Under the pieces are notes generated by a model that ran no database searches, was not told the DNA's origin, and worked only from the letters and a program-made list of their open reading frames with translations. From a virus: DNA of 64,000 nucleotides. Made by a program: the position numbers and the translations under genes. The stretch is taken from positions 51,295 through 115,294 of IMG/VR virus record IMGVR_UViG_3300013014_000020; one strand, given 5' to 3'. Positions within the stretch are counted from its first letter, which is position 1. Each line of letters begins with the position of its first letter. Shown here in pieces: positions 1-64,000 of this stretch.

Positions 1-3000
1 TTTTCTTTAATAAAAAGAGTTTTAAGTTCTTCACAAACATTACGAATATCTTCTTCCATTAATGTGTTTTTCTTAACAAGTTCTGTCATTAAACTTTCAA
101 CAAATGGTTGGTATTTTGCATCATCAGTGAAAATATTTGACATACATAGATAGAATCTTTCGTCTTCTACGGTGTCAAATTCTAGTCTTAATATTGGTAC
201 AAAACTATAATCTTCTGTTACTACCTCTTCATCTAAAACCTTATTTAATGTAAGTCCACTAAGATATTCATCTAATCTATAACCTATATTAGTTTGATAG
301 TTTTCTGCAACTAACTCAAATGGTGTTGGATTTGGTGATGGTGTTGGTGGTTGTAAATTATAAACAACATATTTACCGGTATCTAACTTAAAACCATCAA
401 CTTTATGATTAACTAAATCTAATTTTCTAAAGGTTTGTACATAATTTTCTTGGTATTTTGTAATTTCATTTTGTGGTCCTATAAGTGCCTCATTTAATTC
501 ATCTAATCTTTCTGTTATTATATCAATTAATTTATTTTTAAGTTGTCTAATTGCTGAATCTGGATATCCATTTGTACTCTTTTTAACTTTTAAAATAATT
601 GGGTTTTTATCGTCTTTTACATCATTTCTAGCTTGTCTAATAATGTTTTCAACGTCATCTTCAACTTTTGTTGGTTTTCCAAAAATTTCAGTTAATACTT
701 TATCAGGATCATATTGTGCTAAAGTTCCTGAAAAATATTTTACATTTTTATATAGGTATTGTATAAAGCCATAGTTTGTAACATTGTTTACAGTTTTTAA
801 CTGATCAAAAATTGTTATAAAATAATTTTTAGTGTTATCTGATAATTCTTTAAAGATGTCGGTGTATTCTATTTCACCTTCCTCATACTCACCATTATCA
901 AATGATATTGTACTCAAAATTTTACCAATAGTTGAACCGCCATTGTTATTAATAATGTCTGGTACATCAGCACTAGTTGTTTGAATTGGTGGTGGTGGTG
1001 TTTCCTTAACCGAAAGTAGTTTCTTTGCAAAGTCTTCGTCGTTCTTTTTTCCACTTTGATCTGTCGCAACAGCTCTATCATCATATATTTCAGTATTAGC
1101 ATAAAAATTAAATGATAATGCATTTTGTAATTGTGCGACAGGTTCCGCTAACCCGTGTCCACCAATAAAATCAAAACTCAATGAAACTTTAGCAATCATT
1201 GGTTGCACCCCAATTCCTTCTGGGTTAATATCATATATTAATGGGTCATAAGTTATTTGTAGTTGTGTTGGTACTATTTTAGTGTGATAAAAATCACCAA
1301 CTCTCAATACTAATATTGGTGGTGTTCCAAATGATGTATTCCTTGCGTCGTTATATTTTGGTTTACCGTCTGGACCAATTACCGGTATTGTTTCACCCGG
1401 TCTAACACATTGATTAAGAAATGTTAATCTAGAATTTAAACCTTCTGGTGTTGTTGAGTGGAACGCCGGATGGAAATACTTTATCTTGTCTTGGATGCTT
1501 GCAAGAACCATTGGTTGATCTTCTTTTATTAAATCAAAATAATCGCATTCAGAAAATAAAAATCTTAATACTTTTTTAGAAATACCTTCTTTTAATTTTT
1601 TTGCAGGATCAATTGGTCTTGTCGTCACGGGTGTTACAACAACATCTTCGATTGGTGGGTCACCACAATTATTTTCACAATCCGTTAAGCCGCTAAACGG
1701 TGCTGTTGGGTCATCAGTTTCAATACAAATACCATTTACACACTTATATCTTTTATTTACCTGTGGTGTTATTGGTATCGGTGACGGTGACGGTGTTGGG
1801 GGTATCGGTGAAGGTGCTGGTGTTGGGGGTGGTTTTGGTTTTGTAACCGAAATTTTATTAATACCGACTCTACGACAAACCATAGCTGGAACACTATACC
1901 ATTGAGAATTGTTTGTAACAGCATTTAAATTAACATCTTTAATATTGTTAGTACAATTAACACCTTTTCCGGCACCATTATTTGTTTGTGGTATTATATA
2001 CTGTTCACCACTTGCAGTATATTTAAATTTAACTTTACCTTGACTTTGTAATGTAGCCATTGTGTCATTACCAAGTTTTTGTTTTAAAAACCATTTTTTT
2101 ACAGAATCATTTCTTCTTTGTGATAAATTATTATTATACCCAACTGAAGCTGGGGCTGACGCTGATCCTTGTAATTCTAAAACTACGGTACCACCTTGAT
2201 CTATAATTATTTCTTTAAGTTTTGGTAAAAGTTCATCTTTAATTTTTTTAAAGTTGCCAATAATTACTTGGTCAAAAAATGGTATTACTTCTGCTCTTGT
2301 GAATACATCACCACCACTACTTACTTTTAAAGGTGCTGAACTTGTATTATAGACAGTTTTTCTTCCTAAATAAACATCGTACCAATATTGATAATCTTGA
2401 CTATTAGGTACTGTTGTTTCCCAGCTTCCAGATCCAAATGGATAATCATTGTCAAAATAAAAGGCATATCCTTCCCATTCTGTTAATTCGGTATTGGTGA
2501 TTTCTTGTTCTTTATTCGGTACAGCATTTGTGTTTGATGTGCTATTACTATTGTTTTCTGAAACGTTAACAGCATTACCTGTATTGGCAATAATAGGATT
2601 GTCACCACCACCAGAAGACGCATCAATTTGTGGTTCTGGATTTACTGGTATTTCATCTAACACACCATATTTTTCTTCGTCTGTAAGTCTTGGGTCTGCT
2701 AATAATTTTTGATATTCATAAAGTTGATTAACAGGAATTGTATTAAATTTAGCGGCTAAATCATATAAATCATATTTCACACAACCAGCAAAAAATGAAT
2801 CCATAATAGAGTCAACTTGTTCTGGTGAAAACTTATCTAATTGTTTTCTAATAATTGTGTTCATCATAGACGGATGATCAACAACAATTTTCCAAGCTAT
2901 TGAACCGGTTCTTGTCGTGTTTTTATATGTATGTATTGGTTCTGGTCTACCAAGGAACGATGTTGGGTTCCAGTTAGCTGTTGATGAATCACTAAAAGTT

Positions 3001-5000
3001 AAATCGTATGGTGGGAACCACATAATTCTTCCTCCGTTTGGTCCTCTTTCACACACTGGTAAATCATCATATGTAAAACCTGGTTGACTTGATGTCCTCC
3101 AAGCAAGATTTTCCAAAGAAAACATATATTTTTTAACTTTTTGATCAAATATATTTGTTGATCCAGGATTTCTTAATGGCGCAATGTTTAAATTATATGT
3201 GTTATCTAACACTGAATAGTCAAATTTTCTACCGGCAATTGTAATACCATCTGTTTTTTGTAAATCACCATAAGTAAAATACGGTGTATCCTTTTGGAAA
3301 ACTCTACAATATTCTCTTCCAACTTCCGAACCTTCAATTCCTATTGTTTCTGAATCGGTTACACTATCATAATAAGCAATTACTTGTGAACCTTTCGTCA
3401 TTTCTTTGTATCCATCATTAAAGACTTTGGATACTTGATTAATTGCATTTCCTACGTGTTGTAATCTTTTTGCACCAGTAACATTATCGGCAGCATTAAT
3501 TAATCTTTGTGTATTATCTAAAATGGAACCACCTTTAAATTCAAAACCGGTTGATTCTGTATCTGCGTTAAATTCTCCTTTAACTGCGTCAAATTGTTTA
3601 TCTTGTGGTTGTACTGGGTCACCGCCAGGTGCAACCTTGAATCCTAAGTTATCTTTATATTTTGGTGAAACCCAAGTAAATTGTCCTGTTATTCCACCTT
3701 GGTTTGAATATGATTTTCCGGCTAAACCAAATTTAATTTTATCTTCATTTCCTTCGTAAAGTTTACCTAAACTATCAGGACCATAAACTAGACTTGGTTG
3801 TTGATTTCCAAATCTATCAGTAGGAATTTCATTTGCGGGTGAATTTATTGTTGATGGATCGGCTTGACTACTACCAACGTAATACCCACTACCACCGTCC
3901 TCTGTGTTTCCACCTAAAAGATTATTAATAGCATCTGTAACGCCAAGTATTAATCCTTTATCATAATTTGGTCTATAGATGTTATACTGAATACTTCTAA
4001 ATAATACAGATTTTTGTCCGTAACCGGTATTCTCTAAAAATAAAACCGAAGGGTTTTTGTAATTTGGTAATAACGAACCTAATGCACCACCAGTTAAATT
4101 ATTTACAACGTTAAGAGCTCCTTGTGTTTGATCATTTTGACCTTGTAATGGTTTTGTAAAATAATCACCAGGAATCAATGATACTGGAAAATAAGTACCG
4201 CTTAGTCTGTTTGCAAAAGAAACGGCGGCTAATAACGGATTTTGCGGAATTGTAATTTTCCAATTTTTATTAATTAGTGGTTGTTGACCGCTTGCAACAA
4301 GTGACGCTTCAAATGGATCTTGTAATGAATCTAAATTTACAATACTATTAATTGTATTGTTAACCTCATCTGCAATTCTTTTTTCAAAAGCTTCTTTTAA
4401 TTTTTTCGCACCAATTTGTGCTAGTAATGAATCTTGTGATAGTGGTCCTGGTGTTCCCGTTGGATTTGAAGATGATAATATTTCAAAAGGACTATATATT
4501 GAATATAAAAAATTAATTGGTACTGATTGAAATACACTACCATTAGATGTTGCATATGGTGAAAAGTATTGTAAGTTATTAAAATTATCAGTAATAATTA
4601 CTAAATCTTTATAACCACTTTCTGGTCCATAAACATTTTTTATGTATGCCGAATCAATATAAAATTCATTAACTAAATCTATTTCTGCGTTGTCTTGTCC
4701 GTATTCACCTTGATTTGGTGTTACTGGTAATGGCTCACCATCAGTTGATATAATATTGTTATAACCACCTTCTGGTCCATATTCATTTAATGTATAAAGT
4801 TGGTTTGCTTGTACTGTAGTCCCAATTAAATCATTCGGCGAATTAATGACTGAACTATCATTCATTGGTGATACTTCGTAATTTACATTTCCAGATGGTG
4901 GGCTATAAGCCCCTGGGACATTATAGGGTGTTAAATTCCTGCCCATTAGGATATTCCTAAATGTAGCTGTTGAATTAAACGATAATGAACTTTCAGACAT
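1..5000 (-). CDS. Large baseplate/tail structural protein with OmpA-like domain (3' end missing)
   Basis: The frame is open from an ATG at 5000 to the left edge, giving at least 1666 residues; the C-terminus lies outside the window. It starts MSESSLSFNS. Around residues 670-760 is a phage baseplate-type stretch (NWNPTSFLGRPEPIHTYKN, then DHPSMMN). Around residues 930-980 is an OmpA/MotB-like segment: strand VVLELQGSASAP, then the signature NNNLSQRRNDSVKKWF. Such domains bind peptidoglycan in bacterial proteins. A Pro-rich linker (KPKPPPTPAPSP and similar) follows near residues 1050-1077, then a long helical and beta C-terminal part. It lies directly after the tape-measure gene, where T4-type phages place baseplate hub and tail-tube initiator genes. 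I infer a virion baseplate protein that may contact the cell wall. I cannot assign it to a particular T4 gp. Confidence 0.75.
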   Translation of the reverse strand, partial: MSESSLSFNSTATFRNILMGRNLTPYNVPGAYSPPSGNVNYEVSPMNDSSVINSPNDLIGTTVQANQLYTLNEYGPEGGYNNIISTDGEPLPVTPNQGEYGQDNAEIDLVNEFYIDSAYIKNVYGPESGYKDLVIITDNFNNLQYFSPYATSNGSVFQSVPINFLYSIYSPFEILSSSNPTGTPGPLSQDSLLAQIGAKKLKEAFEKRIADEVNNTINSIVNLDSLQDPFEASLVASGQQPLINKNWKITIPQNPLLAAVSFANRLSGTYFPVSLIPGDYFTKPLQGQNDQTQGALNVVNNLTGGALGSLLPNYKNPSVLFLENTGYGQKSVLFRSIQYNIYRPNYDKGLILGVTDAINNLLGGNTEDGGSGYYVGSSQADPSTINSPANEIPTDRFGNQQPSLVYGPDSLGKLYEGNEDKIKFGLAGKSYSNQGGITGQFTWVSPKYKDNLGFKVAPGGDPVQPQDKQFDAVKGEFNADTESTGFEFKGGSILDNTQRLINAADNVTGAKRLQHVGNAINQVSKVFNDGYKEMTKGSQVIAYYDSVTDSETIGIEGSEVGREYCRVFQKDTPYFTYGDLQKTDGITIAGRKFDYSVLDNTYNLNIAPLRNPGSTNIFDQKVKKYMFSLENLAWRTSSQPGFTYDDLPVCERGPNGGRIMWFPPYDLTFSDSSTANWNPTSFLGRPEPIHTYKNTTRTGSIAWKIVVDHPSMMNTIIRKQLDKFSPEQVDSIMDSFFAGCVKYDLYDLAAKFNTIPVNQLYEYQKLLADPRLTDEEKYGVLDEIPVNPEPQIDASSGGGDNPIIANTGNAVNVSENNSNSTSNTNAVPNKEQEITNTELTEWEGYAFYFDNDYPFGSGSWETTVPNSQDYQYWYDVYLGRKTVYNTSSAPLKVSSGGDVFTRAEVIPFFDQVIIGNFKKIKDELLPKLKEIIIDQGGTVVLELQGSASAPASVGYNNNLSQRRNDSVKKWFLKQKLGNDTMATLQSQGKVKFKYTASGEQYIIPQTNNGAGKGVNCTNNIKDVNLNAVTNNSQWYSVPAMVCRRVGINKISVTKPKPPPTPAPSPIPPTPSPSPIPITPQVNKRYKCVNGICIETDDPTAPFSGLTDCENNCGDPPIEDVVVTPVTTRPIDPAKKLKEGISKKVLRFLFSECDYFDLIKEDQPMVLASIQDKIKYFHPAFHSTTPEGLNSRLTFLNQCVRPGETIPVIGPDGKPKYNDARNTSFGTPPILVLRVGDFYHTKIVPTQLQITYDPLIYDINPEGIGVQPMIAKVSLSFDFIGGHGLAEPVAQLQNALSFNFYANTEIYDDRAVATDQSGKKNDEDFAKKLLSVKETPPPPIQTTSADVPDIINNNGGSTIGKILSTISFDNGEYEEGEIEYTDIFKELSDNTKNYFITIFDQLKTVNNVTNYGFIQYLYKNVKYFSGTLAQYDPDKVLTEIFGKPTKVEDDVENIIRQARNDVKDDKNPIILKVKKSTNGYPDSAIRQLKNKLIDIITERLDELNEALIGPQNEITKYQENYVQTFRKLDLVNHKVDGFKLDTGKYVVYNLQPPTPSPNPTPFELVAENYQTNIGYRLDEYLSGLTLNKVLDEEVVTEDYSFVPILRLEFDTVEDERFYLCMSNIFTDDAKYQPFVESLMTELVKKNTLMEEDIRNVCEELKTLFIKE

Positions 5001-5017
5001 TAATTTTAATTTTATTT

Positions 5018-5035
5018 ATAAATAGATTATAAATA
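5018..5035 (-). promoter_or_regulatory. Double TATTTAT before the large baseplate gene
   Basis: Two minus-strand copies (5018-5024 and 5029-5035) precede the ATG at 5000 in TATTTATAAATAAAAT context. Confidence 0.5.
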
Positions 5036-5060
5036 ATTTTTTTGAAATGTAATTAAGAGT

Positions 5061-7091
5061 TTATTGTGGTTTGTACCAGGCTGGTATTAAATTATTATTG
5101 GTTTGGATGTCATTAATCTTTTTAATAAACTCAGCCATTTTACTTGGGTCTTTGTAATATTCAGTGATAGCATTACTCATTAAAGTTGTTAATGCGTCAT
5201 TTCTTATTGCAGGATCCATTGTAACATTAATATCAATCTTATTTGTTAAATCAATTTTAGACTCTGCTGGTTTGTTTTGAGTGCTTGATGGTGTTGTGTT
5301 GTTCACAACGCTATTTGAACTAACCGCATTATTCGAATTGTTTATTGCGGTATTGCTTACACTACTTGTAGATTTTGTATTTTCTTTTCTGAATAATGTT
5401 TCTAATTCTGGTGAATTAGTTTTAAAATCTGTACCCATTTGTTCAAAAAATTGGTCACTTGTAATTGTACTATAAGCTTTACCTAATGTTTCAAGTGTTG
5501 ATGATGCCAAATCTTTTAAGTCTTCGACACTACTCACATTTTTTATTTTCTTATACAGAGTTTCAACTTCAGTTGTTACTCCAGCAACTCTATCACCAAT
5601 AACACCTAATCCAACTCTTATGTTTTCAGATTCCCTATATTCATCTTTTACGATTCCTTTTGGTGATTCTGGAGCTTCAAATCCAGCTTTTCTAACACCA
5701 GTTGTTATTGCCTCATATCCAGTTTGCATTAATGAAGTTGTTGCAGCTCCAAAACCCATAGCAGTCAATGTTGCTGATATTTTAGCGTCAATTGATTGTA
5801 AAGAAGAAAGTTGGTCAATTGCAAGTTCCTCCATAGATTTTCCTTGTAATTCTTGAGATTCTTTTAAAGATTGTATTTCGTTAACTTGTAAATCTGTAAC
5901 TTCTTTCATTACATATTCTCCAGTCCATTTATCTTTTTTACCAGTTTTTTCGTCTACCACAAATTGTTTAACCTTAACTTCAGCAATACCTTGTTTATTA
6001 ATTTGAGCCATAGTTGCAATCATTTCCCTATCTTCTTTTGATGTTCCAGGTGAAAATTTGATTTGTTTCATTTTATAATCTAAATTTGCGGCATTTAAAG
6101 ACATTTTTGCTAGTTCACCACTCGTCATACCTAAAGCTTCTGCAACTTCTCTTAATCTTCTTTTTTCTCCGGGCATAATTTGAAACTCACCCAGATTTTT
6201 ATTAAAACTTACAAAATCTTTTGACATTTTTACAATTTGATTTTGTAGTTCAGTTGGGTCATTTGCCGATAAATCCATTAACTTTAGTGGGTCTGTTAAA
6301 GCACTTGTTTGAACACCTAATCTTTGTAGAGAGGCTGCCATTTCTATTGCACTTTCTGGGTTAAAGGCTTTTTCTGTAATTTCAAACATTTTACCCATAT
6401 CTATTCCGAGTTTAGATGCTTGAACTGACATTTTAGCAAGTCCTTTAACACCACCATCAAAATTATATAAATTCATTACGCCGATATTTTTTGTTACTTT
6501 GTCGGCAACATCCCTCACAATAGCACCAGATTCTTTTGCTACTTTTGTTACATCCATCATTTTGTCGGCAACACCACTTAAATTAACACCAACACCTCTA
6601 AATGATGATGCTAAGTCTTTCGCACTAACACCGGTTACTTTAGCGGTTGCTGCTAGTTCTGCCATTCGTTCGTCACTAATTGATATGTTAGTACCAAACA
6701 CAGAAGATAAATCAATATATTGTTTTTGAACTTCACCAATTGATAAACCTAGTTCAGCAAACTTTGGGGCACTGTCTGCAATTAATTTTCTAAACTCATC
6801 TGCTTTTTTTGAACCGGTACCTAAGGCTTCATTAATTTTTGCACTTTCTTGATCCAAAAATTTTAATCTAGCTAGATTGCCTTCTAATGATAATAAATCA
6901 GTAATACTACCCTTAATTGTTTGCATTACGGAACCTACTGTATCTGCAACACCTAAAACACCATTTTTAGCGGCTGTTGTTAATAAGTCTGAATATTTGG
7001 TAGCATTTTGTAAAGTTGCGGTATTGTTAGCTTCGACTTGGGCTAATTCCAAATCGGCTTTACTTGTTTTGGCGCTTTCATCAAACATCAT
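5061..7091 (-). CDS. Putative tail tape measure protein
   Basis: 676 residues, Ala/Lys/Ser-rich and largely helical. The core of about 300 residues resembles tape-measure cores: repeated helices with LGLSIGEVQKQYIDLSSVFG, SAKDLASSFRGVGVNLSG and AASLQRLGVQTSAL. A Ser/Asn-rich low-complexity linker (residues ~560-600) precedes a short C-terminal domain. Tape measures set tail length and sit inside the tube. At roughly 1.5 angstrom per residue this would span about 100 nm, similar to a T4-size tail. The position after the tube gene and the chaperone with its overlapping extension is the classical one for a tape measure. The start at 7091 follows a TATTTAT motif at 7109-7115; an adjacent second ATG is equally possible. 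Other possibility: a baseplate hub protein. Confidence 0.6.
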   Translation of the reverse strand: MMFDESAKTSKADLELAQVEANNTATLQNATKYSDLLTTAAKNGVLGVADTVGSVMQTIKGSITDLLSLEGNLARLKFLDQESAKINEALGTGSKKADEFRKLIADSAPKFAELGLSIGEVQKQYIDLSSVFGTNISISDERMAELAATAKVTGVSAKDLASSFRGVGVNLSGVADKMMDVTKVAKESGAIVRDVADKVTKNIGVMNLYNFDGGVKGLAKMSVQASKLGIDMGKMFEITEKAFNPESAIEMAASLQRLGVQTSALTDPLKLMDLSANDPTELQNQIVKMSKDFVSFNKNLGEFQIMPGEKRRLREVAEALGMTSGELAKMSLNAANLDYKMKQIKFSPGTSKEDREMIATMAQINKQGIAEVKVKQFVVDEKTGKKDKWTGEYVMKEVTDLQVNEIQSLKESQELQGKSMEELAIDQLSSLQSIDAKISATLTAMGFGAATTSLMQTGYEAITTGVRKAGFEAPESPKGIVKDEYRESENIRVGLGVIGDRVAGVTTEVETLYKKIKNVSSVEDLKDLASSTLETLGKAYSTITSDQFFEQMGTDFKTNSPELETLFRKENTKSTSSVSNTAINNSNNAVSSNSVVNNTTPSSTQNKPAESKIDLTNKIDINVTMDPAIRNDALTTLMSNAITEYYKDPSKMAEFIKKINDIQTNNNLIPAWYKPQ

Positions 7092-7108
7092 TGGATTCTA
7101 GTTTATTG

Positions 7109-7115
7109 ATAAATA
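7109..7115 (-). promoter_or_regulatory. TATTTAT before tape measure
   Basis: Minus-strand TATTTATCAATAAAC, 17 bases before the ATG at 7091. It lies just past the stop of the overlapping chaperone extension, so the tape measure may have its own start site. Confidence 0.5.
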
Positions 7116-7117
7116 CT

Positions 7118-7291
7118 TTATTGTTGATTTTGTTCTGAAATTTTATCAATAACATACCTTCTGAAATATGTTGGCATAATCAGATAGTCACTATAAGAAA
7201 GTTTTAACATTCTAGCTAAATAAATGTATTCGTCAATAAGTCTTAACTTATATTGAGAAGAAAGGCCGAAAAAACTCCACCCCAAAAGCAA
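7118..7291 (-). CDS. Overlapping out-of-frame tail chaperone extension or small hub-assembly protein
   Basis: This short frame overlaps the last 44 bases of the gp26-like gene in the +1 frame. It is open from about 7297 to a TAA at 7118-7120. Read alone from a TTG at 7291 it would be 57 residues; internal ATGs would give about 30 or fewer. The product contains WSFFGLSSQYKLRLIDEYI and then YSDYLIMPTYFRRYV, a pattern (Trp, helical Leu-rich segment, Tyr-x-x-x-Leu-x-Met-Pro, Arg-Arg) reminiscent of tail-assembly chaperone extensions and gp51-like proteins. The overlap contains GAG-TTT-TTT-CGG, a run on which a ribosome could slip +1 or -2, producing a fusion with the upstream protein. No Shine-Dalgarno sequence precedes the TTG. 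That it is coding is fairly well supported by the motif; the expression mode is inference. Confidence 0.55.
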   Translation of the reverse strand: MLLGWSFFGLSSQYKLRLIDEYIYLARMLKLSYSDYLIMPTYFRRYVIDKISEQNQQ

Positions 7292-8018
7292 TAGATACTA
7301 CTGCTCTTTCTCCAGACGGGGCTATAACTTCTTTTGATAGATCAAGTCTAGGTTCGTTTTCAAACATAAAGTTTCTAATATACTTGGAATCAGAAATAGG
7401 CATTGATTCAACAAATTTTGCAATATCACCTTTGTTTGCTTTTCCGTCCAATTCAACAATAAGTTTATTAAGTCTTAATGTAACTGTTGGTTGGATTCTT
7501 CCTTGTGGGTATGACTCTAATGTTCTTTCTATTTCTAGATAATCCCTCATATTTAAAGGTTTTAATTTGACCGTTGATTTACTCCTTGGTAAGGTAACAG
7601 TAAATGTACCGTCACTATCTGGGTTTACTGGATTTTTTTTAATATTTAATTCATCAAGAACAATTGTAGCATCAAATAATTTTCCGGTTTGTGGATCTGG
7701 AACTGAAACGACATATTCTGGTCCAAAAGATGTATTTCTTAAAAAAAGTAATATTGCCTCCAAATCACCGTCTAATAATTCTTCTGGTCTTAAATCTGGT
7801 TCATATAATTTATTTCTTAATAAAGGTAATATTAATGTTTCTTTAATGGATTTATTGCCGTCCATATTAACCAATATGTTTTCATCAGCAGCCGTTAGAT
7901 ATCCAACCTTAACACTTTTCTTTTTATTTGGATAGAAGATTCCTCCAGACGGTAGCGGTACTACATCGTGTGGTAAATTAAAATTCATTTGTCCATAATC
8001 ATTAACATTAGTTTCCAT
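7248..8018 (-). CDS. gp26-like tail assembly chaperone / baseplate hub protein (T4_baseplate type)
   Basis: 256 residues. The N-terminus has the PLPSGGIFYPNKKK and VKVGYLTAADENILVN pattern typical of T4 gp26/T4_baseplate-family proteins (initial loop with Pro-Ser-Gly-Gly-x-x-Tyr-Pro, then a Thr-Ala-x-x-Glu-x-Ile-Leu helix). It also has LLDGDLEAILLFLRNTSFG, typical of the same family. A C-terminal half of mixed alpha/beta follows. The gene lies between the tail tube and the tape measure, where chaperones that load onto the tape measure are found. Its 3' end overlaps an out-of-frame extension, which supports a chaperone role. A TATTTTTATAATAAA sequence just upstream (8032-8040) is a variant of the local promoter motif. 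Function is by family resemblance and order, not by sequence search. Confidence 0.6.
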   Translation of the reverse strand: METNVNDYGQMNFNLPHDVVPLPSGGIFYPNKKKSVKVGYLTAADENILVNMDGNKSIKETLILPLLRNKLYEPDLRPEELLDGDLEAILLFLRNTSFGPEYVVSVPDPQTGKLFDATIVLDELNIKKNPVNPDSDGTFTVTLPRSKSTVKLKPLNMRDYLEIERTLESYPQGRIQPTVTLRLNKLIVELDGKANKGDIAKFVESMPISDSKYIRNFMFENEPRLDLSKEVIAPSGERAVVSIAFGVEFFRPFFSI

Positions 8019-8060
8019 ATTCTTTTTTATTATAAAAATATCTTACTTATGTTTTTTGTA

Positions 8061-8100
8061 AATAAAAAACCCACATAACAAAAAATTATGCGGGTTTTAA
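8061..8100 (-). terminator. Rho-independent terminator after tail tube
   Basis: The minus-strand hairpin pairs AAAACCCGCATAA with TTATGTGGGTTTT (one G-U), loop TTTTTTG, followed by a T-run. It ends the tail tube transcript before the gp26-like gene. Confidence 0.8.
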
Positions 8101-8117
8101 ATATCATTTGGAGTAAA

Positions 8118-8606
8118 TTAGTATACTAAAATACAACGGTCCATACGAAGTGTTGCCGAAATATCAGCAATTGCATCCTGTGAATAAGATAAAGAACCAA
8201 AGTTCAAGTCTGTCATAAATGTACCTTCTAAAATCCATTTTTCAACAACTACCCCAGTTGGGTCTAACATTTCTAAATCAACATTCTTTTTGTATCCAGC
8301 GGCATAACCCATACGACCGGTAACTGATTCAGCACATAGACGCATCCATTCCATTAATGCTTGTGATGCAGACGGTCCGATTGGGTCTCTAAATTTAACA
8401 GTAATTGGATCCCAGTTAAATCTACCAGCAACATAAGTTGATGTGTTTAAAAATTGAATTTCAGTTGAACCTACTTTAATTGATGGTCTTGATGCGCTTT
8501 CAACGAACCACTCGTTAATTCCTAAACTTGAAGGAAACCTAACGATAAACCTGTTCTGCCTTTTTGGTTCATACGGAACTGGCATTTTCATTAATAAATC
8601 AGCCAT
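8118..8606 (-). CDS. Tail tube protein (gp19-like)
   Basis: 162 residues, the usual length for T4 gp19-type tube subunits (T4: 163). The pattern fits: an N-terminal PKRQNRFIVRFPSSLGI strand, a central NTSTYVAGRFNWDPITVKF segment, DPIGPSASQALMEWMRLC, and a C-terminal beta hairpin ending in an SATLRMDRC motif. Tube subunits stack as hexamer rings around the tape measure inside the sheath. The gene follows the sheath but is separated from it by a HAD-family gene, which is unusual. A TATTTAT motif (8647-8653) lies about 40 bases upstream, and a strong hairpin terminator follows at 8061-8100, so the tube may be transcribed at high level as its own short unit, which suits an abundant protein. Confidence 0.85.
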   Translation of the reverse strand: MADLLMKMPVPYEPKRQNRFIVRFPSSLGINEWFVESASRPSIKVGSTEIQFLNTSTYVAGRFNWDPITVKFRDPIGPSASQALMEWMRLCAESVTGRMGYAAGYKKNVDLEMLDPTGVVVEKWILEGTFMTDLNFGSLSYSQDAIADISATLRMDRCILVY

Positions 8607-8646
8607 AATTATTTAATTTTTTTTAATTGTTTATTTTCTTTATTTG

Positions 8647-8653
8647 ATAAATA
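8647..8653 (-). promoter_or_regulatory. TATTTAT before tail tube
   Basis: Minus-strand TATTTATCAAATAAAG, 40 bases before the tube ATG, giving a longer, A-rich leader. Confidence 0.55.
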
Positions 8654-8747
8654 TATCTTTATGAAAAATTTTTCTATTTACTTTGACTTTTTTTCAAATT
8701 ATATATTCTATTATAAATACTACTTTAATAATTAATATATTAGTTTA

Positions 8748-9581
8748 TTAATATTCTTTCTTTTCTCCTCCTGCTGTTAAATAAGTCTTTAATATATTAT
8801 CTTTTTTTTTATCAAAATGTTTTTTCATAGATTCTACATTTCTTACATCATCATCTGAAAATCCAATAAATGGTGTGAAGTAATTACTAATCTTATTTTT
8901 CATCATAGCTTTTGTTTGCAAATTCCTTGAAGTTAGTTTTACATAATCAACAAACTCTTCCATAGCATTTATTTTTGCTTGCTCAGGATTAGTTGCCGAA
9001 CCTTCACCAAATGAAACTGGGTAAAATCTACACATATCAAGATAAGACTTTATTAATTGATCTTTTGTTAATTTATCTTCATCCGCCAAATTTCTATATT
9101 TTAAGAGGTTTTTTGCTAATAGATTAGAATTAAGACCATGCATATTTTTCTTTATTAAATTATATACCCCTTGTTTTAATATACTTGGTGTATGACCTCT
9201 TGCTGTTACAATTGAAAATATTGAACCGTTATTAACTGCTTCTATAAAATCAGACCAAGCGGGCCCAGTAGGTGCTTTCATTGCGTCTTCCAAGAATTTT
9301 TTGTCCCCAGTAACTCTAAAATCTCTAAAAGGGTCTTCATCAAAGCCCACAATAGTATGTCCCTCATATCCAAAATCTTCATTTCCAATTAAAGTTCTAT
9401 ATTCAGCAAAATCTTCGGTCGACATACCAACAGATTTGTTGTTATTATCTTTCAAATAAATTTTTGTTGGCATATACATTAGGTTATCATCCCAGTCAAA
9501 AGCATAGTATTTCATAACTGGTGTATGAGCATCATCAATAATTTCATTGATTATTTGTCTAACTAAATTTTTGTAATTCAT
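8748..9581 (-). CDS. HAD-superfamily hydrolase
   Basis: 277 residues from the ATG at 9581. I prefer this start to one at 9629 because the upstream extension (MGVIDPHFLF...) overlaps a terminator and the promoter-like TATTTAT at 9586-9592. HAD motif I is FDWDDNL (residues ~26-32, Asp-x-Asp nucleophile and acid), motif II is SIVTARGH (~125), and a GFSDDDVRNV segment near the C-terminus fits the acidic motif IV. The region between motifs I and II is large, a cap-like insertion. HAD enzymes are mostly phosphatases; phage examples include polynucleotide and nucleotide phosphatases. The substrate cannot be told. It sits between sheath and tube genes, yet has its own promoter-like motif only 5-6 bases from the ATG, which suggests independent expression. 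Confidence 0.7.
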   Translation of the reverse strand: MNYKNLVRQIINEIIDDAHTPVMKYYAFDWDDNLMYMPTKIYLKDNNNKSVGMSTEDFAEYRTLIGNEDFGYEGHTIVGFDEDPFRDFRVTGDKKFLEDAMKAPTGPAWSDFIEAVNNGSIFSIVTARGHTPSILKQGVYNLIKKNMHGLNSNLLAKNLLKYRNLADEDKLTKDQLIKSYLDMCRFYPVSFGEGSATNPEQAKINAMEEFVDYVKLTSRNLQTKAMMKNKISNYFTPFIGFSDDDVRNVESMKKHFDKKKDNILKTYLTAGGEKKEY

Positions 9582-9585
9582 ATTA

Positions 9586-9592
9586 ATAAATA
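9586..9592 (-). promoter_or_regulatory. TATTTAT before HAD gene
   Basis: Minus-strand TATTTATTAATATG: the motif is 4 bases from the ATG at 9581, a spacing only compatible with a leaderless message if this is a -10 element. Confidence 0.5.
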
Positions 9593-9603
9593 TTACATAA
9601 AAT

Positions 9604-9627
9604 AAAAAATGGGGATCAATGACCCCC
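9604..9627 (-). terminator. Terminator after tail sheath
   Basis: The minus-strand stem GGGGGTC/GATCCCC with loop ATT is followed by ATTTTTTATTTT. It lies 24 bases after the sheath stop. It overlaps the upstream extension of the HAD frame, another reason to start that gene at 9581. Confidence 0.72.
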
Positions 9628-9650
9628 ACTTTATAATAATCTTTAATTGA

Positions 9651-12600
9651 TTATACATCATCAAACGACGCACCAGTTGGTGTAATGTAGAATGTAATAT
9701 CAATAAATTCTAAAGATTTTGTAGGTTTAATATAGATTTTACCAACCATTTGGTTTTTATCTAAGTCTTCGGTATCATTTGATACTGTTACTCGGAAATC
9801 ATATAAACCTCTATCTCTTCTTATTGAATCTAAAATTGGGTTAACCGCATTCAAGAAGTCTTGTCTTACTTGTTGGTCATTTTGGTCAAACAACAATCTT
9901 ACAGAAACAGCAGAAATTAATTTTCTTGCTTGTAATAACAATCTTCTTACGTTGATTCTATCAAGGGCTGATTCTCTTACTTGAAGTGTTTTATTACCCC
10001 AAATTACAGTACCTACGTCAGCAAATGTTGCGATTGGGTTAATTCTACCAAGATAAAGAACGTCTCTATCTTCTTGTGTTAACTTCTTACGAGCTTTAAT
10101 TGAATTTACAATACCACGAGTATAACCCGCTGCCGCAAACCAAGGGAATGCAATATTATCAGTAAGTGCCAAGTTTCTTGTAACTTCAGCAGTTGCTGGA
10201 ATATAGATTTGTGTATTGTTTACACTATCTCTTGTTAACACCCAAGGATAATATGTTGCAGTATAGTTAGAGTCAATACCTGTTTCTTCTAACAAATCAA
10301 CAGCTTCTTGTGGGTAGATAAAGTTATCACCTTCAGTTGTTGTTGCAACAAACATATTGTAATCCGGCATTGTTGTAATATAAAGTGAATCCGCTCTTTC
10401 ATTTTCAACCATATCGATTGTTGTTTCAACAAGATTACTATTGTTATACAAATCAATACCTGGTGTTGTTAATATATTGATATTTACAGCTTCTGGGTTG
10501 GCAAATGTTCTAATACCTAATAAGTAAGCGTAGTAATCTGTATTACCATATTCAACACTTCCATCACCGATTGCAATTTGTTTAAACAATCCATTTCCTT
10601 TACCTTTAGGGTATCTTAAAGATGAACAAGCACCATTTAAGAATCCTGTTCTACCTAAAGTATATTTATCAGCATTTGTTCTGTATTCTCTATAGATATC
10701 CCAACCATCAAATCCACCATAAACCATTACTGTGAATTTTCTAGCGTTTAATCTGTAGTAAGGATCAGTTGGGTCCGTAGGTTCCGAAGAAAACGTAGCG
10801 TCACCAACTTCAAAAGCTGAAGTACCACTTGAAGCAAAAGCTCCGGAAATTGTAATACCACTTGCAAGTTCGTCCATATGGAAACCTTTAGTTTTGAAAT
10901 CCCACTCAAATGGTTCACCAGAACATAAGTTAAATGGTTTTCTTTTTCCTTTATATTGGAAGAAATCTGTATCGACACCCCAGTAAGAACCTAAACCTAA
11001 GTATGTTCTTCTAACGTTGTCTCCACCACTTGTGAACGCATCATCACCACCATTGGATAAACCAAAAGGAGGGTTAAATACTAATTCACCTGGTAAGAAA
11101 TATTTAGTTTTATAAACTGGGAATGGTGATCTTCCACCTGGATATTCTCTGAATGTATAACCTTCAAAACCACAAGGGATTGAATCTATTGGTGCGTCTT
11201 CATTAATTTCAACAAGGACGTATCTAGACTTTAATTCATATTCACCATCTAATGTACCAATTTTTTTAGCAATAAAGTTATTTTCTTGTGGGTTCATTGA
11301 ACAGTTAGTGAATTTTTCCAATACAACTGGGTTAGAATCACTATCAAAATAATCTCTAATTAAAACTGTAAACGTTTCATTGTTAAATGATAAGTCAGCT
11401 AATGAAATTTTCACTTCGGTGTTTGCACTATTACCGTCCGAAATTGTATAGAATTTAAATAAGTTATAAACCTTTGTACCTCTTAATTCTGATACAACCC
11501 AAGGTGTGCTTGGTGATTGGAATTTTTCTAAAAAGTAACCAATACTATTTAAGTCATTACTTTGAGCACCTTCACTAGTAACTAATTCAGCACTTAAACC
11601 TCTTATATAACCTTTGCTCCACGCATAATTAAGTAAATTTAAATACGATTCTTCGACCATTAATGGAACTTGAGTTCTTGGTTTTTCAAAATTACCACGA
11701 CCAAATACTTTATTAATGTTTTTAGCATCACTATTAGATAATGAAACTTCAAAATCAAATTCTTTACCGTCGTAGTTAGTAATACCAACACTAAATGGTA
11801 AAAATGGATTTTTAAGTACACCACTATACTGACCAGTCATATCTATTGTAACATCTGTAATACCAGTAACTTCATAGATTGGATTTGTTCCATCTGAATA
11901 AGGTGAATTACCTCTTGATCTCAATGTTGTTACAACTAAATCATCGTATTCAGTAAATGAACTTCCAGTGTAATAATAAATCACACCCACAACAGAACCT
12001 GTAAAACACACATTTGGTATTGGTGGTACTGTTGTTGTAGTTGTTACTGGTAAAATTGGGTCGCAAATAAATTGTATAGTAATTGTAACATCATTAGGAT
12101 CTAATTCGATAGGATCACTAGATACTAAATTACTTACTGAACCAGTACCAGCTAATCTTTGATAATCGTCGTTAGGGAAACTAACAATAGTACAACCACT
12201 AACCTCACCGGCTTCAATTGTTACAGAATCACTAATTAATATTGGTAACCCACTTGTAACGTTTATTGTTGTATCAAATGATAATGTTACATCATTTGTA
12301 ACTGGTAGTGTTGAAGATAAACAAAATTGAACGACAATTGAACCTGGTGCAACACTTACAACTAAATTATAAGGACCAAAATTTCCAGTCGTTGTTGTCG
12401 TTGTTATCATATACGGAATGAATGGATTTTGTAAACTTGTATATGTGTTTGTTTGAACAAGGTTATCAACCGATGAAAAGAATGAAAACCCTGAATATAA
12501 ACTATTTCCAGCATTTTGAAACAATGCATAATACCAAGAATCGTTTTGTGGTGAAGTTGGGTCTGAATTTTCAAAAACAACATTATCAACCGCAAATACA

Positions 12601-13307
12601 TTTGTTTCCGCAGTGTAACCACCACCATATAAAGTATTATAATCTGCTTGTGGTATTGAACCAAAATATCTTATAAAATTATTTTGTGCGGCAGTTGGAT
12701 TACTACTATTAATAACATCAGAAATTAATGCGTTAATTTGTGTTTGTAGTGTTGATAAATCACCATCAAATTCTTCATACGAAGAAGTTAGAATGTTTTG
12801 GATGTCGCTTGGGAAACTTGTTAAGTAACTAACAGCTCCTGTGTTTAGAGTACACGCACTAAATTCTACGGTAAATGGTAATTCTTTTTTAATCACACAA
12901 GCTGGTTCACATAAAACGGTACCAGCACTTAAACACCAATAATCTAATGTTTTAGAGTCCAAGTTTGCTTTAGTTAAAATAGACCAAGAAGGCCCAGCGT
13001 CATATCCAGATAATCCTAAAATTCTGGTAACAAACAATTGATTTGATTGTTGTAAATACGCTTTAGCGATATAAGCAGATTCATACTTTGGAATCTGTGT
13101 GTTTACGAATTTATCTGGTGATGTTCCACCAAAATAAGATTGGAATTCGTCGTAGTTTCTTACAAAAATTGGTTCAAATGCCGGACCTTTAATTGTTTCT
13201 CCGACTATCCCTAGAGTTGTAACACCAACGCTTTGAGCAACAAAACTCAAATCAACTTCTGATGTATAAACTCCTGGTGATACAAAAACTTTACTGTTAG
13301 TAGCCAT
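9651..13307 (-). CDS. Tail sheath protein with large inserted domains
   Basis: 1218 residues, nearly twice T4 gp18 (659). The N-terminus is a textbook sheath start (KVFVSPGVYTSEVDLSF, then GETIKGPAFEPIFVRNYDE). The C-terminus has the conserved sheath core: NVRRLLLQARKLISAV, RLLFDQNDQQVRQDFLNAV, GLYDFRVTVSNDTED and GKIYIKPTKSLEFIDITF. Middle residues ~700-1000 carry typical sheath segments such as NERADSLYITTMPDYN. Between about residues 130 and 560 is a large insertion. It includes a beta-sandwich-like domain (~305-420) flanked by poly-threonine linkers (TTTTTT near 302, TTTTT near 423); this domain resembles one in the Thr/Pro-repeat protein at 41748-43484. Sheath subunits contract to drive the tube into the host; the insertions probably decorate the outer surface. 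A terminator follows at 9604-9627. Confidence 0.92.
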   Translation of the reverse strand: MATNSKVFVSPGVYTSEVDLSFVAQSVGVTTLGIVGETIKGPAFEPIFVRNYDEFQSYFGGTSPDKFVNTQIPKYESAYIAKAYLQQSNQLFVTRILGLSGYDAGPSWSILTKANLDSKTLDYWCLSAGTVLCEPACVIKKELPFTVEFSACTLNTGAVSYLTSFPSDIQNILTSSYEEFDGDLSTLQTQINALISDVINSSNPTAAQNNFIRYFGSIPQADYNTLYGGGYTAETNVFAVDNVVFENSDPTSPQNDSWYYALFQNAGNSLYSGFSFFSSVDNLVQTNTYTSLQNPFIPYMITTTTTTGNFGPYNLVVSVAPGSIVVQFCLSSTLPVTNDVTLSFDTTINVTSGLPILISDSVTIEAGEVSGCTIVSFPNDDYQRLAGTGSVSNLVSSDPIELDPNDVTITIQFICDPILPVTTTTTVPPIPNVCFTGSVVGVIYYYTGSSFTEYDDLVVTTLRSRGNSPYSDGTNPIYEVTGITDVTIDMTGQYSGVLKNPFLPFSVGITNYDGKEFDFEVSLSNSDAKNINKVFGRGNFEKPRTQVPLMVEESYLNLLNYAWSKGYIRGLSAELVTSEGAQSNDLNSIGYFLEKFQSPSTPWVVSELRGTKVYNLFKFYTISDGNSANTEVKISLADLSFNNETFTVLIRDYFDSDSNPVVLEKFTNCSMNPQENNFIAKKIGTLDGEYELKSRYVLVEINEDAPIDSIPCGFEGYTFREYPGGRSPFPVYKTKYFLPGELVFNPPFGLSNGGDDAFTSGGDNVRRTYLGLGSYWGVDTDFFQYKGKRKPFNLCSGEPFEWDFKTKGFHMDELASGITISGAFASSGTSAFEVGDATFSSEPTDPTDPYYRLNARKFTVMVYGGFDGWDIYREYRTNADKYTLGRTGFLNGACSSLRYPKGKGNGLFKQIAIGDGSVEYGNTDYYAYLLGIRTFANPEAVNINILTTPGIDLYNNSNLVETTIDMVENERADSLYITTMPDYNMFVATTTEGDNFIYPQEAVDLLEETGIDSNYTATYYPWVLTRDSVNNTQIYIPATAEVTRNLALTDNIAFPWFAAAGYTRGIVNSIKARKKLTQEDRDVLYLGRINPIATFADVGTVIWGNKTLQVRESALDRINVRRLLLQARKLISAVSVRLLFDQNDQQVRQDFLNAVNPILDSIRRDRGLYDFRVTVSNDTEDLDKNQMVGKIYIKPTKSLEFIDITFYITPTGASFDDV

Positions 13308-13339
13308 TGTCTTTATTTAATTTATTCATTTATTTTAAT

Positions 13340-13389
13340 ATAAATATTAACGTTTTAAGCAAAAACTTTACTTATTATAAACTATTTAT
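13340..13389. promoter_or_regulatory. Divergent TATTTAT pair: sheath / RHH gene
   Basis: Minus copy at 13340-13346 (TATTTATATTAAAATAAA towards the sheath, 33 bases before its ATG) and plus copy at 13383-13389 (36 bases before the RHH gene). Both read outwards. Confidence 0.6.
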
Positions 13390-13425
13390 ATTTTGGTATG
13401 ATTTTTTTCTACCTTTTTTCTACCT

Positions 13426-13590
13426 ATGTCAGAACAACTAAAAAAGATAAAAAATTTAAAGATTGATAAAGACGTTCACGATGTCTTAAAAAAATATTGT
13501 GATAAAAGGGGACTTAAAATGTATAAATTTTTAGAAGGTCTTATTTTGGAAAAATGTAAAGAAAAAAAAGATATATACGGTGAAGATTAA
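13426..13590 (+). CDS. Small ribbon-helix-helix-like protein
   Basis: 54 residues, starting MSEQLKKIKNLKID. The pattern KNLKIDKDVHDVLKKYCDKR followed by GLKMYKFLEGLILEKC fits a CopG/Arc-type ribbon-helix-helix fold: a short beta strand, a helix, a turn at Arg-Gly-Leu, and a second helix. Such proteins bind DNA as dimers and usually repress transcription. It is the only plus-strand gene inside the tail module, lying between the divergent sheath unit and the convergent gp15-like gene. Its stop TAA (13588-13590) overlaps that of the minus-strand gene by sharing TTAA. A TATTTAT motif (13383-13389) lies about 36 bases upstream. Possibly a regulator of the divergent tail promoters; the fold is inferred from pattern alone. 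Confidence 0.6.
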   Translation: MSEQLKKIKNLKIDKDVHDVLKKYCDKRGLKMYKFLEGLILEKCKEKKDIYGED

Positions 13591-14624
13591 TTAAGAGACT
13601 CAACGTATACTAAACTAGCCACTTGTGTTGCGTCTAGTCTAACAATCTGAAATAAAATTGTATCATTTGTGTTAATTTGTATTTCAGTTAAATCATTTCC
13701 GTAGTAATCCCCATTTATATAAACTTGGAATGAACTAATGTTATTTGATTGGGTTAAGTTCATTTTAAATGTATAATTAAATAATTCCTCAACCTCATCA
13801 GTTGTTACTGGAAATACAACATCATAAACCGTTGGTTCTGGTGGTTGTGCTCTTTTTTGTCTTCTTTTTTTATACGGAGTTTCGGTTTCAAACAACTGGA
13901 ATGACCTAGTAATAGCAGGGCTAACCTCAAATTGGTCTTCATCTATTAAAAACCCCATCATTGTAAATTCATACTTTTGTATATAGTATTTTCTTTTTTC
14001 CAAATCCATAACCGACTCATCCGTTATGTTATTCATTTTAATTGGTATGTAATGTCCTTTAATTGTTTGATACGATTGAAGTGATGAAAATTTTTCAATA
14101 ACAATTTGATTAAATTTATTAACCTCACGCATTCTATTACAGATAATAGCAACAGTATAAGTTATATCAACTGGGACTGGTTGTGGTATTTTATAAATGT
14201 CATAACCATTTTTATTTCCATCCCAAGTTGGTACCTTAGCATAAAAATATAATCTCCTATTAGGTATTGTGTAAACTATCGATGGGTTATTACCATATTT
14301 AACTTCTGGTGTTCTAATTACAGTTATAAATGGCGGTTCGGTATTTTTGTCAATATTTTGAAAGTCCCAAGTTTCAACAAACTGTGACCAATTTTGTGTT
14401 GTTATTAAAATATCTATCATTGGTATTGTTTTACCTTCGACAACACACTTTAATTCATCACGAACAAAATCTAAAAATCCACGATCTAAATCTGCGTGTA
14501 ATAAACTTTTAGGTAAAAACGTTCCATCCGCCTCTATCATATCACGAAGTTCTCTTCTTCGTGGTAAAAGAGTTTTAGATTCAGTTAACGGAATGTATTT
14601 TTTTATTTTTTTTGGTAATGCCAT
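13587..14624 (-). CDS. gp15-like tail sheath stabilizer / completion protein
   Basis: 345 residues. Residues ~95-235 match the topology of T4 gp15-type tail terminators: a beta strand PEVKYGNNPSIVYTIPNRRL, a YTVAIICNRMREVNKFNQIV helix (the counterpart of T4's bulky ELSIFTRYEDDMFQIVEQIL region), IPIKMNNITDESVMDLEKR, and then a YYIQKYEFTMMGFLIDE strand. T4 gp15 caps the sheath and tube at the neck. The basic KKRRQKR segment and a beta domain at the C-terminus are extra. It directly precedes the sheath gene in the direction of transcription and follows the gp14-like gene by 2 bases, so the two are co-transcribed. The assignment rests on pattern and position; I have not aligned it formally. Confidence 0.5.
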   Translation of the reverse strand: MALPKKIKKYIPLTESKTLLPRRRELRDMIEADGTFLPKSLLHADLDRGFLDFVRDELKCVVEGKTIPMIDILITTQNWSQFVETWDFQNIDKNTEPPFITVIRTPEVKYGNNPSIVYTIPNRRLYFYAKVPTWDGNKNGYDIYKIPQPVPVDITYTVAIICNRMREVNKFNQIVIEKFSSLQSYQTIKGHYIPIKMNNITDESVMDLEKRKYYIQKYEFTMMGFLIDEDQFEVSPAITRSFQLFETETPYKKRRQKRAQPPEPTVYDVVFPVTTDEVEELFNYTFKMNLTQSNNISSFQVYINGDYYGNDLTEIQINTNDTILFQIVRLDATQVASLVYVESLN

Positions 14625-14626
14625 TA

Positions 14627-15139
14627 TTATAACGCTCTAAATTCATTAGGTCCGACTGGTGCCGCAACAATAGTTTTATAAAAAGGACGATAGCCTTTAT
14701 ATGTGTGTTTAAAATCAGACACTACCCTACCGTCATTAACAACAGTGTAATACCTTACAAAATTTTCTGTATCGTAATAACCAACGTAATCTCCAAGATC
14801 AATATCTATCCCAAGCTCCTCAAGTGTTTTTAAATAAACTGATATTGTTATGTTTCCTGGCTCAAGTTGTACGTTCTTGGTAGAACCAACATTTTTATTT
14901 TCTGGTGTCGCAATTTGCACAAACGCACTAAATTCTATTGGTGCTAAAAACTTAATACCGTCTGACACTGTTTCACCATAAACATCATCAGTTTTTGTTT
15001 TTGTTTTATCTACTCTGTAAAGAACACAAGTAAAGTTCATATCACCAATTAACCATTCTTGACCCATCTCAATTTCAAGATTAAAGTCGTTATCACCAAA
15101 AAATTTACCAAGTCTTGTTATTGGAACTCTATTATCCAT
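14627..15139 (-). CDS. gp14-like neck / head-tail joining protein
   Basis: 170 residues, beta-rich. Features resembling neck proteins of T4-type phages are an early NFTCVLYRVDKTKTKTDDVYGE segment (T4 gp14 has a YYVPREY...FGE segment at the equivalent place), a central FVQIATPENKNVG strand, ITISVYLKTLEELG, and then LGDYVGYYDTENFVRYYTV, close in layout to the gp14 region around 'EGDLIYFP...FEINWV'. Neck proteins join the filled head to the tail. It heads the minus-strand tail unit: its TATTTAT motif (15155-15161) lies back to back with one for the helicase gene. Two bases separate it from the gp15-like gene. Assignment moderately supported; another small connector or completion protein is possible. 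Confidence 0.42.
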   Translation of the reverse strand: MDNRVPITRLGKFFGDNDFNLEIEMGQEWLIGDMNFTCVLYRVDKTKTKTDDVYGETVSDGIKFLAPIEFSAFVQIATPENKNVGSTKNVQLEPGNITISVYLKTLEELGIDIDLGDYVGYYDTENFVRYYTVVNDGRVVSDFKHTYKGYRPFYKTIVAAPVGPNEFRAL

Positions 15140-15154
15140 AATTGTTATTTATTG

Positions 15155-15187
15155 ATAAATATTGTTTTTATTATTATTTTTATTTAT
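15155..15187. promoter_or_regulatory. Divergent TATTTAT pair: gp14-like / SNF2
   Basis: Minus copy at 15155-15161 (TATTTATCAATAAATAAC, 15 bases before the gp14-like ATG) and plus copy at 15181-15187 (11 bases before the TTG start of SNF2), facing outwards in a 59-base gap. Confidence 0.65.
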
Positions 15188-15198
15188 AACTTGGAATT

Positions 15199-16959
15199 TT
15201 GGAATTACAAAAACAATTAATAGAACATAAAGCACTCGATTTGTTGGATTCATATAGTGGAGCCAACAATCATATTCTTTATATGAAAACAAAAAAGGAC
15301 ACTAATAAAAAGTTTTATCCTACAAGAACACAAGCTGAATATGTTGTAACGTATTTTGATACAAAACCTAAAGTTGCTCGTAAGTGGGTTGAGTTAGATC
15401 CTTATTTTGCTAAAAAGTTTGCACAAGAAAGGTCTTTACTTGAAACTCCAGAAAAAATTTACATTGAAAAGTTATTAGTTGAAAAAGATAAATCTTATCA
15501 TATCTGGGGTAAATTTTTTGAAAGGGATGGTTTGTCCGAATTTTGGGTTCCTAAGTCGTCTTTAATTAAATCACAAACGGTAGATGAGGTTAACATTGAT
15601 TACTCTAAATATGATCATAGACCACCACTATCACATCAAAAAGAAGCAATAGAAAAACTTGTTGGTTCTAAACGATTTATATTGGCCGATGATATGGGTC
15701 TTGGTAAGACAACATCTACAATTATTGCGGCTCTTGAGACTGGTGCAAAGAAAATATTAATAGTATGTCCTGCATCACTTAAAATAAACTGGGAAAGAGA
15801 AATTGCAAATTATTCAGATAGAGTTTGTTATATTGCTGAAGGTAAAAAATTCTCAACTGAAGCCGATTTTGTTATTGTTAATTACGACATATTAAAAAAT
15901 TTCCACAACAAGGAAGATAAAGAAAATTCTTTATTATTACAATCAAAATTTGAACTTGTAATTTTAGATGAGGCACATATGGTCTCAAATGCTCAAGCGC
16001 AAAGAACAAAACTTATAAACGATTTTACAAAAAACATTAAAAGAGTTTGGTTGCTTACCGGAACGCCAATGACATCAAGACCTATTAATTACTATAATCT
16101 ATTAAACATAATTGAAAGTCCTGTTGCTCAAAACTGGATGGCTTATGCAATTCGTTATTGTCAGGGATTTCAGTTTAGAGCTGGTAATAGAAAAGTTTGG
16201 AACGTAACTGGGGCGTCAAACCTAGAAGAGTTAAGGGATAGAACATCAAAACAAATTTTAAGAAGATTAAAAGAAAATGTTTTAGATTTACCGGACAAGA
16301 TTATTACACCAGTGTATTTAAGAACCTCATCAAAAGAATACAAAGACCTAATGGGTGAGTATTACGAATGGTTAGAAAATAGAAAAGATGAATCATCTTC
16401 ACTTACAGTCCAGTTTTCAAAATTAATGAAAGTAAGAAAAGTAATTGCAAATGAAAAAGTAAAAGACACAATTGAGTTTGTGCAAAACATTGTAGACCAA
16501 GGAAAAAAAGTAATTATTTTTACAAACTTTACTGACACACTACAACTAATCCATAATCATTTTGGGAAAGAATCTGTATATCTGGACGGTAGTTGTAACA
16601 AAACACAAAGACAATATGCCGTGGATCAGTTTCAAGAAAATGAAAAAGTAAAAGTCTTTGTTGGAAATTTAAAAGCGGCAGGTGTTGGTCTTACATTAAC
16701 AGCGGCTGAAGTTGTGATAATGAATGACCTATCATTTGTACCAGCGGAACACGCACAAGCAGAAGACAGGGCATACAGATATGGTCAAAAAAACAACGTC
16801 CTTGTTTATTATCCAATATTTGAAAATACAATAGAAGGCGTTATCTATGATATATTAAATAAGAAGAAGAAAGTGATTGGCACCGTAATGGGGGATGAAC
16901 TACAAGAATCTGGTGATGTTGTAGAAGAAATACTACACCTAATAAATAAAAGAAATTAA
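15199..16959 (+). CDS. SNF2-family DNA helicase/translocase
   Basis: 586 residues. Superfamily 2 motifs are clear: Walker A DDMGLGKTTS (residues ~164-173, the SNF2 form), motif Ia CPASLKINWERE, motif II DEAH (257-260), motif III LTGTPMTSRP (286-295), motif IV KVIIFTNF, motif V VGLTLTAA and motif VI QAEDRAYRYGQ, diagnostic of SNF2 proteins. The N-terminal ~135 residues hold a small substrate-recognition or HARP-like region. Phage SNF2 and UvsW-like enzymes remodel replication and recombination forks. The only in-frame start near the promoter-like TATTTAT (15181-15187) is TTG at 15199 (or ATT at 15196); the first ATG is 27 codons in. An alternative start codon is therefore likely. A terminator follows at 16963-16990. 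Confidence 0.88.
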   Translation: MELQKQLIEHKALDLLDSYSGANNHILYMKTKKDTNKKFYPTRTQAEYVVTYFDTKPKVARKWVELDPYFAKKFAQERSLLETPEKIYIEKLLVEKDKSYHIWGKFFERDGLSEFWVPKSSLIKSQTVDEVNIDYSKYDHRPPLSHQKEAIEKLVGSKRFILADDMGLGKTTSTIIAALETGAKKILIVCPASLKINWEREIANYSDRVCYIAEGKKFSTEADFVIVNYDILKNFHNKEDKENSLLLQSKFELVILDEAHMVSNAQAQRTKLINDFTKNIKRVWLLTGTPMTSRPINYYNLLNIIESPVAQNWMAYAIRYCQGFQFRAGNRKVWNVTGASNLEELRDRTSKQILRRLKENVLDLPDKIITPVYLRTSSKEYKDLMGEYYEWLENRKDESSSLTVQFSKLMKVRKVIANEKVKDTIEFVQNIVDQGKKVIIFTNFTDTLQLIHNHFGKESVYLDGSCNKTQRQYAVDQFQENEKVKVFVGNLKAAGVGLTLTAAEVVIMNDLSFVPAEHAQAEDRAYRYGQKNNVLVYYPIFENTIEGVIYDILNKKKKVIGTVMGDELQESGDVVEEILHLINKRN

Positions 16960-16962
16960 CCA

Positions 16963-16990
16963 AATCCCACCCAAAAGTGGGGTTTTTTAT
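16963..16990 (+). terminator. Terminator after SNF2 helicase
   Basis: Stem ATCCCAC/GTGGGGT with a CCAAAA loop, then TTTTTTATTTT, directly after the helicase stop. Confidence 0.75.
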
Positions 16991-16999
16991 TTTATAATG

Positions 17000-17006
17000 T
17001 ATTTAT
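17000..17006 (+). promoter_or_regulatory. TATTTAT before SOD fusion gene
   Basis: GTATTTATAGTTAATG: the motif is 5 bases before the ATG and directly follows the helicase terminator. Confidence 0.55.
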
Positions 17007-17011
17007 AGTTA

Positions 17012-19108
17012 ATGAAAGTTAAGGTAAAACATATAAAATGTGATATGTCCGAAAAAGACAGAAAGTTAGCAAACGATTTTATAAAATTTCTACAAAAAAA
17101 ATATCCATTAAAAGAAGAAATTACAATTATTTTTACTGGTGAAAGATTTGGCACAATGACATCTGGAAGTAGAACTAAAGATTCTGAACTTAAAATATTA
17201 ACTAAAGGAAGAATGAATAGAGATATTTTTAGAACTTTAGCTCACGAATGGATACACGAATGGCAAATGAATGTAAAAGGAAAAAAACCAACTAACGATG
17301 GTATTGGTGGGCCACTAGAAGATGAAGCAAATGCTGAAGCTGGTTCTCTATTAAAGAAATTTGAAAAAAATTTTCCAGAAAAAGAAGAAATGATGTATGA
17401 AGGTATAAATAAAAAAATTAATTTATTAAAAGAAAATATTTTAATCACTGAAAAAGAAAACATCAAAAAAGAATTTCTTTTAGAGATGAAAAAGATTGGT
17501 ATTGAAAAATTACCGTATTCGTATTCGGCATTAAAACAATTTGTTGATCCAGAAACAATGAACATACATTATAACAAACATTATAAAGGTTATGTTAAAA
17601 AATTAAATGACGCTCTTTCTAAAAAAAATTATAAAGATGTTGATTTAGAAGATATTATAAAATCTATTGGTAAGTACGATACAAAAGTTAGAAACAACGC
17701 TGGTGGTGCTTTTAATCACGCTTTATTTTGGAAAATGTTATCACCAAAAAAACAAATACCAAAAGGTGAAATTTTTGAAAAGATTACCAAACAATATGGT
17801 AATATTAAAAAAATGAAAGACGAGTTTAATGAAGTTGCTAAAGAAAGATTCGGTTCTGGTTGGGTTTGGCTTATTTTAACAAAAACAAATAGACTAAAAA
17901 TTATGTCAACACCAAATCAAGATAACCCTTTAATGAACATTGTTAAAGATGGTGGATACCCATTACTTGGTCTTGATCTTTGGGAGCACGCTTATTATTT
18001 AAGATACAGAAACAAAAGAGATGAGTATATTAAAAAATTCTGGAATCACATAAATTGGGAATTTGTTAATGAGCTCTATGTTGGGAAATCTAAAAAAAAA
18101 TTAAATGAATCTTATTTAAAAGTTTTATTAGAGAGCGAAGAATTTGAACCGGATATTAAACGTGCGATGAATCGTGAATTACAAAAAATTAGATTAATTC
18201 CATTAGACGCTGAAGCCGCAGAAGTTGCAATCAATAACATAATAACAACAGAAATTGATGAACGTGGTTTAAAATTTGATAGGTCAATAGTTGGTTTAAT
18301 GTCTTTAGATTTAAACAATACTTCCGAAAGAACTAGATTTAGATTTAATAATTATTATCAAAGATTCATTAGAAGTAGGTCAAGGGGTCTTGATTTTGAG
18401 GCGTTAATTTCTGGTTTATTAGGTGGCAATATTTCTTCTGGGTTAAATACCCCTTATGATATTATTACGTCAGATAATTTAAAAATCTCTTGTAAAATTG
18501 TTAGAGACACAAGTGAATCACCAGTATTAAAAGGTGTGAAAGCTTCGTTAAGTAATTATATTAATTCATACACGGGTAGTGATGAAAATAAAAACCTATT
18601 ACAAAGTATTGAGTCTGAACCAAATGTAATTGCAAAATTAATTAATAGTGAAAATCAGGATATGAGAAATGTTGCTGAAGATTTAATTAGTTATTTATTA
18701 GTAGATATTGACGGCATGTTACTTGGTGTACCAAAAAATGATTATGAAATATCATTATATTATTACGATAAAAACGCACTTAAAAATATTCTTAAATTAC
18801 CTGGAATGACAACCGCACCAAAATCAAAGGGTTCTCAACAAATAAGGTTCTCAACAAAAATACTTAAATTAACAAATTCTGAAGTTACACCATTAAGGGG
18901 TTCTATTAAATTTCCAGATATAACTATGGAAGAATACTCAAAATTTTTATTAGGTGATGATAAAACAAAAGAAGTTCTTGATTTATTTAATAATTTAGGT
19001 CAAAAATATGGTGTAGGTAAATTAGGTGATAATATACCACAGGACGTTATTAAAAATCTTTCTAGAAATGAAAGATTTAAGATAGATATGAGAAGAATAC
19101 TAAAATAA
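17012..19108 (+). CDS. Fusion: HExxH metallopeptidase + Fe/Mn superoxide dismutase + unknown C-terminal domain
   Basis: 698 residues in at least three parts. Residues ~1-120: a small metallopeptidase with LAHEWIHEWQ (H78, E79, H82) and a downstream EDEANAEA helix (E103/E105) as candidate third ligand. Residues ~164-355: a complete Fe/Mn superoxide dismutase. It has LPYSYSAL, H186 and gateway H190/Y194 in IHYNKHYKGYV, H236 in NNAGGAFNHALFW, FGSGWVWL, Q303 in STPNQDNPL (Mn-type position), and D322/H326 in LDLWEHAYYL. Residues ~360-698 are unrecognised, with a possible degenerate nuclease-like patch (LDFEALISGLLGG, TPYDIIT, KISCKIV). SOD converts superoxide to oxygen and peroxide. The gene follows the helicase's terminator and has its own TATTTAT only 5 bases before the ATG. 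It may act in the infected cell or be packaged in the virion. Confidence 0.85.
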   Translation: MKVKVKHIKCDMSEKDRKLANDFIKFLQKKYPLKEEITIIFTGERFGTMTSGSRTKDSELKILTKGRMNRDIFRTLAHEWIHEWQMNVKGKKPTNDGIGGPLEDEANAEAGSLLKKFEKNFPEKEEMMYEGINKKINLLKENILITEKENIKKEFLLEMKKIGIEKLPYSYSALKQFVDPETMNIHYNKHYKGYVKKLNDALSKKNYKDVDLEDIIKSIGKYDTKVRNNAGGAFNHALFWKMLSPKKQIPKGEIFEKITKQYGNIKKMKDEFNEVAKERFGSGWVWLILTKTNRLKIMSTPNQDNPLMNIVKDGGYPLLGLDLWEHAYYLRYRNKRDEYIKKFWNHINWEFVNELYVGKSKKKLNESYLKVLLESEEFEPDIKRAMNRELQKIRLIPLDAEAAEVAINNIITTEIDERGLKFDRSIVGLMSLDLNNTSERTRFRFNNYYQRFIRSRSRGLDFEALISGLLGGNISSGLNTPYDIITSDNLKISCKIVRDTSESPVLKGVKASLSNYINSYTGSDENKNLLQSIESEPNVIAKLINSENQDMRNVAEDLISYLLVDIDGMLLGVPKNDYEISLYYYDKNALKNILKLPGMTTAPKSKGSQQIRFSTKILKLTNSEVTPLRGSIKFPDITMEEYSKFLLGDDKTKEVLDLFNNLGQKYGVGKLGDNIPQDVIKNLSRNERFKIDMRRILK

Positions 19109-19118
19109 TTTATTATGA

Positions 19119-19125
19119 TATTTAT
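19119..19125 (+). promoter_or_regulatory. TATTTAT before gp13-like gene
   Basis: GATATTTATATAAAAAAAC, 13 bases before the ATG at 19139; overlaps nothing else. Confidence 0.55.
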
Positions 19126-19138
19126 ATAAAAAAACTGT

Positions 19139-20266
19139 ATGGCAATTATTGACGAACCAGAAAGAAGTAAGTTGTACACAAAAGTAAGACATTTACTTGG
19201 TGCACCATTAAGATCCGTTGAATTAGAGGACGAACAAATGGATACATTGCTTGAATTTTCAATTGATGAGTATTCGCAATATGTTCAAGATTGGTTAATA
19301 GAATCACAATGGACAGCACTTCACAATCTTAATTTAGATACACAATCATTAACAAAAGCTTTTACAACTAGAAGTTTAGATTATGAAACTAGGTATACAT
19401 ATGCCTACTCTAAAATCGTAGGACTACAAGCCGGTGGTGATTCTGTATTGAAAAAGGATTATATACAATTAGTACCTAAACAACAAATTTATGAAATTCC
19501 TGCTGGTCGTGAATTAAATGAATTGTTATGGTATTCTCCACCAGAATTAAATAATATGGTATTTGACCCATGGTCTTTTGGTTCTTTAGGTGTTGGCGGT
19601 GGTCTTGGAGGCGGTGGAGGTCTAGCTCAGATGGGTAATATGGGTGGTAGTTATTTTATGATGCCAGCCTTTGATATGTTACTTAGAATGCAAGAAATTA
19701 ATATACAAAGAAGAATTATTGCCGGTGAATTAACATATCGTGTAACAGCATTACCTGAAGGTAAAAAAGCAGTTCATTTAATGAATACACCTGGTGGTAA
19801 ATTCGACTTTGGTAATTCAACTTTAATGAGAGGTAGAGTTTGGTATTGGTATTACGATGATGGTGGTGATAGAGATAACTGTTTGGCAAAAAATCCAGAT
19901 ATAATAAGACTACCATCCGATGTTCCATTTGACAAAATAAATTGGTTAGAGTTAAATAATCCGGCCCAAGTTTGGGTTAGAAGATGGTTTATTGCTTATT
20001 GTAAGGAAACATTATCTAGGGTTCGTGGTAAATTTAGCGGGAACTTAAAAACAGGTGAAGGTGGTGATCTTACGATGGATTATACATCACTTGCAACTGA
20101 AGCTAAAGATGAAAAGACAAAACTTATTGACGAACTTATTGGTGCCGAAGGTAGACTTACTAGGTTAAAACCAGAAAAAGTTATGGAGAGAGAAGCATTA
20201 CTTGCTGAAAACTTAAATAAACAGCTCAAGTTTAGAGCAATGCCTAGACAAATTTATGTGATATGA
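19139..20266 (+). CDS. gp13-like neck / head completion protein
   Basis: 375 residues. The N-terminus (KLYTKVRHLLGAPLRSVELE, EDEQMDTLLEFSIDEYSQYV) is a helical connector-like domain of the kind seen in phage neck and head-tail adaptors. A Gly-rich stretch (residues ~150-175: GVGGGLGGGGGLAQMGNMGG) is a flexible loop. The C-terminal half contains FIAYCKETLSRVRGKFSG, typical of T4 gp13-type neck proteins, and a long final helix (KVMEREALLAENLNKQLKF). It is separated from the minus-strand gp14/gp15-like genes by the helicase and SOD genes, so the neck genes are split over both strands. A TATTTAT motif (19119-19125) lies 13 bases before the ATG. The stop overlaps the next gene by 4 bases (ATGA). 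Confidence 0.5.
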   Translation: MAIIDEPERSKLYTKVRHLLGAPLRSVELEDEQMDTLLEFSIDEYSQYVQDWLIESQWTALHNLNLDTQSLTKAFTTRSLDYETRYTYAYSKIVGLQAGGDSVLKKDYIQLVPKQQIYEIPAGRELNELLWYSPPELNNMVFDPWSFGSLGVGGGLGGGGGLAQMGNMGGSYFMMPAFDMLLRMQEINIQRRIIAGELTYRVTALPEGKKAVHLMNTPGGKFDFGNSTLMRGRVWYWYYDDGGDRDNCLAKNPDIIRLPSDVPFDKINWLELNNPAQVWVRRWFIAYCKETLSRVRGKFSGNLKTGEGGDLTMDYTSLATEAKDEKTKLIDELIGAEGRLTRLKPEKVMEREALLAENLNKQLKFRAMPRQIYVI

Positions 20267-20634
20267 TAAGAATAGAAAATATAACACCAAGAAAAAATAT
20301 TGTAAAATACCAAACACATATTCCTATTGAAATACCAAACGAAGTTGTGGTACCAGAAGTTACTGATAAAATCATTTCAGACTCAATTTATAAAATAGGT
20401 AAAGAATCTTTATTAATTGTAAAAGACGTTGAGCAATCTGAAGTTACTTTAAATTCCGAAACAAGTTCTAAAATCACAATAAAATCTTTGTCTAGCGTTA
20501 TAGTAAAGACTGATGTTGGTCAAATTGATGAAGAGTGGGACGAACTCCTTTTAGAAAAAGGAGCTTGTGTTCGATTTAAATTTGTTGATGGTAACTGGTA
20601 TATCTTATCAAGTGACGGCTTAAAGATTAGTTAG
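20263..20634 (+). CDS. Hypothetical beta-rich phage protein
   Basis: 123 residues, not assigned. The first ~35 residues (NITPRKNIVKYQTHIPIEIP) look extended. The rest alternates short strands (SEVTLNSETSSKITIKSLSS) and ends in ACVRFKFVDGNWYILSSDGL, a C-terminal pattern often seen in small phage virion proteins with a jelly-roll or beta-sandwich fold. Translation is probably coupled to the neck gene, whose stop codon it overlaps (ATGA). Its TAG stop (20632-20634) overlaps the stop of DNA polymerase on the other strand. It may be a minor head or neck decoration protein; this is only inferred from position. Confidence 0.6.
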   Translation: MIRIENITPRKNIVKYQTHIPIEIPNEVVVPEVTDKIISDSIYKIGKESLLIVKDVEQSEVTLNSETSSKITIKSLSSVIVKTDVGQIDEEWDELLLEKGACVRFKFVDGNWYILSSDGLKIS

Positions 20635-23564
20635 ATATAATCTTCCCACCCATCTTCAGCTAACTCGTAAATATAATTTGGGTCAACACCAACATTTTCC
20701 CAAAATATAACTTCACCCTTTTCCATATCAATTAGGTCTTTTTGTATATCATCCTGATCCTTTTCTTCAAACGGAACACCATTAATTAATATACATTGGT
20801 CTTTTGTAAAGAACGGTCTATCTTCTGGGTTTTTAACTAAAAGCCCATCTCTTACTTCTTCTTTAAAAACAACAAGTAATGGCTCTACTCGTTTATTAAA
20901 AGTTGCAATTGCTCTTTGGATATTATACTCACCGGTTAAACCTGGGTTACTTTCTAATTCTTGGGGGTTAATTCTGTAACAATTAAGTTGTATTACAGAT
21001 TCTGTACTAGCAAGTTTATATGCAACATCGGTTGGTACACCGGTATTAGCTTCTTTATTTTTAGAATTACTACGTACCCAGTTATCGTCTGACCAAGACT
21101 TTTCCCAACCATTCTCAAGTAGAAACTTTTCTTTTTCTTTATACGAACCTTTAAATACTGTAGAGTCGGAGAAAAATAATTTTACTTGTTCGTCATTCCA
21201 TCCGGCTTTTGGTCTATTAACTTTTTGTACATCTCCGTGTGATGCTTTTGTTCCATTATTAACATAATAAATAACATCACCAAGATTAACATTTAAACCC
21301 TCATTAATCGCAAGTTCCATATGGGCTTGTCTTGACATTAAAGCACCTGCTTTTGTTTTGGTTTTACTTCTTTTAATGTAATCATCAATTGATTGTTTAA
21401 TCTTTGCTTTACTTGCAATGTCCATTAAAGGAATTTTTTGATCAAATATTCTTTGTACATATTCGTAGTACCACTCAACAAACCCTTGACCATCACCATT
21501 AAGTAATAATTTAACACCTTTGTCTAAAAATAACTCAATATACTTTGGCATCTTTTTAGATTTAATACTATTACCTGTAAGTTTAACTTTTCCGTTGTGT
21601 TCTAATGTTGCATAGTTTTTACGTGCTAGGTTAATACAAGAATCCCAAGTACCGTCACAATCAAGTCCCATTGTACCACGCATAAACCGGTCGTTAAATT
21701 CGGCCACATCAGCATCATAACCAGTATACTCTTTTCCTTCTTTCACTAACCAATTTAATCCACGACCAACATACTTCCTATCATCAACACCACCATCTGG
21801 CAACGAAAAGTTCATACCGTCCGTATCACATACAAGTGGGGTGTAACCTCGTTTCACAAAGAATTTTAACATTTGTCTTAAATATTGACGACCGGTACAA
21901 GTGATTTTTTCTCCCATATCCATATCGCCCCAGGGAAATACTTGTGGAGCCGAAAGAGCACCAAATAATGAGTTAATAAAAATCTTAATCGGTAACTGTT
22001 TTGTATCAAATGATTTGGCCTTCTTTTTATCTATTGATTTATACTCTGATGCCAAGTTCTTATACATAATACGACTATCCCTAAAATAAGATAATAACCC
22101 TTTCATTACACCTGTAATATCTGATTCCGGAAACACATCGTGTGTTAATTGGATTGAAGGATAAAGTGATGAGTAATCAAGTTTTAATACGTTCCTTGAA
22201 AATCCTGTTTTAAGTAAACGTGATAACCCACCAACAAAGTTTCTTTTTTCTTTTTTTGCTGGAATTGCAAGTCCATTCTTATAGGACCAAGCAAGCATTA
22301 CAAGTTTCCAGATTGTTGCGGTCCCCATTGTTGATACTCTTTCATAAGTTGTTGGAAGAAGTGATGCAAGAAGAAAAGATCCCTGGTTAAACTCTTCGTC
22401 AACAAGTAATGTTTCTTCTAAGTCATCGTCAAGGTAACGCTCCACAATATCATCACCAGTTGTTTGAATATAAATGTCAGTTCTTCTTTCACATACCTCA
22501 TCAATTTTTTCACTGACACCAACTTTCTTATATTTACCATTTTCTATATTTAACCAGTATAAGTTTTTTTCCTTATACAAAGAACCAATTTTATCGTGGT
22601 CAATATAAACCCGGTCGGCCGCTTCACCGTCAATAAATTTTGTAATATATTTAAGACCGGCCTCTTTAATGGATGAATTAATTGCTTGAGCCCTACGAAC
22701 TGAATGGATAATATCAATAATGTTATAACCCCACATTTGAGTTTGAGTGAATTTCTCAACCTCATTACCAAGTTTTAACATAGAATCTTTTTGTGTTATT
22801 GATCTTTCTCCGTGAAGAGACTTGGCAATCTTTTTAATGTCAAGGTGTAACATTTTACATCTTTCATAAATCCAAAACCAGTCAAAGTTTGCCGAGTTAT
22901 AACCTGAAATGATTGAGGGTTTTATTTCGTCTATAATTTTAAAAAATTCTACAAGACCTCGTCTTTCTTCATCTTCATTTGAACACTCAATTACTTTTTT
23001 GTAACCTGTATTTGTTTTAATCCCAATCATAAAGATACGACCATCCTTTGGTTCTAAAGAGGTCGTCTCAAGGTCAAATACAAGTCTTGTAATATCATTG
23101 TATTCATCAAATCCTTTAAATAATCTTTTTTCTTTTGATATTAAAAATTGTTCCGTTGGGGTTAGCATTAGAAATTTATCTTTTGCTTTTTCACCCCAAG
23201 GGTCTATTCCGCCGTCTTTAAAAAATTGTGATAGAGCTCTATACCCTTTTAGTGATTTAACAAGAAACGTTAAACCATTTTCCAATTGCTCATTACCATC
23301 GGTTCTTAATTTCTCAATTACGATACCGTATTTAGACATTGCTTCTTTTTGTAACGCCTTGGATCCTTGATAAAAATTAAGACCACGTAAGTCACCGACC
23401 CATGCAAATGCAATTAGACTATCTCTAACGATTGATTTTCCTTTTCCTGGTACTTCTTTGATTTTATAAATGTGGTCTTTTTGATAGTCAAATTCTATCG
23501 CCACAATGTGTTCATCTGGATCATTCCCTTCCAGAAAGGATTTAATTTCCTCTGCTGTAATCAT
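20631..23564 (-). CDS. Family B DNA polymerase (replicative)
   Basis: 977 residues, slightly longer than T4 gp43 (898). Proofreading exonuclease: Exo I LVFDLETTSL (D164, E166) and Exo II SGYNSANFDWFW (N223/D228). The Exo III region falls near residues 270-300. Polymerase: motif A LKLDYSSLYPSIQL (~residue 462), motif B KIFINSLFGALSAP (~530), and motif C VCDTDGMNFS (~582) with a DTDG rather than DTDS core. It is the phage replicase, acting with a clamp and helicase not in this window. The leader is unusual: a TATTTAT motif at 23625-23631, then a perfect 17-base hairpin or operator (23594-23610) within about 65 bases of TSS-like sequence. The stop overlaps the convergent gene by 4 bases. Confidence 0.95.
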   Translation of the reverse strand: MITAEEIKSFLEGNDPDEHIVAIEFDYQKDHIYKIKEVPGKGKSIVRDSLIAFAWVGDLRGLNFYQGSKALQKEAMSKYGIVIEKLRTDGNEQLENGLTFLVKSLKGYRALSQFFKDGGIDPWGEKAKDKFLMLTPTEQFLISKEKRLFKGFDEYNDITRLVFDLETTSLEPKDGRIFMIGIKTNTGYKKVIECSNEDEERRGLVEFFKIIDEIKPSIISGYNSANFDWFWIYERCKMLHLDIKKIAKSLHGERSITQKDSMLKLGNEVEKFTQTQMWGYNIIDIIHSVRRAQAINSSIKEAGLKYITKFIDGEAADRVYIDHDKIGSLYKEKNLYWLNIENGKYKKVGVSEKIDEVCERRTDIYIQTTGDDIVERYLDDDLEETLLVDEEFNQGSFLLASLLPTTYERVSTMGTATIWKLVMLAWSYKNGLAIPAKKEKRNFVGGLSRLLKTGFSRNVLKLDYSSLYPSIQLTHDVFPESDITGVMKGLLSYFRDSRIMYKNLASEYKSIDKKKAKSFDTKQLPIKIFINSLFGALSAPQVFPWGDMDMGEKITCTGRQYLRQMLKFFVKRGYTPLVCDTDGMNFSLPDGGVDDRKYVGRGLNWLVKEGKEYTGYDADVAEFNDRFMRGTMGLDCDGTWDSCINLARKNYATLEHNGKVKLTGNSIKSKKMPKYIELFLDKGVKLLLNGDGQGFVEWYYEYVQRIFDQKIPLMDIASKAKIKQSIDDYIKRSKTKTKAGALMSRQAHMELAINEGLNVNLGDVIYYVNNGTKASHGDVQKVNRPKAGWNDEQVKLFFSDSTVFKGSYKEKEKFLLENGWEKSWSDDNWVRSNSKNKEANTGVPTDVAYKLASTESVIQLNCYRINPQELESNPGLTGEYNIQRAIATFNKRVEPLLVVFKEEVRDGLLVKNPEDRPFFTKDQCILINGVPFEEKDQDDIQKDLIDMEKGEVIFWENVGVDPNYIYELAEDGWEDYI

Positions 23565-23593
23565 AAATATATTTTTTTGAGCGGTTTATTTGC

Positions 23594-23610
23594 TTTCGTA
23601 GTTTACGAAA
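23594..23610. promoter_or_regulatory. Perfect palindrome in DNA polymerase leader
   Basis: TTTCGTA-GTT-TACGAAA, a 7-base perfect inverted repeat with a 3-base centre, 30 bases before the polymerase ATG and 15 bases downstream of a TATTTAT motif (23625-23631). It is either an operator for a dimeric repressor or a small RNA hairpin for translational control (T4 polymerase autoregulates through a leader hairpin; that comparison is inference). Confidence 0.5.
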
Positions 23611-23624
23611 TTTACCTTACCTCA

Positions 23625-23631
23625 ATAAATA
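23625..23631 (-). promoter_or_regulatory. TATTTAT upstream of DNA polymerase
   Basis: Minus-strand ATATATTTATTGAGG, 61 bases before the polymerase ATG, with the palindrome at 23594-23610 in between. Confidence 0.5.
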
Positions 23632-23656
23632 TATTGATTTAACCAACTAATGTCAA

Positions 23657-23694
23657 ATAAAAAACCCTCCTTTATTTTGGGGGGAGGGTTTTAA
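23657..23694 (-). terminator. Terminator between fibre unit and DNA polymerase
   Basis: Stem AAAACCCTCC / GGAGGGTTTT with an 8-10 base loop and flanking T-runs on both strands. It lies 5 bases after the 60-residue gene and about 90 bases before the DNA polymerase start, so it insulates the polymerase from fibre transcription. Confidence 0.78.
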
Positions 23695-23698
23695 TTTA

Positions 23699-23881
23699 TT
23701 AATTTAATAATAATGTGTGTAATTCTTCTTCGGTCCAAGTTTCTTTAAATGCAACTTCTTTAAGGATTGGTCCTTGTTCAGTTCTAAATCTAATTCCTCT
23801 TGGTACTTGCCTAATTGCAATTACCTTGTGTTCACCAATTGTTTTTGGTTCTTCATACTTAAATAATAATTTAATTTCCAT
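23699..23881 (-). CDS. Small hypothetical protein
   Basis: 60 residues, MEIKLLFKYEEPKT start. Predicted short beta strands (KVIAIRQVPRGIRFRTEQG), then an acidic amphipathic C-terminal helix (WTEEELHTLLLN). No recognised family. It follows the beta-roll fibre gene (23902-25797) by 20 bases on the same strand and is followed directly by a strong bidirectional-looking hairpin terminator (23657-23694), so it is the last gene of that fibre unit. Small proteins at the end of a fibre unit may be chaperones or decoration proteins, but nothing in the sequence proves this. Confidence 0.55.
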   Translation of the reverse strand: MEIKLLFKYEEPKTIGEHKVIAIRQVPRGIRFRTEQGPILKEVAFKETWTEEELHTLLLN

Positions 23882-23901
23882 TTTTATTTTTGATTTATTG
23901 T

Positions 23902-25797
23902 TTATACAATATTTAACACACCACCATTATTCCAAACTGTTCCTGAAGCAAGGCCTGCTGAACTTGTTGGTAAATTACTCAAATGTAGACAGTTCATATG
24001 TGCCGTATTTGCCGCTGTTGTTGTAATACCATTACCAATAATAAAAGAACAATCGTGCGATACTGTATTTCCGGACCCACCAAGAATACCAGAGTGAGAA
24101 TTTGTTATAGTGTTTTGAATACCACCAACAACAAGTGAATAACATCCACTTGATACGTTACAAGCGCCACCACCAATAAACGAACAACCACAATTTGTCA
24201 TATTACCAAAACCACCACCTATTGTTGAGTAAACTCCACTACTAGTGTTGGTTCCACCACCACCTATTGTTGATCTATCACCAAAAGCACGATTAAAATA
24301 ACCACCACTAACAGTTGATGTATCACCACTTGATGTGTTTTGACAACCACCACCAATTACAGAATAATCACCTAATGCTAGGTTACCGTTAGTACCGGAT
24401 GATGAACCACCACCACCAACTGTTGAGTAATTACCGCTTGCGGTATTACAACGACCACCAAGAATTGATGACGCAAAACCTATTGAGGTGTTACAAGTAC
24501 CACCAACAACAACTGATTCGGGCGAATCCGTAACATTACACCCACCACCACCAATAAATGATGCGGGTCCGTTTGCTGTGTTTACATAACCACCACTTAC
24601 TGTTGATAAATAATTACTTGATGTGTTAAACGCACCTCCACCAATAAATGATGCGGGTCCGTTTGCTGTGTTTCCGTAACCACCACTTATAGTTGAACTT
24701 TCGCCGATTGTTGTGTTTCCTAAACCACCACCAATAAAAGAAAATTCTGAAGTTACAACATCATCTAAATCAAAGGTTAAATTATTTGTTGGTGATGAAC
24801 CACCAATAGTATTACCAGAAACTAAAACTTGTTCTCCTTGTTCATATCTTACACCTGTATTTATGATTATAATGTTACTAACAACACCACTACTAACATC
24901 AAAACTAAATTGTAAGTTTGAACCATAACCAACTAAACTAGTTGGATTAACTGTATATGTGTTATCTGTGATTCCAGATAAACTACCAGAATTAAAACTA
25001 ATTGAGGTTACAAAACCACCATAATTTGTATTTCCTAATCCACCTCCTATTGTTGAAAATTCACCTAGTATAACGTTTTCACATCCACCACCATTAAATG
25101 TGTAGTAATTTCCTGATGTGTTACACTCACCACCACTTATTGTTGCTCCGCCCGTTGCGCCACCACTTAATATTGTTGTATTAGAAAGCCCACCACCAAT
25201 TGTATCAAATTGGTTTTCGGAAAGATTATTACGACCTCCACTTACGGTTGATTGATAACCAGATGATGTGTTAAACGCTCCACCACTTACGGTTGAGTAA
25301 TAACCACTTGATGTGTTACGATAACCACCACTTACGGTTGAATGATAACCACTTGATGTATTTCTACGTCCCCCACTTACTGTTGAATAACACGCACTTG
25401 ATGTATTTTCAAGACCACCTCCTACGGTTGAAGAATTACCACTTGATGTGTTATTAATACCTCCACTTACTGTTGAACCATAACAACTTGATGTGTTAAG
25501 ATAACCACCACTTACGGTTGAATGATAACCACTTGATGTATTTCTACGTCCCCCACTTACGGTTGAGTAATTACATCCGGCAGTATTTAAAAGTCCTCCA
25601 CTTACCACGGAGTAATCACCAATTGCTGAACCACTTACATTTACTAATTGTACGGAACTACTTCCAGAACCAACTTCATATAGTTGTGTTGATCCAGTAA
25701 TATTTGATGTCCCCGTAACAATTAAATTCCCATTAATTGTTATATCACCACCTATGGTTTGTCCCGATAAGTTATTTACTATGTATTTTATTGCCAT
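23902..25797 (-). CDS. Fibre/adhesin with YadA-like beta-roll repeats
   Basis: 631 residues. The N-terminal ~40 residues (MAIKYIVNNLSGQTI, GGDITINGNLIVTG) match those of the beta-helix fibre at 26696-27979 and probably attach both to the same virion site. Residues ~55-600 are mostly 15-residue repeats of the type STVSGGxxNTSSGxx, the spacing and Gly pattern of left-handed beta-rolls in trimeric autotransporter heads. The array is interrupted at ~252-355 by an insert with GYGSNLQFSFDVSSGVVSN. The C-terminus (LPTSSAGLASGTVWNNGGV) resembles that of the fibre at 47192-50473. The Ser/Thr content is very high, offering many O-glycosylation sites. A TATTTAT motif at 25810-25816 is 12 bases before the ATG. 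Confidence 0.8.
   Translation of the reverse strand: MAIKYIVNNLSGQTIGGDITINGNLIVTGTSNITGSTQLYEVGSGSSSVQLVNVSGSAIGDYSVVSGGLLNTAGCNYSTVSGGRRNTSSGYHSTVSGGYLNTSSCYGSTVSGGINNTSSGNSSTVGGGLENTSSACYSTVSGGRRNTSSGYHSTVSGGYRNTSSGYYSTVSGGAFNTSSGYQSTVSGGRNNLSENQFDTIGGGLSNTTILSGGATGGATISGGECNTSGNYYTFNGGGCENVILGEFSTIGGGLGNTNYGGFVTSISFNSGSLSGITDNTYTVNPTSLVGYGSNLQFSFDVSSGVVSNIIIINTGVRYEQGEQVLVSGNTIGGSSPTNNLTFDLDDVVTSEFSFIGGGLGNTTIGESSTISGGYGNTANGPASFIGGGAFNTSSNYLSTVSGGYVNTANGPASFIGGGGCNVTDSPESVVVGGTCNTSIGFASSILGGRCNTASGNYSTVGGGGSSSGTNGNLALGDYSVIGGGCQNTSSGDTSTVSGGYFNRAFGDRSTIGGGGTNTSSGVYSTIGGGFGNMTNCGCSFIGGGACNVSSGCYSLVVGGIQNTITNSHSGILGGSGNTVSHDCSFIIGNGITTTAANTAHMNCLHLSNLPTSSAGLASGTVWNNGGVLNIV
25190..25620 (-). 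repeat. 45-base tandem repeats encoding beta-roll; includes a perfect 61-base duplication
   Basis: The fibre gene is built here of degenerate 45-base units (15 residues each). The stretches 25320-25380 and 25500-25560 are identical over 61 bases and lie exactly 180 bases (four units) apart, which indicates recent duplication or gene conversion. Confidence 0.8.
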
Positions 25798-25809
25798 TTT
25801 ATCTTTTTA

Positions 25810-25816
25810 ATAAATA
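25810..25816 (-). promoter_or_regulatory. TATTTAT before beta-roll fibre
   Basis: Minus-strand TATTTATTAAAAAG, 12 bases before the ATG at 25797. Confidence 0.55.
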
Positions 25817-25818
25817 GT

Positions 25819-26445
25819 TTATTTTTGAAAAAATTTCTCAATTCTTTTACTTAATCTAACTCTTGGGTCATTTATTGTTCTACCAACATCTTCATATTTT
25901 AACACAAACCCAAAACTTAAAAAAACTCTTCTTGAATTGAATTCATTTGTCCAATGTTTATACAGAGAAGCTTCAAACCCATATAAATCAGATTCTTGTA
26001 TTTTAACCGACTCTTTATCCACATAAAAATCATAATCTTCTGACAACACACTGATGTTACATTTATAATTAACATACCCATCTATTGATGCGTCATAGTG
26101 AGGATTTATTTTTCCTCCTTTATTCATATCAACGGATTGTAAAAAAACATTATCTTTTGGAAAATTAAACTCTTCTGTTATCCTATCTATTATTTTATAA
26201 ATAAAATTAGGTAATGGTTCTTTTGAAACATCTGAAATTGATTGAAATTTTGTAATGTAACTAGTTAAAGGAGTGTTAGAAATATCAAACATATAAGATT
26301 TACCATTTAATGATTTGGATAACTCTGTAAGGTGATGATTACTATCATTCCCGGTATGGTTAATAGATTCAATCCAATTAACTATCTGATTTGACTCATC
26401 ATTTGTGATGAATTTTTTTATTATTTTATAATTTTCAGATTCCAT
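25819..26445 (-). CDS. 2-oxoglutarate/Fe(II) oxygenase (prolyl-hydroxylase-like)
   Basis: 208 residues. The C-terminal half has the facial triad of a double-stranded beta-helix oxygenase: H116 and D118 in INPHYDAS, distal H164 in YKHWTNEF, and R172/R173 in SRRVFLSFGF to bind 2-oxoglutarate. CNISVLSEDYDFYVDKES is the strand pair expected between them. Such enzymes hydroxylate proteins, small molecules or nucleic acids. P4H-type members use this same small HxD...H...R/K layout. It sits between two fibre genes and in a region with a GT60 GlcNAc-transferase and a Thr/Pro-repeat protein, which suggests a fibre-modifying role, possibly prolyl hydroxylation. The start overlaps the preceding gene by 25 bases. 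The substrate is inference. Confidence 0.72.
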   Translation of the reverse strand: MESENYKIIKKFITNDESNQIVNWIESINHTGNDSNHHLTELSKSLNGKSYMFDISNTPLTSYITKFQSISDVSKEPLPNFIYKIIDRITEEFNFPKDNVFLQSVDMNKGGKINPHYDASIDGYVNYKCNISVLSEDYDFYVDKESVKIQESDLYGFEASLYKHWTNEFNSRRVFLSFGFVLKYEDVGRTINDPRVRLSKRIEKFFQK

Positions 26446-26669
26446 TTATTAAGAAATTCTTTTGGACCAATTTCTAATTCCATAATAGATAAGTTTTTCT
26501 TAGCGTAAATAGAGTTCATTTTTTCCTCAGATCCTGCCATGGTACAAAACCAATGTGTTGCAGGTTCTTCACCTGTTGATGAACAAGGTATTTTCATAAC
26601 ATTTTTATTTATCCAACCTTCTCTTACTTGTTCTACCTTATCGTTTTCAGTTAAAATATTTATTCTCAT
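26421..26669 (-). CDS. Small hypothetical protein
   Basis: 82 residues: MRINILTENDKVEQVREGWI, then a Cys/Trp-containing centre (KIPCSSTGEEPATHWFCTMA) and a C-terminal SIMELEIGPKEFLNKWNLK. No family recognised. Its 3' end overlaps the oxygenase gene by 25 bases in another frame, so translation of the two is probably coupled. Similar short proteins are common in phage accessory regions and may be accessory to the oxygenase, but this is only suggested by the overlap. The real start could be this ATG, as the preceding 26 bases hold the stop of the upstream fibre gene. Confidence 0.5.
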   Translation of the reverse strand: MRINILTENDKVEQVREGWINKNVMKIPCSSTGEEPATHWFCTMAGSEEKMNSIYAKKNLSIMELEIGPKEFLNKWNLKIIK

Positions 26670-26695
26670 ATTTTTTATTTTTTAGTCATTTTAAT

Positions 26696-27979
26696 TTATG
26701 CTGGTGTTGTTGTTGTTCTTTCCCCATACGCAACTATACCCGATACTGTATTTACAATTGTAAACTTATAAATATACAATGTATTTCTAGCACCATTAGT
26801 CCATGATTTAGTCCATATTTGAGGAACTCCATCTATTTTAAACCCTGTTATTTTCCAAGTATTTCCCGATATATCAGCATTTGACGCAATTATCTTTATA
26901 GATGTCGAACAACCATCAGGTAAATCAAAATTTGTTAAATTAACTATCCAATCCGATGTTGCATCAACCCCAAAATGAACAAATGTTGTTCCAATAGAAC
27001 AATCATAATTTACAGTACCAGATGGTGATGGTAAATTTGTTATCGCTCCTGTTATGTTTGGAGAATATATTGATCCTGTTATAGTTAATCTATCTGCATT
27101 TATAAATTGAAAATAATCAATAGAGTTAGTATTAGTCCCCGTAAGAGATGAATTTGGTTTATCATAGATGGTATTAATAATTGAATAAATACCCGCAACG
27201 CTAATGGGTGCAACATTATTACCTGCCTGAACAAGAACTTGACTATTAAGCAAAGTTAAAGTTGTTGCGGAATTAGTAATAGTTATAGCATTTCCACCTA
27301 AAGCTGTTACAATACAATCAACTATAGCTAGATTACCCGCGCTAGCGGAAGGTGTAACAACACTATTACATCCTTTTACAATGACTTGTGCTGAAGCATT
27401 ACTTACGGATATACCAACATTTTTATTTCCGTTAATGATTATAGTACCCGAACCTGAAATTTGAATACCGGATATACATTGCATTTCCGAGTTAATAATC
27501 TCTACATAACCACTAGAAGATTTAGTAACTTGAGTATCAACGGTACAGTTGCTTATATAAGCTTGAGCCGTTCCACTAATAACAAGGTTAGTCATCTTCA
27601 AACCCGAAATACGGGAGCCAGAACCTAATGTGCCGATAGTTAAAGTTCCATATAATAAAGTATTAGCACCTGTAAGTTCAGATGTTTGAATTGTAGTATT
27701 ACCATCTGCTACAGTAATGTTTTCATTATAACCGCCTGGATGAACAATAATTGTTTTTCTATTACCAGCAACCAAAGTTAATGCCTTAGTAATAGTTGCA
27801 ACGGGATTAAGTAAACTGCCATCGCCTGTAGTGTCGTTTCCATCTATTTGACTTACGTGTATCTCATATTGAAAATTTGACGAAACATTATAATATGTTG
27901 TTGCCGATATAGTATTCGTGGTTAAATCACCATTTATGGTTTGTCCCGATACGTTATTTACAATATATTTTGTTGCCAT
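26696..27979 (-). CDS. Tail fibre with right-handed beta-helix
   Basis: 427 residues. The N-terminus (MATKYIVNNVSGQTINGDLT) is nearly identical to that of the fibre at 23902-25797, a shared attachment module. After NVSSNFQYEIHVSQIDGNDT comes TGDGSLLNPVATITKALTLV, the usual start of pectate-lyase-like beta-helices in phage tailspikes (Asp-Gly-xx-Asn/Pro, then a capping helix). Regular short strands (TIIVHPGGYNENITVADGN, SGLKMTNLVISG, VEIINSEMQ) cover residues ~65-300, and a small beta-sandwich of about 100 residues closes the protein (GTTFVHFGVDATSDWIVNL, then a WKITGFKID strand). No obvious catalytic residues can be pinned down. It follows the LCIB-like gene by 18 bases with no promoter motif between, so the two are co-transcribed. 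Confidence 0.72.
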   Translation of the reverse strand: MATKYIVNNVSGQTINGDLTTNTISATTYYNVSSNFQYEIHVSQIDGNDTTGDGSLLNPVATITKALTLVAGNRKTIIVHPGGYNENITVADGNTTIQTSELTGANTLLYGTLTIGTLGSGSRISGLKMTNLVISGTAQAYISNCTVDTQVTKSSSGYVEIINSEMQCISGIQISGSGTIIINGNKNVGISVSNASAQVIVKGCNSVVTPSASAGNLAIVDCIVTALGGNAITITNSATTLTLLNSQVLVQAGNNVAPISVAGIYSIINTIYDKPNSSLTGTNTNSIDYFQFINADRLTITGSIYSPNITGAITNLPSPSGTVNYDCSIGTTFVHFGVDATSDWIVNLTNFDLPDGCSTSIKIIASNADISGNTWKITGFKIDGVPQIWTKSWTNGARNTLYIYKFTIVNTVSGIVAYGERTTTTPA

Positions 27980-27997
27980 TTTATTTTTTTAATTTAT

Positions 27998-29074
27998 TTA
28001 GTCAATTGGTAATCCGGACATATACCCAACAGTAATATCACTCCACCCTATACCAAATTCATGCTTCATAACTTTATCTACAACGACATATGATTCAAAT
28101 TGTGTTGTACCGGTACTAACATCAGAATTAATAAAAATACCACTTAAAAAATATACATCATTTGTAGTGTTTCCGGTTACTTGACTTGGTAAATTTGCAA
28201 TAATATAATCATAAGCAGAATCCCTGATAGTTTCCGTGGCAAATATCATTTGTTTATTATAAACCTCTTCAGTAGTTCCTGTGAATCCACTTAAAGTAGA
28301 TTTAAATGGCCATAAAATATCGGTCAATTTCCAAAAAGAATAATTTTCATTATTAAAAGGTGCGTTATTTTGATTTGGAGGTGAACTTAGTTGATTTACA
28401 ACTTGGTCAATTGCTCCCGCAACGGCACCACAGGTATTATCGGTTAAACTATTTGCCTTACCCCTTCTTAACATTCTACCTGAACGACCGTCTTCAGTAA
28501 CACCAATGTGTGGCGTACTTGTTACAAACAAGGTTCCACCAAGAGTTGTTGCTACGTGACTTGCAAATGCCCCAAATCCAACACTACCAACAAATGGATA
28601 ACCTGCCAATCCACCGGACATAAACGGCCCTAAAAACGAATTAATACTGGTTGGCCATCCACCGATATTTCCGGGTAAATATGCTGCATCAACGTCATCA
28701 GAACAAATACCTTCAGCTAAAACAATATCAGTTGATGGTATTCCTTCATTTGTAATATATTCTGTTGTGTATGTTCCCCATACTTCAGATAATACCGCTC
28801 CTGAGAATGGTTGGTATCCTCCGTCAACAGTAACAGTTCTTACTGTTTGAGTATATGCACTCTGACCTTCTAACGGTGCTGGTACAATTATTTCGTATGT
28901 TCTATCATATAATGGAACGTCTAATTCGTATGTTCCATAAGGATAACCCGAAATATTATTAAATGGTATTGTTTGAGTACCTAAGTCAACGGTTCCACCA
29001 GTTGTGGGTAAAAAAGTAACATTTGTCGTAAGTCCCGATAAATTTGTACTTGTTATTCTAATTCCTTGTATCAT
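27998..29074 (-). CDS. Fibre-like N-terminal domain fused to LCIB-type carbonic anhydrase domain
   Basis: 358 residues. Residues 1-85 form a small beta domain (IQGIRITSTNLSG, TVDLGTQTIPFNNI, YGTYELDVPLYD) with a start like that of the Thr/Pro-repeat protein at 41748. Residues ~100-335 match the LCIB/LCIC family of theta/beta-type carbonic anhydrases: C124 and D126 in EGICSDDVDA, then GGLAGYPFVGSVGFGAFASH, H189 in STPHIGVTEDGRSGR, C215 in NTCGAVAGA, and SGIFINSD near the end. Known LCIB enzymes bind zinc with Cys-His-Cys and a nearby Asp; all four are present. The Arg expected after the Asp in a CxDxR pattern is not at that spacing. Carbonic anhydrases interconvert CO2 and bicarbonate. A virion location is inferred from the N-terminal domain and neighbours. 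The leader has three tracts of 8-9 A. Confidence 0.75.
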   Translation of the reverse strand: MIQGIRITSTNLSGLTTNVTFLPTTGGTVDLGTQTIPFNNISGYPYGTYELDVPLYDRTYEIIVPAPLEGQSAYTQTVRTVTVDGGYQPFSGAVLSEVWGTYTTEYITNEGIPSTDIVLAEGICSDDVDAAYLPGNIGGWPTSINSFLGPFMSGGLAGYPFVGSVGFGAFASHVATTLGGTLFVTSTPHIGVTEDGRSGRMLRRGKANSLTDNTCGAVAGAIDQVVNQLSSPPNQNNAPFNNENYSFWKLTDILWPFKSTLSGFTGTTEEVYNKQMIFATETIRDSAYDYIIANLPSQVTGNTTNDVYFLSGIFINSDVSTGTTQFESYVVVDKVMKHEFGIGWSDITVGYMSGLPID

Positions 29075-29120
29075 TTTTTTTGTTTTTTTTGTTTTTTTTG
29101 TTTATTTTTTATAATAAATA
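29075..29120 (-). promoter_or_regulatory. TATTTAT and poly-A leader of the LCIB-like gene
   Basis: A minus-strand TATTTATTATAAAAAA (29114-29120) is followed by a leader made almost only of A with single C, about three tracts of 8-9 A, ending at the ATG (29074). Long A tracts could slip during replication or slow initiation. Confidence 0.5.
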
Positions 29121-29136
29121 TTGTGTTATTTATTTT

Positions 29137-31710
29137 TTATATTACTAACCCATAATTTAAATCGTCTTCAGGTATATCTAAAACAACAATATCGTTAATA
29201 TAAACTATTAATCCATAATTCAAATCATTTTCTGGTATGTCTAATGCGTTTAATCCACCTAAACAAGGAGCTTCGGTTAATGTTTCTATTGTTAGAACAT
29301 CTGATTCATCATAATATGATAATCTATCATCTCCATTTTTATTTTTGAATACATTAACTGTTGTGATATCATATAACATACCTGTACTTAAACAAGTACC
29401 GACAATTTCGGCATTAACAATATTCCATTGAAATGAATCACCTATTTCATTACTACGGAAATTATCAGGTATAGTGTTATTATAGAAATATTCACCAATA
29501 GTATTATTGTAAAAATTATTCCCAATTCTATTTCCTTGAGAAGTATTTATTCCAAAACCAAATCCATCTTGAATTTCATTACTACTAAAATAAGACCCTA
29601 TTGTGTTATATGTGAATGAACCATAAAAATCATTAAATGTAAAATGGTTACCAATTATATTTGAATATGTGCCGCCACTAAGATTGTTGCTCAAAAAATT
29701 ATAACCTACATTATTAAATTTAAAATCATCAAATATTTCATTAGCTTTAAAATCTGTTTTAACTTGGTTATCTGTAAAATCACCTTGAATATCATTTCCT
29801 TTAAAGTTATTCATAATTTGGTTACTTTCAAAAGTAAGACCTAAATTATCATCTTCACCAATTGTGTTTGTGTTAAAACCATTTAATATTGAATTTTTTC
29901 TAAAATCAAAATAAATGGTATTAGTGTTAAAATCATTTAAAATGTTGTTATATTGAAAATTAAGTTTAATTATATTACCTTGAAATTCGTTTCCAATTCT
30001 ATTACCCCTAAAATCATATTCCCCGATAATTGAACTGTCTCCAATTGTATTACCATTAAAAACGTGTTCAATAGTATTTTCATAGAACTCTGAATATATG
30101 GTGTTATTATTATATCCGTTTCCAATTAAATTACGATTAAATTGTGAATAACTTTGATTACCATTATACCCATTACCAATATCATTATTATAGAAGTCAT
30201 CATAAATTTTATTATTATTGAACTGATTTCCTATTTCATTATTTTGAAAATCATCAGAAGTATAAACGTTATCCCTAAAATCATTTCCAATATTGTTTCT
30301 ATAAAAAGACCCTCCTAGTAAAGTGTTACTATAAAAATCACTACCAATTCTATTATTATTAAAATTTGCGGTGATATAGTTGTTGTTAAAGTTTTCACCA
30401 ATTATATTACCGTCAAAATCATCGTTTGTTGAGTTGTTATAAAAACTATCACCAATTTGATTATTATCACAATCATCATTAAATGTGTTATTATAAGAAC
30501 CGTTACCGATGGTGTTGTTTCTAAATGAACCACCTAATAATACATTATTTGCAAGTAAAAAATTTCCAGTACCAAATTCTAAATGTAGATTAGAATAGTT
30601 ACCAATATAATTATTAACCGCTCCACTATTATCAATAACATCTCCAAATGTTGTGTATTCAAAAACTTGGTCTTGTCTTACATTGGGTTGGTAATAACTC
30701 ATTATACCATCATCATTTCCATAATAATAAATTGAGTCAGTGGTTACACTTATTGTTACACCTGATATAATTGCTAAAGAATTGCTTACAACAGATAAAA
30801 CTTCAAAAAATGAAGGATTTAAATTTTGTACTGAAACAATGTCTCCTGTTGAGAAATTTGAGGTAAATGTTGTACCCGTGTTACCATATAACACGGCAGT
30901 TGTTCCTGTTAAACCACTTATCCCAACAAGACCACTTAATGGTTGATTTTCGTAATATGAATATCCACGATATCTTTTAAATAAAATACTTCTGTTGTCA
31001 TAATCAGTTCTATTATTAAAGTTATCAATTCTTTCAGTGATTCTACCTTTTGCAGGACTGCCGGTTACTTCAGTTGTATTCCAAGTTATGTCGTATGTTA
31101 TTTTGTCTTGAGGGTATAATGTAGAATATACGGTAGGTGAAAACCCTGTTGTAGATATCGCCAATAATAAAATTGGTTCTGTTGTTCCTGTTTTATAGTT
31201 ACCCGTTGTAATTGGATTTTTTACATTATTGTAGTTTGGTTGGTCATAACAAGTTTGATAATCAGTCATCAAGTAATATCTACCAGGTATTAATATACCA
31301 TTACCAGCATCGGCAACAAGTTGTGAATATGTTCCACCAGTTACAAATACATCTGTTGATCCTGTGTATAAACCGCTAATTGATAAAGAACCATTTTGTC
31401 TATTAAGTGTTATTGTACCATTAGAATATGTCCCGCCAGTCACATAAAAATCTGTACCACCAGTATATAAACCGCTAATTGATAAAGAACCATTTTGTCT
31501 ATTAAGTGTTATTGTACCATTAGAGTATGTACCACCAGTTACAAAGTTGTCTGATACACCACTTAATACATAATTTTTAAATTGTACTATTGGTGTTTGT
31601 TTTGTTTCACCAGTTATACTACCCAAGTAATTTACAATTGGGATAATGTCGTTTGTTGTATAACCTGAATTACCTAAGTATGGTAACTGTGAAATTTTCT
31701 TATCTGCCAT
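29137..31710 (-). CDS. Tail fibre with Asn-ladder beta-helix repeats
   Basis: 857 residues. It starts MADKKISQLPYLGNSG, a common phage fibre N-terminus, followed by DIIPIVNYLG. Residues ~50-125 hold two copies of a 33-residue shaft unit (FYVTGGTYSNGTITLNRQNG), encoded by a 99-base tandem repeat. Residues ~370-780 carry dense repeats of the form NNxIGxxFxxN (for example NFNNNRIGSDFYSN), about 12-13 residues each, typical of a parallel beta-helix with stacked asparagines. A short C-terminal domain contains two copies of LDIPEDDLNYGLV-type sequence. It is likely a receptor-binding or spacer fibre. A TATTTAT motif (31723-31729) lies 12 bases before the ATG. Confidence 0.72.
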   Translation of the reverse strand: MADKKISQLPYLGNSGYTTNDIIPIVNYLGSITGETKQTPIVQFKNYVLSGVSDNFVTGGTYSNGTITLNRQNGSLSISGLYTGGTDFYVTGGTYSNGTITLNRQNGSLSISGLYTGSTDVFVTGGTYSQLVADAGNGILIPGRYYLMTDYQTCYDQPNYNNVKNPITTGNYKTGTTEPILLLAISTTGFSPTVYSTLYPQDKITYDITWNTTEVTGSPAKGRITERIDNFNNRTDYDNRSILFKRYRGYSYYENQPLSGLVGISGLTGTTAVLYGNTGTTFTSNFSTGDIVSVQNLNPSFFEVLSVVSNSLAIISGVTISVTTDSIYYYGNDDGIMSYYQPNVRQDQVFEYTTFGDVIDNSGAVNNYIGNYSNLHLEFGTGNFLLANNVLLGGSFRNNTIGNGSYNNTFNDDCDNNQIGDSFYNNSTNDDFDGNIIGENFNNNYITANFNNNRIGSDFYSNTLLGGSFYRNNIGNDFRDNVYTSDDFQNNEIGNQFNNNKIYDDFYNNDIGNGYNGNQSYSQFNRNLIGNGYNNNTIYSEFYENTIEHVFNGNTIGDSSIIGEYDFRGNRIGNEFQGNIIKLNFQYNNILNDFNTNTIYFDFRKNSILNGFNTNTIGEDDNLGLTFESNQIMNNFKGNDIQGDFTDNQVKTDFKANEIFDDFKFNNVGYNFLSNNLSGGTYSNIIGNHFTFNDFYGSFTYNTIGSYFSSNEIQDGFGFGINTSQGNRIGNNFYNNTIGEYFYNNTIPDNFRSNEIGDSFQWNIVNAEIVGTCLSTGMLYDITTVNVFKNKNGDDRLSYYDESDVLTIETLTEAPCLGGLNALDIPENDLNYGLIVYINDIVVLDIPEDDLNYGLVI
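31373..31570 (-). repeat. Two 99-base tandem copies (shaft unit)
   Basis: The blocks beginning at 31373 and 31472 repeat with offset 99 (33 codons), identical over most of their length; they encode the VTGGTYSNGTITLNRQNG shaft unit of the fibre at 29137-31710. Confidence 0.8.
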
Positions 31711-31722
31711 TTTTTTTATATT

Positions 31723-31729
31723 ATAAATA
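31723..31729 (-). promoter_or_regulatory. TATTTAT before Asn-ladder fibre
   Basis: Minus-strand CTATTTATAATATAAAA, 12 bases before the ATG at 31710. Confidence 0.55.
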
Positions 31730-31756
31730 GTTTTATTTTTTTTAAATTCATTACTT

Positions 31757-32302
31757 TTAGTAAATTATTTTATCATTATTTTCTGTGTTTAATACATCTC
31801 CATTTTCTGTTAATACATTGAATGTTTCAGGAATTGGTACGGGTTGTACACATATTGTTGTTGTGGTTCCTATAATAACTGGACTTGTATTACAACAAGG
31901 AAATTCACTAACATAACAATTATTATATTCTAACGAATCACCAATAAAACTTTCTTGTATATTAATATATAGTTTGTCTCTTAAAGGTAATATTAAAACA
32001 CCATCATCATTTCTAAATAAAAATTGTCCTTCATATCTACCAACTTTTCTTGTGTCTGTATTTGAAAACTGATAATAAACATAATATTCTGGTTCGGCAT
32101 TTGGGTCCAACATTTCTTTTGCGACAAATCCTGCTGGTCTTGTGATAATCTTTGGTATTCCAGTATCAATATCTACCATTGAAAAGAATATCGCAGATTC
32201 TTCAATAAGACTTGTCATTTTATTAAAATCACTTCTGCCATCTTTAACCACGGCCATCTTTAATAAAGGAAGAGTTGCGTTTTTCTTAATAAAGAATTCC
32301 AT
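31757..32302 (-). CDS. BppU-like baseplate/fibre adaptor protein
   Basis: 181 residues. Residues 1-115 resemble the N-terminal immunoglobulin-like domain of phage baseplate upper proteins and similar adaptor domains: FIKKNATLPLLKMAVVKDGR, a FSMVDIDTGIPKI strand, then YYVYYQFSNTDTRKVGRYEG and GVLILPLRDKLYINIQESF. This domain often anchors receptor-binding proteins. It ends in a Thr-rich linker (GTTTTICVQPVPIP) and a short C-terminal tail with a Cys-Cys pair (EFPCCNT). The Thr-run linker recalls those of the sheath insertion. It lies between the Asn-ladder fibre and the glycosyltransferase pair. A TATTTAT motif (32317-32323) lies 14 bases upstream, so the fibre unit below may start here. Confidence 0.48.
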   Translation of the reverse strand: MEFFIKKNATLPLLKMAVVKDGRSDFNKMTSLIEESAIFFSMVDIDTGIPKIITRPAGFVAKEMLDPNAEPEYYVYYQFSNTDTRKVGRYEGQFLFRNDDGVLILPLRDKLYINIQESFIGDSLEYNNCYVSEFPCCNTSPVIIGTTTTICVQPVPIPETFNVLTENGDVLNTENNDKIIY

Positions 32303-32316
32303 TTATAGTTTTTACT

Positions 32317-32323
32317 ATAAATA
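32317..32323 (-). promoter_or_regulatory. TATTTAT before BppU-like gene
   Basis: Minus-strand TATTTATAGTAAAAAC, 14 bases before the ATG at 32302, lying 7 bases from the end of the HtrL/GT2 gene (32330). Confidence 0.55.
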
Positions 32324-32329
32324 TACCAA

Positions 32330-34000
32330 TCAACATTCTTTTCTTAATTCTGCACTATAAAAATCAAAACGGTTGTGCTCAGTTGGTGTGATAAGTAACA
32401 GTCCAGGTTTTAGATTACTTTTGACTGTTTCTTGGAAATTATAAGACATAAGTGTTTGTTCATATGGAAAATCAAATTTATTTTTTAAATAACATTTGTA
32501 GTTTCCTTCTTTTGACATAAGGATTGGCCAATTAGAAAGATAAATTTGTCCGCTAGCATATGGTACGCCTTCATATGATTTTATATTATTAAAAAGTAAA
32601 CAAGGAGCCTCTGGATCATAACCTTGCACTGGTAAGTTAGGTTTTTCTGGCCAGTGGTTTTGTCTAAACTCTTGTGGTACATTATACCAGGACCATTGTG
32701 TTTGATGTGAACCAAAAAATTCTGTAAAGTTCATTTTAAGAAAATCAAATTCTTCTGTCTTTAATATGTTTAGAGTTTTTGAAAAAAGGTTTTCTACATA
32801 TCGGTTAAACCCATTTTTACAAGTACCAGAATTTTTATTCACAAATAGCATATCATCCTCAAAGAAAAAATAATAACCCAAATCTTCTTCTTTGTTAAAA
32901 TGTTCGGCAATAAATTGTCTTCCACCGGTTATCCCAATATTATCTTTTTTAATGTGGTCAAAACCATATCTTAAACAAAGTTCATTATATTTTGGTGTTG
33001 TATTTAAATCCGTTGAATTATTTAATAAAAATTTCTTCGTTCCGTTAATAAAATTTGGGTCATAAAATAACATACTTTTTATTAGCGACTCAAACTGTGA
33101 TGGTGAGTTAAAACTTATAACATATAAGCCAACACCATTAGAATTTATGTTTGATTTTATAATTTTGTTTTTTTTATTTTTAATTACAAATGTATTATTT
33201 TTTACATCTTCAAAAAATTTATACATCAAACCATTTGATTCTATTTCACAATAATCAATCATTGATGGATAAAGATAAGTCATAATTGTAAAAATACTTT
33301 CTTCGGTTCCCATCAAATTTTTATTTAATGTGTCTATTAATAATTGGTAGTATAAAACATTTAAGTCAGCAATTTTTTGTTTTGTTCCACCAAAAAACCC
33401 ACCTCTTGAGACAAACTCTGTTTTTGTTTTTGCGTAGTCACACATTTTTTTATAATCAAATCCGTGCACTTCGTTTTCCGCTTCATAAGGAAAGACAACA
33501 AACATAAATTTATCAAATAAACTTTCTATTTTATCTAATACATTATCACGAGTAAAATACCCCAAATTAACCGTGTTAGTTAATCCGGCGTCTATCCAGT
33601 AAAGTTTTTCAGAATTAAAAGGATCCAAAATAGATGCGTCGTGTAGTAAAAACATTTTGGACATTACAAGTGGATTGTAATATTCTAATCTTGCTTGTGT
33701 TGATTCTTTTAACCAACCAGAAAGATTATACCAATTTTCATTTGTCCTTATTTTTTGAATTTTATCAAAGTATTCGTTATTTCTAAACCAAGATAAATTC
33801 CTATTAATAAATTTTGTATTGTTTGGGTTTCTATACTTGAATACAAATTCCTCTAATTGTTTATCACCAAAAATAATTAAGTTACAATCTATTTGTAATA
33901 ACTCTTTAAATTTTTCTAAATAATAATCAAAAGATCTATTCCACCCTTCATTTAGGTTACCCCTACCAATATCCCATAAACCTGTAACTAATGTTATCAT
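32330..34000 (-). CDS. Two-domain glycosyltransferase (HtrL/YibB-like + GT2-like)
   Basis: 556 residues. Residues ~1-275 look like the HtrL/YibB family: start ITLVTGLWDIGRGN, NPLVMSKMFLLHDAS, KLYWIDAGLTNTV and EFVSRGGFFGGTKQKI, including a conserved Asp-Ala-Gly loop. Residues ~290-550 form a second GT-A-like fold: VGLYVISFNSPSQFESLIKS at the start, RQFIAEHFNKEEDLGYYFFF and the metal-binding EDDM near residue 385. Such enzymes transfer sugars from nucleotide donors; HtrL members act in surface polysaccharide synthesis. Its ATG overlaps the stop of the GT60 gene by 4 bases, so the two are translationally coupled and probably act in one pathway. The acceptor is unknown; virion fibres are a candidate. 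Confidence 0.7.
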   Translation of the reverse strand: MITLVTGLWDIGRGNLNEGWNRSFDYYLEKFKELLQIDCNLIIFGDKQLEEFVFKYRNPNNTKFINRNLSWFRNNEYFDKIQKIRTNENWYNLSGWLKESTQARLEYYNPLVMSKMFLLHDASILDPFNSEKLYWIDAGLTNTVNLGYFTRDNVLDKIESLFDKFMFVVFPYEAENEVHGFDYKKMCDYAKTKTEFVSRGGFFGGTKQKIADLNVLYYQLLIDTLNKNLMGTEESIFTIMTYLYPSMIDYCEIESNGLMYKFFEDVKNNTFVIKNKKNKIIKSNINSNGVGLYVISFNSPSQFESLIKSMLFYDPNFINGTKKFLLNNSTDLNTTPKYNELCLRYGFDHIKKDNIGITGGRQFIAEHFNKEEDLGYYFFFEDDMLFVNKNSGTCKNGFNRYVENLFSKTLNILKTEEFDFLKMNFTEFFGSHQTQWSWYNVPQEFRQNHWPEKPNLPVQGYDPEAPCLLFNNIKSYEGVPYASGQIYLSNWPILMSKEGNYKCYLKNKFDFPYEQTLMSYNFQETVKSNLKPGLLLITPTEHNRFDFYSAELRKEC

Positions 34001-35241
34001 AAATCACCAACTAGTCTATCACACCAACCTTTTGATTTTGAATGTGGCCATACAACCCAATACTTCGGTTTTTCTTTTGCGTTAAACTCCCTCCATATTT
34101 TTCCATAACCGTCGGCATCTGTTTTTATTCTTTTGATTTCTTCTTCTTGTGCGTCCATACGATAAATTGTTTCATCTTTATCGTTATGAAATGCAACAAC
34201 TAAAAAATCATAATCGTCTTCTGGTATTTTATCTAATGGGACATCAATACAATGTTTAAATATTCTTAAAAAACTTTCTTTCCATTCTTCTTCGTTTTTA
34301 TAATCATATGGGTTTGGTGGATAATTTTTATCTATTGTATATTGTTGTACGGATCTTTTCTCAAAAAGAACACCAGAATATTTTTCGTAATCACCAACTG
34401 TCCTCACATTTCCAAAACCATATTTTAATTCACCATCATATTTTTCACCATCAACCCCCAAAACTTTTCTGTTTTTACTATGTGAACTTTCATTTTTCTT
34501 ATACCATACACTATCATCATCCCACTGTTTTGTTCTACCTTTTCTTGTGTATTCGTGATAAATAACAATTTTATGTGGATGGAATAAATCATATCCGTGC
34601 GTGTAAGCACGAACAGCAATTGATATTTCTTCTCCGTGAAAATAATATTCCGGATCATGCTGAACCTCAACTGAAAATTCACCTAACGTGAAACAAAAAT
34701 GCGCCGAATAAAATCTTGCTGGGATTGGTTTTTGCAACTCTTGCCATCCTGGTATTACTTCTGGTAAAAAGAAAACAACACCTTCTGGTGTAAATCTATC
34801 AAAGACCATTCTCCACGGCTCTTTAACTCTTCCTTGTGGGTCATTTTCTGGGTCAAAAGAAGAAACATATCCTGTTAATAATGGTTTTTTATATCCATCT
34901 TCTTGCAATTCCTTTAACATTTTAATTAAAGTTTCATCCCAATTAGGTTCAAAACGCATATGAGAATCTAATTGTAACGTGTATGTTTCACCACTATATA
35001 ATTGTTGGACTTGATGTCTTGCCCAACAAACACCGGTTGATTCTGTGTACGGTATATTTAAAATTCTAAAACGATTATCATTTTCATATTCAATTAAATC
35101 ATCAAACTTATCATCTGAATGAAATTGTCTAGCAATACCTAATCTTAAATTTTCTGGGTATTTTGCCTTATCCAACATATCTTTAATTGTTGGTATAAGT
35201 TGGGGGTCTCTATAAGACGCGATTTGTATAAATATTGTCAT
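33997..35241 (-). CDS. GT60-type GlcNAc-transferase (PF11397 family)
   Basis: 414 residues. It matches the family of Skp1 hydroxyproline GlcNAc-transferases: IFIQIASYRDPQLIPTIKDM at the start, GIARQFHSDD, STGVCWARHQVQQLYSGETY, the metal and donor site LQLDSHMRFEPNWDE (D92, H94), and later PARFYSAHFCFTLGEFSV, YYFHGEEISIAVRAYTHGYD and FHPHKIVIYHEYTRKGR. In Dictyostelium and Toxoplasma this family adds GlcNAc to hydroxyproline on Skp1; bacterial and viral members exist whose acceptors are mostly unknown. Its neighbours are an HtrL/GT2 enzyme (overlapping by 4 bases) and a small beta protein. A 2OG oxygenase and a Thr/Pro-repeat protein are encoded in the same region. Family assignment is firm; the acceptor is inference. 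Confidence 0.88.
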   Translation of the reverse strand: MTIFIQIASYRDPQLIPTIKDMLDKAKYPENLRLGIARQFHSDDKFDDLIEYENDNRFRILNIPYTESTGVCWARHQVQQLYSGETYTLQLDSHMRFEPNWDETLIKMLKELQEDGYKKPLLTGYVSSFDPENDPQGRVKEPWRMVFDRFTPEGVVFFLPEVIPGWQELQKPIPARFYSAHFCFTLGEFSVEVQHDPEYYFHGEEISIAVRAYTHGYDLFHPHKIVIYHEYTRKGRTKQWDDDSVWYKKNESSHSKNRKVLGVDGEKYDGELKYGFGNVRTVGDYEKYSGVLFEKRSVQQYTIDKNYPPNPYDYKNEEEWKESFLRIFKHCIDVPLDKIPEDDYDFLVVAFHNDKDETIYRMDAQEEEIKRIKTDADGYGKIWREFNAKEKPKYWVVWPHSKSKGWCDRLVGDL

Positions 35242-35257
35242 AATTAGTTAAAAATAA

Positions 35258-35476
35258 CTAACACTGATAAAAATTAAATATTTCACAATTGTTTGAATCA
35301 ATAAGTTTTACAAGTAACGAACCCACGTTATTTAATGGTTGTGGGACATCAAAGATATATGTGGAAATATACGTACCTCCAGAAACTAAATAACAATAAG
35401 TGTTTGTAATATCACAAACATACACATCGTAAGGGGGGTTTCCTGTAACACCGGATATTGTTATTTGGTTTGTCAT
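35258..35476 (-). CDS. Small beta-domain protein
   Basis: 72 residues, MTNQITISGVTGNPPYDVYV start, followed by CDITNTYCYLVSGG and ending IDSNNCEIFNFYQC. The spacing of strands and the four or five cysteines suggest a small beta-sandwich with disulfides or thiols. The first strand (QITISGVTG) resembles the N-terminal strands of the LCIB-fused protein and of the Thr/Pro-repeat protein. It follows two membrane-protein genes and precedes the GT60 gene by 16 bases without a promoter motif, so it is part of that operon. It may be a virion decoration domain or a modified acceptor; there is no direct evidence. Confidence 0.55.
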   Translation of the reverse strand: MTNQITISGVTGNPPYDVYVCDITNTYCYLVSGGTYISTYIFDVPQPLNNVGSLLVKLIDSNNCEIFNFYQC

Positions 35477-35495
35477 ATTTTATATTTCTAACGAC

Positions 35496-35879
35496 TTAAA
35501 AACTTAACAACTCATACAACAAAGAAAAAGCAATACCAAAAAGAACTCTGGATATCATAACACTAAATAAACACATTAATTGTGTTGAGCAAGGTAAAAA
35601 GATAAAAAAGATTCCCCCAAATATAAAAAAGGTTCTTAATAATTTAAAAAGGTGCCACCCGTCAGTTAAACCAACTAACAATGTTTTTGAAAATAAAAAT
35701 TTACGACCTAACGTTGGGTCTCCGTCTTTATACTTATTTCTCCAAGAAATACTTGGATCCCAAAAAAGTTTATTTTTTAACTTAAAAAAATATGACGAAC
35801 CATAGTGAAACTGCAAGGTGTCCATTACGGCTTCGCACATCCCAGCGATTATAAAAAATAAAAAACCTAAATATATCAT
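35496..35879 (-). CDS. Small membrane protein, Bacteroidota-like
   Basis: 127 residues with three likely membrane helices (residues ~3-20, ~65-95 and ~98-122). The loop after the first helix has FHYGSSYFFKLKNKLFWDPS and SWRNKYKDGDPTLGRKF, then VGLTDGWHLFKLLRTFFIF; the FW-(D/N)-P, SW-K/R-NKY and TDGWHL features recur in a family of small membrane proteins I associate with Bacteroidota genomes (from memory, unverified). It overlaps the preceding membrane-protein gene by 4 bases. Possibly acquired from the host; the function is unknown. Its neighbours are glycosyltransferases, so a role at the cell envelope during infection is possible. Confidence 0.62.
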   Translation of the reverse strand: MIYLGFLFFIIAGMCEAVMDTLQFHYGSSYFFKLKNKLFWDPSISWRNKYKDGDPTLGRKFLFSKTLLVGLTDGWHLFKLLRTFFIFGGIFFIFLPCSTQLMCLFSVMISRVLFGIAFSLLYELLSF

Positions 35880-36073
35880 TTTGATTCTTTAATAAAATTT
35901 ATATACCAAACAATAGAGGCGATAAGTCCTCCATAACAAGTAATAAAAACCATAATTTTTAAATATAGGTTATCCAAATAACCATCCATTAACCAAGATG
36001 GGTATAAAACTGACCCAACTAAAAATAAAATGATTAATAACCAAGAAGAAACGTGTAATTTAAAATTTTTCAT
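35876..36073 (-). CDS. Small two-helix membrane protein
   Basis: 65 residues, two hydrophobic segments (residues ~10-28, SWLLIILFLVGSVLYPSW; and ~38-60, LKIMVFITCYGGLIASIVW), with basic residues at both ends (MKNFK..., KESK). No family recognised. It is the first gene of the minus-strand unit that continues with the Bacteroidota-like membrane protein (4-base overlap), the small beta protein and GT60. A TATTTAT motif (36087-36093) lies 13 bases before the ATG, back to back with that of the J-domain gene. Possible roles are superinfection exclusion or envelope modification; nothing in the sequence decides this. Confidence 0.6.
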   Translation of the reverse strand: MKNFKLHVSSWLLIILFLVGSVLYPSWLMDGYLDNLYLKIMVFITCYGGLIASIVWYINFIKESK

Positions 36074-36086
36074 AACCTTTTATTTA

Positions 36087-36133
36087 ATAAATATCACATT
36101 AGTTAATAACCAACAAATTTAAAAAGTATTTAT
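36087..36133. promoter_or_regulatory. Divergent TATTTAT pair: membrane protein / J-domain gene
   Basis: Minus copy at 36087-36093 (TATTTATTAAATAAAAGG, 13 bases before the ATG) and plus copy at 36127-36133, only 4 bases before the J-domain ATG. If this is a -10 element, the J-domain transcript would be nearly leaderless. Confidence 0.65.
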
Positions 36134-36137
36134 TATT

Positions 36138-36686
36138 ATGGATAATAAATTAAAAAATCTAAAATTAGATTTGTTGTTAAAAGAATTAAAACTTTTGGAT
36201 TTGGAAAGGGAGTATGTTGATGAGTTTACAAAACATTACAGACCAATTTTTATGCAGGAATTAACTAAAAACGGTTACAAGGCACAAGTAGTGTCTGGAG
36301 AAACTTTAAATACATCAATTAAAAAAGAAAATAAAATTAATGCTGATGAGAATGAATTAAAAACTATAAAAAATATTTTTAGAAAAATTGCTAAGGTATC
36401 TCATCCAGACAAAACTAAAAATATTTATAAAAATAAATTATATGATGAAGCTCAAATTGCTTACGATAAAAATAATTTATTAGTCCTTTATAAAGTAGCA
36501 AAAAAACTAAATATTGATATTGAGTTAAATGTTAGTAATTTACTACTTATAGAAAAAATAATTAGTGATGAAAAAAAGGAATTGTCGTCCGTTGAAACAT
36601 CCTTTTTATGGATATGGGCTAACACAGAATCACAAGAAAAAAAAGACGAATTAATAAACCAATTTATAAAAAAACACGGGGAATAG
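36138..36686 (+). CDS. J-domain (DnaJ-like) protein
   Basis: 182 residues. A divergent J domain lies at residues ~68-125: helix II IKNIFRKIAKVS, the essential HPD motif (H89-P90-D91) in SHPDKTKN, then helix III LYDEAQIAYDKNNL. J domains stimulate the ATPase of Hsp70 (DnaK) and deliver substrates to it. The N-terminal ~65 residues are helical and may bind the client. The C-terminal part is also helical (LLIEKIISDEKKELSSVETS). It is followed at 2 bases by the DUF2827 gene and shares its transcript. The TATTTAT motif (36127-36133) is only 4 bases from the ATG. It may help fold the large repetitive fibres, which is inference from context. Confidence 0.78.
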   Translation: MDNKLKNLKLDLLLKELKLLDLEREYVDEFTKHYRPIFMQELTKNGYKAQVVSGETLNTSIKKENKINADENELKTIKNIFRKIAKVSHPDKTKNIYKNKLYDEAQIAYDKNNLLVLYKVAKKLNIDIELNVSNLLLIEKIISDEKKELSSVETSFLWIWANTESQEKKDELINQFIKKHGE

Positions 36687-36688
36687 TT

Positions 36689-37873
36689 ATGAAAATAGGA
36701 ATAACACTTGGACTTAAAGATAATCAAGAATCTATATGGACAAACGGAATAAAACAAAACGTTTTGATGTTAACACATCTTTTAAAAAACTCAGAAAAAA
36801 ATTATGATGTCTGTATTTTAAACTCTATGAATATAGATCTTACAGAAAAACCTTCATATCTTGATGGAGTTGATATTCACTACTTTAACGATAAGTTCTT
36901 AGAGATGGATTTATTAATTGTAATGGGCGCTCAAATATTTGATTACCAACTTGAGACATTTAAAAAATCTGGACCAAACAAAAAAGTAGTTTCATATAAG
37001 TGTGGAAATAATTATGTTATTCATATGGAAAACATATTATTTAAACCGAGTGAAGATAAAAAATTCCAATATGAGAGACAATATGATGAAGTTTGGTATG
37101 TACCACAACAAGATGAAGTAAATTCAGGTCTTTACAAAACATTATATCGTACAAATGCCTTTGCTGTCCCTTTTATTTGGTCAGAAAAATTTTTATTTGA
37201 ATCAGTTAGAGAAATCCATAAAGGATTTAAGGAAGGAAAATACACTAAAGACTGGCAGTATGATGCAACAAAAGAAAAAAAGATTTTGGGTATTATGGAA
37301 CCGAATTTGAATATTGTTAAATTTTGTTTAATTCCAGCGATGATTGCAGAAGAATCATATAGAACTATTGAAGGACGACGACATATTGAAAAACTTAGAA
37401 TTACAAATGCTACCACCGTTTCAAAACATAAGGAATTTATGTCTATAATTCAAACATTTGACTTGTTTAAAGAAGGTAAGATAAGTGCTGAATCACGTTA
37501 TCAAACGGCGTATATGTTGACACAACATTTAGATGTATTGATTTGTCATCAGTTATTAAATCCCCTAAATTACTTATATTTAGATGCCGCTTATTTAGGG
37601 TATCCGGTATTACACAATGCCCCAATGTGTAAAGATTTGGGTTACTATTATGAAGGTTCAGATACGGTTGAGGCATCTAAAATATTAAATTATATTTTAA
37701 CTAAACACGATAAAAACATAGATGAGTACAACGAAAAAAACGATAAAGTATTACAACGATATCATATAGACAATCAAGAAGTGGTTAAAACATACGATAT
37801 GTTAATTGAGAACTTATTTAATGGGGGAAATAAGGATTTAGTATATGACCCAATGACCAATTTATACAAATAA
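36689..37873 (+). CDS. DUF2827-like glycosyltransferase-like protein
   Basis: 394 residues. The start MKIGITLGLKDNQESIWTNG, followed by IKQNVLMLTHLLKNSE, fits the DUF2827 family, which looks like a GT-B glycosyltransferase fold. Other typical segments are MDLLIVMGAQI, KKVVSYKCGNNYVIHMENIL, KKILGIMEPNLNIVKFCLIP and, at the presumed donor side, LNYLYLDAAYLGYPVLHNAP. Family members sit in bacterial surface-sugar clusters. It is co-transcribed with a J-domain gene and ends in a strong terminator at 37892-37926. With the GT60, GT8, GT9, GT4 and GT2 enzymes it adds to the window's set of sugar-transfer genes. Enzymatic activity is not proven. Confidence 0.65.
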   Translation: MKIGITLGLKDNQESIWTNGIKQNVLMLTHLLKNSEKNYDVCILNSMNIDLTEKPSYLDGVDIHYFNDKFLEMDLLIVMGAQIFDYQLETFKKSGPNKKVVSYKCGNNYVIHMENILFKPSEDKKFQYERQYDEVWYVPQQDEVNSGLYKTLYRTNAFAVPFIWSEKFLFESVREIHKGFKEGKYTKDWQYDATKEKKILGIMEPNLNIVKFCLIPAMIAEESYRTIEGRRHIEKLRITNATTVSKHKEFMSIIQTFDLFKEGKISAESRYQTAYMLTQHLDVLICHQLLNPLNYLYLDAAYLGYPVLHNAPMCKDLGYYYEGSDTVEASKILNYILTKHDKNIDEYNEKNDKVLQRYHIDNQEVVKTYDMLIENLFNGGNKDLVYDPMTNLYK

Positions 37874-37891
37874 AACAATTTAATATAAATG

Positions 37892-37926
37892 TAAAAAGGG
37901 ACTCTTTCGAGTCCCTTTCTTTTTTG
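37892..37926. terminator. Bidirectional terminator between convergent units
   Basis: A perfect stem AAAGGGACTC / GAGTCCCTTT with TTTC loop is flanked by A-run and T-run, so it can end both the DUF2827 gene (plus) and the coiled-coil fibre gene (minus). Confidence 0.88.
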
Positions 37927-37942
37927 AAAGTTAATCTAACGA

Positions 37943-40405
37943 TTAATACATACCGTAAACAGCAACTTTATCACCTGTTCTAGGAGCAGAAATAAATGTT
38001 ACTGAAGTTGTTGTAATTGTATAATCACCAGCATCTTGTAATAAACCATTCAAGTAAACTGCTTGTGAACCTGTTCTAAGTTCGTTATTGAATGTGAATT
38101 CAGTAACAACACCATTAGCAGTTTCAACTACACCAGCATTTCTAAAATAGATATTAGCAAAATCATCAGCTAATGACAATTCAGCGCTTTCCGCTCTAAC
38201 TACCTCAGTTGACAAGTTAGCAACGATTTCAGTAAATGAATCAATTTCAGTTACGTCGATGTTAGATATCAAGTAAGAAACTTGAGTTGACAATTCTGTA
38301 GCAATTGAATCTTCAGCGTTTTCAGCTCTTACTATCTCAGAAGATAATGCAGTTTCCAATGATCTGTCAATAAATACTCTGGCAGACGTTTCAGTAAATA
38401 AATCATCCTCTAAACTTGCATCAGCATCTTGACGGTTGCTAATTTCTCTATCTATAGCAAATTCTCTAGTTGAAACTTCAGTAGATAAATCAGCTATGAT
38501 TGAATAATCCGCAACAACTCTTCTACTAACTTGAGTTGATAATTCAGTAGATAAACTCGTATCAGCATCTTGACGTGCGTTAGCTTCAGAAGATAAATCA
38601 GACTCTAAACTTGCATCAGCATATGCACGTGCGTCAGCTTCATTATTGATTTCTAAACCAATTGATGTAACCGCAGATAACAATGCGTTATCGTTCTCTA
38701 AATCAATTCCATTAACGAACTCAACGATTTCAGCAAATTGATCTAAATCAACTTCAGAACCATCAAGAATAGCATCAATACGTCCTTGTTCTACAGATAC
38801 TGCAGACGCTAAAGATTGGTCAGCTGCTAAACGAATAGACGCTTCATTATTGATTGCAGTTCCTCTGTTAGAAACTTCAGTAGATAAATTGTTAGTCAAT
38901 ACTAACTCAGCACTCATTGCTCTTGACTCTTCAGCATTAACGTCAGCGATTCTGTTAGAAACTTCAGTAGATAAATTGTTAGTCAATACTAACTCCGCAC
39001 TCATTGCACGAGACTCTTCAGTATCAACATCAGCGATTCTGTTAGAAACTTCAGTAGACAAATCACCTCTTAATACCGCTTCAGCACTAGTTGCACGTGA
39101 TTCCTCAGCATCAACATCAGCTATTCTGTTAGAGATTTCGGTAGACAAGTTAGCAGTAATAGACGCATCAGCAGAAACTCTATCAGATTCTTCGTTTCCT
39201 ATAGAGGTTTCCAATGAAGCATCAGCAGCAGCACGAGCATTCTCTTCAGTATTCACACGTTCTGACAATGAAGTATCAGCAGAATTCATAGTTGAAGTCA
39301 ATTCGGAAACTTCAGCAATTCTTTCTGAAATTTCAGTAGATAATGCAGCATCAACAGATGAATTAGCTATTGATAAGTCAGTTGAAATTTTACCTTCTAA
39401 ACTTGTGTCAGCATTTTCTCTGTTTAACGTTTCAGTTGATAAATCAGACGCTAATGAATTATCACCAGCAATTCTTGCAGATACTTCAGTAGATACAGCA
39501 ACTTCTCTGTTAGCAACTTCAGTTGATAAGTTAGCAGCAACAGAAGCGTCACCAGAAATACGAGCAACTTCTTCTAAAGATACTGCAGCAGTTCTATCAA
39601 CAACTTCAGTTGATAAGTCAGATGCCAAAGATTGGTCAGCAGCAAAACGAGTTGATGCTTCAGCAGATGTTGCGATAGATGCGTTAGTTGCAAGTTCAGT
39701 AATTGCACCATCTAATTCACCATCCATTGATTGGTAAGCAGCAACGATTTCAGTTAATGAATCTAAAGCCGCTGGATCTGTGTTTGAAATAACATAGTTA
39801 ACTTTAGCATTCAATGAAGTTTCAGCAGATTCTGCTCTTGCGATTTCAGAAGATAAATCAGTTTCTAATGAAAGATCAGCCGCGTTCATTGCATTTTCTA
39901 AACTCTCATCACCAACAACTCTTAAAGACGCTTCAGCATCAATGTTGTTTTGTAATGATTGTTCAGCTACCATTGCACGAGATTCTTCAGCATCAACATC
40001 AGCTTCTCTGTTAGCAACTTCAGTAGATAATGCAGTTGCAATTGAATTATCACCAGCAATTCTGTTAGACACTTCAGTAGATACTGCAGCTTCACGGTTT
40101 GTTACTTCTGTAGATAATTTAGTCGCGATTGAGTTATCACCAGCGATTCTGTTAGAAACTTCAGTAGATACTGCTGCTTCACGATTTGCAACTTCTGTAG
40201 ATAAGTTAGAAGTGATTGATTGGTCACCTAAAATACGATTAGATACTTCAGTTGACATTTCTAATGATACGTTAGTATCAATTGATGCAACTGTAGATGT
40301 CAAACCTGAGACATCCGTCATCACTAAACCTGTTGGTGTGGTGATGGTTGCGTTTGTAAGGATTAAGTCCGACTGTCTGTCTAAGACTATTCTAGTATTC
40401 GCCAT
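37943..40405 (-). CDS. Coiled-coil fibre protein with 29-residue repeats
   Basis: 820 residues. The N-terminus (RIVLDRQSDLILTNATITTP) is short. Residues ~45-740 are Ser/Glu/Ala-rich helical repeats such as TEVSNRIADVDAEESRA and TEVANREAAVSTEVSNRI; the best copies are exactly 29 residues (87 bases), four of them in tandem at 38865-39210. This implies a long trimeric or dimeric coiled coil. The C-terminal ~60 residues (VYLNGLLQDAGDYTITTTSV) are a small beta domain shared with the protein at 40936-41721, where it occurs twice. The likely role is a long side fibre or head whisker. No transmembrane or catalytic features are seen. A terminator shared with the convergent DUF2827 gene follows. Confidence 0.72.
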   Translation of the reverse strand: MANTRIVLDRQSDLILTNATITTPTGLVMTDVSGLTSTVASIDTNVSLEMSTEVSNRILGDQSITSNLSTEVANREAAVSTEVSNRIAGDNSIATKLSTEVTNREAAVSTEVSNRIAGDNSIATALSTEVANREADVDAEESRAMVAEQSLQNNIDAEASLRVVGDESLENAMNAADLSLETDLSSEIARAESAETSLNAKVNYVISNTDPAALDSLTEIVAAYQSMDGELDGAITELATNASIATSAEASTRFAADQSLASDLSTEVVDRTAAVSLEEVARISGDASVAANLSTEVANREVAVSTEVSARIAGDNSLASDLSTETLNRENADTSLEGKISTDLSIANSSVDAALSTEISERIAEVSELTSTMNSADTSLSERVNTEENARAAADASLETSIGNEESDRVSADASITANLSTEISNRIADVDAEESRATSAEAVLRGDLSTEVSNRIADVDTEESRAMSAELVLTNNLSTEVSNRIADVNAEESRAMSAELVLTNNLSTEVSNRGTAINNEASIRLAADQSLASAVSVEQGRIDAILDGSEVDLDQFAEIVEFVNGIDLENDNALLSAVTSIGLEINNEADARAYADASLESDLSSEANARQDADTSLSTELSTQVSRRVVADYSIIADLSTEVSTREFAIDREISNRQDADASLEDDLFTETSARVFIDRSLETALSSEIVRAENAEDSIATELSTQVSYLISNIDVTEIDSFTEIVANLSTEVVRAESAELSLADDFANIYFRNAGVVETANGVVTEFTFNNELRTGSQAVYLNGLLQDAGDYTITTTSVTFISAPRTGDKVAVYGMY
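38865..39210 (-). repeat. Four 87-base tandem repeats (29-residue coiled-coil unit)
   Basis: Units start at about 38865, 38952, 39039 and 39126, offset 87 bases each, with long identical cores (CTGTTAGAAACTTCAGTAGA). 29 residues equals 7+11+11, compatible with mixed heptad/hendecad coiled-coil packing. More degenerate units continue to about 40230. Confidence 0.75.
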
Positions 40406-40636
40406 AAAATGGGTTTTAAAAAATTATTTATAAAAATGTGTTCTTTTACACCAAAAAACCTTAACACTAGGTTTTAAGTTTGTTGATAAATAGTATACCA
40501 GAATACCTCTTTAAGAAAAGTATTCTTTAATATAAATTTTTTTATGTGGATAAATATTAGATATTAATAATTGTTAGGAAGAACCCTAAACTTGTTTTCA
40601 TATAAATATATTAATAATTCTAAAAAGACTAAAAAA
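40406..40636. other. AT-rich non-coding gap
   Basis: About 230 bases without a supportable gene between the coiled-coil fibre and the DUF5659-like gene. It contains several ATAAATA/TATTTAT-like words but no clear hairpin terminator or conserved leader; only a variant promoter (TTTTTATAAATAAT) near 40430 precedes the fibre ATG. Confidence 0.5.
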
Positions 40637-40873
40637 TTATAAATTATATAATAAATTTTTTAAATTCTTAATTGAATTGGTATATAAAAGTGGATCACAA
40701 GACCCTCTCTCATTTAAATAATCGTTAACATTTAACATTAAATCCTCTGTTTTATCAAAAACAAAGACCACTCGGTTTTTGCTTTTTTCAACCCTCATTT
40801 TAAAACTTTTTAACCTTAAAAAGGCAGATAAATATAAATCACTTGTTTTGTATTCTAATTCTTGCTCCATCAT
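40637..40873 (-). CDS. DUF5659-like small protein
   Basis: 78 residues (77 from the second ATG). The pattern YKTSDLYLSAFLRLKSFK, then RVVFVFDKTEDLMLNVNDYL, resembles the DUF5659 family of small phage and bacterial proteins: a helix with Thr-Ser-Asp-x-x-Leu-Ala/Ser-Ala/Ser-Phe-Leu, a hairpin, then FVF and a helix. The function of that family is unknown. It is a single-gene unit: a TATTTAT motif (40889-40895) lies 15 bases upstream, and a 230-base AT-rich gap with no visible gene follows. Confidence 0.6.
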   Translation of the reverse strand: MMEQELEYKTSDLYLSAFLRLKSFKMRVEKSKNRVVFVFDKTEDLMLNVNDYLNERGSCDPLLYTNSIKNLKNLLYNL

Positions 40874-40888
40874 TTTTTATTTACTATT

Positions 40889-40895
40889 ATAAATA
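40889..40895 (-). promoter_or_regulatory. TATTTAT before DUF5659-like gene
   Basis: Minus-strand ATATTTATAATAGTAAA, 15 bases before the ATG at 40873. Confidence 0.5.
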
Positions 40896-40935
40896 TGTTA
40901 ATATTTTAGGTTGTGCCAATTTTATAAAAATTTTT

Positions 40936-41721
40936 TTAATAAAATCTATATGAACAAGTAATTTTACTCCAAGAAGTTGGGGCAAGATTAAATGTTATAG
41001 TTTTTCCGTTTATGGTGTAATCATTATTTTCACCAGGATCTTGTAGAAGACCATTTAAATATACGTGATCGCTTCCAGGTTTTGGTAGTGTGCTAAGCTC
41101 AAAAACTTTATTTATTCCGTCAATACCCCCAATCGGATTTTCGTGGTCAATAAAGTTTATTTCACTATAAGTTCTGTAAGTACATAATAATTTACTACCT
41201 ATTTTTGGTGGTTCATTAAATGTTATTGTTTTTCCAACTATTAAATAATCTAATTGTTCACCTTTGTCTTGTAAAAGACCATTATAAAATAAATGTTCTG
41301 AATTTATTTCAGGTGTGAATCTTAATGAAAAAACTTTATTTACACTATCTATGTTTCCAGATATTAATTCTCTATCAATAAACGTGGACGCATTAACTCC
41401 CGGTATTAATAAATTGTCACGTAAATTATTTAAAACCTCTAATTGTGTTGATGATAAAAAAAAGATTTCTTCCCAATCCAAAATATCAAAAGACCAAAAA
41501 TTATTTTTGAGTTTAAAGTACTTTGATCCCCCATTTACACCAACAATCATTCCAGGCCTTCTTCTATCATAAGAAATAAGGTCTAAATCAGATTCTTGGT
41601 CAACATTTCTTAACCCATCTACTCCATACAAAGGATCGGTAACAGCATAGGTATCTAAAGTATCCATTGGCGAAATGAACCCCATAATACCAACACCACC
41701 AATCTTACTAAAATCGGACAT
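40936..41721 (-). CDS. Virion/fibre protein with two VYLNGLLQ domains
   Basis: 261 residues. The first ~110 residues (MGFISPMDTLDTYAVTDPLY, then RRPGMIVGVNGGSKYFKL) look like a fibre attachment region. Two copies of a ~65-residue beta domain follow: HLFYNGLLQDKGEQLDYLIV with KTITFNEPPKIGSKLLCTYR, and HVYLNGLLQDPGENNDYTIN with KTITFNLAPTSWSKITCSYR. The same domain closes the coiled-coil fibre at 37943-40405. Such domains are common C-terminal or spacer elements in phage fibres. The gene lies between the Thr/Pro-repeat protein and the DUF5659 gene. The upstream region has only a weak promoter variant (TATATTTTTGATG). Confidence 0.68.
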   Translation of the reverse strand: MSDFSKIGGVGIMGFISPMDTLDTYAVTDPLYGVDGLRNVDQESDLDLISYDRRRPGMIVGVNGGSKYFKLKNNFWSFDILDWEEIFFLSSTQLEVLNNLRDNLLIPGVNASTFIDRELISGNIDSVNKVFSLRFTPEINSEHLFYNGLLQDKGEQLDYLIVGKTITFNEPPKIGSKLLCTYRTYSEINFIDHENPIGGIDGINKVFELSTLPKPGSDHVYLNGLLQDPGENNDYTINGKTITFNLAPTSWSKITCSYRFY

Positions 41722-41747
41722 CTACATCAAAAATATACATATATTAT

Positions 41748-43484
41748 TTATTCACATAACCATATATCTACCTCAGCATTTGTTGAGACATATGTTCTAT
41801 ATACTGAATAAATAGTTAAATATCCAAAATTGTCAATTAAAGAAACGTCTGGTTTAGAAATAATTGGAATAACAAATCCGTTACATCCTGAATTACTATT
41901 TCTAAATATTGATGGTTGTGGCATTGATTTAGGTATTAATATATAGATATAACCAATTCCATTTGAAACTGTTAAATTAAGATCTATTGATGTTGTTATA
42001 TCTAATTTTATTAATGTTGATACGTCATTAGTTGTTAAATTTGAGTTTTGTATTTTTCCATAATAAATCACAGGAGCTGGAGGAGGACTTGATGTTGGTG
42101 TTGGTGTGTTTGTTGGTGTAGGAGTATTTGTTGGTGTATTTGTTGGTGTATTTGTTGGTGTATTTGTTGGTGTTGTCGTAGGAGTTGGGGTATTAGTTGG
42201 GGTTGTCGTAGGAGTTGTTGTTGGAGTATTTGTTGGTGTATTTGTTGGTGTTGTCGTAGGAGTTGGGGTATTAGTTGGGGTTGTCGTAGGAGTTGTCGTA
42301 GGAGTTGTTGTTGGAGTAGGTGTATTTGTAGATGTTATTGTAGGTGTTGGAGTATTAGTTGTTGTTGGAGTTGGGGTATTAGTTGGGGTTGTTGTTGGAG
42401 TAGGTGTATTTGTAGATGTTATCGTAGGCGTTATTGTAGGCGTTATTGTAGGTGTTGGAGTATTAGTTGGGGTTGTTGTTGGTGTGTTTGTCGGAGTAGG
42501 GGTATTAGTTGTTGTAGGTGTAGGCGTAGAAGTATTTGTTGGAGTAGGTGTAGGGGTATCTGTAGAAGTTACCGTTGGTGTGCCTGTAGGCGTAGGAGTA
42601 TTTGTAGGAGTAGGTGTAGGCGGGATATTTGAAATTATATTAACTGCATACTCAACATCCAAATCCACATTTAACACGCGAGTATTTTCTAAACAATTTT
42701 GGTCTGATAACATATTAAAGTCATAATCTAAAATGACTTCTGTAAATCCACTTACCGATCCTAAAGGTATTGTAATTTGCTTGGTAACAACCATTCTTTC
42801 ACCATCTAAAGAAACTAATACACAATCATACTCAACAGTACTATCCACATCAAGAGGTATATTATATCTAACAAATGACTGTAATATAACCGAACCTGGA
42901 ACAATATATTGATCAATTAAAACTTGTAAAACTGTTGGGGATGGTGATGCAGTCGGCGTTTGTGTTGGGTTACATTCCGGAGTCTTTGTAGGTGTAGGAG
43001 TATTGGTTGGTGTTTGTGTCGGTGTCGGAGTCTGGGTAGGAGTATTAGACGGTGTAAAGTTTGGAGGCAAAGGCGTTACACACAAATTCCAAGTAGGAGT
43101 TGGTGTTGGCGTAGGTGTCGCTGTTGTTGTTGCTGTCGGAGTGTTTGTTGGTGTAGGAGTCTGTGTAGGTGTTGGCGTATTAGTAGGAGTCTGTGTTGGA
43201 GTTCTTGTAGGTGTTGGAGTTGGTGTTCTTGTAGGTGTATTTGTCGGTGTTGGTGTAGGAGTTGGTCTTGGTACGTTTAAAAAGTTTGTACAACTACCAC
43301 CATCTGTTGATATTGTGTATGTTCCGTAAATTTCTTGTTGTGGTGTTAATAAATCTGGCTGGAAAGTATATGGAAGTATAACAAAACCAATATTTATAGT
43401 GATATTACTATTATCTGGTTTGAATAGTATTTGGGCGCTTTCACCGCTAAAATTAACACTTTGTATTGTAATTATCTGACTCAT
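41748..43484 (-). CDS. Thr/Pro-repeat extracellular-type fibre protein
   Basis: 578 residues. Residues 1-70 form a small beta domain ([19 protein letters not shown]), similar at its start to the LCIB-fused protein. Two long low-complexity blocks (residues ~73-180 and ~287-465) consist of TPTPTNTPT-type repeats, mucin-like and rich in Thr/Pro. Between them (~190-285) is a beta-sandwich-like domain ([33 protein letters not shown]) that resembles the inserted domain of the tail sheath. A C-terminal beta domain of ~100 residues closes it ([19 protein letters not shown]). Thr/Pro repeats are classic targets of O-glycosylation and prolyl hydroxylation, and such enzymes are encoded nearby. A TATTTAT motif (43496-43502) lies 11 bases upstream. 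Confidence 0.75.
42090..42630 (-). repeat. Thr/Pro low-complexity repeat block (major)
   Basis: Near-continuous 6-base-like units encoding Thr-Pro, with variants GTTGGTGTATTTGTTGGTGT on the plus strand. It forms the second mucin-like stretch of the protein at 41748-43484. Long antisense frames here (VGVGV-rich) are shadows. Confidence 0.85.
42930..43270 (-). repeat. Thr/Pro low-complexity repeat block (N-terminal)
   Basis: First Thr/Pro stretch of the same protein, [15 protein letters not shown]-type, separated from the main block by a folded domain. Confidence 0.8.
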
Positions 43485-43495
43485 TGTATATTTTT

Positions 43496-43502
43496 ATAAA
43501 TA
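43496..43502 (-). promoter_or_regulatory. TATTTAT before Thr/Pro-repeat gene
   Basis: Minus-strand GTATTTATAAAAATA, 11 bases before the ATG at 43484. Confidence 0.55.
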
Positions 43503-43515
43503 CAATCAAACAGAC

Positions 43516-43719
43516 TTATTTTTTAATTTTAATCATTTTATACCAAGCTCTTTCGTGTATAAAATAAATAAAAGGTTTAATTAATAGTTCACCCAAACCA
43601 ATTAAAGATGAAACCTCTATTGATGCACCAAGTAATAACGCGGTTCCAATTGTTGTTAATGTTGCAAAAAATCTATAAGTCAAAGTTTTTAATATGTGTC
43701 TTTTTAAATCAACCTGCAT
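43516..43719 (-). CDS. DUF2061-like small membrane protein
   Basis: 67 residues. The pattern RHILKTLTYRFFATLTTIGT, ALLLGASIEVSSLIGLGELL and then FIYFIHERAWYKMIK fits the DUF2061 family of two-helix membrane proteins (Lys/Arg-x-x-Thr-Tyr/Trp-Arg start, and the HERxW motif at the end). Members are sometimes fused to or found beside sulfate-assimilation (CysC-like) and glycosyltransferase genes. Here it follows the sulfotransferase gene by only 11 bases and is in its operon. Its role is unknown; a membrane link to sulfate metabolism is a speculative possibility. Confidence 0.72.
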   Translation of the reverse strand: MQVDLKRHILKTLTYRFFATLTTIGTALLLGASIEVSSLIGLGELLIKPFIYFIHERAWYKMIKIKK

Positions 43720-43730
43720 ATTATATTAAA

Positions 43731-44549
43731 TCAAAAATAACCCAATTGATCATAGAACCATTGATGTTTTTGTTTTATCCAGTTACATGCTGGCACCCCA
43801 AGGACTTCTTTGTAATCTAATTTTAATGGTTCTATTTTTGATTTAATTGTGTGATCACCATAAATTCCATATACAGAATCATCTTCTTGTGTTATCTGTT
43901 CTACATTATTAAAATCGTGTTCGTAGTATGGTAGTTCTAAATAATTGTAGATTCTTTCCATTTCCTTTTTTGGGTTTGATGTAAAATCCTCAAACTTAAC
44001 AAACAAAACTTTTGTGTTAATACCTTCTTTAAACATTTGGTACAACCTCTCAATAGCAAGACCAACTGGTTGTGATTGAGCCCAAACATCAATTCTTTTT
44101 TCTGTTGTTGTTCCTTGCATTTGCGCGTGGTTTACAACACCAGAATCCATATGTTGACTTTTTCTAAAATTCTTTTCCATTGATGCAAAAATTCCACGTA
44201 AATCCCTTACCATACAAATAATTTTTGGTTCTGGATAAAAAGAATTTAAAAATCCGTAATGAATACCCCAACCTCTACTTTTATCTAAAACGTATGGTTT
44301 GTCTGTTACACCATTAAAAAAACCGGTAACACCTTGATTACAAAAGTTTAAAAACCCTTGTTTCATCAATTCCGAATCTTGTGCTTTAAATTCTGGTGAT
44401 GTAGTGTAATTTGCTCTTGCGGCATATACTAATTCTAAAACACCAGATGTTGGTGTTACATAAAAATCTGGATTTTGACCCATTACATTTTGAAGCAATG
44501 TTGACCCTGCTCTTGGTAATGAGCTTTGAAAAAATATTTTTTGTACCAT
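43731..44549 (-). CDS. PAPS-dependent sulfotransferase
   Basis: 272 residues. The 5'-phosphosulfate-binding loop is SSLPRAGSTLLQNVMGQNPD (residues 9-28) and the 3'-phosphate-binding segment is IICMVRDLRGIFASM (around residue 110). KVLFVKFEDFTSNPKKEMER and the following YNYLELPYYEHDF give the usual end of the fold. It transfers sulfate from PAPS to hydroxyl groups of sugars, tyrosines or small molecules. It is the third gene after GT8, TibC-like and GT9 enzymes in one operon and precedes DUF2061, so the likely acceptor is a glycan made by these enzymes, possibly on the fibres. PAPS would come from the host. Family assignment is firm; the acceptor is inferred. Confidence 0.85.
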   Translation of the reverse strand: MVQKIFFQSSLPRAGSTLLQNVMGQNPDFYVTPTSGVLELVYAARANYTTSPEFKAQDSELMKQGFLNFCNQGVTGFFNGVTDKPYVLDKSRGWGIHYGFLNSFYPEPKIICMVRDLRGIFASMEKNFRKSQHMDSGVVNHAQMQGTTTEKRIDVWAQSQPVGLAIERLYQMFKEGINTKVLFVKFEDFTSNPKKEMERIYNYLELPYYEHDFNNVEQITQEDDSVYGIYGDHTIKSKIEPLKLDYKEVLGVPACNWIKQKHQWFYDQLGYF

Positions 44550-44552
44550 AAA

Positions 44553-45437
44553 TTAATTTTTTAGTGATTCGATTATTTCGTTTACATTAAAGATGTTTGT
44601 ATCAAATAAAGGACATTCGTGTATTGTACCATTAAAGCTGTAATCAAATAAATAGCTATCTGGTAACTTAACGGTTGTTGGTAATTCAGCGATAATGTTT
44701 GTGTGTAATGGATAACCAAATACTTTTGGTGATGTTCCAATCCACAATATTGTTGACGGCAGACCCATAGCGGCGGCTGCATGTTGTAAACAAGAATCAA
44801 TTAATAATCTTTTTTGAGCATAAGCTAATAGTGAAAATAATTCCATATTAGACATTGATTCCGTATGAGCTTCTACGTTTTGTAAAATATTAGTTTGATC
44901 CCTACATATTTGGATTATGTGATAATATTGTGAAAAGTGATCAACAATTTTTTGTGCAACATCAAAAGGAATATCTCTTGTCCAAGAATATGGATAAGGT
45001 TGTTCTTGTAATGGACCACCGTTTGTTTGAATAACCATTACAGGTTTATCACGTTTCCATTTATTAAATGCAACTTGTTGTTGTCTTAAATTAAATGAAA
45101 GTGCTGGCATTTCACCATTATATTCTAAACCAAAAAGTTTACACCAATTCATAATTAACGGTAACTTTTTTTGAATGTGGTCTGTTGTAAAATAAGGTTC
45201 GTGTTTAAAAATTAAACTATCTTTATCTTTAATGTAATCATCATAGAAATATGGTGTCATACCAATTCTATATACTCTATCAACAAAATCTAAATTTAAA
45301 AATATTTCTGGATACGCACAAACAATAATTAATTCTCTATCTGGATGATTATTTTTTATACATTTTGCAACAGCAGTTGATAAAACGTGTTTTCCTAAAC
45401 CACCCTCAAGGTGAAAAATACTATATTTTTTTTCCAT
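44553..45437 (-). CDS. GT9-like (heptosyltransferase-type) glycosyltransferase
   Basis: 294 residues, GT-B fold. The N-terminus IFHLEGGLGKHVLSTAVAKC matches the donor-cleft glycine-rich start of heptosyltransferase-like (GT9) enzymes. The C-terminal half has MELFSLLAYAQKRLLIDSCL, QHAAAAMGLPSTILWIGTSP and KVFGYPLHTNII, the standard GT9 nucleotide-sugar end (Asp-Ser, then His-Ala-Ala-Ala-Ala). GT9 enzymes usually transfer ADP-heptose. It lies between the TibC-like gene and the sulfotransferase, with spacers of 19 and 3 bases, in one operon. The donor and acceptor cannot be read from the sequence. Confidence 0.75.
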   Translation of the reverse strand: MEKKYSIFHLEGGLGKHVLSTAVAKCIKNNHPDRELIIVCAYPEIFLNLDFVDRVYRIGMTPYFYDDYIKDKDSLIFKHEPYFTTDHIQKKLPLIMNWCKLFGLEYNGEMPALSFNLRQQQVAFNKWKRDKPVMVIQTNGGPLQEQPYPYSWTRDIPFDVAQKIVDHFSQYYHIIQICRDQTNILQNVEAHTESMSNMELFSLLAYAQKRLLIDSCLQHAAAAMGLPSTILWIGTSPKVFGYPLHTNIIAELPTTVKLPDSYLFDYSFNGTIHECPLFDTNIFNVNEIIESLKN

Positions 45438-45456
45438 ACTTTTATTATATAAATTT

Positions 45457-46371
45457 TTAATTATTTGTAAATGCGATTGTTTTATTTATTTCATCTATTA
45501 CCATATCCGGTGTTATTGATAAATGACATTCGTTTTCTCTATCTGTTCCCAAAAATATTGGGCATTTAGTTTTTATGTTTGGGAACATATTAAAACATCC
45601 ATTACAAACATATGGGTTTGTGACTCTAAAACAATCAAATTCATTTTGTCTTTTTGTGAAATTTGAAATCATAACCACCGGAACATCATAAGCCCAGGCA
45701 AGCCAAGAAAGTCCAGACGATAACCCAACAAAAAATCTTGAACTAACAATATGATTAATTGCAACATTTATATCATCGTGTCCGTGAAAATCTTTTACAT
45801 TTTGTAAATTCATTGTGTTTTCATAAGAAACATTATAAACATTATAACCACCATTATGTAATGAATTAACAACTTCTTGCCAACCACTGGTTCCACCATA
45901 ATTCCATTGTGAAATTTCCTTAATCGTTTCTGGACCGATTGTAACTTTATTTGGGTCTACTGTTCTTAATTTTGGAATTACCGGACACTTACCTGGTTTT
46001 GTGTCTTGTGGAAGTCTCATTGTATCTTTAGCAGCATAAAACATCCCGCCTAAAGTGTGTGCCATATTATTTTTATCATACCCAACATCAACTAGTTTAT
46101 CTATTTCTAAAAAACCACTTTCATTTGCATTTATAAATTCATAATCCGGTCTTTTTGATTTTAAAAGATGTGGAAAAAATGTGGTTATCCAAACGTATTT
46201 TGGTTTATGATAATCCATAAATGCATCGATTAATGATGAAAAACAAATTGTATCACCCAAACAGAATGAGTCAAAATGTAATAATAATTCTTTTCCTTCA
46301 AAGTTTTCTAAGTTAGGGTCTCTTTCTTTATAGTTCATCAACTCAGAATTGTCGTAATGTCTTTTAACCAT
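45457..46371 (-). CDS. TibC-like (autotransporter heptosyltransferase-type) glycosyltransferase
   Basis: 304 residues. The C-terminal region has the bacterial autotransporter heptosyltransferase signature: FFVGLSSGLSWLAWAYDVPV, VMISNFTKRQNEFDCFRVTN, and four cysteines C256, C259, C270 and C282 (YVCNGCFN, KTKCPIFLGTDRENECHL) as in the metal-binding motif of TibC. The N-terminus (LLLHFDSFCLGDTICFSSLI) is the GT9-type donor loop. TibC and Aah glycosylate Ser residues in the beta-roll-like repeats of TibA/AIDA-I adhesins with ADP-heptose. The genes just upstream encode Ser/Thr-rich beta-roll fibres, so they are natural candidate acceptors. It overlaps the GT8 gene by 8 bases. Family assignment is strong; the donor sugar and acceptor are inferred. 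Confidence 0.82.
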   Translation of the reverse strand: MVKRHYDNSELMNYKERDPNLENFEGKELLLHFDSFCLGDTICFSSLIDAFMDYHKPKYVWITTFFPHLLKSKRPDYEFINANESGFLEIDKLVDVGYDKNNMAHTLGGMFYAAKDTMRLPQDTKPGKCPVIPKLRTVDPNKVTIGPETIKEISQWNYGGTSGWQEVVNSLHNGGYNVYNVSYENTMNLQNVKDFHGHDDINVAINHIVSSRFFVGLSSGLSWLAWAYDVPVVMISNFTKRQNEFDCFRVTNPYVCNGCFNMFPNIKTKCPIFLGTDRENECHLSITPDMVIDEINKTIAFTNN

Positions 46372-47107
46372 TTTTATATTTTAAAAGTTTAGAGTAATAT
46401 TCAAACCAATATCTTTCTTGCCAAATTGTTCCTTCTTCCAAATAAACTAATGGTTTTTTTTGCCAAGGTTTTTTTACAATGTAGTGTAAAATCTTAATAT
46501 GTTTTGGGAGTCCTGTGTTTTGAAATATTTCTTTTGAATATGTTTTTAAATAATTGTACGATACTGGTATTTCAGTTATATCATCGTAAAAATAATTATT
46601 TATGATGTCCTGGTCAAGATGTTCTGTAATACCATAGATTGTTGTAAGATGTATTAAATCATTTGTAATTTTTTCTGATAAGTACTTTTTTGAGATTACT
46701 AATACACCAGTGTTATATTGATCAATGTATAAGTCTCTAACACCACCGATATCACCATCAAAGTCAATTAGATAATCAATGTTTCCTAAAATAACAACAT
46801 CGGAATCTAAAAATATAATTTTGTTAAATTCAATTAATGAAAAAATTTCGTATTTGGTGTAATCACCAAAAGACATTTGTTTTTCTTTTAGTTTTTCTAT
46901 TTCAGAATATTTTTCGGTGTCAAATCTTTTTATGTGTATATTGTTATAAATTTTTCTTGATGTGACTAAATCTTCTGGTGTTAAATCATTTGTTATGATT
47001 ACAAATGGTAAACTTTCACTAACAACTCTTGGGTTGTTATCAATTAACGATTTTAACATTACCTCAAATCCTATGAGATAATCTTTATTACATACTGTTA
47101 CAAACAT
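46364..47107 (-). CDS. GT8 glycosyltransferase (glycogenin/galactosyltransferase-like)
   Basis: 247 residues. Typical GT8 features: VCNKDYLIGFEVMLKSLIDN at the start, the metal-binding DSD (101-103) in IIFLDSDVVILGNID, YNTGVLVISKK, the HLDQDIINNYF acceptor motif (~163-172), and the C-terminal HYIVKKPWQKK (~208-218). GT8 enzymes are retaining transferases using UDP-sugars; members include glycogenin and, in some eukaryotes, the terminal enzyme of the Skp1 glycan (Gat1). It heads the GT8, TibC-like, GT9, sulfotransferase and DUF2061 operon, which starts after the terminator of the fibre above. An imperfect promoter (CATTTATATTT) lies just upstream. Confidence 0.85.
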   Translation of the reverse strand: MFVTVCNKDYLIGFEVMLKSLIDNNPRVVSESLPFVIITNDLTPEDLVTSRKIYNNIHIKRFDTEKYSEIEKLKEKQMSFGDYTKYEIFSLIEFNKIIFLDSDVVILGNIDYLIDFDGDIGGVRDLYIDQYNTGVLVISKKYLSEKITNDLIHLTTIYGITEHLDQDIINNYFYDDITEIPVSYNYLKTYSKEIFQNTGLPKHIKILHYIVKKPWQKKPLVYLEEGTIWQERYWFEYYSKLLKYKNG

Positions 47108-47134
47108 ACTGGAAATATAAATGAAACCTCATAA

Positions 47135-47180
47135 AAATAAAGAACCCCAACTGTTTTAAAATTGGGGTTATTAAAATTTT
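47135..47180 (-). terminator. Terminator between beta-roll fibre and GT8 operon
   Basis: The minus-strand stem AACCCCAA/TTGGGGTT with an 11-base loop is followed by CTTTATTTTTAT. It separates the giant fibre from the GT8-TibC operon, which therefore needs its own promoter or read-through. Confidence 0.72.
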
Positions 47181-47191
47181 ATAATTTGCTA

Positions 47192-50100
47192 TTATGGAAC
47201 ATATTTTATTCTACACGAATCGGCACCATCGTACCAAATAGATCCAGATGGTAATCCAAAAGAACCAGGAGGTAAATTTACAATACTTAAACAGTTAACA
47301 TATGTTGTGTTTGGACAAGATGTTACAATATTTTGACCAATAATAAATGAACAATCGTGTTGTACTGTATTTAATATACCACCTAATATACCACCGTATC
47401 TTGAGATTATTGCGTTACAAAAACCACCACCAATCACACCCCAACCTAAAGTTGATCCACTTATTGTGTTACATTCTCCCGCACCAATAAAACTATACGC
47501 CGAACTAAAAGTTGTGTTTTTAAAACCACCAACAATCGCACTTTGACAAGATAATGACGTGTTACAACTACCACCACCGATTATTGTATTTTCTTCAGAT
47601 GTAACATTGCACGCACCACCATTTATACTATTTCTATTTGATAATGTTGTATTGTTTCTACCGGCACCTATAAAGGAACTTGAGCCATTTGTGGTGTTAC
47701 ATCTACCGGCGCCAATAAATGAAATTGTGTCAACTGCGGTATTTTCACAGCCACCAACAATAGTTGATCCTGTTGTTACAGCAGTATTTAATAAGCCCCC
47801 ACCAATTGTTGAGTAAAGCCCACTTGAAGTGTTTTGACGGCCACCACCAATAGTTGAACCATAACAACTTGATGTGTTATTATAACCACCACCTACGGTT
47901 GAATAATTACCACTTGATGTATTACACGTACCTCCATTTACAATTGAATAATTACCACTTGATGTGTTTTTAAGCCCACCACTTACGATTGAATAACTTC
48001 CACACGATATGTTGAAATTTCCACCAGCAACAGTTGATACGGCACCACTTGATGTGTTACAATATCCACCACTTACGGTTGAATCATTACCACTTGATGT
48101 GTTACGATAACCACCACTTACGGTTGAATTATCTCCACTTGATGTGTTACATCGTCCACCACTTACGGTTGATTGATAACCACTTGTTGTGTTACAATAT
48201 CCACCACTTATTGTTGAAAAATCAGCACTTGATGTGTTACAATATCCACCACTTATTGTTGAGCAATTTGATTGTATCGTATTATAGTAACCACCACTTA
48301 CGGTTGAGTACTGACCAATAATTGTATTATTTTCACCACCACCGATTGTTGAATCTTGTCCATCAATTAAATGGTCTTCACCACCAGAAATTGTTGAGTA
48401 ATCTGAATTAGTAGTTATTGTACTATTTTCACCACCACCGATTGTTGAGTAACAAGCTGATGCTGTATTACTGTATCCACCACCGATTGTTGAGTAACAA
48501 GCTGACGCTGTATTACTTTCTCCACCACCGATTGTTGAGTAACAAGCTGACGCTAAGTTATCACGACCACCACTCACAGTTGAACATTCACCATAAGCTG
48601 TGTTATTACGACCACCACTAACAGTTGAGTAACGAACTGACGCTAAATTATTACGACCACCACTAACAGTTGAGTATTGTCCAAGTGAACTATTATTACA
48701 ACCCCCACCAACAAATGAATATGTTCCAGATGTTGTATTTATTTGCAATGTAACATCATCAGTAACTGATACACCACCAAAACTAGTCCCATCAAAAAAT
48801 AATGTATCACCATCTACATAATTAGTACCACCATATACAATATTAAGATATGAAAAAGAACCTGTATTAAATGTAAAGTCAAATATTGCACCCGTCCCAT
48901 ATCCAGAAACAGTTGATGTTGGTGCGATACCGTTGTAGGCACCATTAAAAGTTCCACCGGTATATACTGTATTGTAGTAATTACTAACAGTATTTTTTAT
49001 TCCTGATTTATTTCCATAACCACCACTTATTGTTGAAAAATTAGTGTATGATGTATTTTGAAAACCGCCACTAACAAGTGAACAACTACCAAGAGCGTCA
49101 TTTGATGTACCAATTCTTTGTGTTGAGTCTACACCAACACCAACTTCATAAAGTCCAACACCACCATTTATAACATTTCCATCAACATCAATACCTAAAG
49201 TATTTATTGATGTACCAGTTGTTACATTTTGAATATTTAAATAAGGAACATAAACAGTATCGTTTGTTGTTCCAGAAATATTTTGTCCTCCTAAAATAAC
49301 ACTTCTATCTGCGTTAATTGTTGAGTTATTTGAAAATACCATTGAGCAATCACCTAACACTAAGTTTTGATTACCACCAACAATTGCAGAACAATATCCA
49401 GATACGGTATTTCCATAACCACCAGAAATATTACTATTAAAACCAATTGCAGTATTAAACTGACCTCCAGCTATTACTGTACCGTCAGAATAAACTTCAT
49501 TAGATAATCCACCTAATATTGATGCGTATGTTCCGTAGTTTCTATTTTGTGAACCACCGGCTACAACAGAAATGTTTGATACCGTTGTGTTTTCACATCC
49601 ACCACCAACAAATGAACTAGACCCTAAGTTTACGTTCTTACATCCACCAACAACAATAGAAAAGTTTGCGTCTGATGTATTACAACACCCACCAAGAATT
49701 GCGCTACCACAAGAATCAACCGTATTGTATTCTCCACCACCAACAACAGTAAAATCACAATTTGCGATGTTTGAATTACCCCCACCAACAAAAGCTGTTG
49801 TGTCGGCTGCTGTGTTAAATCTACCTCCCGCAACAATTGCAAAATCTCCAGTAGCACTATTCTGTGCTCCGCCGCCAACGGTTGAGCAAGCGTTTATTGC
49901 GACATTTTCAAAACCACCACCGACAGTTGTGTTATAATCAGAAGCTGTGTTTGATTCACCACCACCAATTGCTGAATATTTTCCAGAAGAAGTATTGTTA
50001 CAACCAGCAGTAACAGAAGCATAATTTTGTGATGCAATATTTAAATAACCACCACCAACAAATGTACAACCATCTGAAGTTGTGTTCTTACAGCCCCCAG

Positions 50101-50473
50101 CAATTGTTGAAAGGTCACCATCTGTTGTGTTTAATTCTCCACCACCAATAAAAGATGATGACGCACCAGAAAATGTTACATTTTTATAACCACCAGTGAT
50201 TGAACCAAATGTTCCATTATCTGTATTACAATAACCACCACCGATAAAAGAATAATTCCCAGTTGACGTATTACATCTACCACCAGTAACTACACCCATA
50301 CAACCAGTTGTTGTATTAAAAAAACCACCAACTATTGTTCCGTAGTTTTTATCTGCTGTGTTTGAATACCCACCTAATACTGTTGAATAATTACATCTAG
50401 CTTCATTGTTATTATCACATCTAACTGTAGAGTTTATCCCACCTACCGGGTCATCAATTATAACGTAAGCCAT
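47192..50473 (-). CDS. Giant beta-roll fibre/adhesin
   Basis: 1093 residues. It starts MAYVIIDDPVGGINSTVR, a cap shared with the next fibre gene. Nearly the whole protein is 15-residue beta-roll repeats (STVSGGYxNTSSGxx, SFIGGGxxNTTxGxx), about 55-60 in two arrays. An internal junction at residues ~390-430 has NDTVYVPYLNIQNVTTG. A second cap-like piece (LYEVGVGVDSTQRIGTSNDA) and an insert at ~494-584 with GYGTGAIFDFTFNTGSFSY separate the arrays. The C-terminus (NLPPGSFGLPSGSIWYDGAD) resembles that of the fibre at 23902. It is likely a trimeric adhesin. Many exposed Ser/Thr residues make it a candidate acceptor for the TibC-like enzyme. A terminator lies after it (47135-47180). No promoter motif is visible upstream, so it may be read from the previous fibre. 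Confidence 0.8.
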   Translation of the reverse strand: MAYVIIDDPVGGINSTVRCDNNNEARCNYSTVLGGYSNTADKNYGTIVGGFFNTTTGCMGVVTGGRCNTSTGNYSFIGGGYCNTDNGTFGSITGGYKNVTFSGASSSFIGGGELNTTDGDLSTIAGGCKNTTSDGCTFVGGGYLNIASQNYASVTAGCNNTSSGKYSAIGGGESNTASDYNTTVGGGFENVAINACSTVGGGAQNSATGDFAIVAGGRFNTAADTTAFVGGGNSNIANCDFTVVGGGEYNTVDSCGSAILGGCCNTSDANFSIVVGGCKNVNLGSSSFVGGGCENTTVSNISVVAGGSQNRNYGTYASILGGLSNEVYSDGTVIAGGQFNTAIGFNSNISGGYGNTVSGYCSAIVGGNQNLVLGDCSMVFSNNSTINADRSVILGGQNISGTTNDTVYVPYLNIQNVTTGTSINTLGIDVDGNVINGGVGLYEVGVGVDSTQRIGTSNDALGSCSLVSGGFQNTSYTNFSTISGGYGNKSGIKNTVSNYYNTVYTGGTFNGAYNGIAPTSTVSGYGTGAIFDFTFNTGSFSYLNIVYGGTNYVDGDTLFFDGTSFGGVSVTDDVTLQINTTSGTYSFVGGGCNNSSLGQYSTVSGGRNNLASVRYSTVSGGRNNTAYGECSTVSGGRDNLASACYSTIGGGESNTASACYSTIGGGYSNTASACYSTIGGGENSTITTNSDYSTISGGEDHLIDGQDSTIGGGENNTIIGQYSTVSGGYYNTIQSNCSTISGGYCNTSSADFSTISGGYCNTTSGYQSTVSGGRCNTSSGDNSTVSGGYRNTSSGNDSTVSGGYCNTSSGAVSTVAGGNFNISCGSYSIVSGGLKNTSSGNYSIVNGGTCNTSSGNYSTVGGGYNNTSSCYGSTIGGGRQNTSSGLYSTIGGGLLNTAVTTGSTIVGGCENTAVDTISFIGAGRCNTTNGSSSFIGAGRNNTTLSNRNSINGGACNVTSEENTIIGGGSCNTSLSCQSAIVGGFKNTTFSSAYSFIGAGECNTISGSTLGWGVIGGGFCNAIISRYGGILGGILNTVQHDCSFIIGQNIVTSCPNTTYVNCLSIVNLPPGSFGLPSGSIWYDGADSCRIKYVP
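47780..48700 (-). repeat. Beta-roll repeat array (giant fibre)
   Basis: About 20 consecutive 45-base units, many with the same core (CACTTACGGTTGA on the plus strand and ACTTGATGTGTTA). Neighbouring units are very alike, suggesting unequal exchange. Confidence 0.75.
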
Positions 50474-50502
50474 ATTTGTTTTTTTTATTTTTAATTTATG
50501 TT

Positions 50503-50530
50503 TAAACCCCCACTATTAAATGGGGGTTTT
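50503..50530 (-). terminator. Hairpin between two beta-roll fibres
   Basis: Stem AACCCCCA/TGGGGGTT with loop TTTAATAG (read on the minus strand CCCCCATTTAATAGTGGGGG). The T-run after it is short (GGGGGTTTAAAC), so termination in the minus direction may be partial, allowing read-through into the next fibre, which has no visible promoter. Confidence 0.55.
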
Positions 50531-50539
50531 TGTTTTTTA

Positions 50540-53500
50540 TTAAAGTTTAATCCAAAGTTGAGTACCACCACCTGACGCGCTTGTTGTACATCTATAAACA
50601 GTACCACTTGGAAGTGCCGCAACTTCAGTTTCGGTTGGTAAACTTTTTAAAGTAACTCTTGAACAAGTGTTTGGAGATGAAATACCACCACCATTAACTG
50701 TAAAGTTATTTACAAAAGTTGTGAAACATTGATCAGTTGTAATGTTACATCCTAAAATGTGTGTATCACTTAAACAAGCTGTGTTTAATCTACCAACAGC
50801 AGATGAATATGAAGCAAGATTACTAATATTATTTCCACAACCACCACCGATTGTTGAATGAGGAACACTAGTACCAATCACGTTGTTTTCACCACCATTA
50901 ACAACACTACAACAAGAACTATTTGTGTTGTTTCTACCACCAACAATGCTTGAGTGAGACTGTGTTGCACAGTTAAATTGACCACCACCAATTGTTGAAT
51001 AAGATTGGATTAAACAGTTTGACGCTCCGCCACCAATTGTTGACGCGTAGCCTGTTGCAGATATTGAGTTTGAAATACCACCTAAAATACCTGATACCGT
51101 AGATGCCGCGGTATTTGTACTACCTAACACAACAGAACAAGGTCCACTAGCAACGTTTGCCGATCCAGTTCTTAATGTTGAAAGCGAACCTGCACCCGCA
51201 ACAACAATTTGAGCTGGAGTTGATGTTAAACCTGCTGGTAATCCACTCACTGTTGCCACACCGTTTTGTCTATTTAATGTGATTAAACCGTTAGCGTTAT
51301 TATATGTACCACCAGTTACGTAGTAATCATTATTTAAGAAACCAGTTGCTGTAACAATATTTCCGTTATTTAATGATAAATCTAATGTACCGTTAGAGTA
51401 TGTTGCACCAGTTACAAAATTATTTTGTGTTTGGAAACCAATTACAGAAACACTCGGTTGTCCATTATTTTGTCCTAATGTTAATTGTCCTGTTAAAGAA
51501 TTATAAGTACCACCAGTTAAATATGTGTCAGTATCAAAGATACCACTAATTGTTACAGAACCATTTTGTCTATCTAAAGATATTTCACCAGTACCAACAT
51601 TGTAAGTACCTCCAGTTACATAATAATCTGTAAATCCTGTTGCAGTAACTATTGAACCATCACTATTTGTTAATGTTAATGTTTCATTGACTTTTGTCGC
51701 ACCAGTTAATATAACATCGGTATATCCAGTTAAGAATCCAGAAACACTAAATGTATTTCCAGAATTTGTAACAAATGTTGCATCACCAGTTGTTGGGTTA
51801 TAAGTACCACCAGTTACGGTCATATCAGATGCTAACACCGATAAATTAACTTGATAAGCATTACCATCATTTACTAAAGCCTCTAGTTCAAAAGTTCCTG
51901 GGTTCCAAGTAAGACCTGTTAAATAGTAGTCAGTTGTTGATGAACCGATAACAACATTACCAGAGCCATCAACCGCTAAGTTTGAAACTGGCGTTGTCGC
52001 ACCAACTGTTTGAATGTTTAATTGTGGTACATAAACGGTATCGTTTGTTGTTCCCGTAATGTTTTGTCCACCAATAACAGCGGTTCTAACGCCAAGTGCT
52101 ACGTTTTGATAACCACCTAAAATCATTGAGTAAAGGCCGGATGTTGTATTTTCTCTACCACCATTAATTGTTGAATACCAACCAATAGCTCTATTACACC
52201 TACCACCAGTAGCTGTTGCCATATATCCATTAGCAGTATTTAAAAATCCACCACCAATAAATGTGTAAAAACATTTTGAAATATTGCCATAACCACCAAC
52301 TACTGTTGAACACGGATTACATGCCGTATTAAATTGACCACCACCAACAATACTTTTGTCACCAACAGCGGTATTACAAAAACCACCACCAACTACTGAT
52401 TGAGAACCACATGTTTGATTTCCCCAGCCACCGGTAATATTCGACATATAACCGTAAGTTTGATTTAAGTATCCACCACCAACAAAATTGTAACCACCGT
52501 AAGCATTGTTAAAATATCCACCACCAACAGTATCGTATGTGTTGTTAGCACCATTATTTGTACCACCAACAACTGTTGCGGCATATTGTGTTGAGTAATT
52601 TGATGATCCACCAAGTACTGTTGAATTTTGTGCTGAAGCTGCGTTACTTGCATTTTTTCTAACTGTAGATGAAACACCACCACCACCTTGTACTATTACA
52701 GCATCATCAATACCAGAAATACCAACAGTACCGTTTTGTTGTTGTATTGTTAAAGTCGATGTTGATGGAGTATAAAAACCACCAGTAACATATGTATCTG
52801 TATATCCAGTTAAGAAACCAGTAACATTAAATGTTCCACCAGAATTATTTGTAAAAGTTGCAGTACCAGAGTTTAAATCATATGTACCACCAGTCACTCT
52901 TAAATCGCCAGCTAAAATACCTAAATTAACCGTGTATGCACTATAGTTGTTTAGTTCAACTGTTAAGTCGTAAGTACCTTGATTAAATGTAAATCCAGTT
53001 GTAAAATAATCTGTTGCACCAGTTGTAAAACCAGTCACAACAAAAGAACCACCTTGGTTGTCTTCAAATGTCGCAATACCAGTTGAGTTATCATATGTAC
53101 CTCCCGTAACATACGTATCGATAGATGTGAATCCAGTTACTAAAACTGAAGAACCATCTGTATTTGTTAATGTTAAATTACCAGCAGTAAATGTACCACC
53201 AGTTAAATATGTATCAGTATATCCAGTTGTAAAACCAGAAACTTGTACTGTATTTCCAGATGTGTTTATAAATGTTACAACACCAGTATTTGCGTTATAT
53301 GTTCCACCTGTTAAACCTAAGTCAGTTGCTAGAACACCAAGATTAATTGTATCTGTAAAACCATCGTTTCTTCCAATAGTTAAATCAAAATTATTTGTGT
53401 CAAACGTTACACCAGTAAAATATTTATCTTCTAATCCAGGAACAATAACATTACTTCCATTTTTTAAATCAAGTGTTAGAGCACCTGCATTATAATTAAA

Positions 53501-54316
53501 AGTACCGCCAGTCACAAAATTGTCAGTAGTAACAAATCCGCCTTGGACCACGTTACTTCCGTCACTATTTATTAAAGTTAATAAACCAACGTTATTTAAT
53601 GTTGATGCACTTAAATATACATCACTATAGTTACCAATAACAACATTGCCGTTAACATCGACACCTAAATTATTAACAGACGTTGTTACTCCAATTGAAT
53701 CGATATTTAATTTTGGTACATAAACGGTGTCTGCTGATGTCCCTGTTAATCCAGCACCACCAAGAATAACTGATCTTGCGCCGGTTAATACATTTGAGTT
53801 ACCACCAATTGTTGCAGAATAATTACCACTAACATTATTTAACTGTCCGTTCCCAACAAAAGAGTTTACACCTCTTGCAATGTTGTTATCACCACCAGCA
53901 ATTGTCGAACCTGACATTGCTGTGTTATTGTCACCACCAAGAACATTAGATTTTAAATTTATTGCTGTATTATAATAACCACCACCTACAATTGTATAAT
54001 CCGATTGTGCCGTATTAAAAGCGCCGCCATTAACAACTGATGATTTACCGTTTGCAAAGTTATTACAACCACCACCAACACTACTTAAAAGTCCGTTAGC
54101 GCGATTAAGATAACCACCACTTATATTAGAATAATCTCCTTTTGCTGTATTTCCTCTACCACCGGCAACCGTTGCGTATCCGGTATTTCCACTTGTTGTG
54201 TTTGCTCTACCTCCAGAAACGGTAGAATAAAGAGCTGAAGCAGAATTTGTTTGTCCACTTCTAACAGTTGTTGTTAATCCACCTACTGGATCACTAATAA
54301 TAACGTAATTTGACAT
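50540..54316 (-). CDS. Giant modular fibre: three beta-roll modules joined by shaft repeats
   Basis: 1258 residues. Three cap-like starts are visible: residues 1-20 (YVIISDPVGGLTTTVRSG), ~542-560 (VIVQGGGGVSSTVRKN) and ~1033-1050 (QIVVAGAGSLSTLRTG). Each is followed by beta-roll repeats (STVSGGRANTTSG and similar). The first two modules end with a conserved exit (TNDTVYVPQLNIQTVGATTP, then VDGSGNVVIG). Between modules run shaft units of about 30 residues, VTGGTYNxxTGxxxLxxxNG, as in the fibre at 29137. The C-terminus ends in SGTVYRCTTSASGG. It is a multi-domain tail or head fibre. A TATTTAT motif (54352-54358) is about 35 bases upstream, and a hairpin terminator follows at 50503-50530. Confidence 0.8.
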   Translation of the reverse strand: MSNYVIISDPVGGLTTTVRSGQTNSASALYSTVSGGRANTTSGNTGYATVAGGRGNTAKGDYSNISGGYLNRANGLLSSVGGGCNNFANGKSSVVNGGAFNTAQSDYTIVGGGYYNTAINLKSNVLGGDNNTAMSGSTIAGGDNNIARGVNSFVGNGQLNNVSGNYSATIGGNSNVLTGARSVILGGAGLTGTSADTVYVPKLNIDSIGVTTSVNNLGVDVNGNVVIGNYSDVYLSASTLNNVGLLTLINSDGSNVVQGGFVTTDNFVTGGTFNYNAGALTLDLKNGSNVIVPGLEDKYFTGVTFDTNNFDLTIGRNDGFTDTINLGVLATDLGLTGGTYNANTGVVTFINTSGNTVQVSGFTTGYTDTYLTGGTFTAGNLTLTNTDGSSVLVTGFTSIDTYVTGGTYDNSTGIATFEDNQGGSFVVTGFTTGATDYFTTGFTFNQGTYDLTVELNNYSAYTVNLGILAGDLRVTGGTYDLNSGTATFTNNSGGTFNVTGFLTGYTDTYVTGGFYTPSTSTLTIQQQNGTVGISGIDDAVIVQGGGGVSSTVRKNASNAASAQNSTVLGGSSNYSTQYAATVVGGTNNGANNTYDTVGGGYFNNAYGGYNFVGGGYLNQTYGYMSNITGGWGNQTCGSQSVVGGGFCNTAVGDKSIVGGGQFNTACNPCSTVVGGYGNISKCFYTFIGGGFLNTANGYMATATGGRCNRAIGWYSTINGGRENTTSGLYSMILGGYQNVALGVRTAVIGGQNITGTTNDTVYVPQLNIQTVGATTPVSNLAVDGSGNVVIGSSTTDYYLTGLTWNPGTFELEALVNDGNAYQVNLSVLASDMTVTGGTYNPTTGDATFVTNSGNTFSVSGFLTGYTDVILTGATKVNETLTLTNSDGSIVTATGFTDYYVTGGTYNVGTGEISLDRQNGSVTISGIFDTDTYLTGGTYNSLTGQLTLGQNNGQPSVSVIGFQTQNNFVTGATYSNGTLDLSLNNGNIVTATGFLNNDYYVTGGTYNNANGLITLNRQNGVATVSGLPAGLTSTPAQIVVAGAGSLSTLRTGSANVASGPCSVVLGSTNTAASTVSGILGGISNSISATGYASTIGGGASNCLIQSYSTIGGGQFNCATQSHSSIVGGRNNTNSSCCSVVNGGENNVIGTSVPHSTIGGGCGNNISNLASYSSAVGRLNTACLSDTHILGCNITTDQCFTTFVNNFTVNGGGISSPNTCSRVTLKSLPTETEVAALPSGTVYRCTTSASGGGTQLWIKL

Positions 54317-54351
54317 TATTTATTTTTTTTTTTCGTTTATTTTATTTTTTA

Positions 54352-54358
54352 ATAAATA
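54352..54358 (-). promoter_or_regulatory. TATTTAT before modular beta-roll fibre
   Basis: Minus-strand AATATTTATTAAAAAAT, 35 bases before the ATG at 54316, followed by an A-rich leader. Confidence 0.55.
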
Positions 54359-54429
54359 TTAAGGATTATATAAAGTATGGTTTTTTTAAAAAAAAAAATT
54401 AAGAACCAATTTCTGTTGCAAGACAAATT

Positions 54430-57261
54430 TCACCATTTTCTCGAATAAGTCTTCATATCGTTAAAAGATATGTAAGCATGACCACCAATACCCCAAGATT
54501 TCCCCCAACTATTTTTTATTCTAAAAACTTTTTTTGTTAAATCAACACCATTAATAACATAAGCATGACCACCGGCGAATTTACCAGTTAATCTTATGTT
54601 TCCAGACTTATCTGGACTAAACATTCCATTATACCAATTTGTACCAACTACAACTGGACCAACTTTTAAAACTGTGTTTACAAGTGTTGGTAAATCAAAT
54701 GCCCAATAGTAAGATTTTATTTTACCAATTTGTTGTAAATATTTTACAGCACCCCTAACTGATGTACCATTATAATTTTCACCAGGCCATTGATCTAATT
54801 TTTGTGCGTTAAAATAAATTGTACTTGGATTTACAACTGGTGGTATTCCAGATTGTTGAACTGGTCCATCTTCTAACCAGTGAGACCAAGAATAACCAAC
54901 ACATTGTGGTAGCGCTCCTTGATTACCCCACCATCCATTTGCATCCCAAAATCTTTGTGTTAATATTTGTGGTTTTGAAGAAATAGATTGAATTACTTTT
55001 TGATTATTTTTAATTAGATAATTTAAATCTCTTTTATCTTCCACGTATATTCTACCTAGTTCAAATGGAAGTGTTGTTGCACTTGATGGTGTTATTTCAG
55101 TTTCACCACTTATTGTGTATGTAAAATCATTTGTTAAACAAAATTCAGTATCACAATCTGGACAGAACGGGTTAAAAAATCTAAATTTATCTTTTAAGAC
55201 GTTAAAGTTATGTCTTATTTCAGAAGAATCTAAAGGTTGTACATACATTCTAAATTGTGAAATAGCACCATCAAAAGTACCACCAAATTCCTTTTCTAAT
55301 AATATGTTTGTTGTAAGTCCAGATAATGATGTGCCAGATAGAACAGATGTTGGAAACAACTCTGGGTCTTGTATAAAATCACTACTTAAATTTTCACAAG
55401 TTGATGGTACCAAATTTTCGTGAAGCCCTTGCGTACCACCACCCCAAGAAATGTTAAATGGGACACCAACTTGTTTTTCTTTATCTGTTGGTAGTGCTCT
55501 TGGGATAATTTCTTCAAAATCATTTATTGTATAAATTAATTTACCATTAACATAAATTAATAATTTACCTTTTCTATATTTTTCATCTAATAACCAACTA
55601 TCAGTTAATTTAACTGTTTCTATTTGTTCAGATTCTTTTTTACCATTTGAATATGGTGGCGCTATTAAAGTAAAAGTATTGTTTGCTAAACTTTCAAGGT
55701 ATTCTTTTTTTGTAATGTTACCTAATCCACCCAACCATAATAAATCACAATTATCTAAATTTGTATATCGCCTCCAAACAACATCTAATAAAAACCAATG
55801 TTCTTGTTCTATAAACGCTGGATTTTGTTGTTCACAATAAGAATATATTGGTGGCGTACACCATTCTTGAATTGTATAACCGGTAACAAATGTTGTTCCA
55901 GTTCCAGTTACTGTATTTCCAGTTGTAATACATTCACCAGTAAATCTTAAAACTTTTATTCCAATACCTGGATTTTGTGGATCACCACACAACTTAAATG
56001 AAATATTATTTGACATTGAGTCAAGTAATGGGTCTTTTTCACAAGTGTCCTCTACGGATGTAAACCCAGAAGTAGGACAATCCAAACAATCAAGACAAGT
56101 ATCACAAGTTGTACAAGTCGGCGTACATTCAGGAAGTGGTGTATCACAACTTGGCGTTGGACTAGGAAGTGGTGCTGGGGTTGGTGTTGGTTGAATTACA
56201 TCTCCACAATAATGTGTTTGGCATTCCCAACCACAAGATTCACAAGCAAATTGGTTACAACCGCAACCACAAGTTGCCGCACTCATAGGATTACCCTTAC
56301 AAGAACCACAACCATAATTTATATGTGGGTCGTGAATCCCATTTAAAGAACGTGGCGGATAAAGAAATATACACCTACTATTTGTAATATTTAAATTACA
56401 ACAAGCACAAGTTTGTAAACAATTGGCAAGTGGTGTTGTAACTCTTGTATAACCAGTAAAACATTTTGGTGTTCCATCGGCATAGTGATAAAATTTATTT
56501 TCAGCTCTAGTACCCCAATAGAAAAAAGTATTTTTGTTATTTGGGTATAACCCATTTAATGTTGTTTCGTCAGAACTTGGTAGATATTCATTACATAACC
56601 TTGGTTTTAAAATTAACTCAACACTCCAACCTTTGTTCATTCTTTCTGGAAAAATGTCATAATCAAAACCAAACAGTTTATAAAACCCTTGATAAAAACC
56701 ACCATATAATTCGTGATAAATGCCTTCTGTTGCACCAGTCTTACTAACGACTTCATATAATGTTTGAGCGCTAAACGCCTCAAATCGATTTAAATTTGTT
56801 GTATTCCCAGTAACTTGGAAAAGTTTAAGTCTTCTATCATAATACATTCTATCAAACTTAACACTGTCTTCAAATATACCATTTGTAAAATATATTGTCT
56901 GACCACTCATAGTATTAATTAATCCATTATCAATACCGGTAAATCCAATATCACAAGAAGTTGAAGCACTAAAAAAACAAAAATTAGAATTTTCTGGGTT
57001 ATAATAATTTTGTGAAACAAAAATGTTACTTTTATTATAATTTTTATACTTTAAATTAAGTTTTTGTGCTGTTAACGAATCGTTTATATCAAAATAAAAT
57101 GGAAGCTTGTTACCATAAGTTTGTGCAATAATGTAAGGTGAAAATATAACTTCTTCTTTATAGTCCCTTTCATCTGAAGCTAAGGACATATCCATACTAT
57201 CAGATACTAAATCTATATTGATTTTTTTATAAACATATTGATTAATATTCTGTTGCGACAT
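54430..57261 (-). CDS. Virion-type protein with Cys-rich, LamG-like and papain-like protease domains
   Basis: 943 residues from the ATG at 57261, which fits a TATTTAT at 57273-57279; an ATG at 57285 lies upstream of that motif and is rejected. Residues ~277-407 hold about 21 cysteines (CACC, CGCGC, many CxxC), with a Pro-Thr linker. Residues ~440-690 look LamG/concanavalin-like (GTFDGAISQFRMYVQPLDSS). The C-terminal ~200 residues are a papain-like (C1) peptidase: oxyanion Gln and catalytic C787 in NQGALPQCVGYSW, H899 in GGHAYVINGVD, and Asn near residue 917 in IKNSWGKSWG. Such proteases cleave proteins; a virion role could be cleaving host surface proteins or processing the phage's own fibres. 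It heads the minus-strand fibre block. Confidence 0.82.
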   Translation of the reverse strand: MSQQNINQYVYKKINIDLVSDSMDMSLASDERDYKEEVIFSPYIIAQTYGNKLPFYFDINDSLTAQKLNLKYKNYNKSNIFVSQNYYNPENSNFCFFSASTSCDIGFTGIDNGLINTMSGQTIYFTNGIFEDSVKFDRMYYDRRLKLFQVTGNTTNLNRFEAFSAQTLYEVVSKTGATEGIYHELYGGFYQGFYKLFGFDYDIFPERMNKGWSVELILKPRLCNEYLPSSDETTLNGLYPNNKNTFFYWGTRAENKFYHYADGTPKCFTGYTRVTTPLANCLQTCACCNLNITNSRCIFLYPPRSLNGIHDPHINYGCGSCKGNPMSAATCGCGCNQFACESCGWECQTHYCGDVIQPTPTPAPLPSPTPSCDTPLPECTPTCTTCDTCLDCLDCPTSGFTSVEDTCEKDPLLDSMSNNISFKLCGDPQNPGIGIKVLRFTGECITTGNTVTGTGTTFVTGYTIQEWCTPPIYSYCEQQNPAFIEQEHWFLLDVVWRRYTNLDNCDLLWLGGLGNITKKEYLESLANNTFTLIAPPYSNGKKESEQIETVKLTDSWLLDEKYRKGKLLIYVNGKLIYTINDFEEIIPRALPTDKEKQVGVPFNISWGGGTQGLHENLVPSTCENLSSDFIQDPELFPTSVLSGTSLSGLTTNILLEKEFGGTFDGAISQFRMYVQPLDSSEIRHNFNVLKDKFRFFNPFCPDCDTEFCLTNDFTYTISGETEITPSSATTLPFELGRIYVEDKRDLNYLIKNNQKVIQSISSKPQILTQRFWDANGWWGNQGALPQCVGYSWSHWLEDGPVQQSGIPPVVNPSTIYFNAQKLDQWPGENYNGTSVRGAVKYLQQIGKIKSYYWAFDLPTLVNTVLKVGPVVVGTNWYNGMFSPDKSGNIRLTGKFAGGHAYVINGVDLTKKVFRIKNSWGKSWGIGGHAYISFNDMKTYSRKW

Positions 57262-57272
57262 CTTTTTTATTA

Positions 57273-57299
57273 ATAAATACAACAATCCAAAGTATTTAT
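57273..57299. promoter_or_regulatory. Divergent TATTTAT pair: papain-like / LETM1-like genes
   Basis: Minus copy at 57273-57279 (TATTTATTAATAAAAAAG, 11 bases before the ATG at 57261) and plus copy at 57293-57299 (TATTTATATTAAAAC, 14 bases before the ATG at 57314). Two outward copies within 27 bases of a 52-base gap. Confidence 0.68.
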
Positions 57300-57313
57300 A
57301 TTAAAACTATTTT

Positions 57314-58420
57314 ATGATTGAGCTGAATAAAGAATATTTTAAAAAACCTTATTATTTCTTTTTAAAAGACAAAGGGAGTAAAATTTCATTGTATTATTCG
57401 GTTTCTAGCACGTTAAACGAAGCCAAAGAAAAAGATGAAAAAATTGATATACCTAAAACACAAGAAAAAAAAGTTAAAAATATTGTTGGTAATATTCTTA
57501 AAAGCAACAAAACTTTTAGTGTGTCAAGTATTAGAAACGCTTTTAAAAAAATGTTGGATGACACAAAAAAAGAAGTAAATGAAACAAAACTTCTTGCTAA
57601 AATTTTAGCTAAGGCATTAAATTCTTATATGAAAGAAGGTGATTTAAATTTAGATGAAGATGATGTTATATTTATAAAATCACAATCAAAAGATATATTA
57701 AAAGTTTTACCTTTAGTTGTTTTTCAAATTGTACCAGGATCAACCATTGCAACACCCTTTATTGTTGCTTTAGCGGAAAAAGCTGGTATAAAATTAACCA
57801 GCAAAGTTCCAGAAAAATACAAGAAAAAGGAAGGTGGTGAAATTGATGAACTAGTTGACGCTGATGGTAGTATGTCTAGTTCGCAAATACCAATTTTAGA
57901 CCAAGGACAACATACACAATGGACACAAGATATGAGAGCTGGTTTAAATAGAATGGCCAATGGTAACTTTCCGTTTAAAGCTAGAATTTATTTTGGTGAA
58001 GCAGAAGAAAAACAAGAACCTTTAGATGAAGAAGATTTTGAACATGCTTTTGGTAAACAAGAAATTGATGATGAAAATATAAAAACTTTTAAAGGTTGTA
58101 TTCGAGTTTTCAAAGATTTGGAAATTAAAGACCCATTTGAAAGATATGAAAGATGTATGACTTTTGGTTTTGACCCAGAACTTGATGAAGAAGGAAAACA
58201 GAGAATTGTTGAGTTAAGAAAAGAAAAAATGCGGTATATGATTGACGAACTTTTGCTTAATAAAAAATCAAAAGATAAAGATATTAAAACAAAAGATAGT
58301 GATGATAATTCACCTATTAATAAAATTTTAATGCGGAATTTAGAATCAATAAAAAAATTAGCAGAAAAAGAAGGAATAAGTTTAGATAAACTAATAAAAC
58401 ATCTTAAAGAAAGTGAATAA
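57314..58420 (+). CDS. Hypothetical protein with LETM1-like hydrophobic segment
   Basis: 368 residues. The N-terminus is charged and helical (FFLKDKGSKISLYYSVSSTL). Residues ~125-172 (SKDILKVLPLVVFQIVPGST, then a short hydrophobic helix) resemble the small hydrophobic segment of LETM1-like proteins in Bacteroidota, though a real membrane role is not established. Then comes MSSSQIPILDQGQHTQWTQD and a highly acidic region (residues ~225-345, EKQEPLDEEDFEHAFGKQE). It is the first gene of a five-gene plus-strand unit and has a TATTTAT at 57293-57299, back to back with that of the papain-like gene. The next gene's GTG start overlaps its stop. A virion or prohead role is possible. Confidence 0.55.
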   Translation: MIELNKEYFKKPYYFFLKDKGSKISLYYSVSSTLNEAKEKDEKIDIPKTQEKKVKNIVGNILKSNKTFSVSSIRNAFKKMLDDTKKEVNETKLLAKILAKALNSYMKEGDLNLDEDDVIFIKSQSKDILKVLPLVVFQIVPGSTIATPFIVALAEKAGIKLTSKVPEKYKKKEGGEIDELVDADGSMSSSQIPILDQGQHTQWTQDMRAGLNRMANGNFPFKARIYFGEAEEKQEPLDEEDFEHAFGKQEIDDENIKTFKGCIRVFKDLEIKDPFERYERCMTFGFDPELDEEGKQRIVELRKEKMRYMIDELLLNKKSKDKDIKTKDSDDNSPINKILMRNLESIKKLAEKEGISLDKLIKHLKESE

Positions 58421-58883
58421 AGATTTATACGGGCAACCAATTCAGTTACCAAAAGAAATATCTGAATACTTAGAAACTTGTTTTAATCATGCTACTAATT
58501 CTGATTCAAATACTGAAGGGTATAACAGAAATCAAGAATTAAGAGATACTGGATATGTAACTTATCAACAATTAGGTAGAATTAAAAATTGGTTTGATAA
58601 TTATAGTGGTGACGGAAAAGACGCCCCATATATATTAAATGGTGCTGATTATATGAAAAGTTGGGTTGATAGAACACTTGAGTCAATGAGAAATGGTGAC
58701 GAAATGTCAAAACAAATTAGACAAGACTACCATCCAGAACCTATTGATAATGACCTTGTTGATGATATGGGTTGGTTAGCGGATATGAATAGACCATCAA
58801 AAGAACATAGTAAGTTCCAAGATGATATTAAAATAACAGAAAACCTTAAAAGGATAAACGAAATAATGAAAAAACTACTTTAA
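58413..58883 (+). CDS. Hypothetical phage protein (GTG start)
   Basis: 156 residues, mostly helical: LPKEISEYLETCFNHATNSD, YVTYQQLGRIKNWFDNYSG, GADYMKSWVDRTLESMRNG. No recognised domain; the C-terminus is charged (ENLKRINEIMKKLL). The start is a GTG that overlaps the preceding gene by 8 bases (GTGAATAA), so translation is coupled. Similar small helical proteins lie next to head-assembly genes in T4-type phages, and the run of such genes here (57314-60149) may be part of a virion or prohead set, but this is only suggested by order. Confidence 0.55.
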   Translation: MNKDLYGQPIQLPKEISEYLETCFNHATNSDSNTEGYNRNQELRDTGYVTYQQLGRIKNWFDNYSGDGKDAPYILNGADYMKSWVDRTLESMRNGDEMSKQIRQDYHPEPIDNDLVDDMGWLADMNRPSKEHSKFQDDIKITENLKRINEIMKKLL

Positions 58884-59170
58884 TGGCAACTAGTGAAAGA
58901 TTAGATTTTAGTCAACCAATGAATGATCTTGGTATGATTGGTGAAGACCAAAGAAAAAAGTTAATCCCAAAAAATGATTATAAACCAACAAACTCTTATT
59001 CTGCAACCAATAAAGATGCAATCTCTGATGGTGATGAATTTGGTAAAGGAACTGGAACTTTTTTGGATACAACTAACGGTGGATCATCCACAGACGTTTT
59101 TGAAAGAATTAACGAAATAAAAATTAATGAATATCAAAAAGACAAACCATATACTACCCCAACCGCTTAA
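58883..59170 (+). CDS. Small hypothetical phage protein
   Basis: 95 residues: MATSERLDFSQPMNDLGMIG, then Gly/Ser/Thr-rich and disordered (SDGDEFGKGTGTFLDTTNGG), ending KDKPYTTPTA. It has no cysteine, no membrane segment and no family I recognise. It starts at the last base of the preceding stop (TAATGG) and its own stop overlaps the next start (TAATGA), so it sits in the middle of a tightly coupled plus-strand set. Its low-complexity, flexible nature suits a minor capsid or scaffold-associated peptide; this is inference. Confidence 0.55.
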   Translation: MATSERLDFSQPMNDLGMIGEDQRKKLIPKNDYKPTNSYSATNKDAISDGDEFGKGTGTFLDTTNGGSSTDVFERINEIKINEYQKDKPYTTPTA

Positions 59171-59550
59171 TGAAACTTTACAATGTATATAATAACCTTA
59201 TTGTTGAGGTAGCATCTATAAATACTATTGTAGATGCTATTAAGAAACGACAACGGGTTATTGTTTACTATGATGGTGACGAACCAGGAGGAAAGGGATT
59301 AAGAATTGTAGAGCCGGTTTGTTATGGTTATAGTAAGGCTGGAAATCCAGTTTTAAGAGCTTGGGATTTAGAAGGTTCTTCACATAGAGCTTATTTAGGT
59401 AAAAAACCATTACCAAGTTGGCGATTGTTTAGAGTTGATAAAATAATTACATTTAAACCAACAACTGAAACTTTTAACGAACCAAGACCAAATTATAATC
59501 CGGCGGGAGATAAAAGTATGACAAGGGTAATAATAAACGCAGTATTTTAA
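59170..59550 (+). CDS. WYL-domain-like small protein
   Basis: 126 residues. The fold pattern fits a WYL-type SH3-like domain: IVDAIKKRQRVIVYYDGDEP, GKGLRIVEPVCYGYSKAGNP, VLRAWDLEGSS and WRLFRVDKIITFKP. WYL domains bind nucleic acids or nucleotides and occur in bacterial regulators. Standalone short WYL-like proteins are also seen in Bacteroidota phages. Here there is no helix-turn-helix partner, so it is probably not a classic regulator. It lies between small virion-type genes and follows the previous stop by one overlapping base. Assignment by pattern. Confidence 0.62.
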   Translation: MKLYNVYNNLIVEVASINTIVDAIKKRQRVIVYYDGDEPGGKGLRIVEPVCYGYSKAGNPVLRAWDLEGSSHRAYLGKKPLPSWRLFRVDKIITFKPTTETFNEPRPNYNPAGDKSMTRVIINAVF

Positions 59551-59555
59551 ATAAA

Positions 59556-60149
59556 ATGAAATCAGAACAAGATTTAATAAATAAACTTATGATTTCCAAA
59601 AAAATAATGGAAAAACATAATGAAATTGGTAGAGGGTCGGCAACCCAACCAACAAGTTTTAACGCACCACAAGTTGACGAGTTCCAACCAGTAAGTGGAA
59701 ATTACAATATTCCACAAGAATTTTTAGCGGAAAATGATATAAAAATACAAAGTAATGTTTCGCAAGGCACATCAGAAGAAAGAATTAAAAATTCAAAACT
59801 ACCAGACGAAATAAAAAAACTTATGTTAGAACACCCAATTGAACAACCAACATCTTATAACGGTAGTGCAACATTATCTAATGAACTTGTTGAGAAGGCA
59901 TCAAGATTAATGGGTACAAATCAACCACAAACACAAAAATCTACAACACCACAAAAAACACAAACAGTTAACGCTTCAATAAATTATGATGAGGTTAGAA
60001 ATATTGTAAGAGAAACTGTTGAAGATGTGTTAAAAGAAAACGGACTTCTTGTTGAATCAACAACTAGATCTAACGAAGCTTTTAAATTTAGAGTTGGTAA
60101 TCACATATTTGAAGGTAAAGTAACTAATATTAAAAAGATAAGTAAGTAA
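59556..60149 (+). CDS. Hypothetical protein, scaffold-like
   Basis: 197 residues. The N-terminal half is polar and flexible (QPTSFNAPQVDEFQPVSGNY), the centre is a helix (NELVEKASRLMGTNQ), and the C-terminus has IVRETVEDVLKENGLL and then FKFRVGNHIFEGKVTNIKK, a C-terminal motif common in uncultured T4-type phage proteins. It could be a prohead core or scaffold-associated protein. It ends the five-gene plus-strand unit and is followed by a terminator (60168-60200). No enzymatic features. Confidence 0.55.
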   Translation: MKSEQDLINKLMISKKIMEKHNEIGRGSATQPTSFNAPQVDEFQPVSGNYNIPQEFLAENDIKIQSNVSQGTSEERIKNSKLPDEIKKLMLEHPIEQPTSYNGSATLSNELVEKASRLMGTNQPQTQKSTTPQKTQTVNASINYDEVRNIVRETVEDVLKENGLLVESTTRSNEAFKFRVGNHIFEGKVTNIKKISK

Positions 60150-60167
60150 TTAATTTTTACGTATCAT

Positions 60168-60200
60168 TAGACCTCAACATAATTGTTGGGGTTTTTTATT
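60168..60200 (+). terminator. Terminator after small virion-type gene set
   Basis: Stem CCTCAAC/GTTGGGG (one wobble pair), loop ATAATT, then TTTTTTATTTT. It lies about 20 bases after the 197-residue gene and before the GT4 gene. Confidence 0.75.
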
Positions 60201-60254
60201 TTATGGTTGATATTTTAATCAAATATTGGTATATTTTTTCTTATAAAATTAAGT

Positions 60255-61469
60255 ATGGAAAAAATAAATGTATTAGTACTCCCTAGTGACCAATCAGGAG
60301 TTGGAAAATTTAGATCAGTTGACCCCCACGTTAAATTACAAAATATGTATCCAGATGATTTCTATGTGGATATTGACTACGAACCAAAAATAAATGATAT
60401 AAATTATTGGAAAAAATATCAAATCGTCCACTTTCATAGAAGTATTGGGACGGATTATGATAACTGTCCTAATATTGTAAAAATGTTACAATCTATGGGT
60501 ATAATTGTTATTGCAGATATTGACGATTATTGGTTACCAACAAAAGAGCATCCGATACATCAATTAATTATTCAAAATAAGTTACACGAAAAAATAACAG
60601 CAAATCTTAAAGTTGCAGATTATGTTATTACAACAACAGAACTTTTTGCAAACGAAATAAAAAAATACAATAAAAATGTAATTGTATTACCAAATGCCGT
60701 TGACCCACAAGACCCACAATTTAACGAACCAACACCAAAGTCTGATAAAATTAGAATTGGTTGGTTAGGTGGCTCTTCACACTTACACGATTTAAAATTA
60801 CTTGACGGCATGGTTTCTAAACTTTCACAATTTCAAGATAAGCTACAATATTATGTTTGTGGTTTTGATATTCGTGGTACAATAACAGAAATTAACCAAC
60901 AAACTGGACAAAAAACACAGAGAGCAATTAAACCGGAAGAAACTGTTTGGGTTAAATACGAACAAATTTTTACGGACAATTACAAAATTATTACACCAAG
61001 ATATAATGATTATTTAAATACGTTTACTGAAAATGATTATCCTGGTGTTTTAGATGAAAATTATGTAAGAGTATGGACTCGACCCGTAACAAGTTATGCA
61101 AAAAATTATTCTAAATTTGATATTTCGTTGGCACCAATTAAAAACCATATTTTTAACAGAATGAAATCACAACTTAAAGTTATTGAAGCTGGTTTTTATA
61201 AGAAAGCATTAATCGCGTCAAATGTTGGTCCATATACAATTGATTTAAAACACGCACTTAAAAATGGAGGGTTTACTGATGGAAATGCACTACTAGTAAA
61301 TGAAAATAATAATCATAGTGACTGGGCAAAAAATGTTAAAAAATTAGTTGAGAACCCAAATATGATTACGGATCTTGGTGAAAAATTATATGAAACAGTT
61401 AAAGATACCTATGATCTTAATGTTGTTACAAAAAATAGAGCAGAATTTTACAAATCTTTAATTAAATAA
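60255..61469 (+). CDS. GT4-type glycosyltransferase
   Basis: 404 residues, GT-B fold. The N-terminal Rossmann-like half starts INVLVLPSDQSGVGKFRSVD, with YQIVHFHRSIGTDYD and IADIDDYWLP. The linker and C-terminal donor half have VADYVITTTELFANEIKKYN, NVIVLPNAVDP, IRIGWLGGSSHLHDLKLLDG and LKVIEAGFYKKALIASNVGP, then a NALLVNENNN loop and a C-terminal helix. These are usual for GT4/GT1 transferases. The 'Gly-Val-Gly-Lys-Phe-Arg' start occurs in several phage-encoded GTs. The donor and acceptor are unknown. It is separated from the unit to its left by a terminator and followed closely (3 bases) by the exonuclease gene, so a GT sits in the same transcript as DNA-metabolism genes. Confidence 0.82.
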   Translation: MEKINVLVLPSDQSGVGKFRSVDPHVKLQNMYPDDFYVDIDYEPKINDINYWKKYQIVHFHRSIGTDYDNCPNIVKMLQSMGIIVIADIDDYWLPTKEHPIHQLIIQNKLHEKITANLKVADYVITTTELFANEIKKYNKNVIVLPNAVDPQDPQFNEPTPKSDKIRIGWLGGSSHLHDLKLLDGMVSKLSQFQDKLQYYVCGFDIRGTITEINQQTGQKTQRAIKPEETVWVKYEQIFTDNYKIITPRYNDYLNTFTENDYPGVLDENYVRVWTRPVTSYAKNYSKFDISLAPIKNHIFNRMKSQLKVIEAGFYKKALIASNVGPYTIDLKHALKNGGFTDGNALLVNENNNHSDWAKNVKKLVENPNMITDLGEKLYETVKDTYDLNVVTKNRAEFYKSLIK

Positions 61470-61472
61470 TTT

Positions 61473-62192
61473 ATGATTAATATACCTATAACCAAGATTT
61501 TATTTTTAGATATTGAAACCGTTGGTGGTTGTCCGGATTTTGAATCTTGTGAAAGATTTAGTCCACAAATTGCAGAACAATTTGACAAATACTTTGATTG
61601 GTTTTTAAAAAGATTCCCTGAAGACAATGCTCTTGGGGAGTCTGAAATTGAATGGAAAAATGAAGTGTTTAAAAAGAGAGCAGCACTTGTTCCGGAGTTT
61701 GCAAAAATTGTTTGTGTATCAGTTGCATTTGTTTTAGATAATGGTGAAACAAAAAAACAATCTTTTGTTGGTGACGATGAAAAAAAATTGTTAAAAGAAG
61801 TAAGAATACTACTTGATCGTTGTGAAAAACTTGGATTTTATCTTTGTGGACACAACTTAAAAAACTTTGATATTCCAATGCTTGCAAAACGCATGATCAT
61901 AAATGGGATTCGTCCATCAAAGATTTTACCGTCATATGATACAAAACCTTGGGAGATTAAAGCGATTGATACAAAAGAAATTTGGCAATACGGCGCATAT
62001 ACATCAATTGGTTCACTAGACTTGTTATGTTCTTGTTTAGATATACCAACACCAAAGGATGGTGAGATTACCGGAGCCAATGTTCATAAAGCATATTGGG
62101 AAGAACAAAAATTAAAAGAAATTGGTGAGTATTGTGAAAAAGATGTTGATGTACTTATTGAGGCAATAATGAAATTAAAAAGTTTAGAGTAA
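61473..62192 (+). CDS. DnaQ-like 3'-5' exonuclease (PF10108 PolB-exo2 type)
   Basis: 239 residues. DEDD exonuclease motifs: Exo I FLDIETVGG (D13, E15), Exo II CGHNLKNFDIPML (~125) and Exo III YCEKDVDVLIEAIMKL (~222-237). The insertion between Exo I and Exo II (FESCERFSPQIAEQFDKYF) is typical of the 'predicted 3'-5' exonuclease related to the PolB exonuclease domain' family, common in Bacteroidota. It degrades DNA or RNA from the 3' end and may serve replication or repair. It is coupled to the dUTPase gene (ATG within the stop, TAATGG). Confidence 0.85.
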   Translation: MINIPITKILFLDIETVGGCPDFESCERFSPQIAEQFDKYFDWFLKRFPEDNALGESEIEWKNEVFKKRAALVPEFAKIVCVSVAFVLDNGETKKQSFVGDDEKKLLKEVRILLDRCEKLGFYLCGHNLKNFDIPMLAKRMIINGIRPSKILPSYDTKPWEIKAIDTKEIWQYGAYTSIGSLDLLCSCLDIPTPKDGEITGANVHKAYWEEQKLKEIGEYCEKDVDVLIEAIMKLKSLE

Positions 62193-62752
62193 TGGAGAAT
62201 ATAGAAGATTTGTTTGACGACTCAATAGCGGATATTGACTATAATAAAGTATTAAATGAATTTGGGATAGATGTGGAAACACTTGAAAAAGAACTAGGTG
62301 TTCATCAACCAACAATAGATTTAAAATTTTCAAAAGAAAATGGTGAGGTGGCGACACCAGAGTACGCATACCCTTCTGATTCTGGGTTTGATTTATATTC
62401 AACAGAAGAATTAACAATTGAACCGTTTGGAAGAATTTTAGTACCGACCGGATTACGAGTTGATATACCAGAAAATTATGAAATCCAAGTTAGATCAAAA
62501 AGTGGTTTAGCGCTTAAACAAGGATTAATGGTTTTAAATTCACCAGGTACTGTTGACCAAGGATACACCGGTGAAATTAAAGTTATAATTTTTAACACAA
62601 CCAATAGTAGTGTAAAAATACTAAAAGGACAAAAAGTGGCACAAGCTGTTCTGTGTCCTGTTGTTAGTGGTCGATGGGTTAAATTAAAAGAAGTTAAAAA
62701 CGTAGAAGACAAAGATAGGTCTGATAAAGGATTTGGAAGTACAGGAATATGA
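62192..62752 (+). CDS. dut: dUTP diphosphatase (dUTPase)
   Basis: 186 residues; trimeric-type dUTPase motifs are all visible. Motif I is SDSGFDLYS (62-70), motif II RSKSGLALKQG (101-111), motif III GTVDQGYTGEIKV (119-131) and motif V RSDKGFGSTG (~176-185); motif IV is the GQKVAQAVL segment. It hydrolyses dUTP to dUMP, keeping uracil out of phage DNA and supplying dTMP synthesis. The N-terminal ~40 residues are an extra helical extension (IEDLFDDSIADIDYNKVLNE). It is co-transcribed with the exonuclease before and the glycosyltransferase after (overlap ATGA). Confidence 0.93.
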   Translation: MENIEDLFDDSIADIDYNKVLNEFGIDVETLEKELGVHQPTIDLKFSKENGEVATPEYAYPSDSGFDLYSTEELTIEPFGRILVPTGLRVDIPENYEIQVRSKSGLALKQGLMVLNSPGTVDQGYTGEIKVIIFNTTNSSVKILKGQKVAQAVLCPVVSGRWVKLKEVKNVEDKDRSDKGFGSTGI

Positions 62753-64000
62753 TTACAATTGGTTACTCAACAAGACAACATAACCCAACTTTAATAGAGT
62801 ACTATAAAAAAGCTTGTGGTGGAAATAAAAATTTTGAGGTTATTGAAAAAGTTAATAACGGTGAAAAAGGACTTGCACAAGTTTATAATGAAATATTAAA
62901 TGAGGCTCAAAATAATATTGTGGTTTTCTGTCACGACGATATTGAATTTGATACAAATAACTGGGGTGAAAAATTATTAAAACTTTTTAATAAAAATCCA
63001 GAGTTTGGTGTAATTGGAATTGCCGGGACAACAGATTTAATTGATGGTCGTTGGTGGACATTAAAAGAATCAATGACTGGTATTGTGTCTCATAAACACG
63101 AAGGAAAAAAATGGACAAACACATATTCTTCGGACCAGGGAAACAAATTAAAAGAAGTTGTTGTTCTTGATGGATTATTTTTTGCCGTAGATAAAACAAA
63201 AATTGTAAAAACTTTTGACGAATCATTTAGTGGTTTTCATTTTTATGAAATACCTTTTTGTTTTGAAAACTATTTGGGTGGTGTTAAACTTGCCGTTACA
63301 ACTCAAATTAGAGTAACACATATGTCTATTGGCCAAACCAACCAACAATGGGAGGAAAACAAAACTCAGTTTGAGGAAAGATATAAAAATAATTTACCAA
63401 TAAGATTATCAAACAATAAAACTTTGGAAGAAAAGATGATACTTGATATATCTAAAGTTGGTATTGGTATGACAACCTATAAAGCTGAACATAGGATAAA
63501 ACAAAGTGCGTTTACGGTACCAAAATGGATGAAACATTTTGTTATTGTAAATGACGGAACACCGTATGATAATTCATCATATCCGGAACAAGCGTACCTT
63601 ATTCAACACGAAACAAATATGTCTGTTGGTGCTGCAAAAAATACCGCGATGAAATACCTTTTAGAACAAGGATGTGAACATATTTTTTTAATGGAAGATG
63701 ATATCTTAATTAAAGATGAAAAAGTTTTTGAAGAGTATGTTAAACATTCTGTAATTTCTGGAATTAAACATTTGAATTTTGCTCTTCACGGACCAGCAAA
63801 CAAAAAAGGATCAACTGGGTTTACAACATTAGAGGATAGAAAAGATGTTGATGGTGAACCAAACCCAAGAATGATTATACCGTATCCAGAAGGAAATAAA
63901 ATTGTTTTATATCCAAATTGTGTTGGTGCATTTTCATACTACCACAAATCAGTTTTAGATAAAATTGGTTTATTTGATCCAGTATTTAAAAACGCTTGGG
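62749..64000 (+). CDS. Two-domain GT2-type glycosyltransferase (3' end missing)
   Basis: Open from the ATG at 62749 (overlapping the dUTPase stop, ATGA) to the right edge, at least 417 residues. The first GT-A domain starts ITIGYSTRQHNP and has metal-binding VVFCHDDIEF (D63, D64) and the acceptor-side GLFFAVDKTK (~145). The second GT-A domain begins after residue ~260 (FVIVNDGTPYDNSSYPEQAY) and has HIFLMEDDILIKDE (~313-322) with a second Asp-Asp motif. Two tandem GT-A domains suggest a bifunctional or chain-extending enzyme. The donor and acceptor are unknown. It continues the DNA-metabolism/GT transcript. A frameshift is not seen inside the window. Confidence 0.82.
   Translation, partial: MITIGYSTRQHNPTLIEYYKKACGGNKNFEVIEKVNNGEKGLAQVYNEILNEAQNNIVVFCHDDIEFDTNNWGEKLLKLFNKNPEFGVIGIAGTTDLIDGRWWTLKESMTGIVSHKHEGKKWTNTYSSDQGNKLKEVVVLDGLFFAVDKTKIVKTFDESFSGFHFYEIPFCFENYLGGVKLAVTTQIRVTHMSIGQTNQQWEENKTQFEERYKNNLPIRLSNNKTLEEKMILDISKVGIGMTTYKAEHRIKQSAFTVPKWMKHFVIVNDGTPYDNSSYPEQAYLIQHETNMSVGAAKNTAMKYLLEQGCEHIFLMEDDILIKDEKVFEEYVKHSVISGIKHLNFALHGPANKKGSTGFTTLEDRKDVDGEPNPRMIIPYPEGNKIVLYPNCVGAFSYYHKSVLDKIGLFDPVFKNAW

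Follow-up and report, generated by a model that had tools for sequence, protein, structure and literature searches.

The window analysed here comes from an uncultured freshwater phage and covers 64,000 nucleotides, from base 51295 to base 115294 of an IMG/VR record whose length is 115,294 bp. Its GC content is 31.8%, and its genes include those for a tail sheath, a baseplate and a DNA polymerase. On the minus strand, and in the order of transcription, a gene for a papain-like peptidase protein (951 aa; 54430-57285) is followed by the genes for two fibre-like proteins, FIBB (1258 aa; 50540-54316) and FIBA (1093 aa; 47192-50473), for a GT8 glycosyltransferase (247 aa; 46364-47107; PF01501, E = 3.8e-25), for a TibC-like iron-finger glycosyltransferase (304 aa; 45457-46371), for a GT9-like glycosyltransferase without an iron finger, hereafter GT9b (44553-45437), and for a PAPS-type sulfotransferase (272 aa; 43731-44549; PF13469, E = 4e-20). 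The next gene on this strand (41748-43484) codes for a Pro/Thr-rich protein of 578 aa, with 35% Ser+Thr and a mucin-like TPTPTNTPT stretch, the N-terminal part of which recurs in most related loci. The GT8 and TibC-like genes share 8 nt, at the end of the former and the start of the latter. A preliminary description of this DNA had placed a TibC-type gene directly downstream of two huge Ser/Thr-rich repeat fibres, with GT8, GT9 and sulfotransferase genes alongside. All of these are on one strand and the TibC-like gene does lie behind the fibres, but the GT8 gene intervenes, and the Pfam match of GT9b is weak (PF01075, 6e-4, below the cut-off). Several further glycosyltransferases are encoded in the window. 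Genes for heptose or nucleotide-sugar synthesis were not seen among the 25 of 40 matched Pfam families listed for the record, and an APS kinase was not found in the window's own record; relative to locus L001, the window lacks about 905 bp immediately behind the sulfotransferase gene.

Both FIBA and FIBB contain 15-residue, GGxxN-spaced repeats, and their Ser/Thr contents (25% and 24%, respectively) bear out the first impression of Ser/Thr-rich fibres. FIBA, with 52 GGxxN units, matches the beta-roll profile PF21300 over seven stretches (E = 6.9e-12; 45.7 bits, for a cut-off of 30). In FIBB, which gave no beta-roll profile match above the cut-off, other beta repeats divide the 15-residue GGxxN beta-roll repeats into three blocks; related phages have it too, upstream of the operon. 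Ser or Thr is found at position 12 of 83% of the clean FIBA units and at position 6 of 76%, and thus forms a regular ladder of possible acceptors. Ser/Thr-richness as such was rejected as a sign of glycosylation: 63 beta-roll fibres without a nearby TibC-like gene have 2.64 Ser per unit, as against 2.26 in 27 fibres with one, and since the former are no poorer in Ser, composition is no guide to modification. A fragment of FIBA modelled without an alignment is all-beta, in a model of low confidence (pLDDT 64) that has no meaningful match in the PDB, and no autotransporter domain was found by Pfam in either fibre.

The 304-residue protein is related to TibC. In a phmmer search of the PDB, TibC was the sole match (4RAP, E = 2.4e-18, residues 133-297), and a profile built with three phage homologues aligns to residues 91-385 of TibC (E = 2.9e-58), setting D40 (codon at 46252-46254) on the catalytic Asp110. 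The AF2 model (pLDDT 92.4, pTM 0.90) has the GT-B catalytic-domain fold; the 21 top-ranking fold matches are all TibC crystal chains (E = 1e-16 to 8.7e-19; query TM up to 0.80), followed by WaaC/WaaF at E of about 1e-8. The motif GLSSGLSWLAWA (residues 216-227; 45691-45726) and the cysteines C256, C259, C270 and C282 (45526-45606) are exactly as the preliminary description gave them. The motif contains the Trp aligned to Trp305 of TibC, kept in 16 of 16 members of the window's clade, and all four cysteines align to those of the TibC iron finger (C339, C342, C358 and C370) and are kept in each of 121 aligned family members. The catalytic Asp is present in all 121 apart from one gap, and is invariant in the window's clade. 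Neither the tree, the alignment nor the fold placed the protein among GT9 enzymes that lack the cysteine site.

Membership of the TibC/Aah family, as initially proposed, holds for this kinship, the four cysteines and the Asp, but not for other family features. The protein scores 123.7 bits against TIGR04414 (E = 8.5e-36), below the equivalog cut-off of 200 bits. The N-terminal barrel (residues 1-97 of TibC) is absent from all 16 clade members; in the window's protein, 39 residues precede the catalytic Asp, as against 109 in TibC, and the model contains no barrel. The thumb segment, a beta-hairpin in TibC (F265, V266), is 12 residues long in all 16 clade members instead of 20, and is coil in the AF2 model. 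Moreover, Lys230 is replaced by Ala or Ser and Arg286 by Ala, Ser or Val in 16 of 16 clade members, and Thr226 by Leu or Ile in 14 of 16, whereas 47 of the 48 other viral members and all 57 bacterial ones have retained Lys230. In TibC, Ala at Lys230 or Arg286 abolishes or strongly reduces activity, as loss of the N-terminal 80 or 95 residues, or mutation of the thumb, abolishes it, and the thumb hairpin serves the dodecamer (PMC4358343). With an altered donor site and with TibC features missing, heptose is therefore not a safe inference; the replacements at the donor site speak against assuming ADP-heptose as the donor. Lys151 of the window's protein, invariant in the first 11 clade members compared, is a candidate substitute for Lys230. 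Judged from its sequence, the protein is akin to TibC, but its donor site has been rebuilt and its oligomeric state is probably different, a dimer being predicted in place of the dodecamer because thumb and barrel are missing; it can act like TibC without being a TibC/Aah heptosyltransferase.

The phage clade to which the protein belongs is monophyletic (support 100/100), has a long stem (1.87 changes per column) and does not fall within the group formed in the tree by TibC and the other bacterial enzymes. Comparison of the window's TibC-like gene with its relatives gave dN/dS values of 0.09-0.26, that is, purifying selection, and the gene is therefore not decaying. At least 575 stretches in IMG/VR match the TibC family, redundant entries included, and the family was found in 4 of 50,697 phage records. 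Other phage TibC-like proteins, among them those of Microcystis phage Mel-JY01, of the 735-kb phage LR756501 and of IMG/VR contigs, likewise conserve the iron finger and the Asp and are often encoded near Ser/Thr-rich repeat fibres, but they retain Lys230, unlike the window's clade, and, unlike the window's protein, usually follow other domains, glycosyltransferases among them, in a fusion protein. They go mostly with collagen-like GTSGTSG proteins; two of those inspected end in sequences that appear similar to the S74 intramolecular chaperone of tail fibres.

As to the other enzymes, the nearest PDB chains to the GT8 protein are Skp1 galactosyltransferase and glycogenin, and the nearest solved relative of the sulfotransferase is a protein-tyrosine sulfotransferase (a weak match, E = 8e-5); that these relatives act on or near protein is only suggestive. 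The sulfotransferase has both PAPS motifs (5'-PSB and 3'-PB), and its SLPRxGSTLLQ and CMVRDxR sequences are conserved in 14 homologues. GT9b was also considered as a TibC paralogue without the iron finger, but the two are related only as distant GT9 proteins, and only in their N-terminal half (hhalign 90%, E = 1.4e-6).

The nearest relatives have the full order fibre-fibre-GT8-TibC-GT9b-sulfotransferase-APS kinase, and the order fibre-GT8-TibC-GT9 recurs in nearly all of the 14 closest viral loci, while the sulfotransferase varies. In 12 of 15 loci, the clade's TibC-like gene has a beta-roll fibre within 2 kb, compared with a mean of 3.7 when other genes are drawn at random from these 20-kb loci (none of 500 draws was as high), although the loci are related and owe part of their common order to descent. 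Outside the clade, 27 of 45 usable viral members lie within 5 kb of a repeat fibre, defined by a simple pattern for collagen-like or beta-roll repeats (mean 14.4 under the same null; again none of 500 draws as high), often with the fibre on the opposite strand. A bacterial positive control showed modest enrichment, with TibC homologues within 2 kb of very long ORFs in 17 of 58 cases for a mean of 8.2.

The converse comparison started from the fibre repeat, with 73 beta-roll-fibre loci and 80 polymerase-centred loci as the control. A TibC-like gene was nearby in only five of the 73, and anywhere in 5 of 37 of their contigs, records that may be incomplete. The idea that every such fibre has a TibC, or that the enzyme invariably accompanies such fibres in phages, is ruled out by these counts, and the proposal that the phage brings its own acceptor together with its enzyme keeps the conserved place beside adhesin-like fibres in its favour and the many fibres without TibC against it. 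GT9b, however, was found in 36 of the 73 fibre loci and 1 of the 80 control loci, a sulfotransferase in 39 and 1, and an APS kinase in 24 and 2, respectively. GT9b, the commonest enzyme beside beta-roll fibres, often begins 35-75 nt behind the fibre, a sulfotransferase lies within 50 nt of 58 of 83 GT9b ORFs, and a GT9 at a fibre locus nearly always comes with a sulfotransferase and often with an APS kinase. An independent Pfam scan of genes downstream of beta-roll fibres recovered a sulfotransferase in 17 of 93 cases and an APS kinase in 9 of 93. In 33 of the 73 fibre loci, about half, neither TibC, GT9b, sulfotransferase nor APS kinase occurs within the stretch covered, partly since many stretches are truncated. 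Thus, the conserved fibre cassette is GT9b plus sulfotransferase, with or without APS kinase, and the GT8-TibC pair is an optional insert between fibre and GT9b.

The region is most likely a phage-encoded operon for fibre glyco-sulfation, to judge by its gene content and order. The main reading, to which we assign a probability of somewhat under one half (about 0.47), is that of a late fibre operon whose enzymes decorate its two beta-roll fibres, with the TibC-like enzyme initiating. FIBA and FIBB, the putative acceptors, would be made together with the enzymes, and the new fibres would be decorated in the host cytoplasm, before virion assembly. Translation of the TibC-like gene would be coupled to that of GT8. 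The iron finger, which in TibC is implicated in binding the beta-helical substrate (PMC4358343), would here read the fibre solenoid, and the enzyme would place the first sugar on a Ser, perhaps a Thr, that recurs once per 15-residue coil; TibC itself modifies Ser, not Thr (PMC4358343). GT8 may help to build the first sugars or extend the glycan, GT9b may extend it, and the sulfotransferase would cap it with sulfate from PAPS, so as to alter the charge, solubility or stability of the fibre or its receptor or immune properties. The replacements of Lys230 and Arg286 and the missing barrel count against this reading, as does the fact that most beta-roll fibres have no TibC-like neighbour. More tentatively, we consider a glyco-sulfation system in which a barrel-less, thumb-less TibC-like enzyme would initiate together with GT8 from a donor other than ADP-heptose, relatives bringing an APS kinase of their own.

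The frequency of GT9b bears on a different division of labour, in which GT9b links the sugar to the fibre and the GT8-TibC pair, inserted later, varies or extends the glycan, or TibC has turned into a non-catalytic helper. We hold this to be rather unlikely, but it would account for the 36 fibre loci with GT9b, often so close behind the fibre, as against five with TibC, for the sulfotransferase that so regularly adjoins GT9b, and for the loss of the donor-site Lys of TibC from the whole clade. It is harder to reconcile with a TibC-like gene under purifying selection and with an invariant catalytic Asp. Moreover, outside the TibC branch we know of no precedent for a GT9 enzyme that lacks the iron finger and modifies protein. 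Surface glycans are commonly made with GT9, GT8 and sulfotransferase enzymes, and the operon might instead remodel a surface polysaccharide of the host (LPS, O-antigen or capsule), for superinfection exclusion or to prevent re-adsorption of released virions, its adjacency to the fibres reflecting just a shared late module. The several further glycosyltransferases in the window would fit such a role, which we nevertheless regard as improbable given the close association with repeat fibres in many phages and the action on protein of the TibC-family members characterised in PMC4358343. Still less probable, in our estimate, is that the enzymes glycosylate another virion protein, for example the Pro/Thr-rich product of 41748-43484. 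This product is encoded by the next gene on the same strand, more than a third of its residues are Ser or Thr, its N-terminal part is found in most related loci, its Pro/Thr-rich stretch resembles a classical O-glycosylated mucin more than a beta roll does, and the Ser content of the fibres is independent of TibC; yet TibC recognises a solenoid and not a Pro/Thr linker (PMC4358343), and elsewhere the GT9b-sulfotransferase cassette adjoins the beta-roll fibre.

Among known systems, the closest to the preferred reading of a fibre-decorating operon is TibC/Aah (BAHT; TIGR04414; PDB 4RAP and 4RB4), with which the window's enzyme shares the GT-B catalytic domain of one family, the catalytic Asp, the GLxSGLSWLAWA motif with Trp305, the four iron-finger cysteines and a gene beside that of a repetitive solenoid adhesin; unlike TibC/Aah, whose partner is an autotransporter, it is encoded in a phage operon alongside GT8, GT9 and a sulfotransferase, and its putative acceptor has no autotransporter domain. 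The WaaC/WaaF heptosyltransferases (GT9) share the fold class but have no iron finger and act on the lipid A-core. Phage virion glycosylation as such is already known: mycobacteriophages are reported to glycosylate their own virion proteins (Freeman et al. 2023, cited in PMC12619734), at the C-termini of capsid and tail-tube proteins, as opposed to the long beta-roll fibres considered here. A search of openly accessible literature found no paper on phage TibC-type enzymes or on a phage sulfotransferase/APS-kinase fibre cassette.

TibC-type enzymes are known as modifiers of bacterial virulence adhesins, and the present analysis shows that many uncultured phages also have members of the family. 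On the more tentative reading above, with a donor other than ADP-heptose, iron-finger glycosyltransferases would represent, more generally, a widespread, undescribed decoration of Ser/Thr-rich repeat fibres in such phages. From the linkage to sulfotransferase and APS kinase follows a prediction that is specific and can be tested: sulfated glycans on phage fibres. If the operon does modify its fibres, sugars and sulfate would be present on phage receptor-binding proteins, and no sequence-based prediction of host range or structure allows for them.

Beside the β-roll fibres of other viral loci fetched for comparison, genes follow one another in the order β-roll fibre, GT9b (a GT9-like glycosyltransferase without the iron finger), PAPS-type sulfotransferase and APS kinase (L258, L261, L268, L273, L284, L293, L296, L322 and others). 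The APS kinase of these loci is a protein of about 150 aa, with a P-loop and the motif DYSxxGRxxN, and the arrangement mostly lacks TibC. This row of genes possibly represents a phage sulfation cassette. At 43485-43730 of the window, 3′ of the sulfotransferase gene, about 905 bp are absent in comparison with the related locus L001; in relatives, the place following the sulfotransferase is occupied by the APS kinase. In L348 (Marine virus AG-345-L05), a single-cell record assigned to the Kyanoviridae, consecutive genes code for a structural repeat protein, a 2OG-Fe oxygenase-like protein, a sulfotransferase and GT9b. Long multi-domain proteins, about 700-1450 aa in size, also end in TibC-like domains (L017, L029-L092) and often lie close to collagen-like GTSGTSG repeat proteins.

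The fibre-like protein FIBA (47192-50473, minus strand) is matched in seven stretches by PF21300, a grass antifreeze β-roll profile, which may reflect ice binding or merely a repeat architecture in common. A 578-aa protein with a mucin-like stretch ([13 protein letters not shown]; 41748-43484, minus strand) is a possible second acceptor. Adjoining the fibre, a 951-aa protein with a C-terminal papain-like C1 peptidase domain (54430-57285, minus strand) is retained in related phages.

Because two proteins of the phage's own record carry SprB repeats, and the fibre operon leaders are A-rich and devoid of a Shine-Dalgarno sequence, the sequence hints at a Bacteroidota host. Isolate phages with a related polymerase infect Salinibacter and Nostoc/Anabaena.

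Elsewhere in the window, a GT60-type GlcNAc transferase match (34000-35241, minus strand; PF11397, E 7e-69) belongs to a family that takes in Dictyostelium protein O-GlcNAc transferases. HtrL_YibB (32333-34000, minus strand), DUF2827 (36689-37870, plus strand) and a group-1 glycosyltransferase (60255-61466, plus strand) are probably additional sugar enzymes within one phage.
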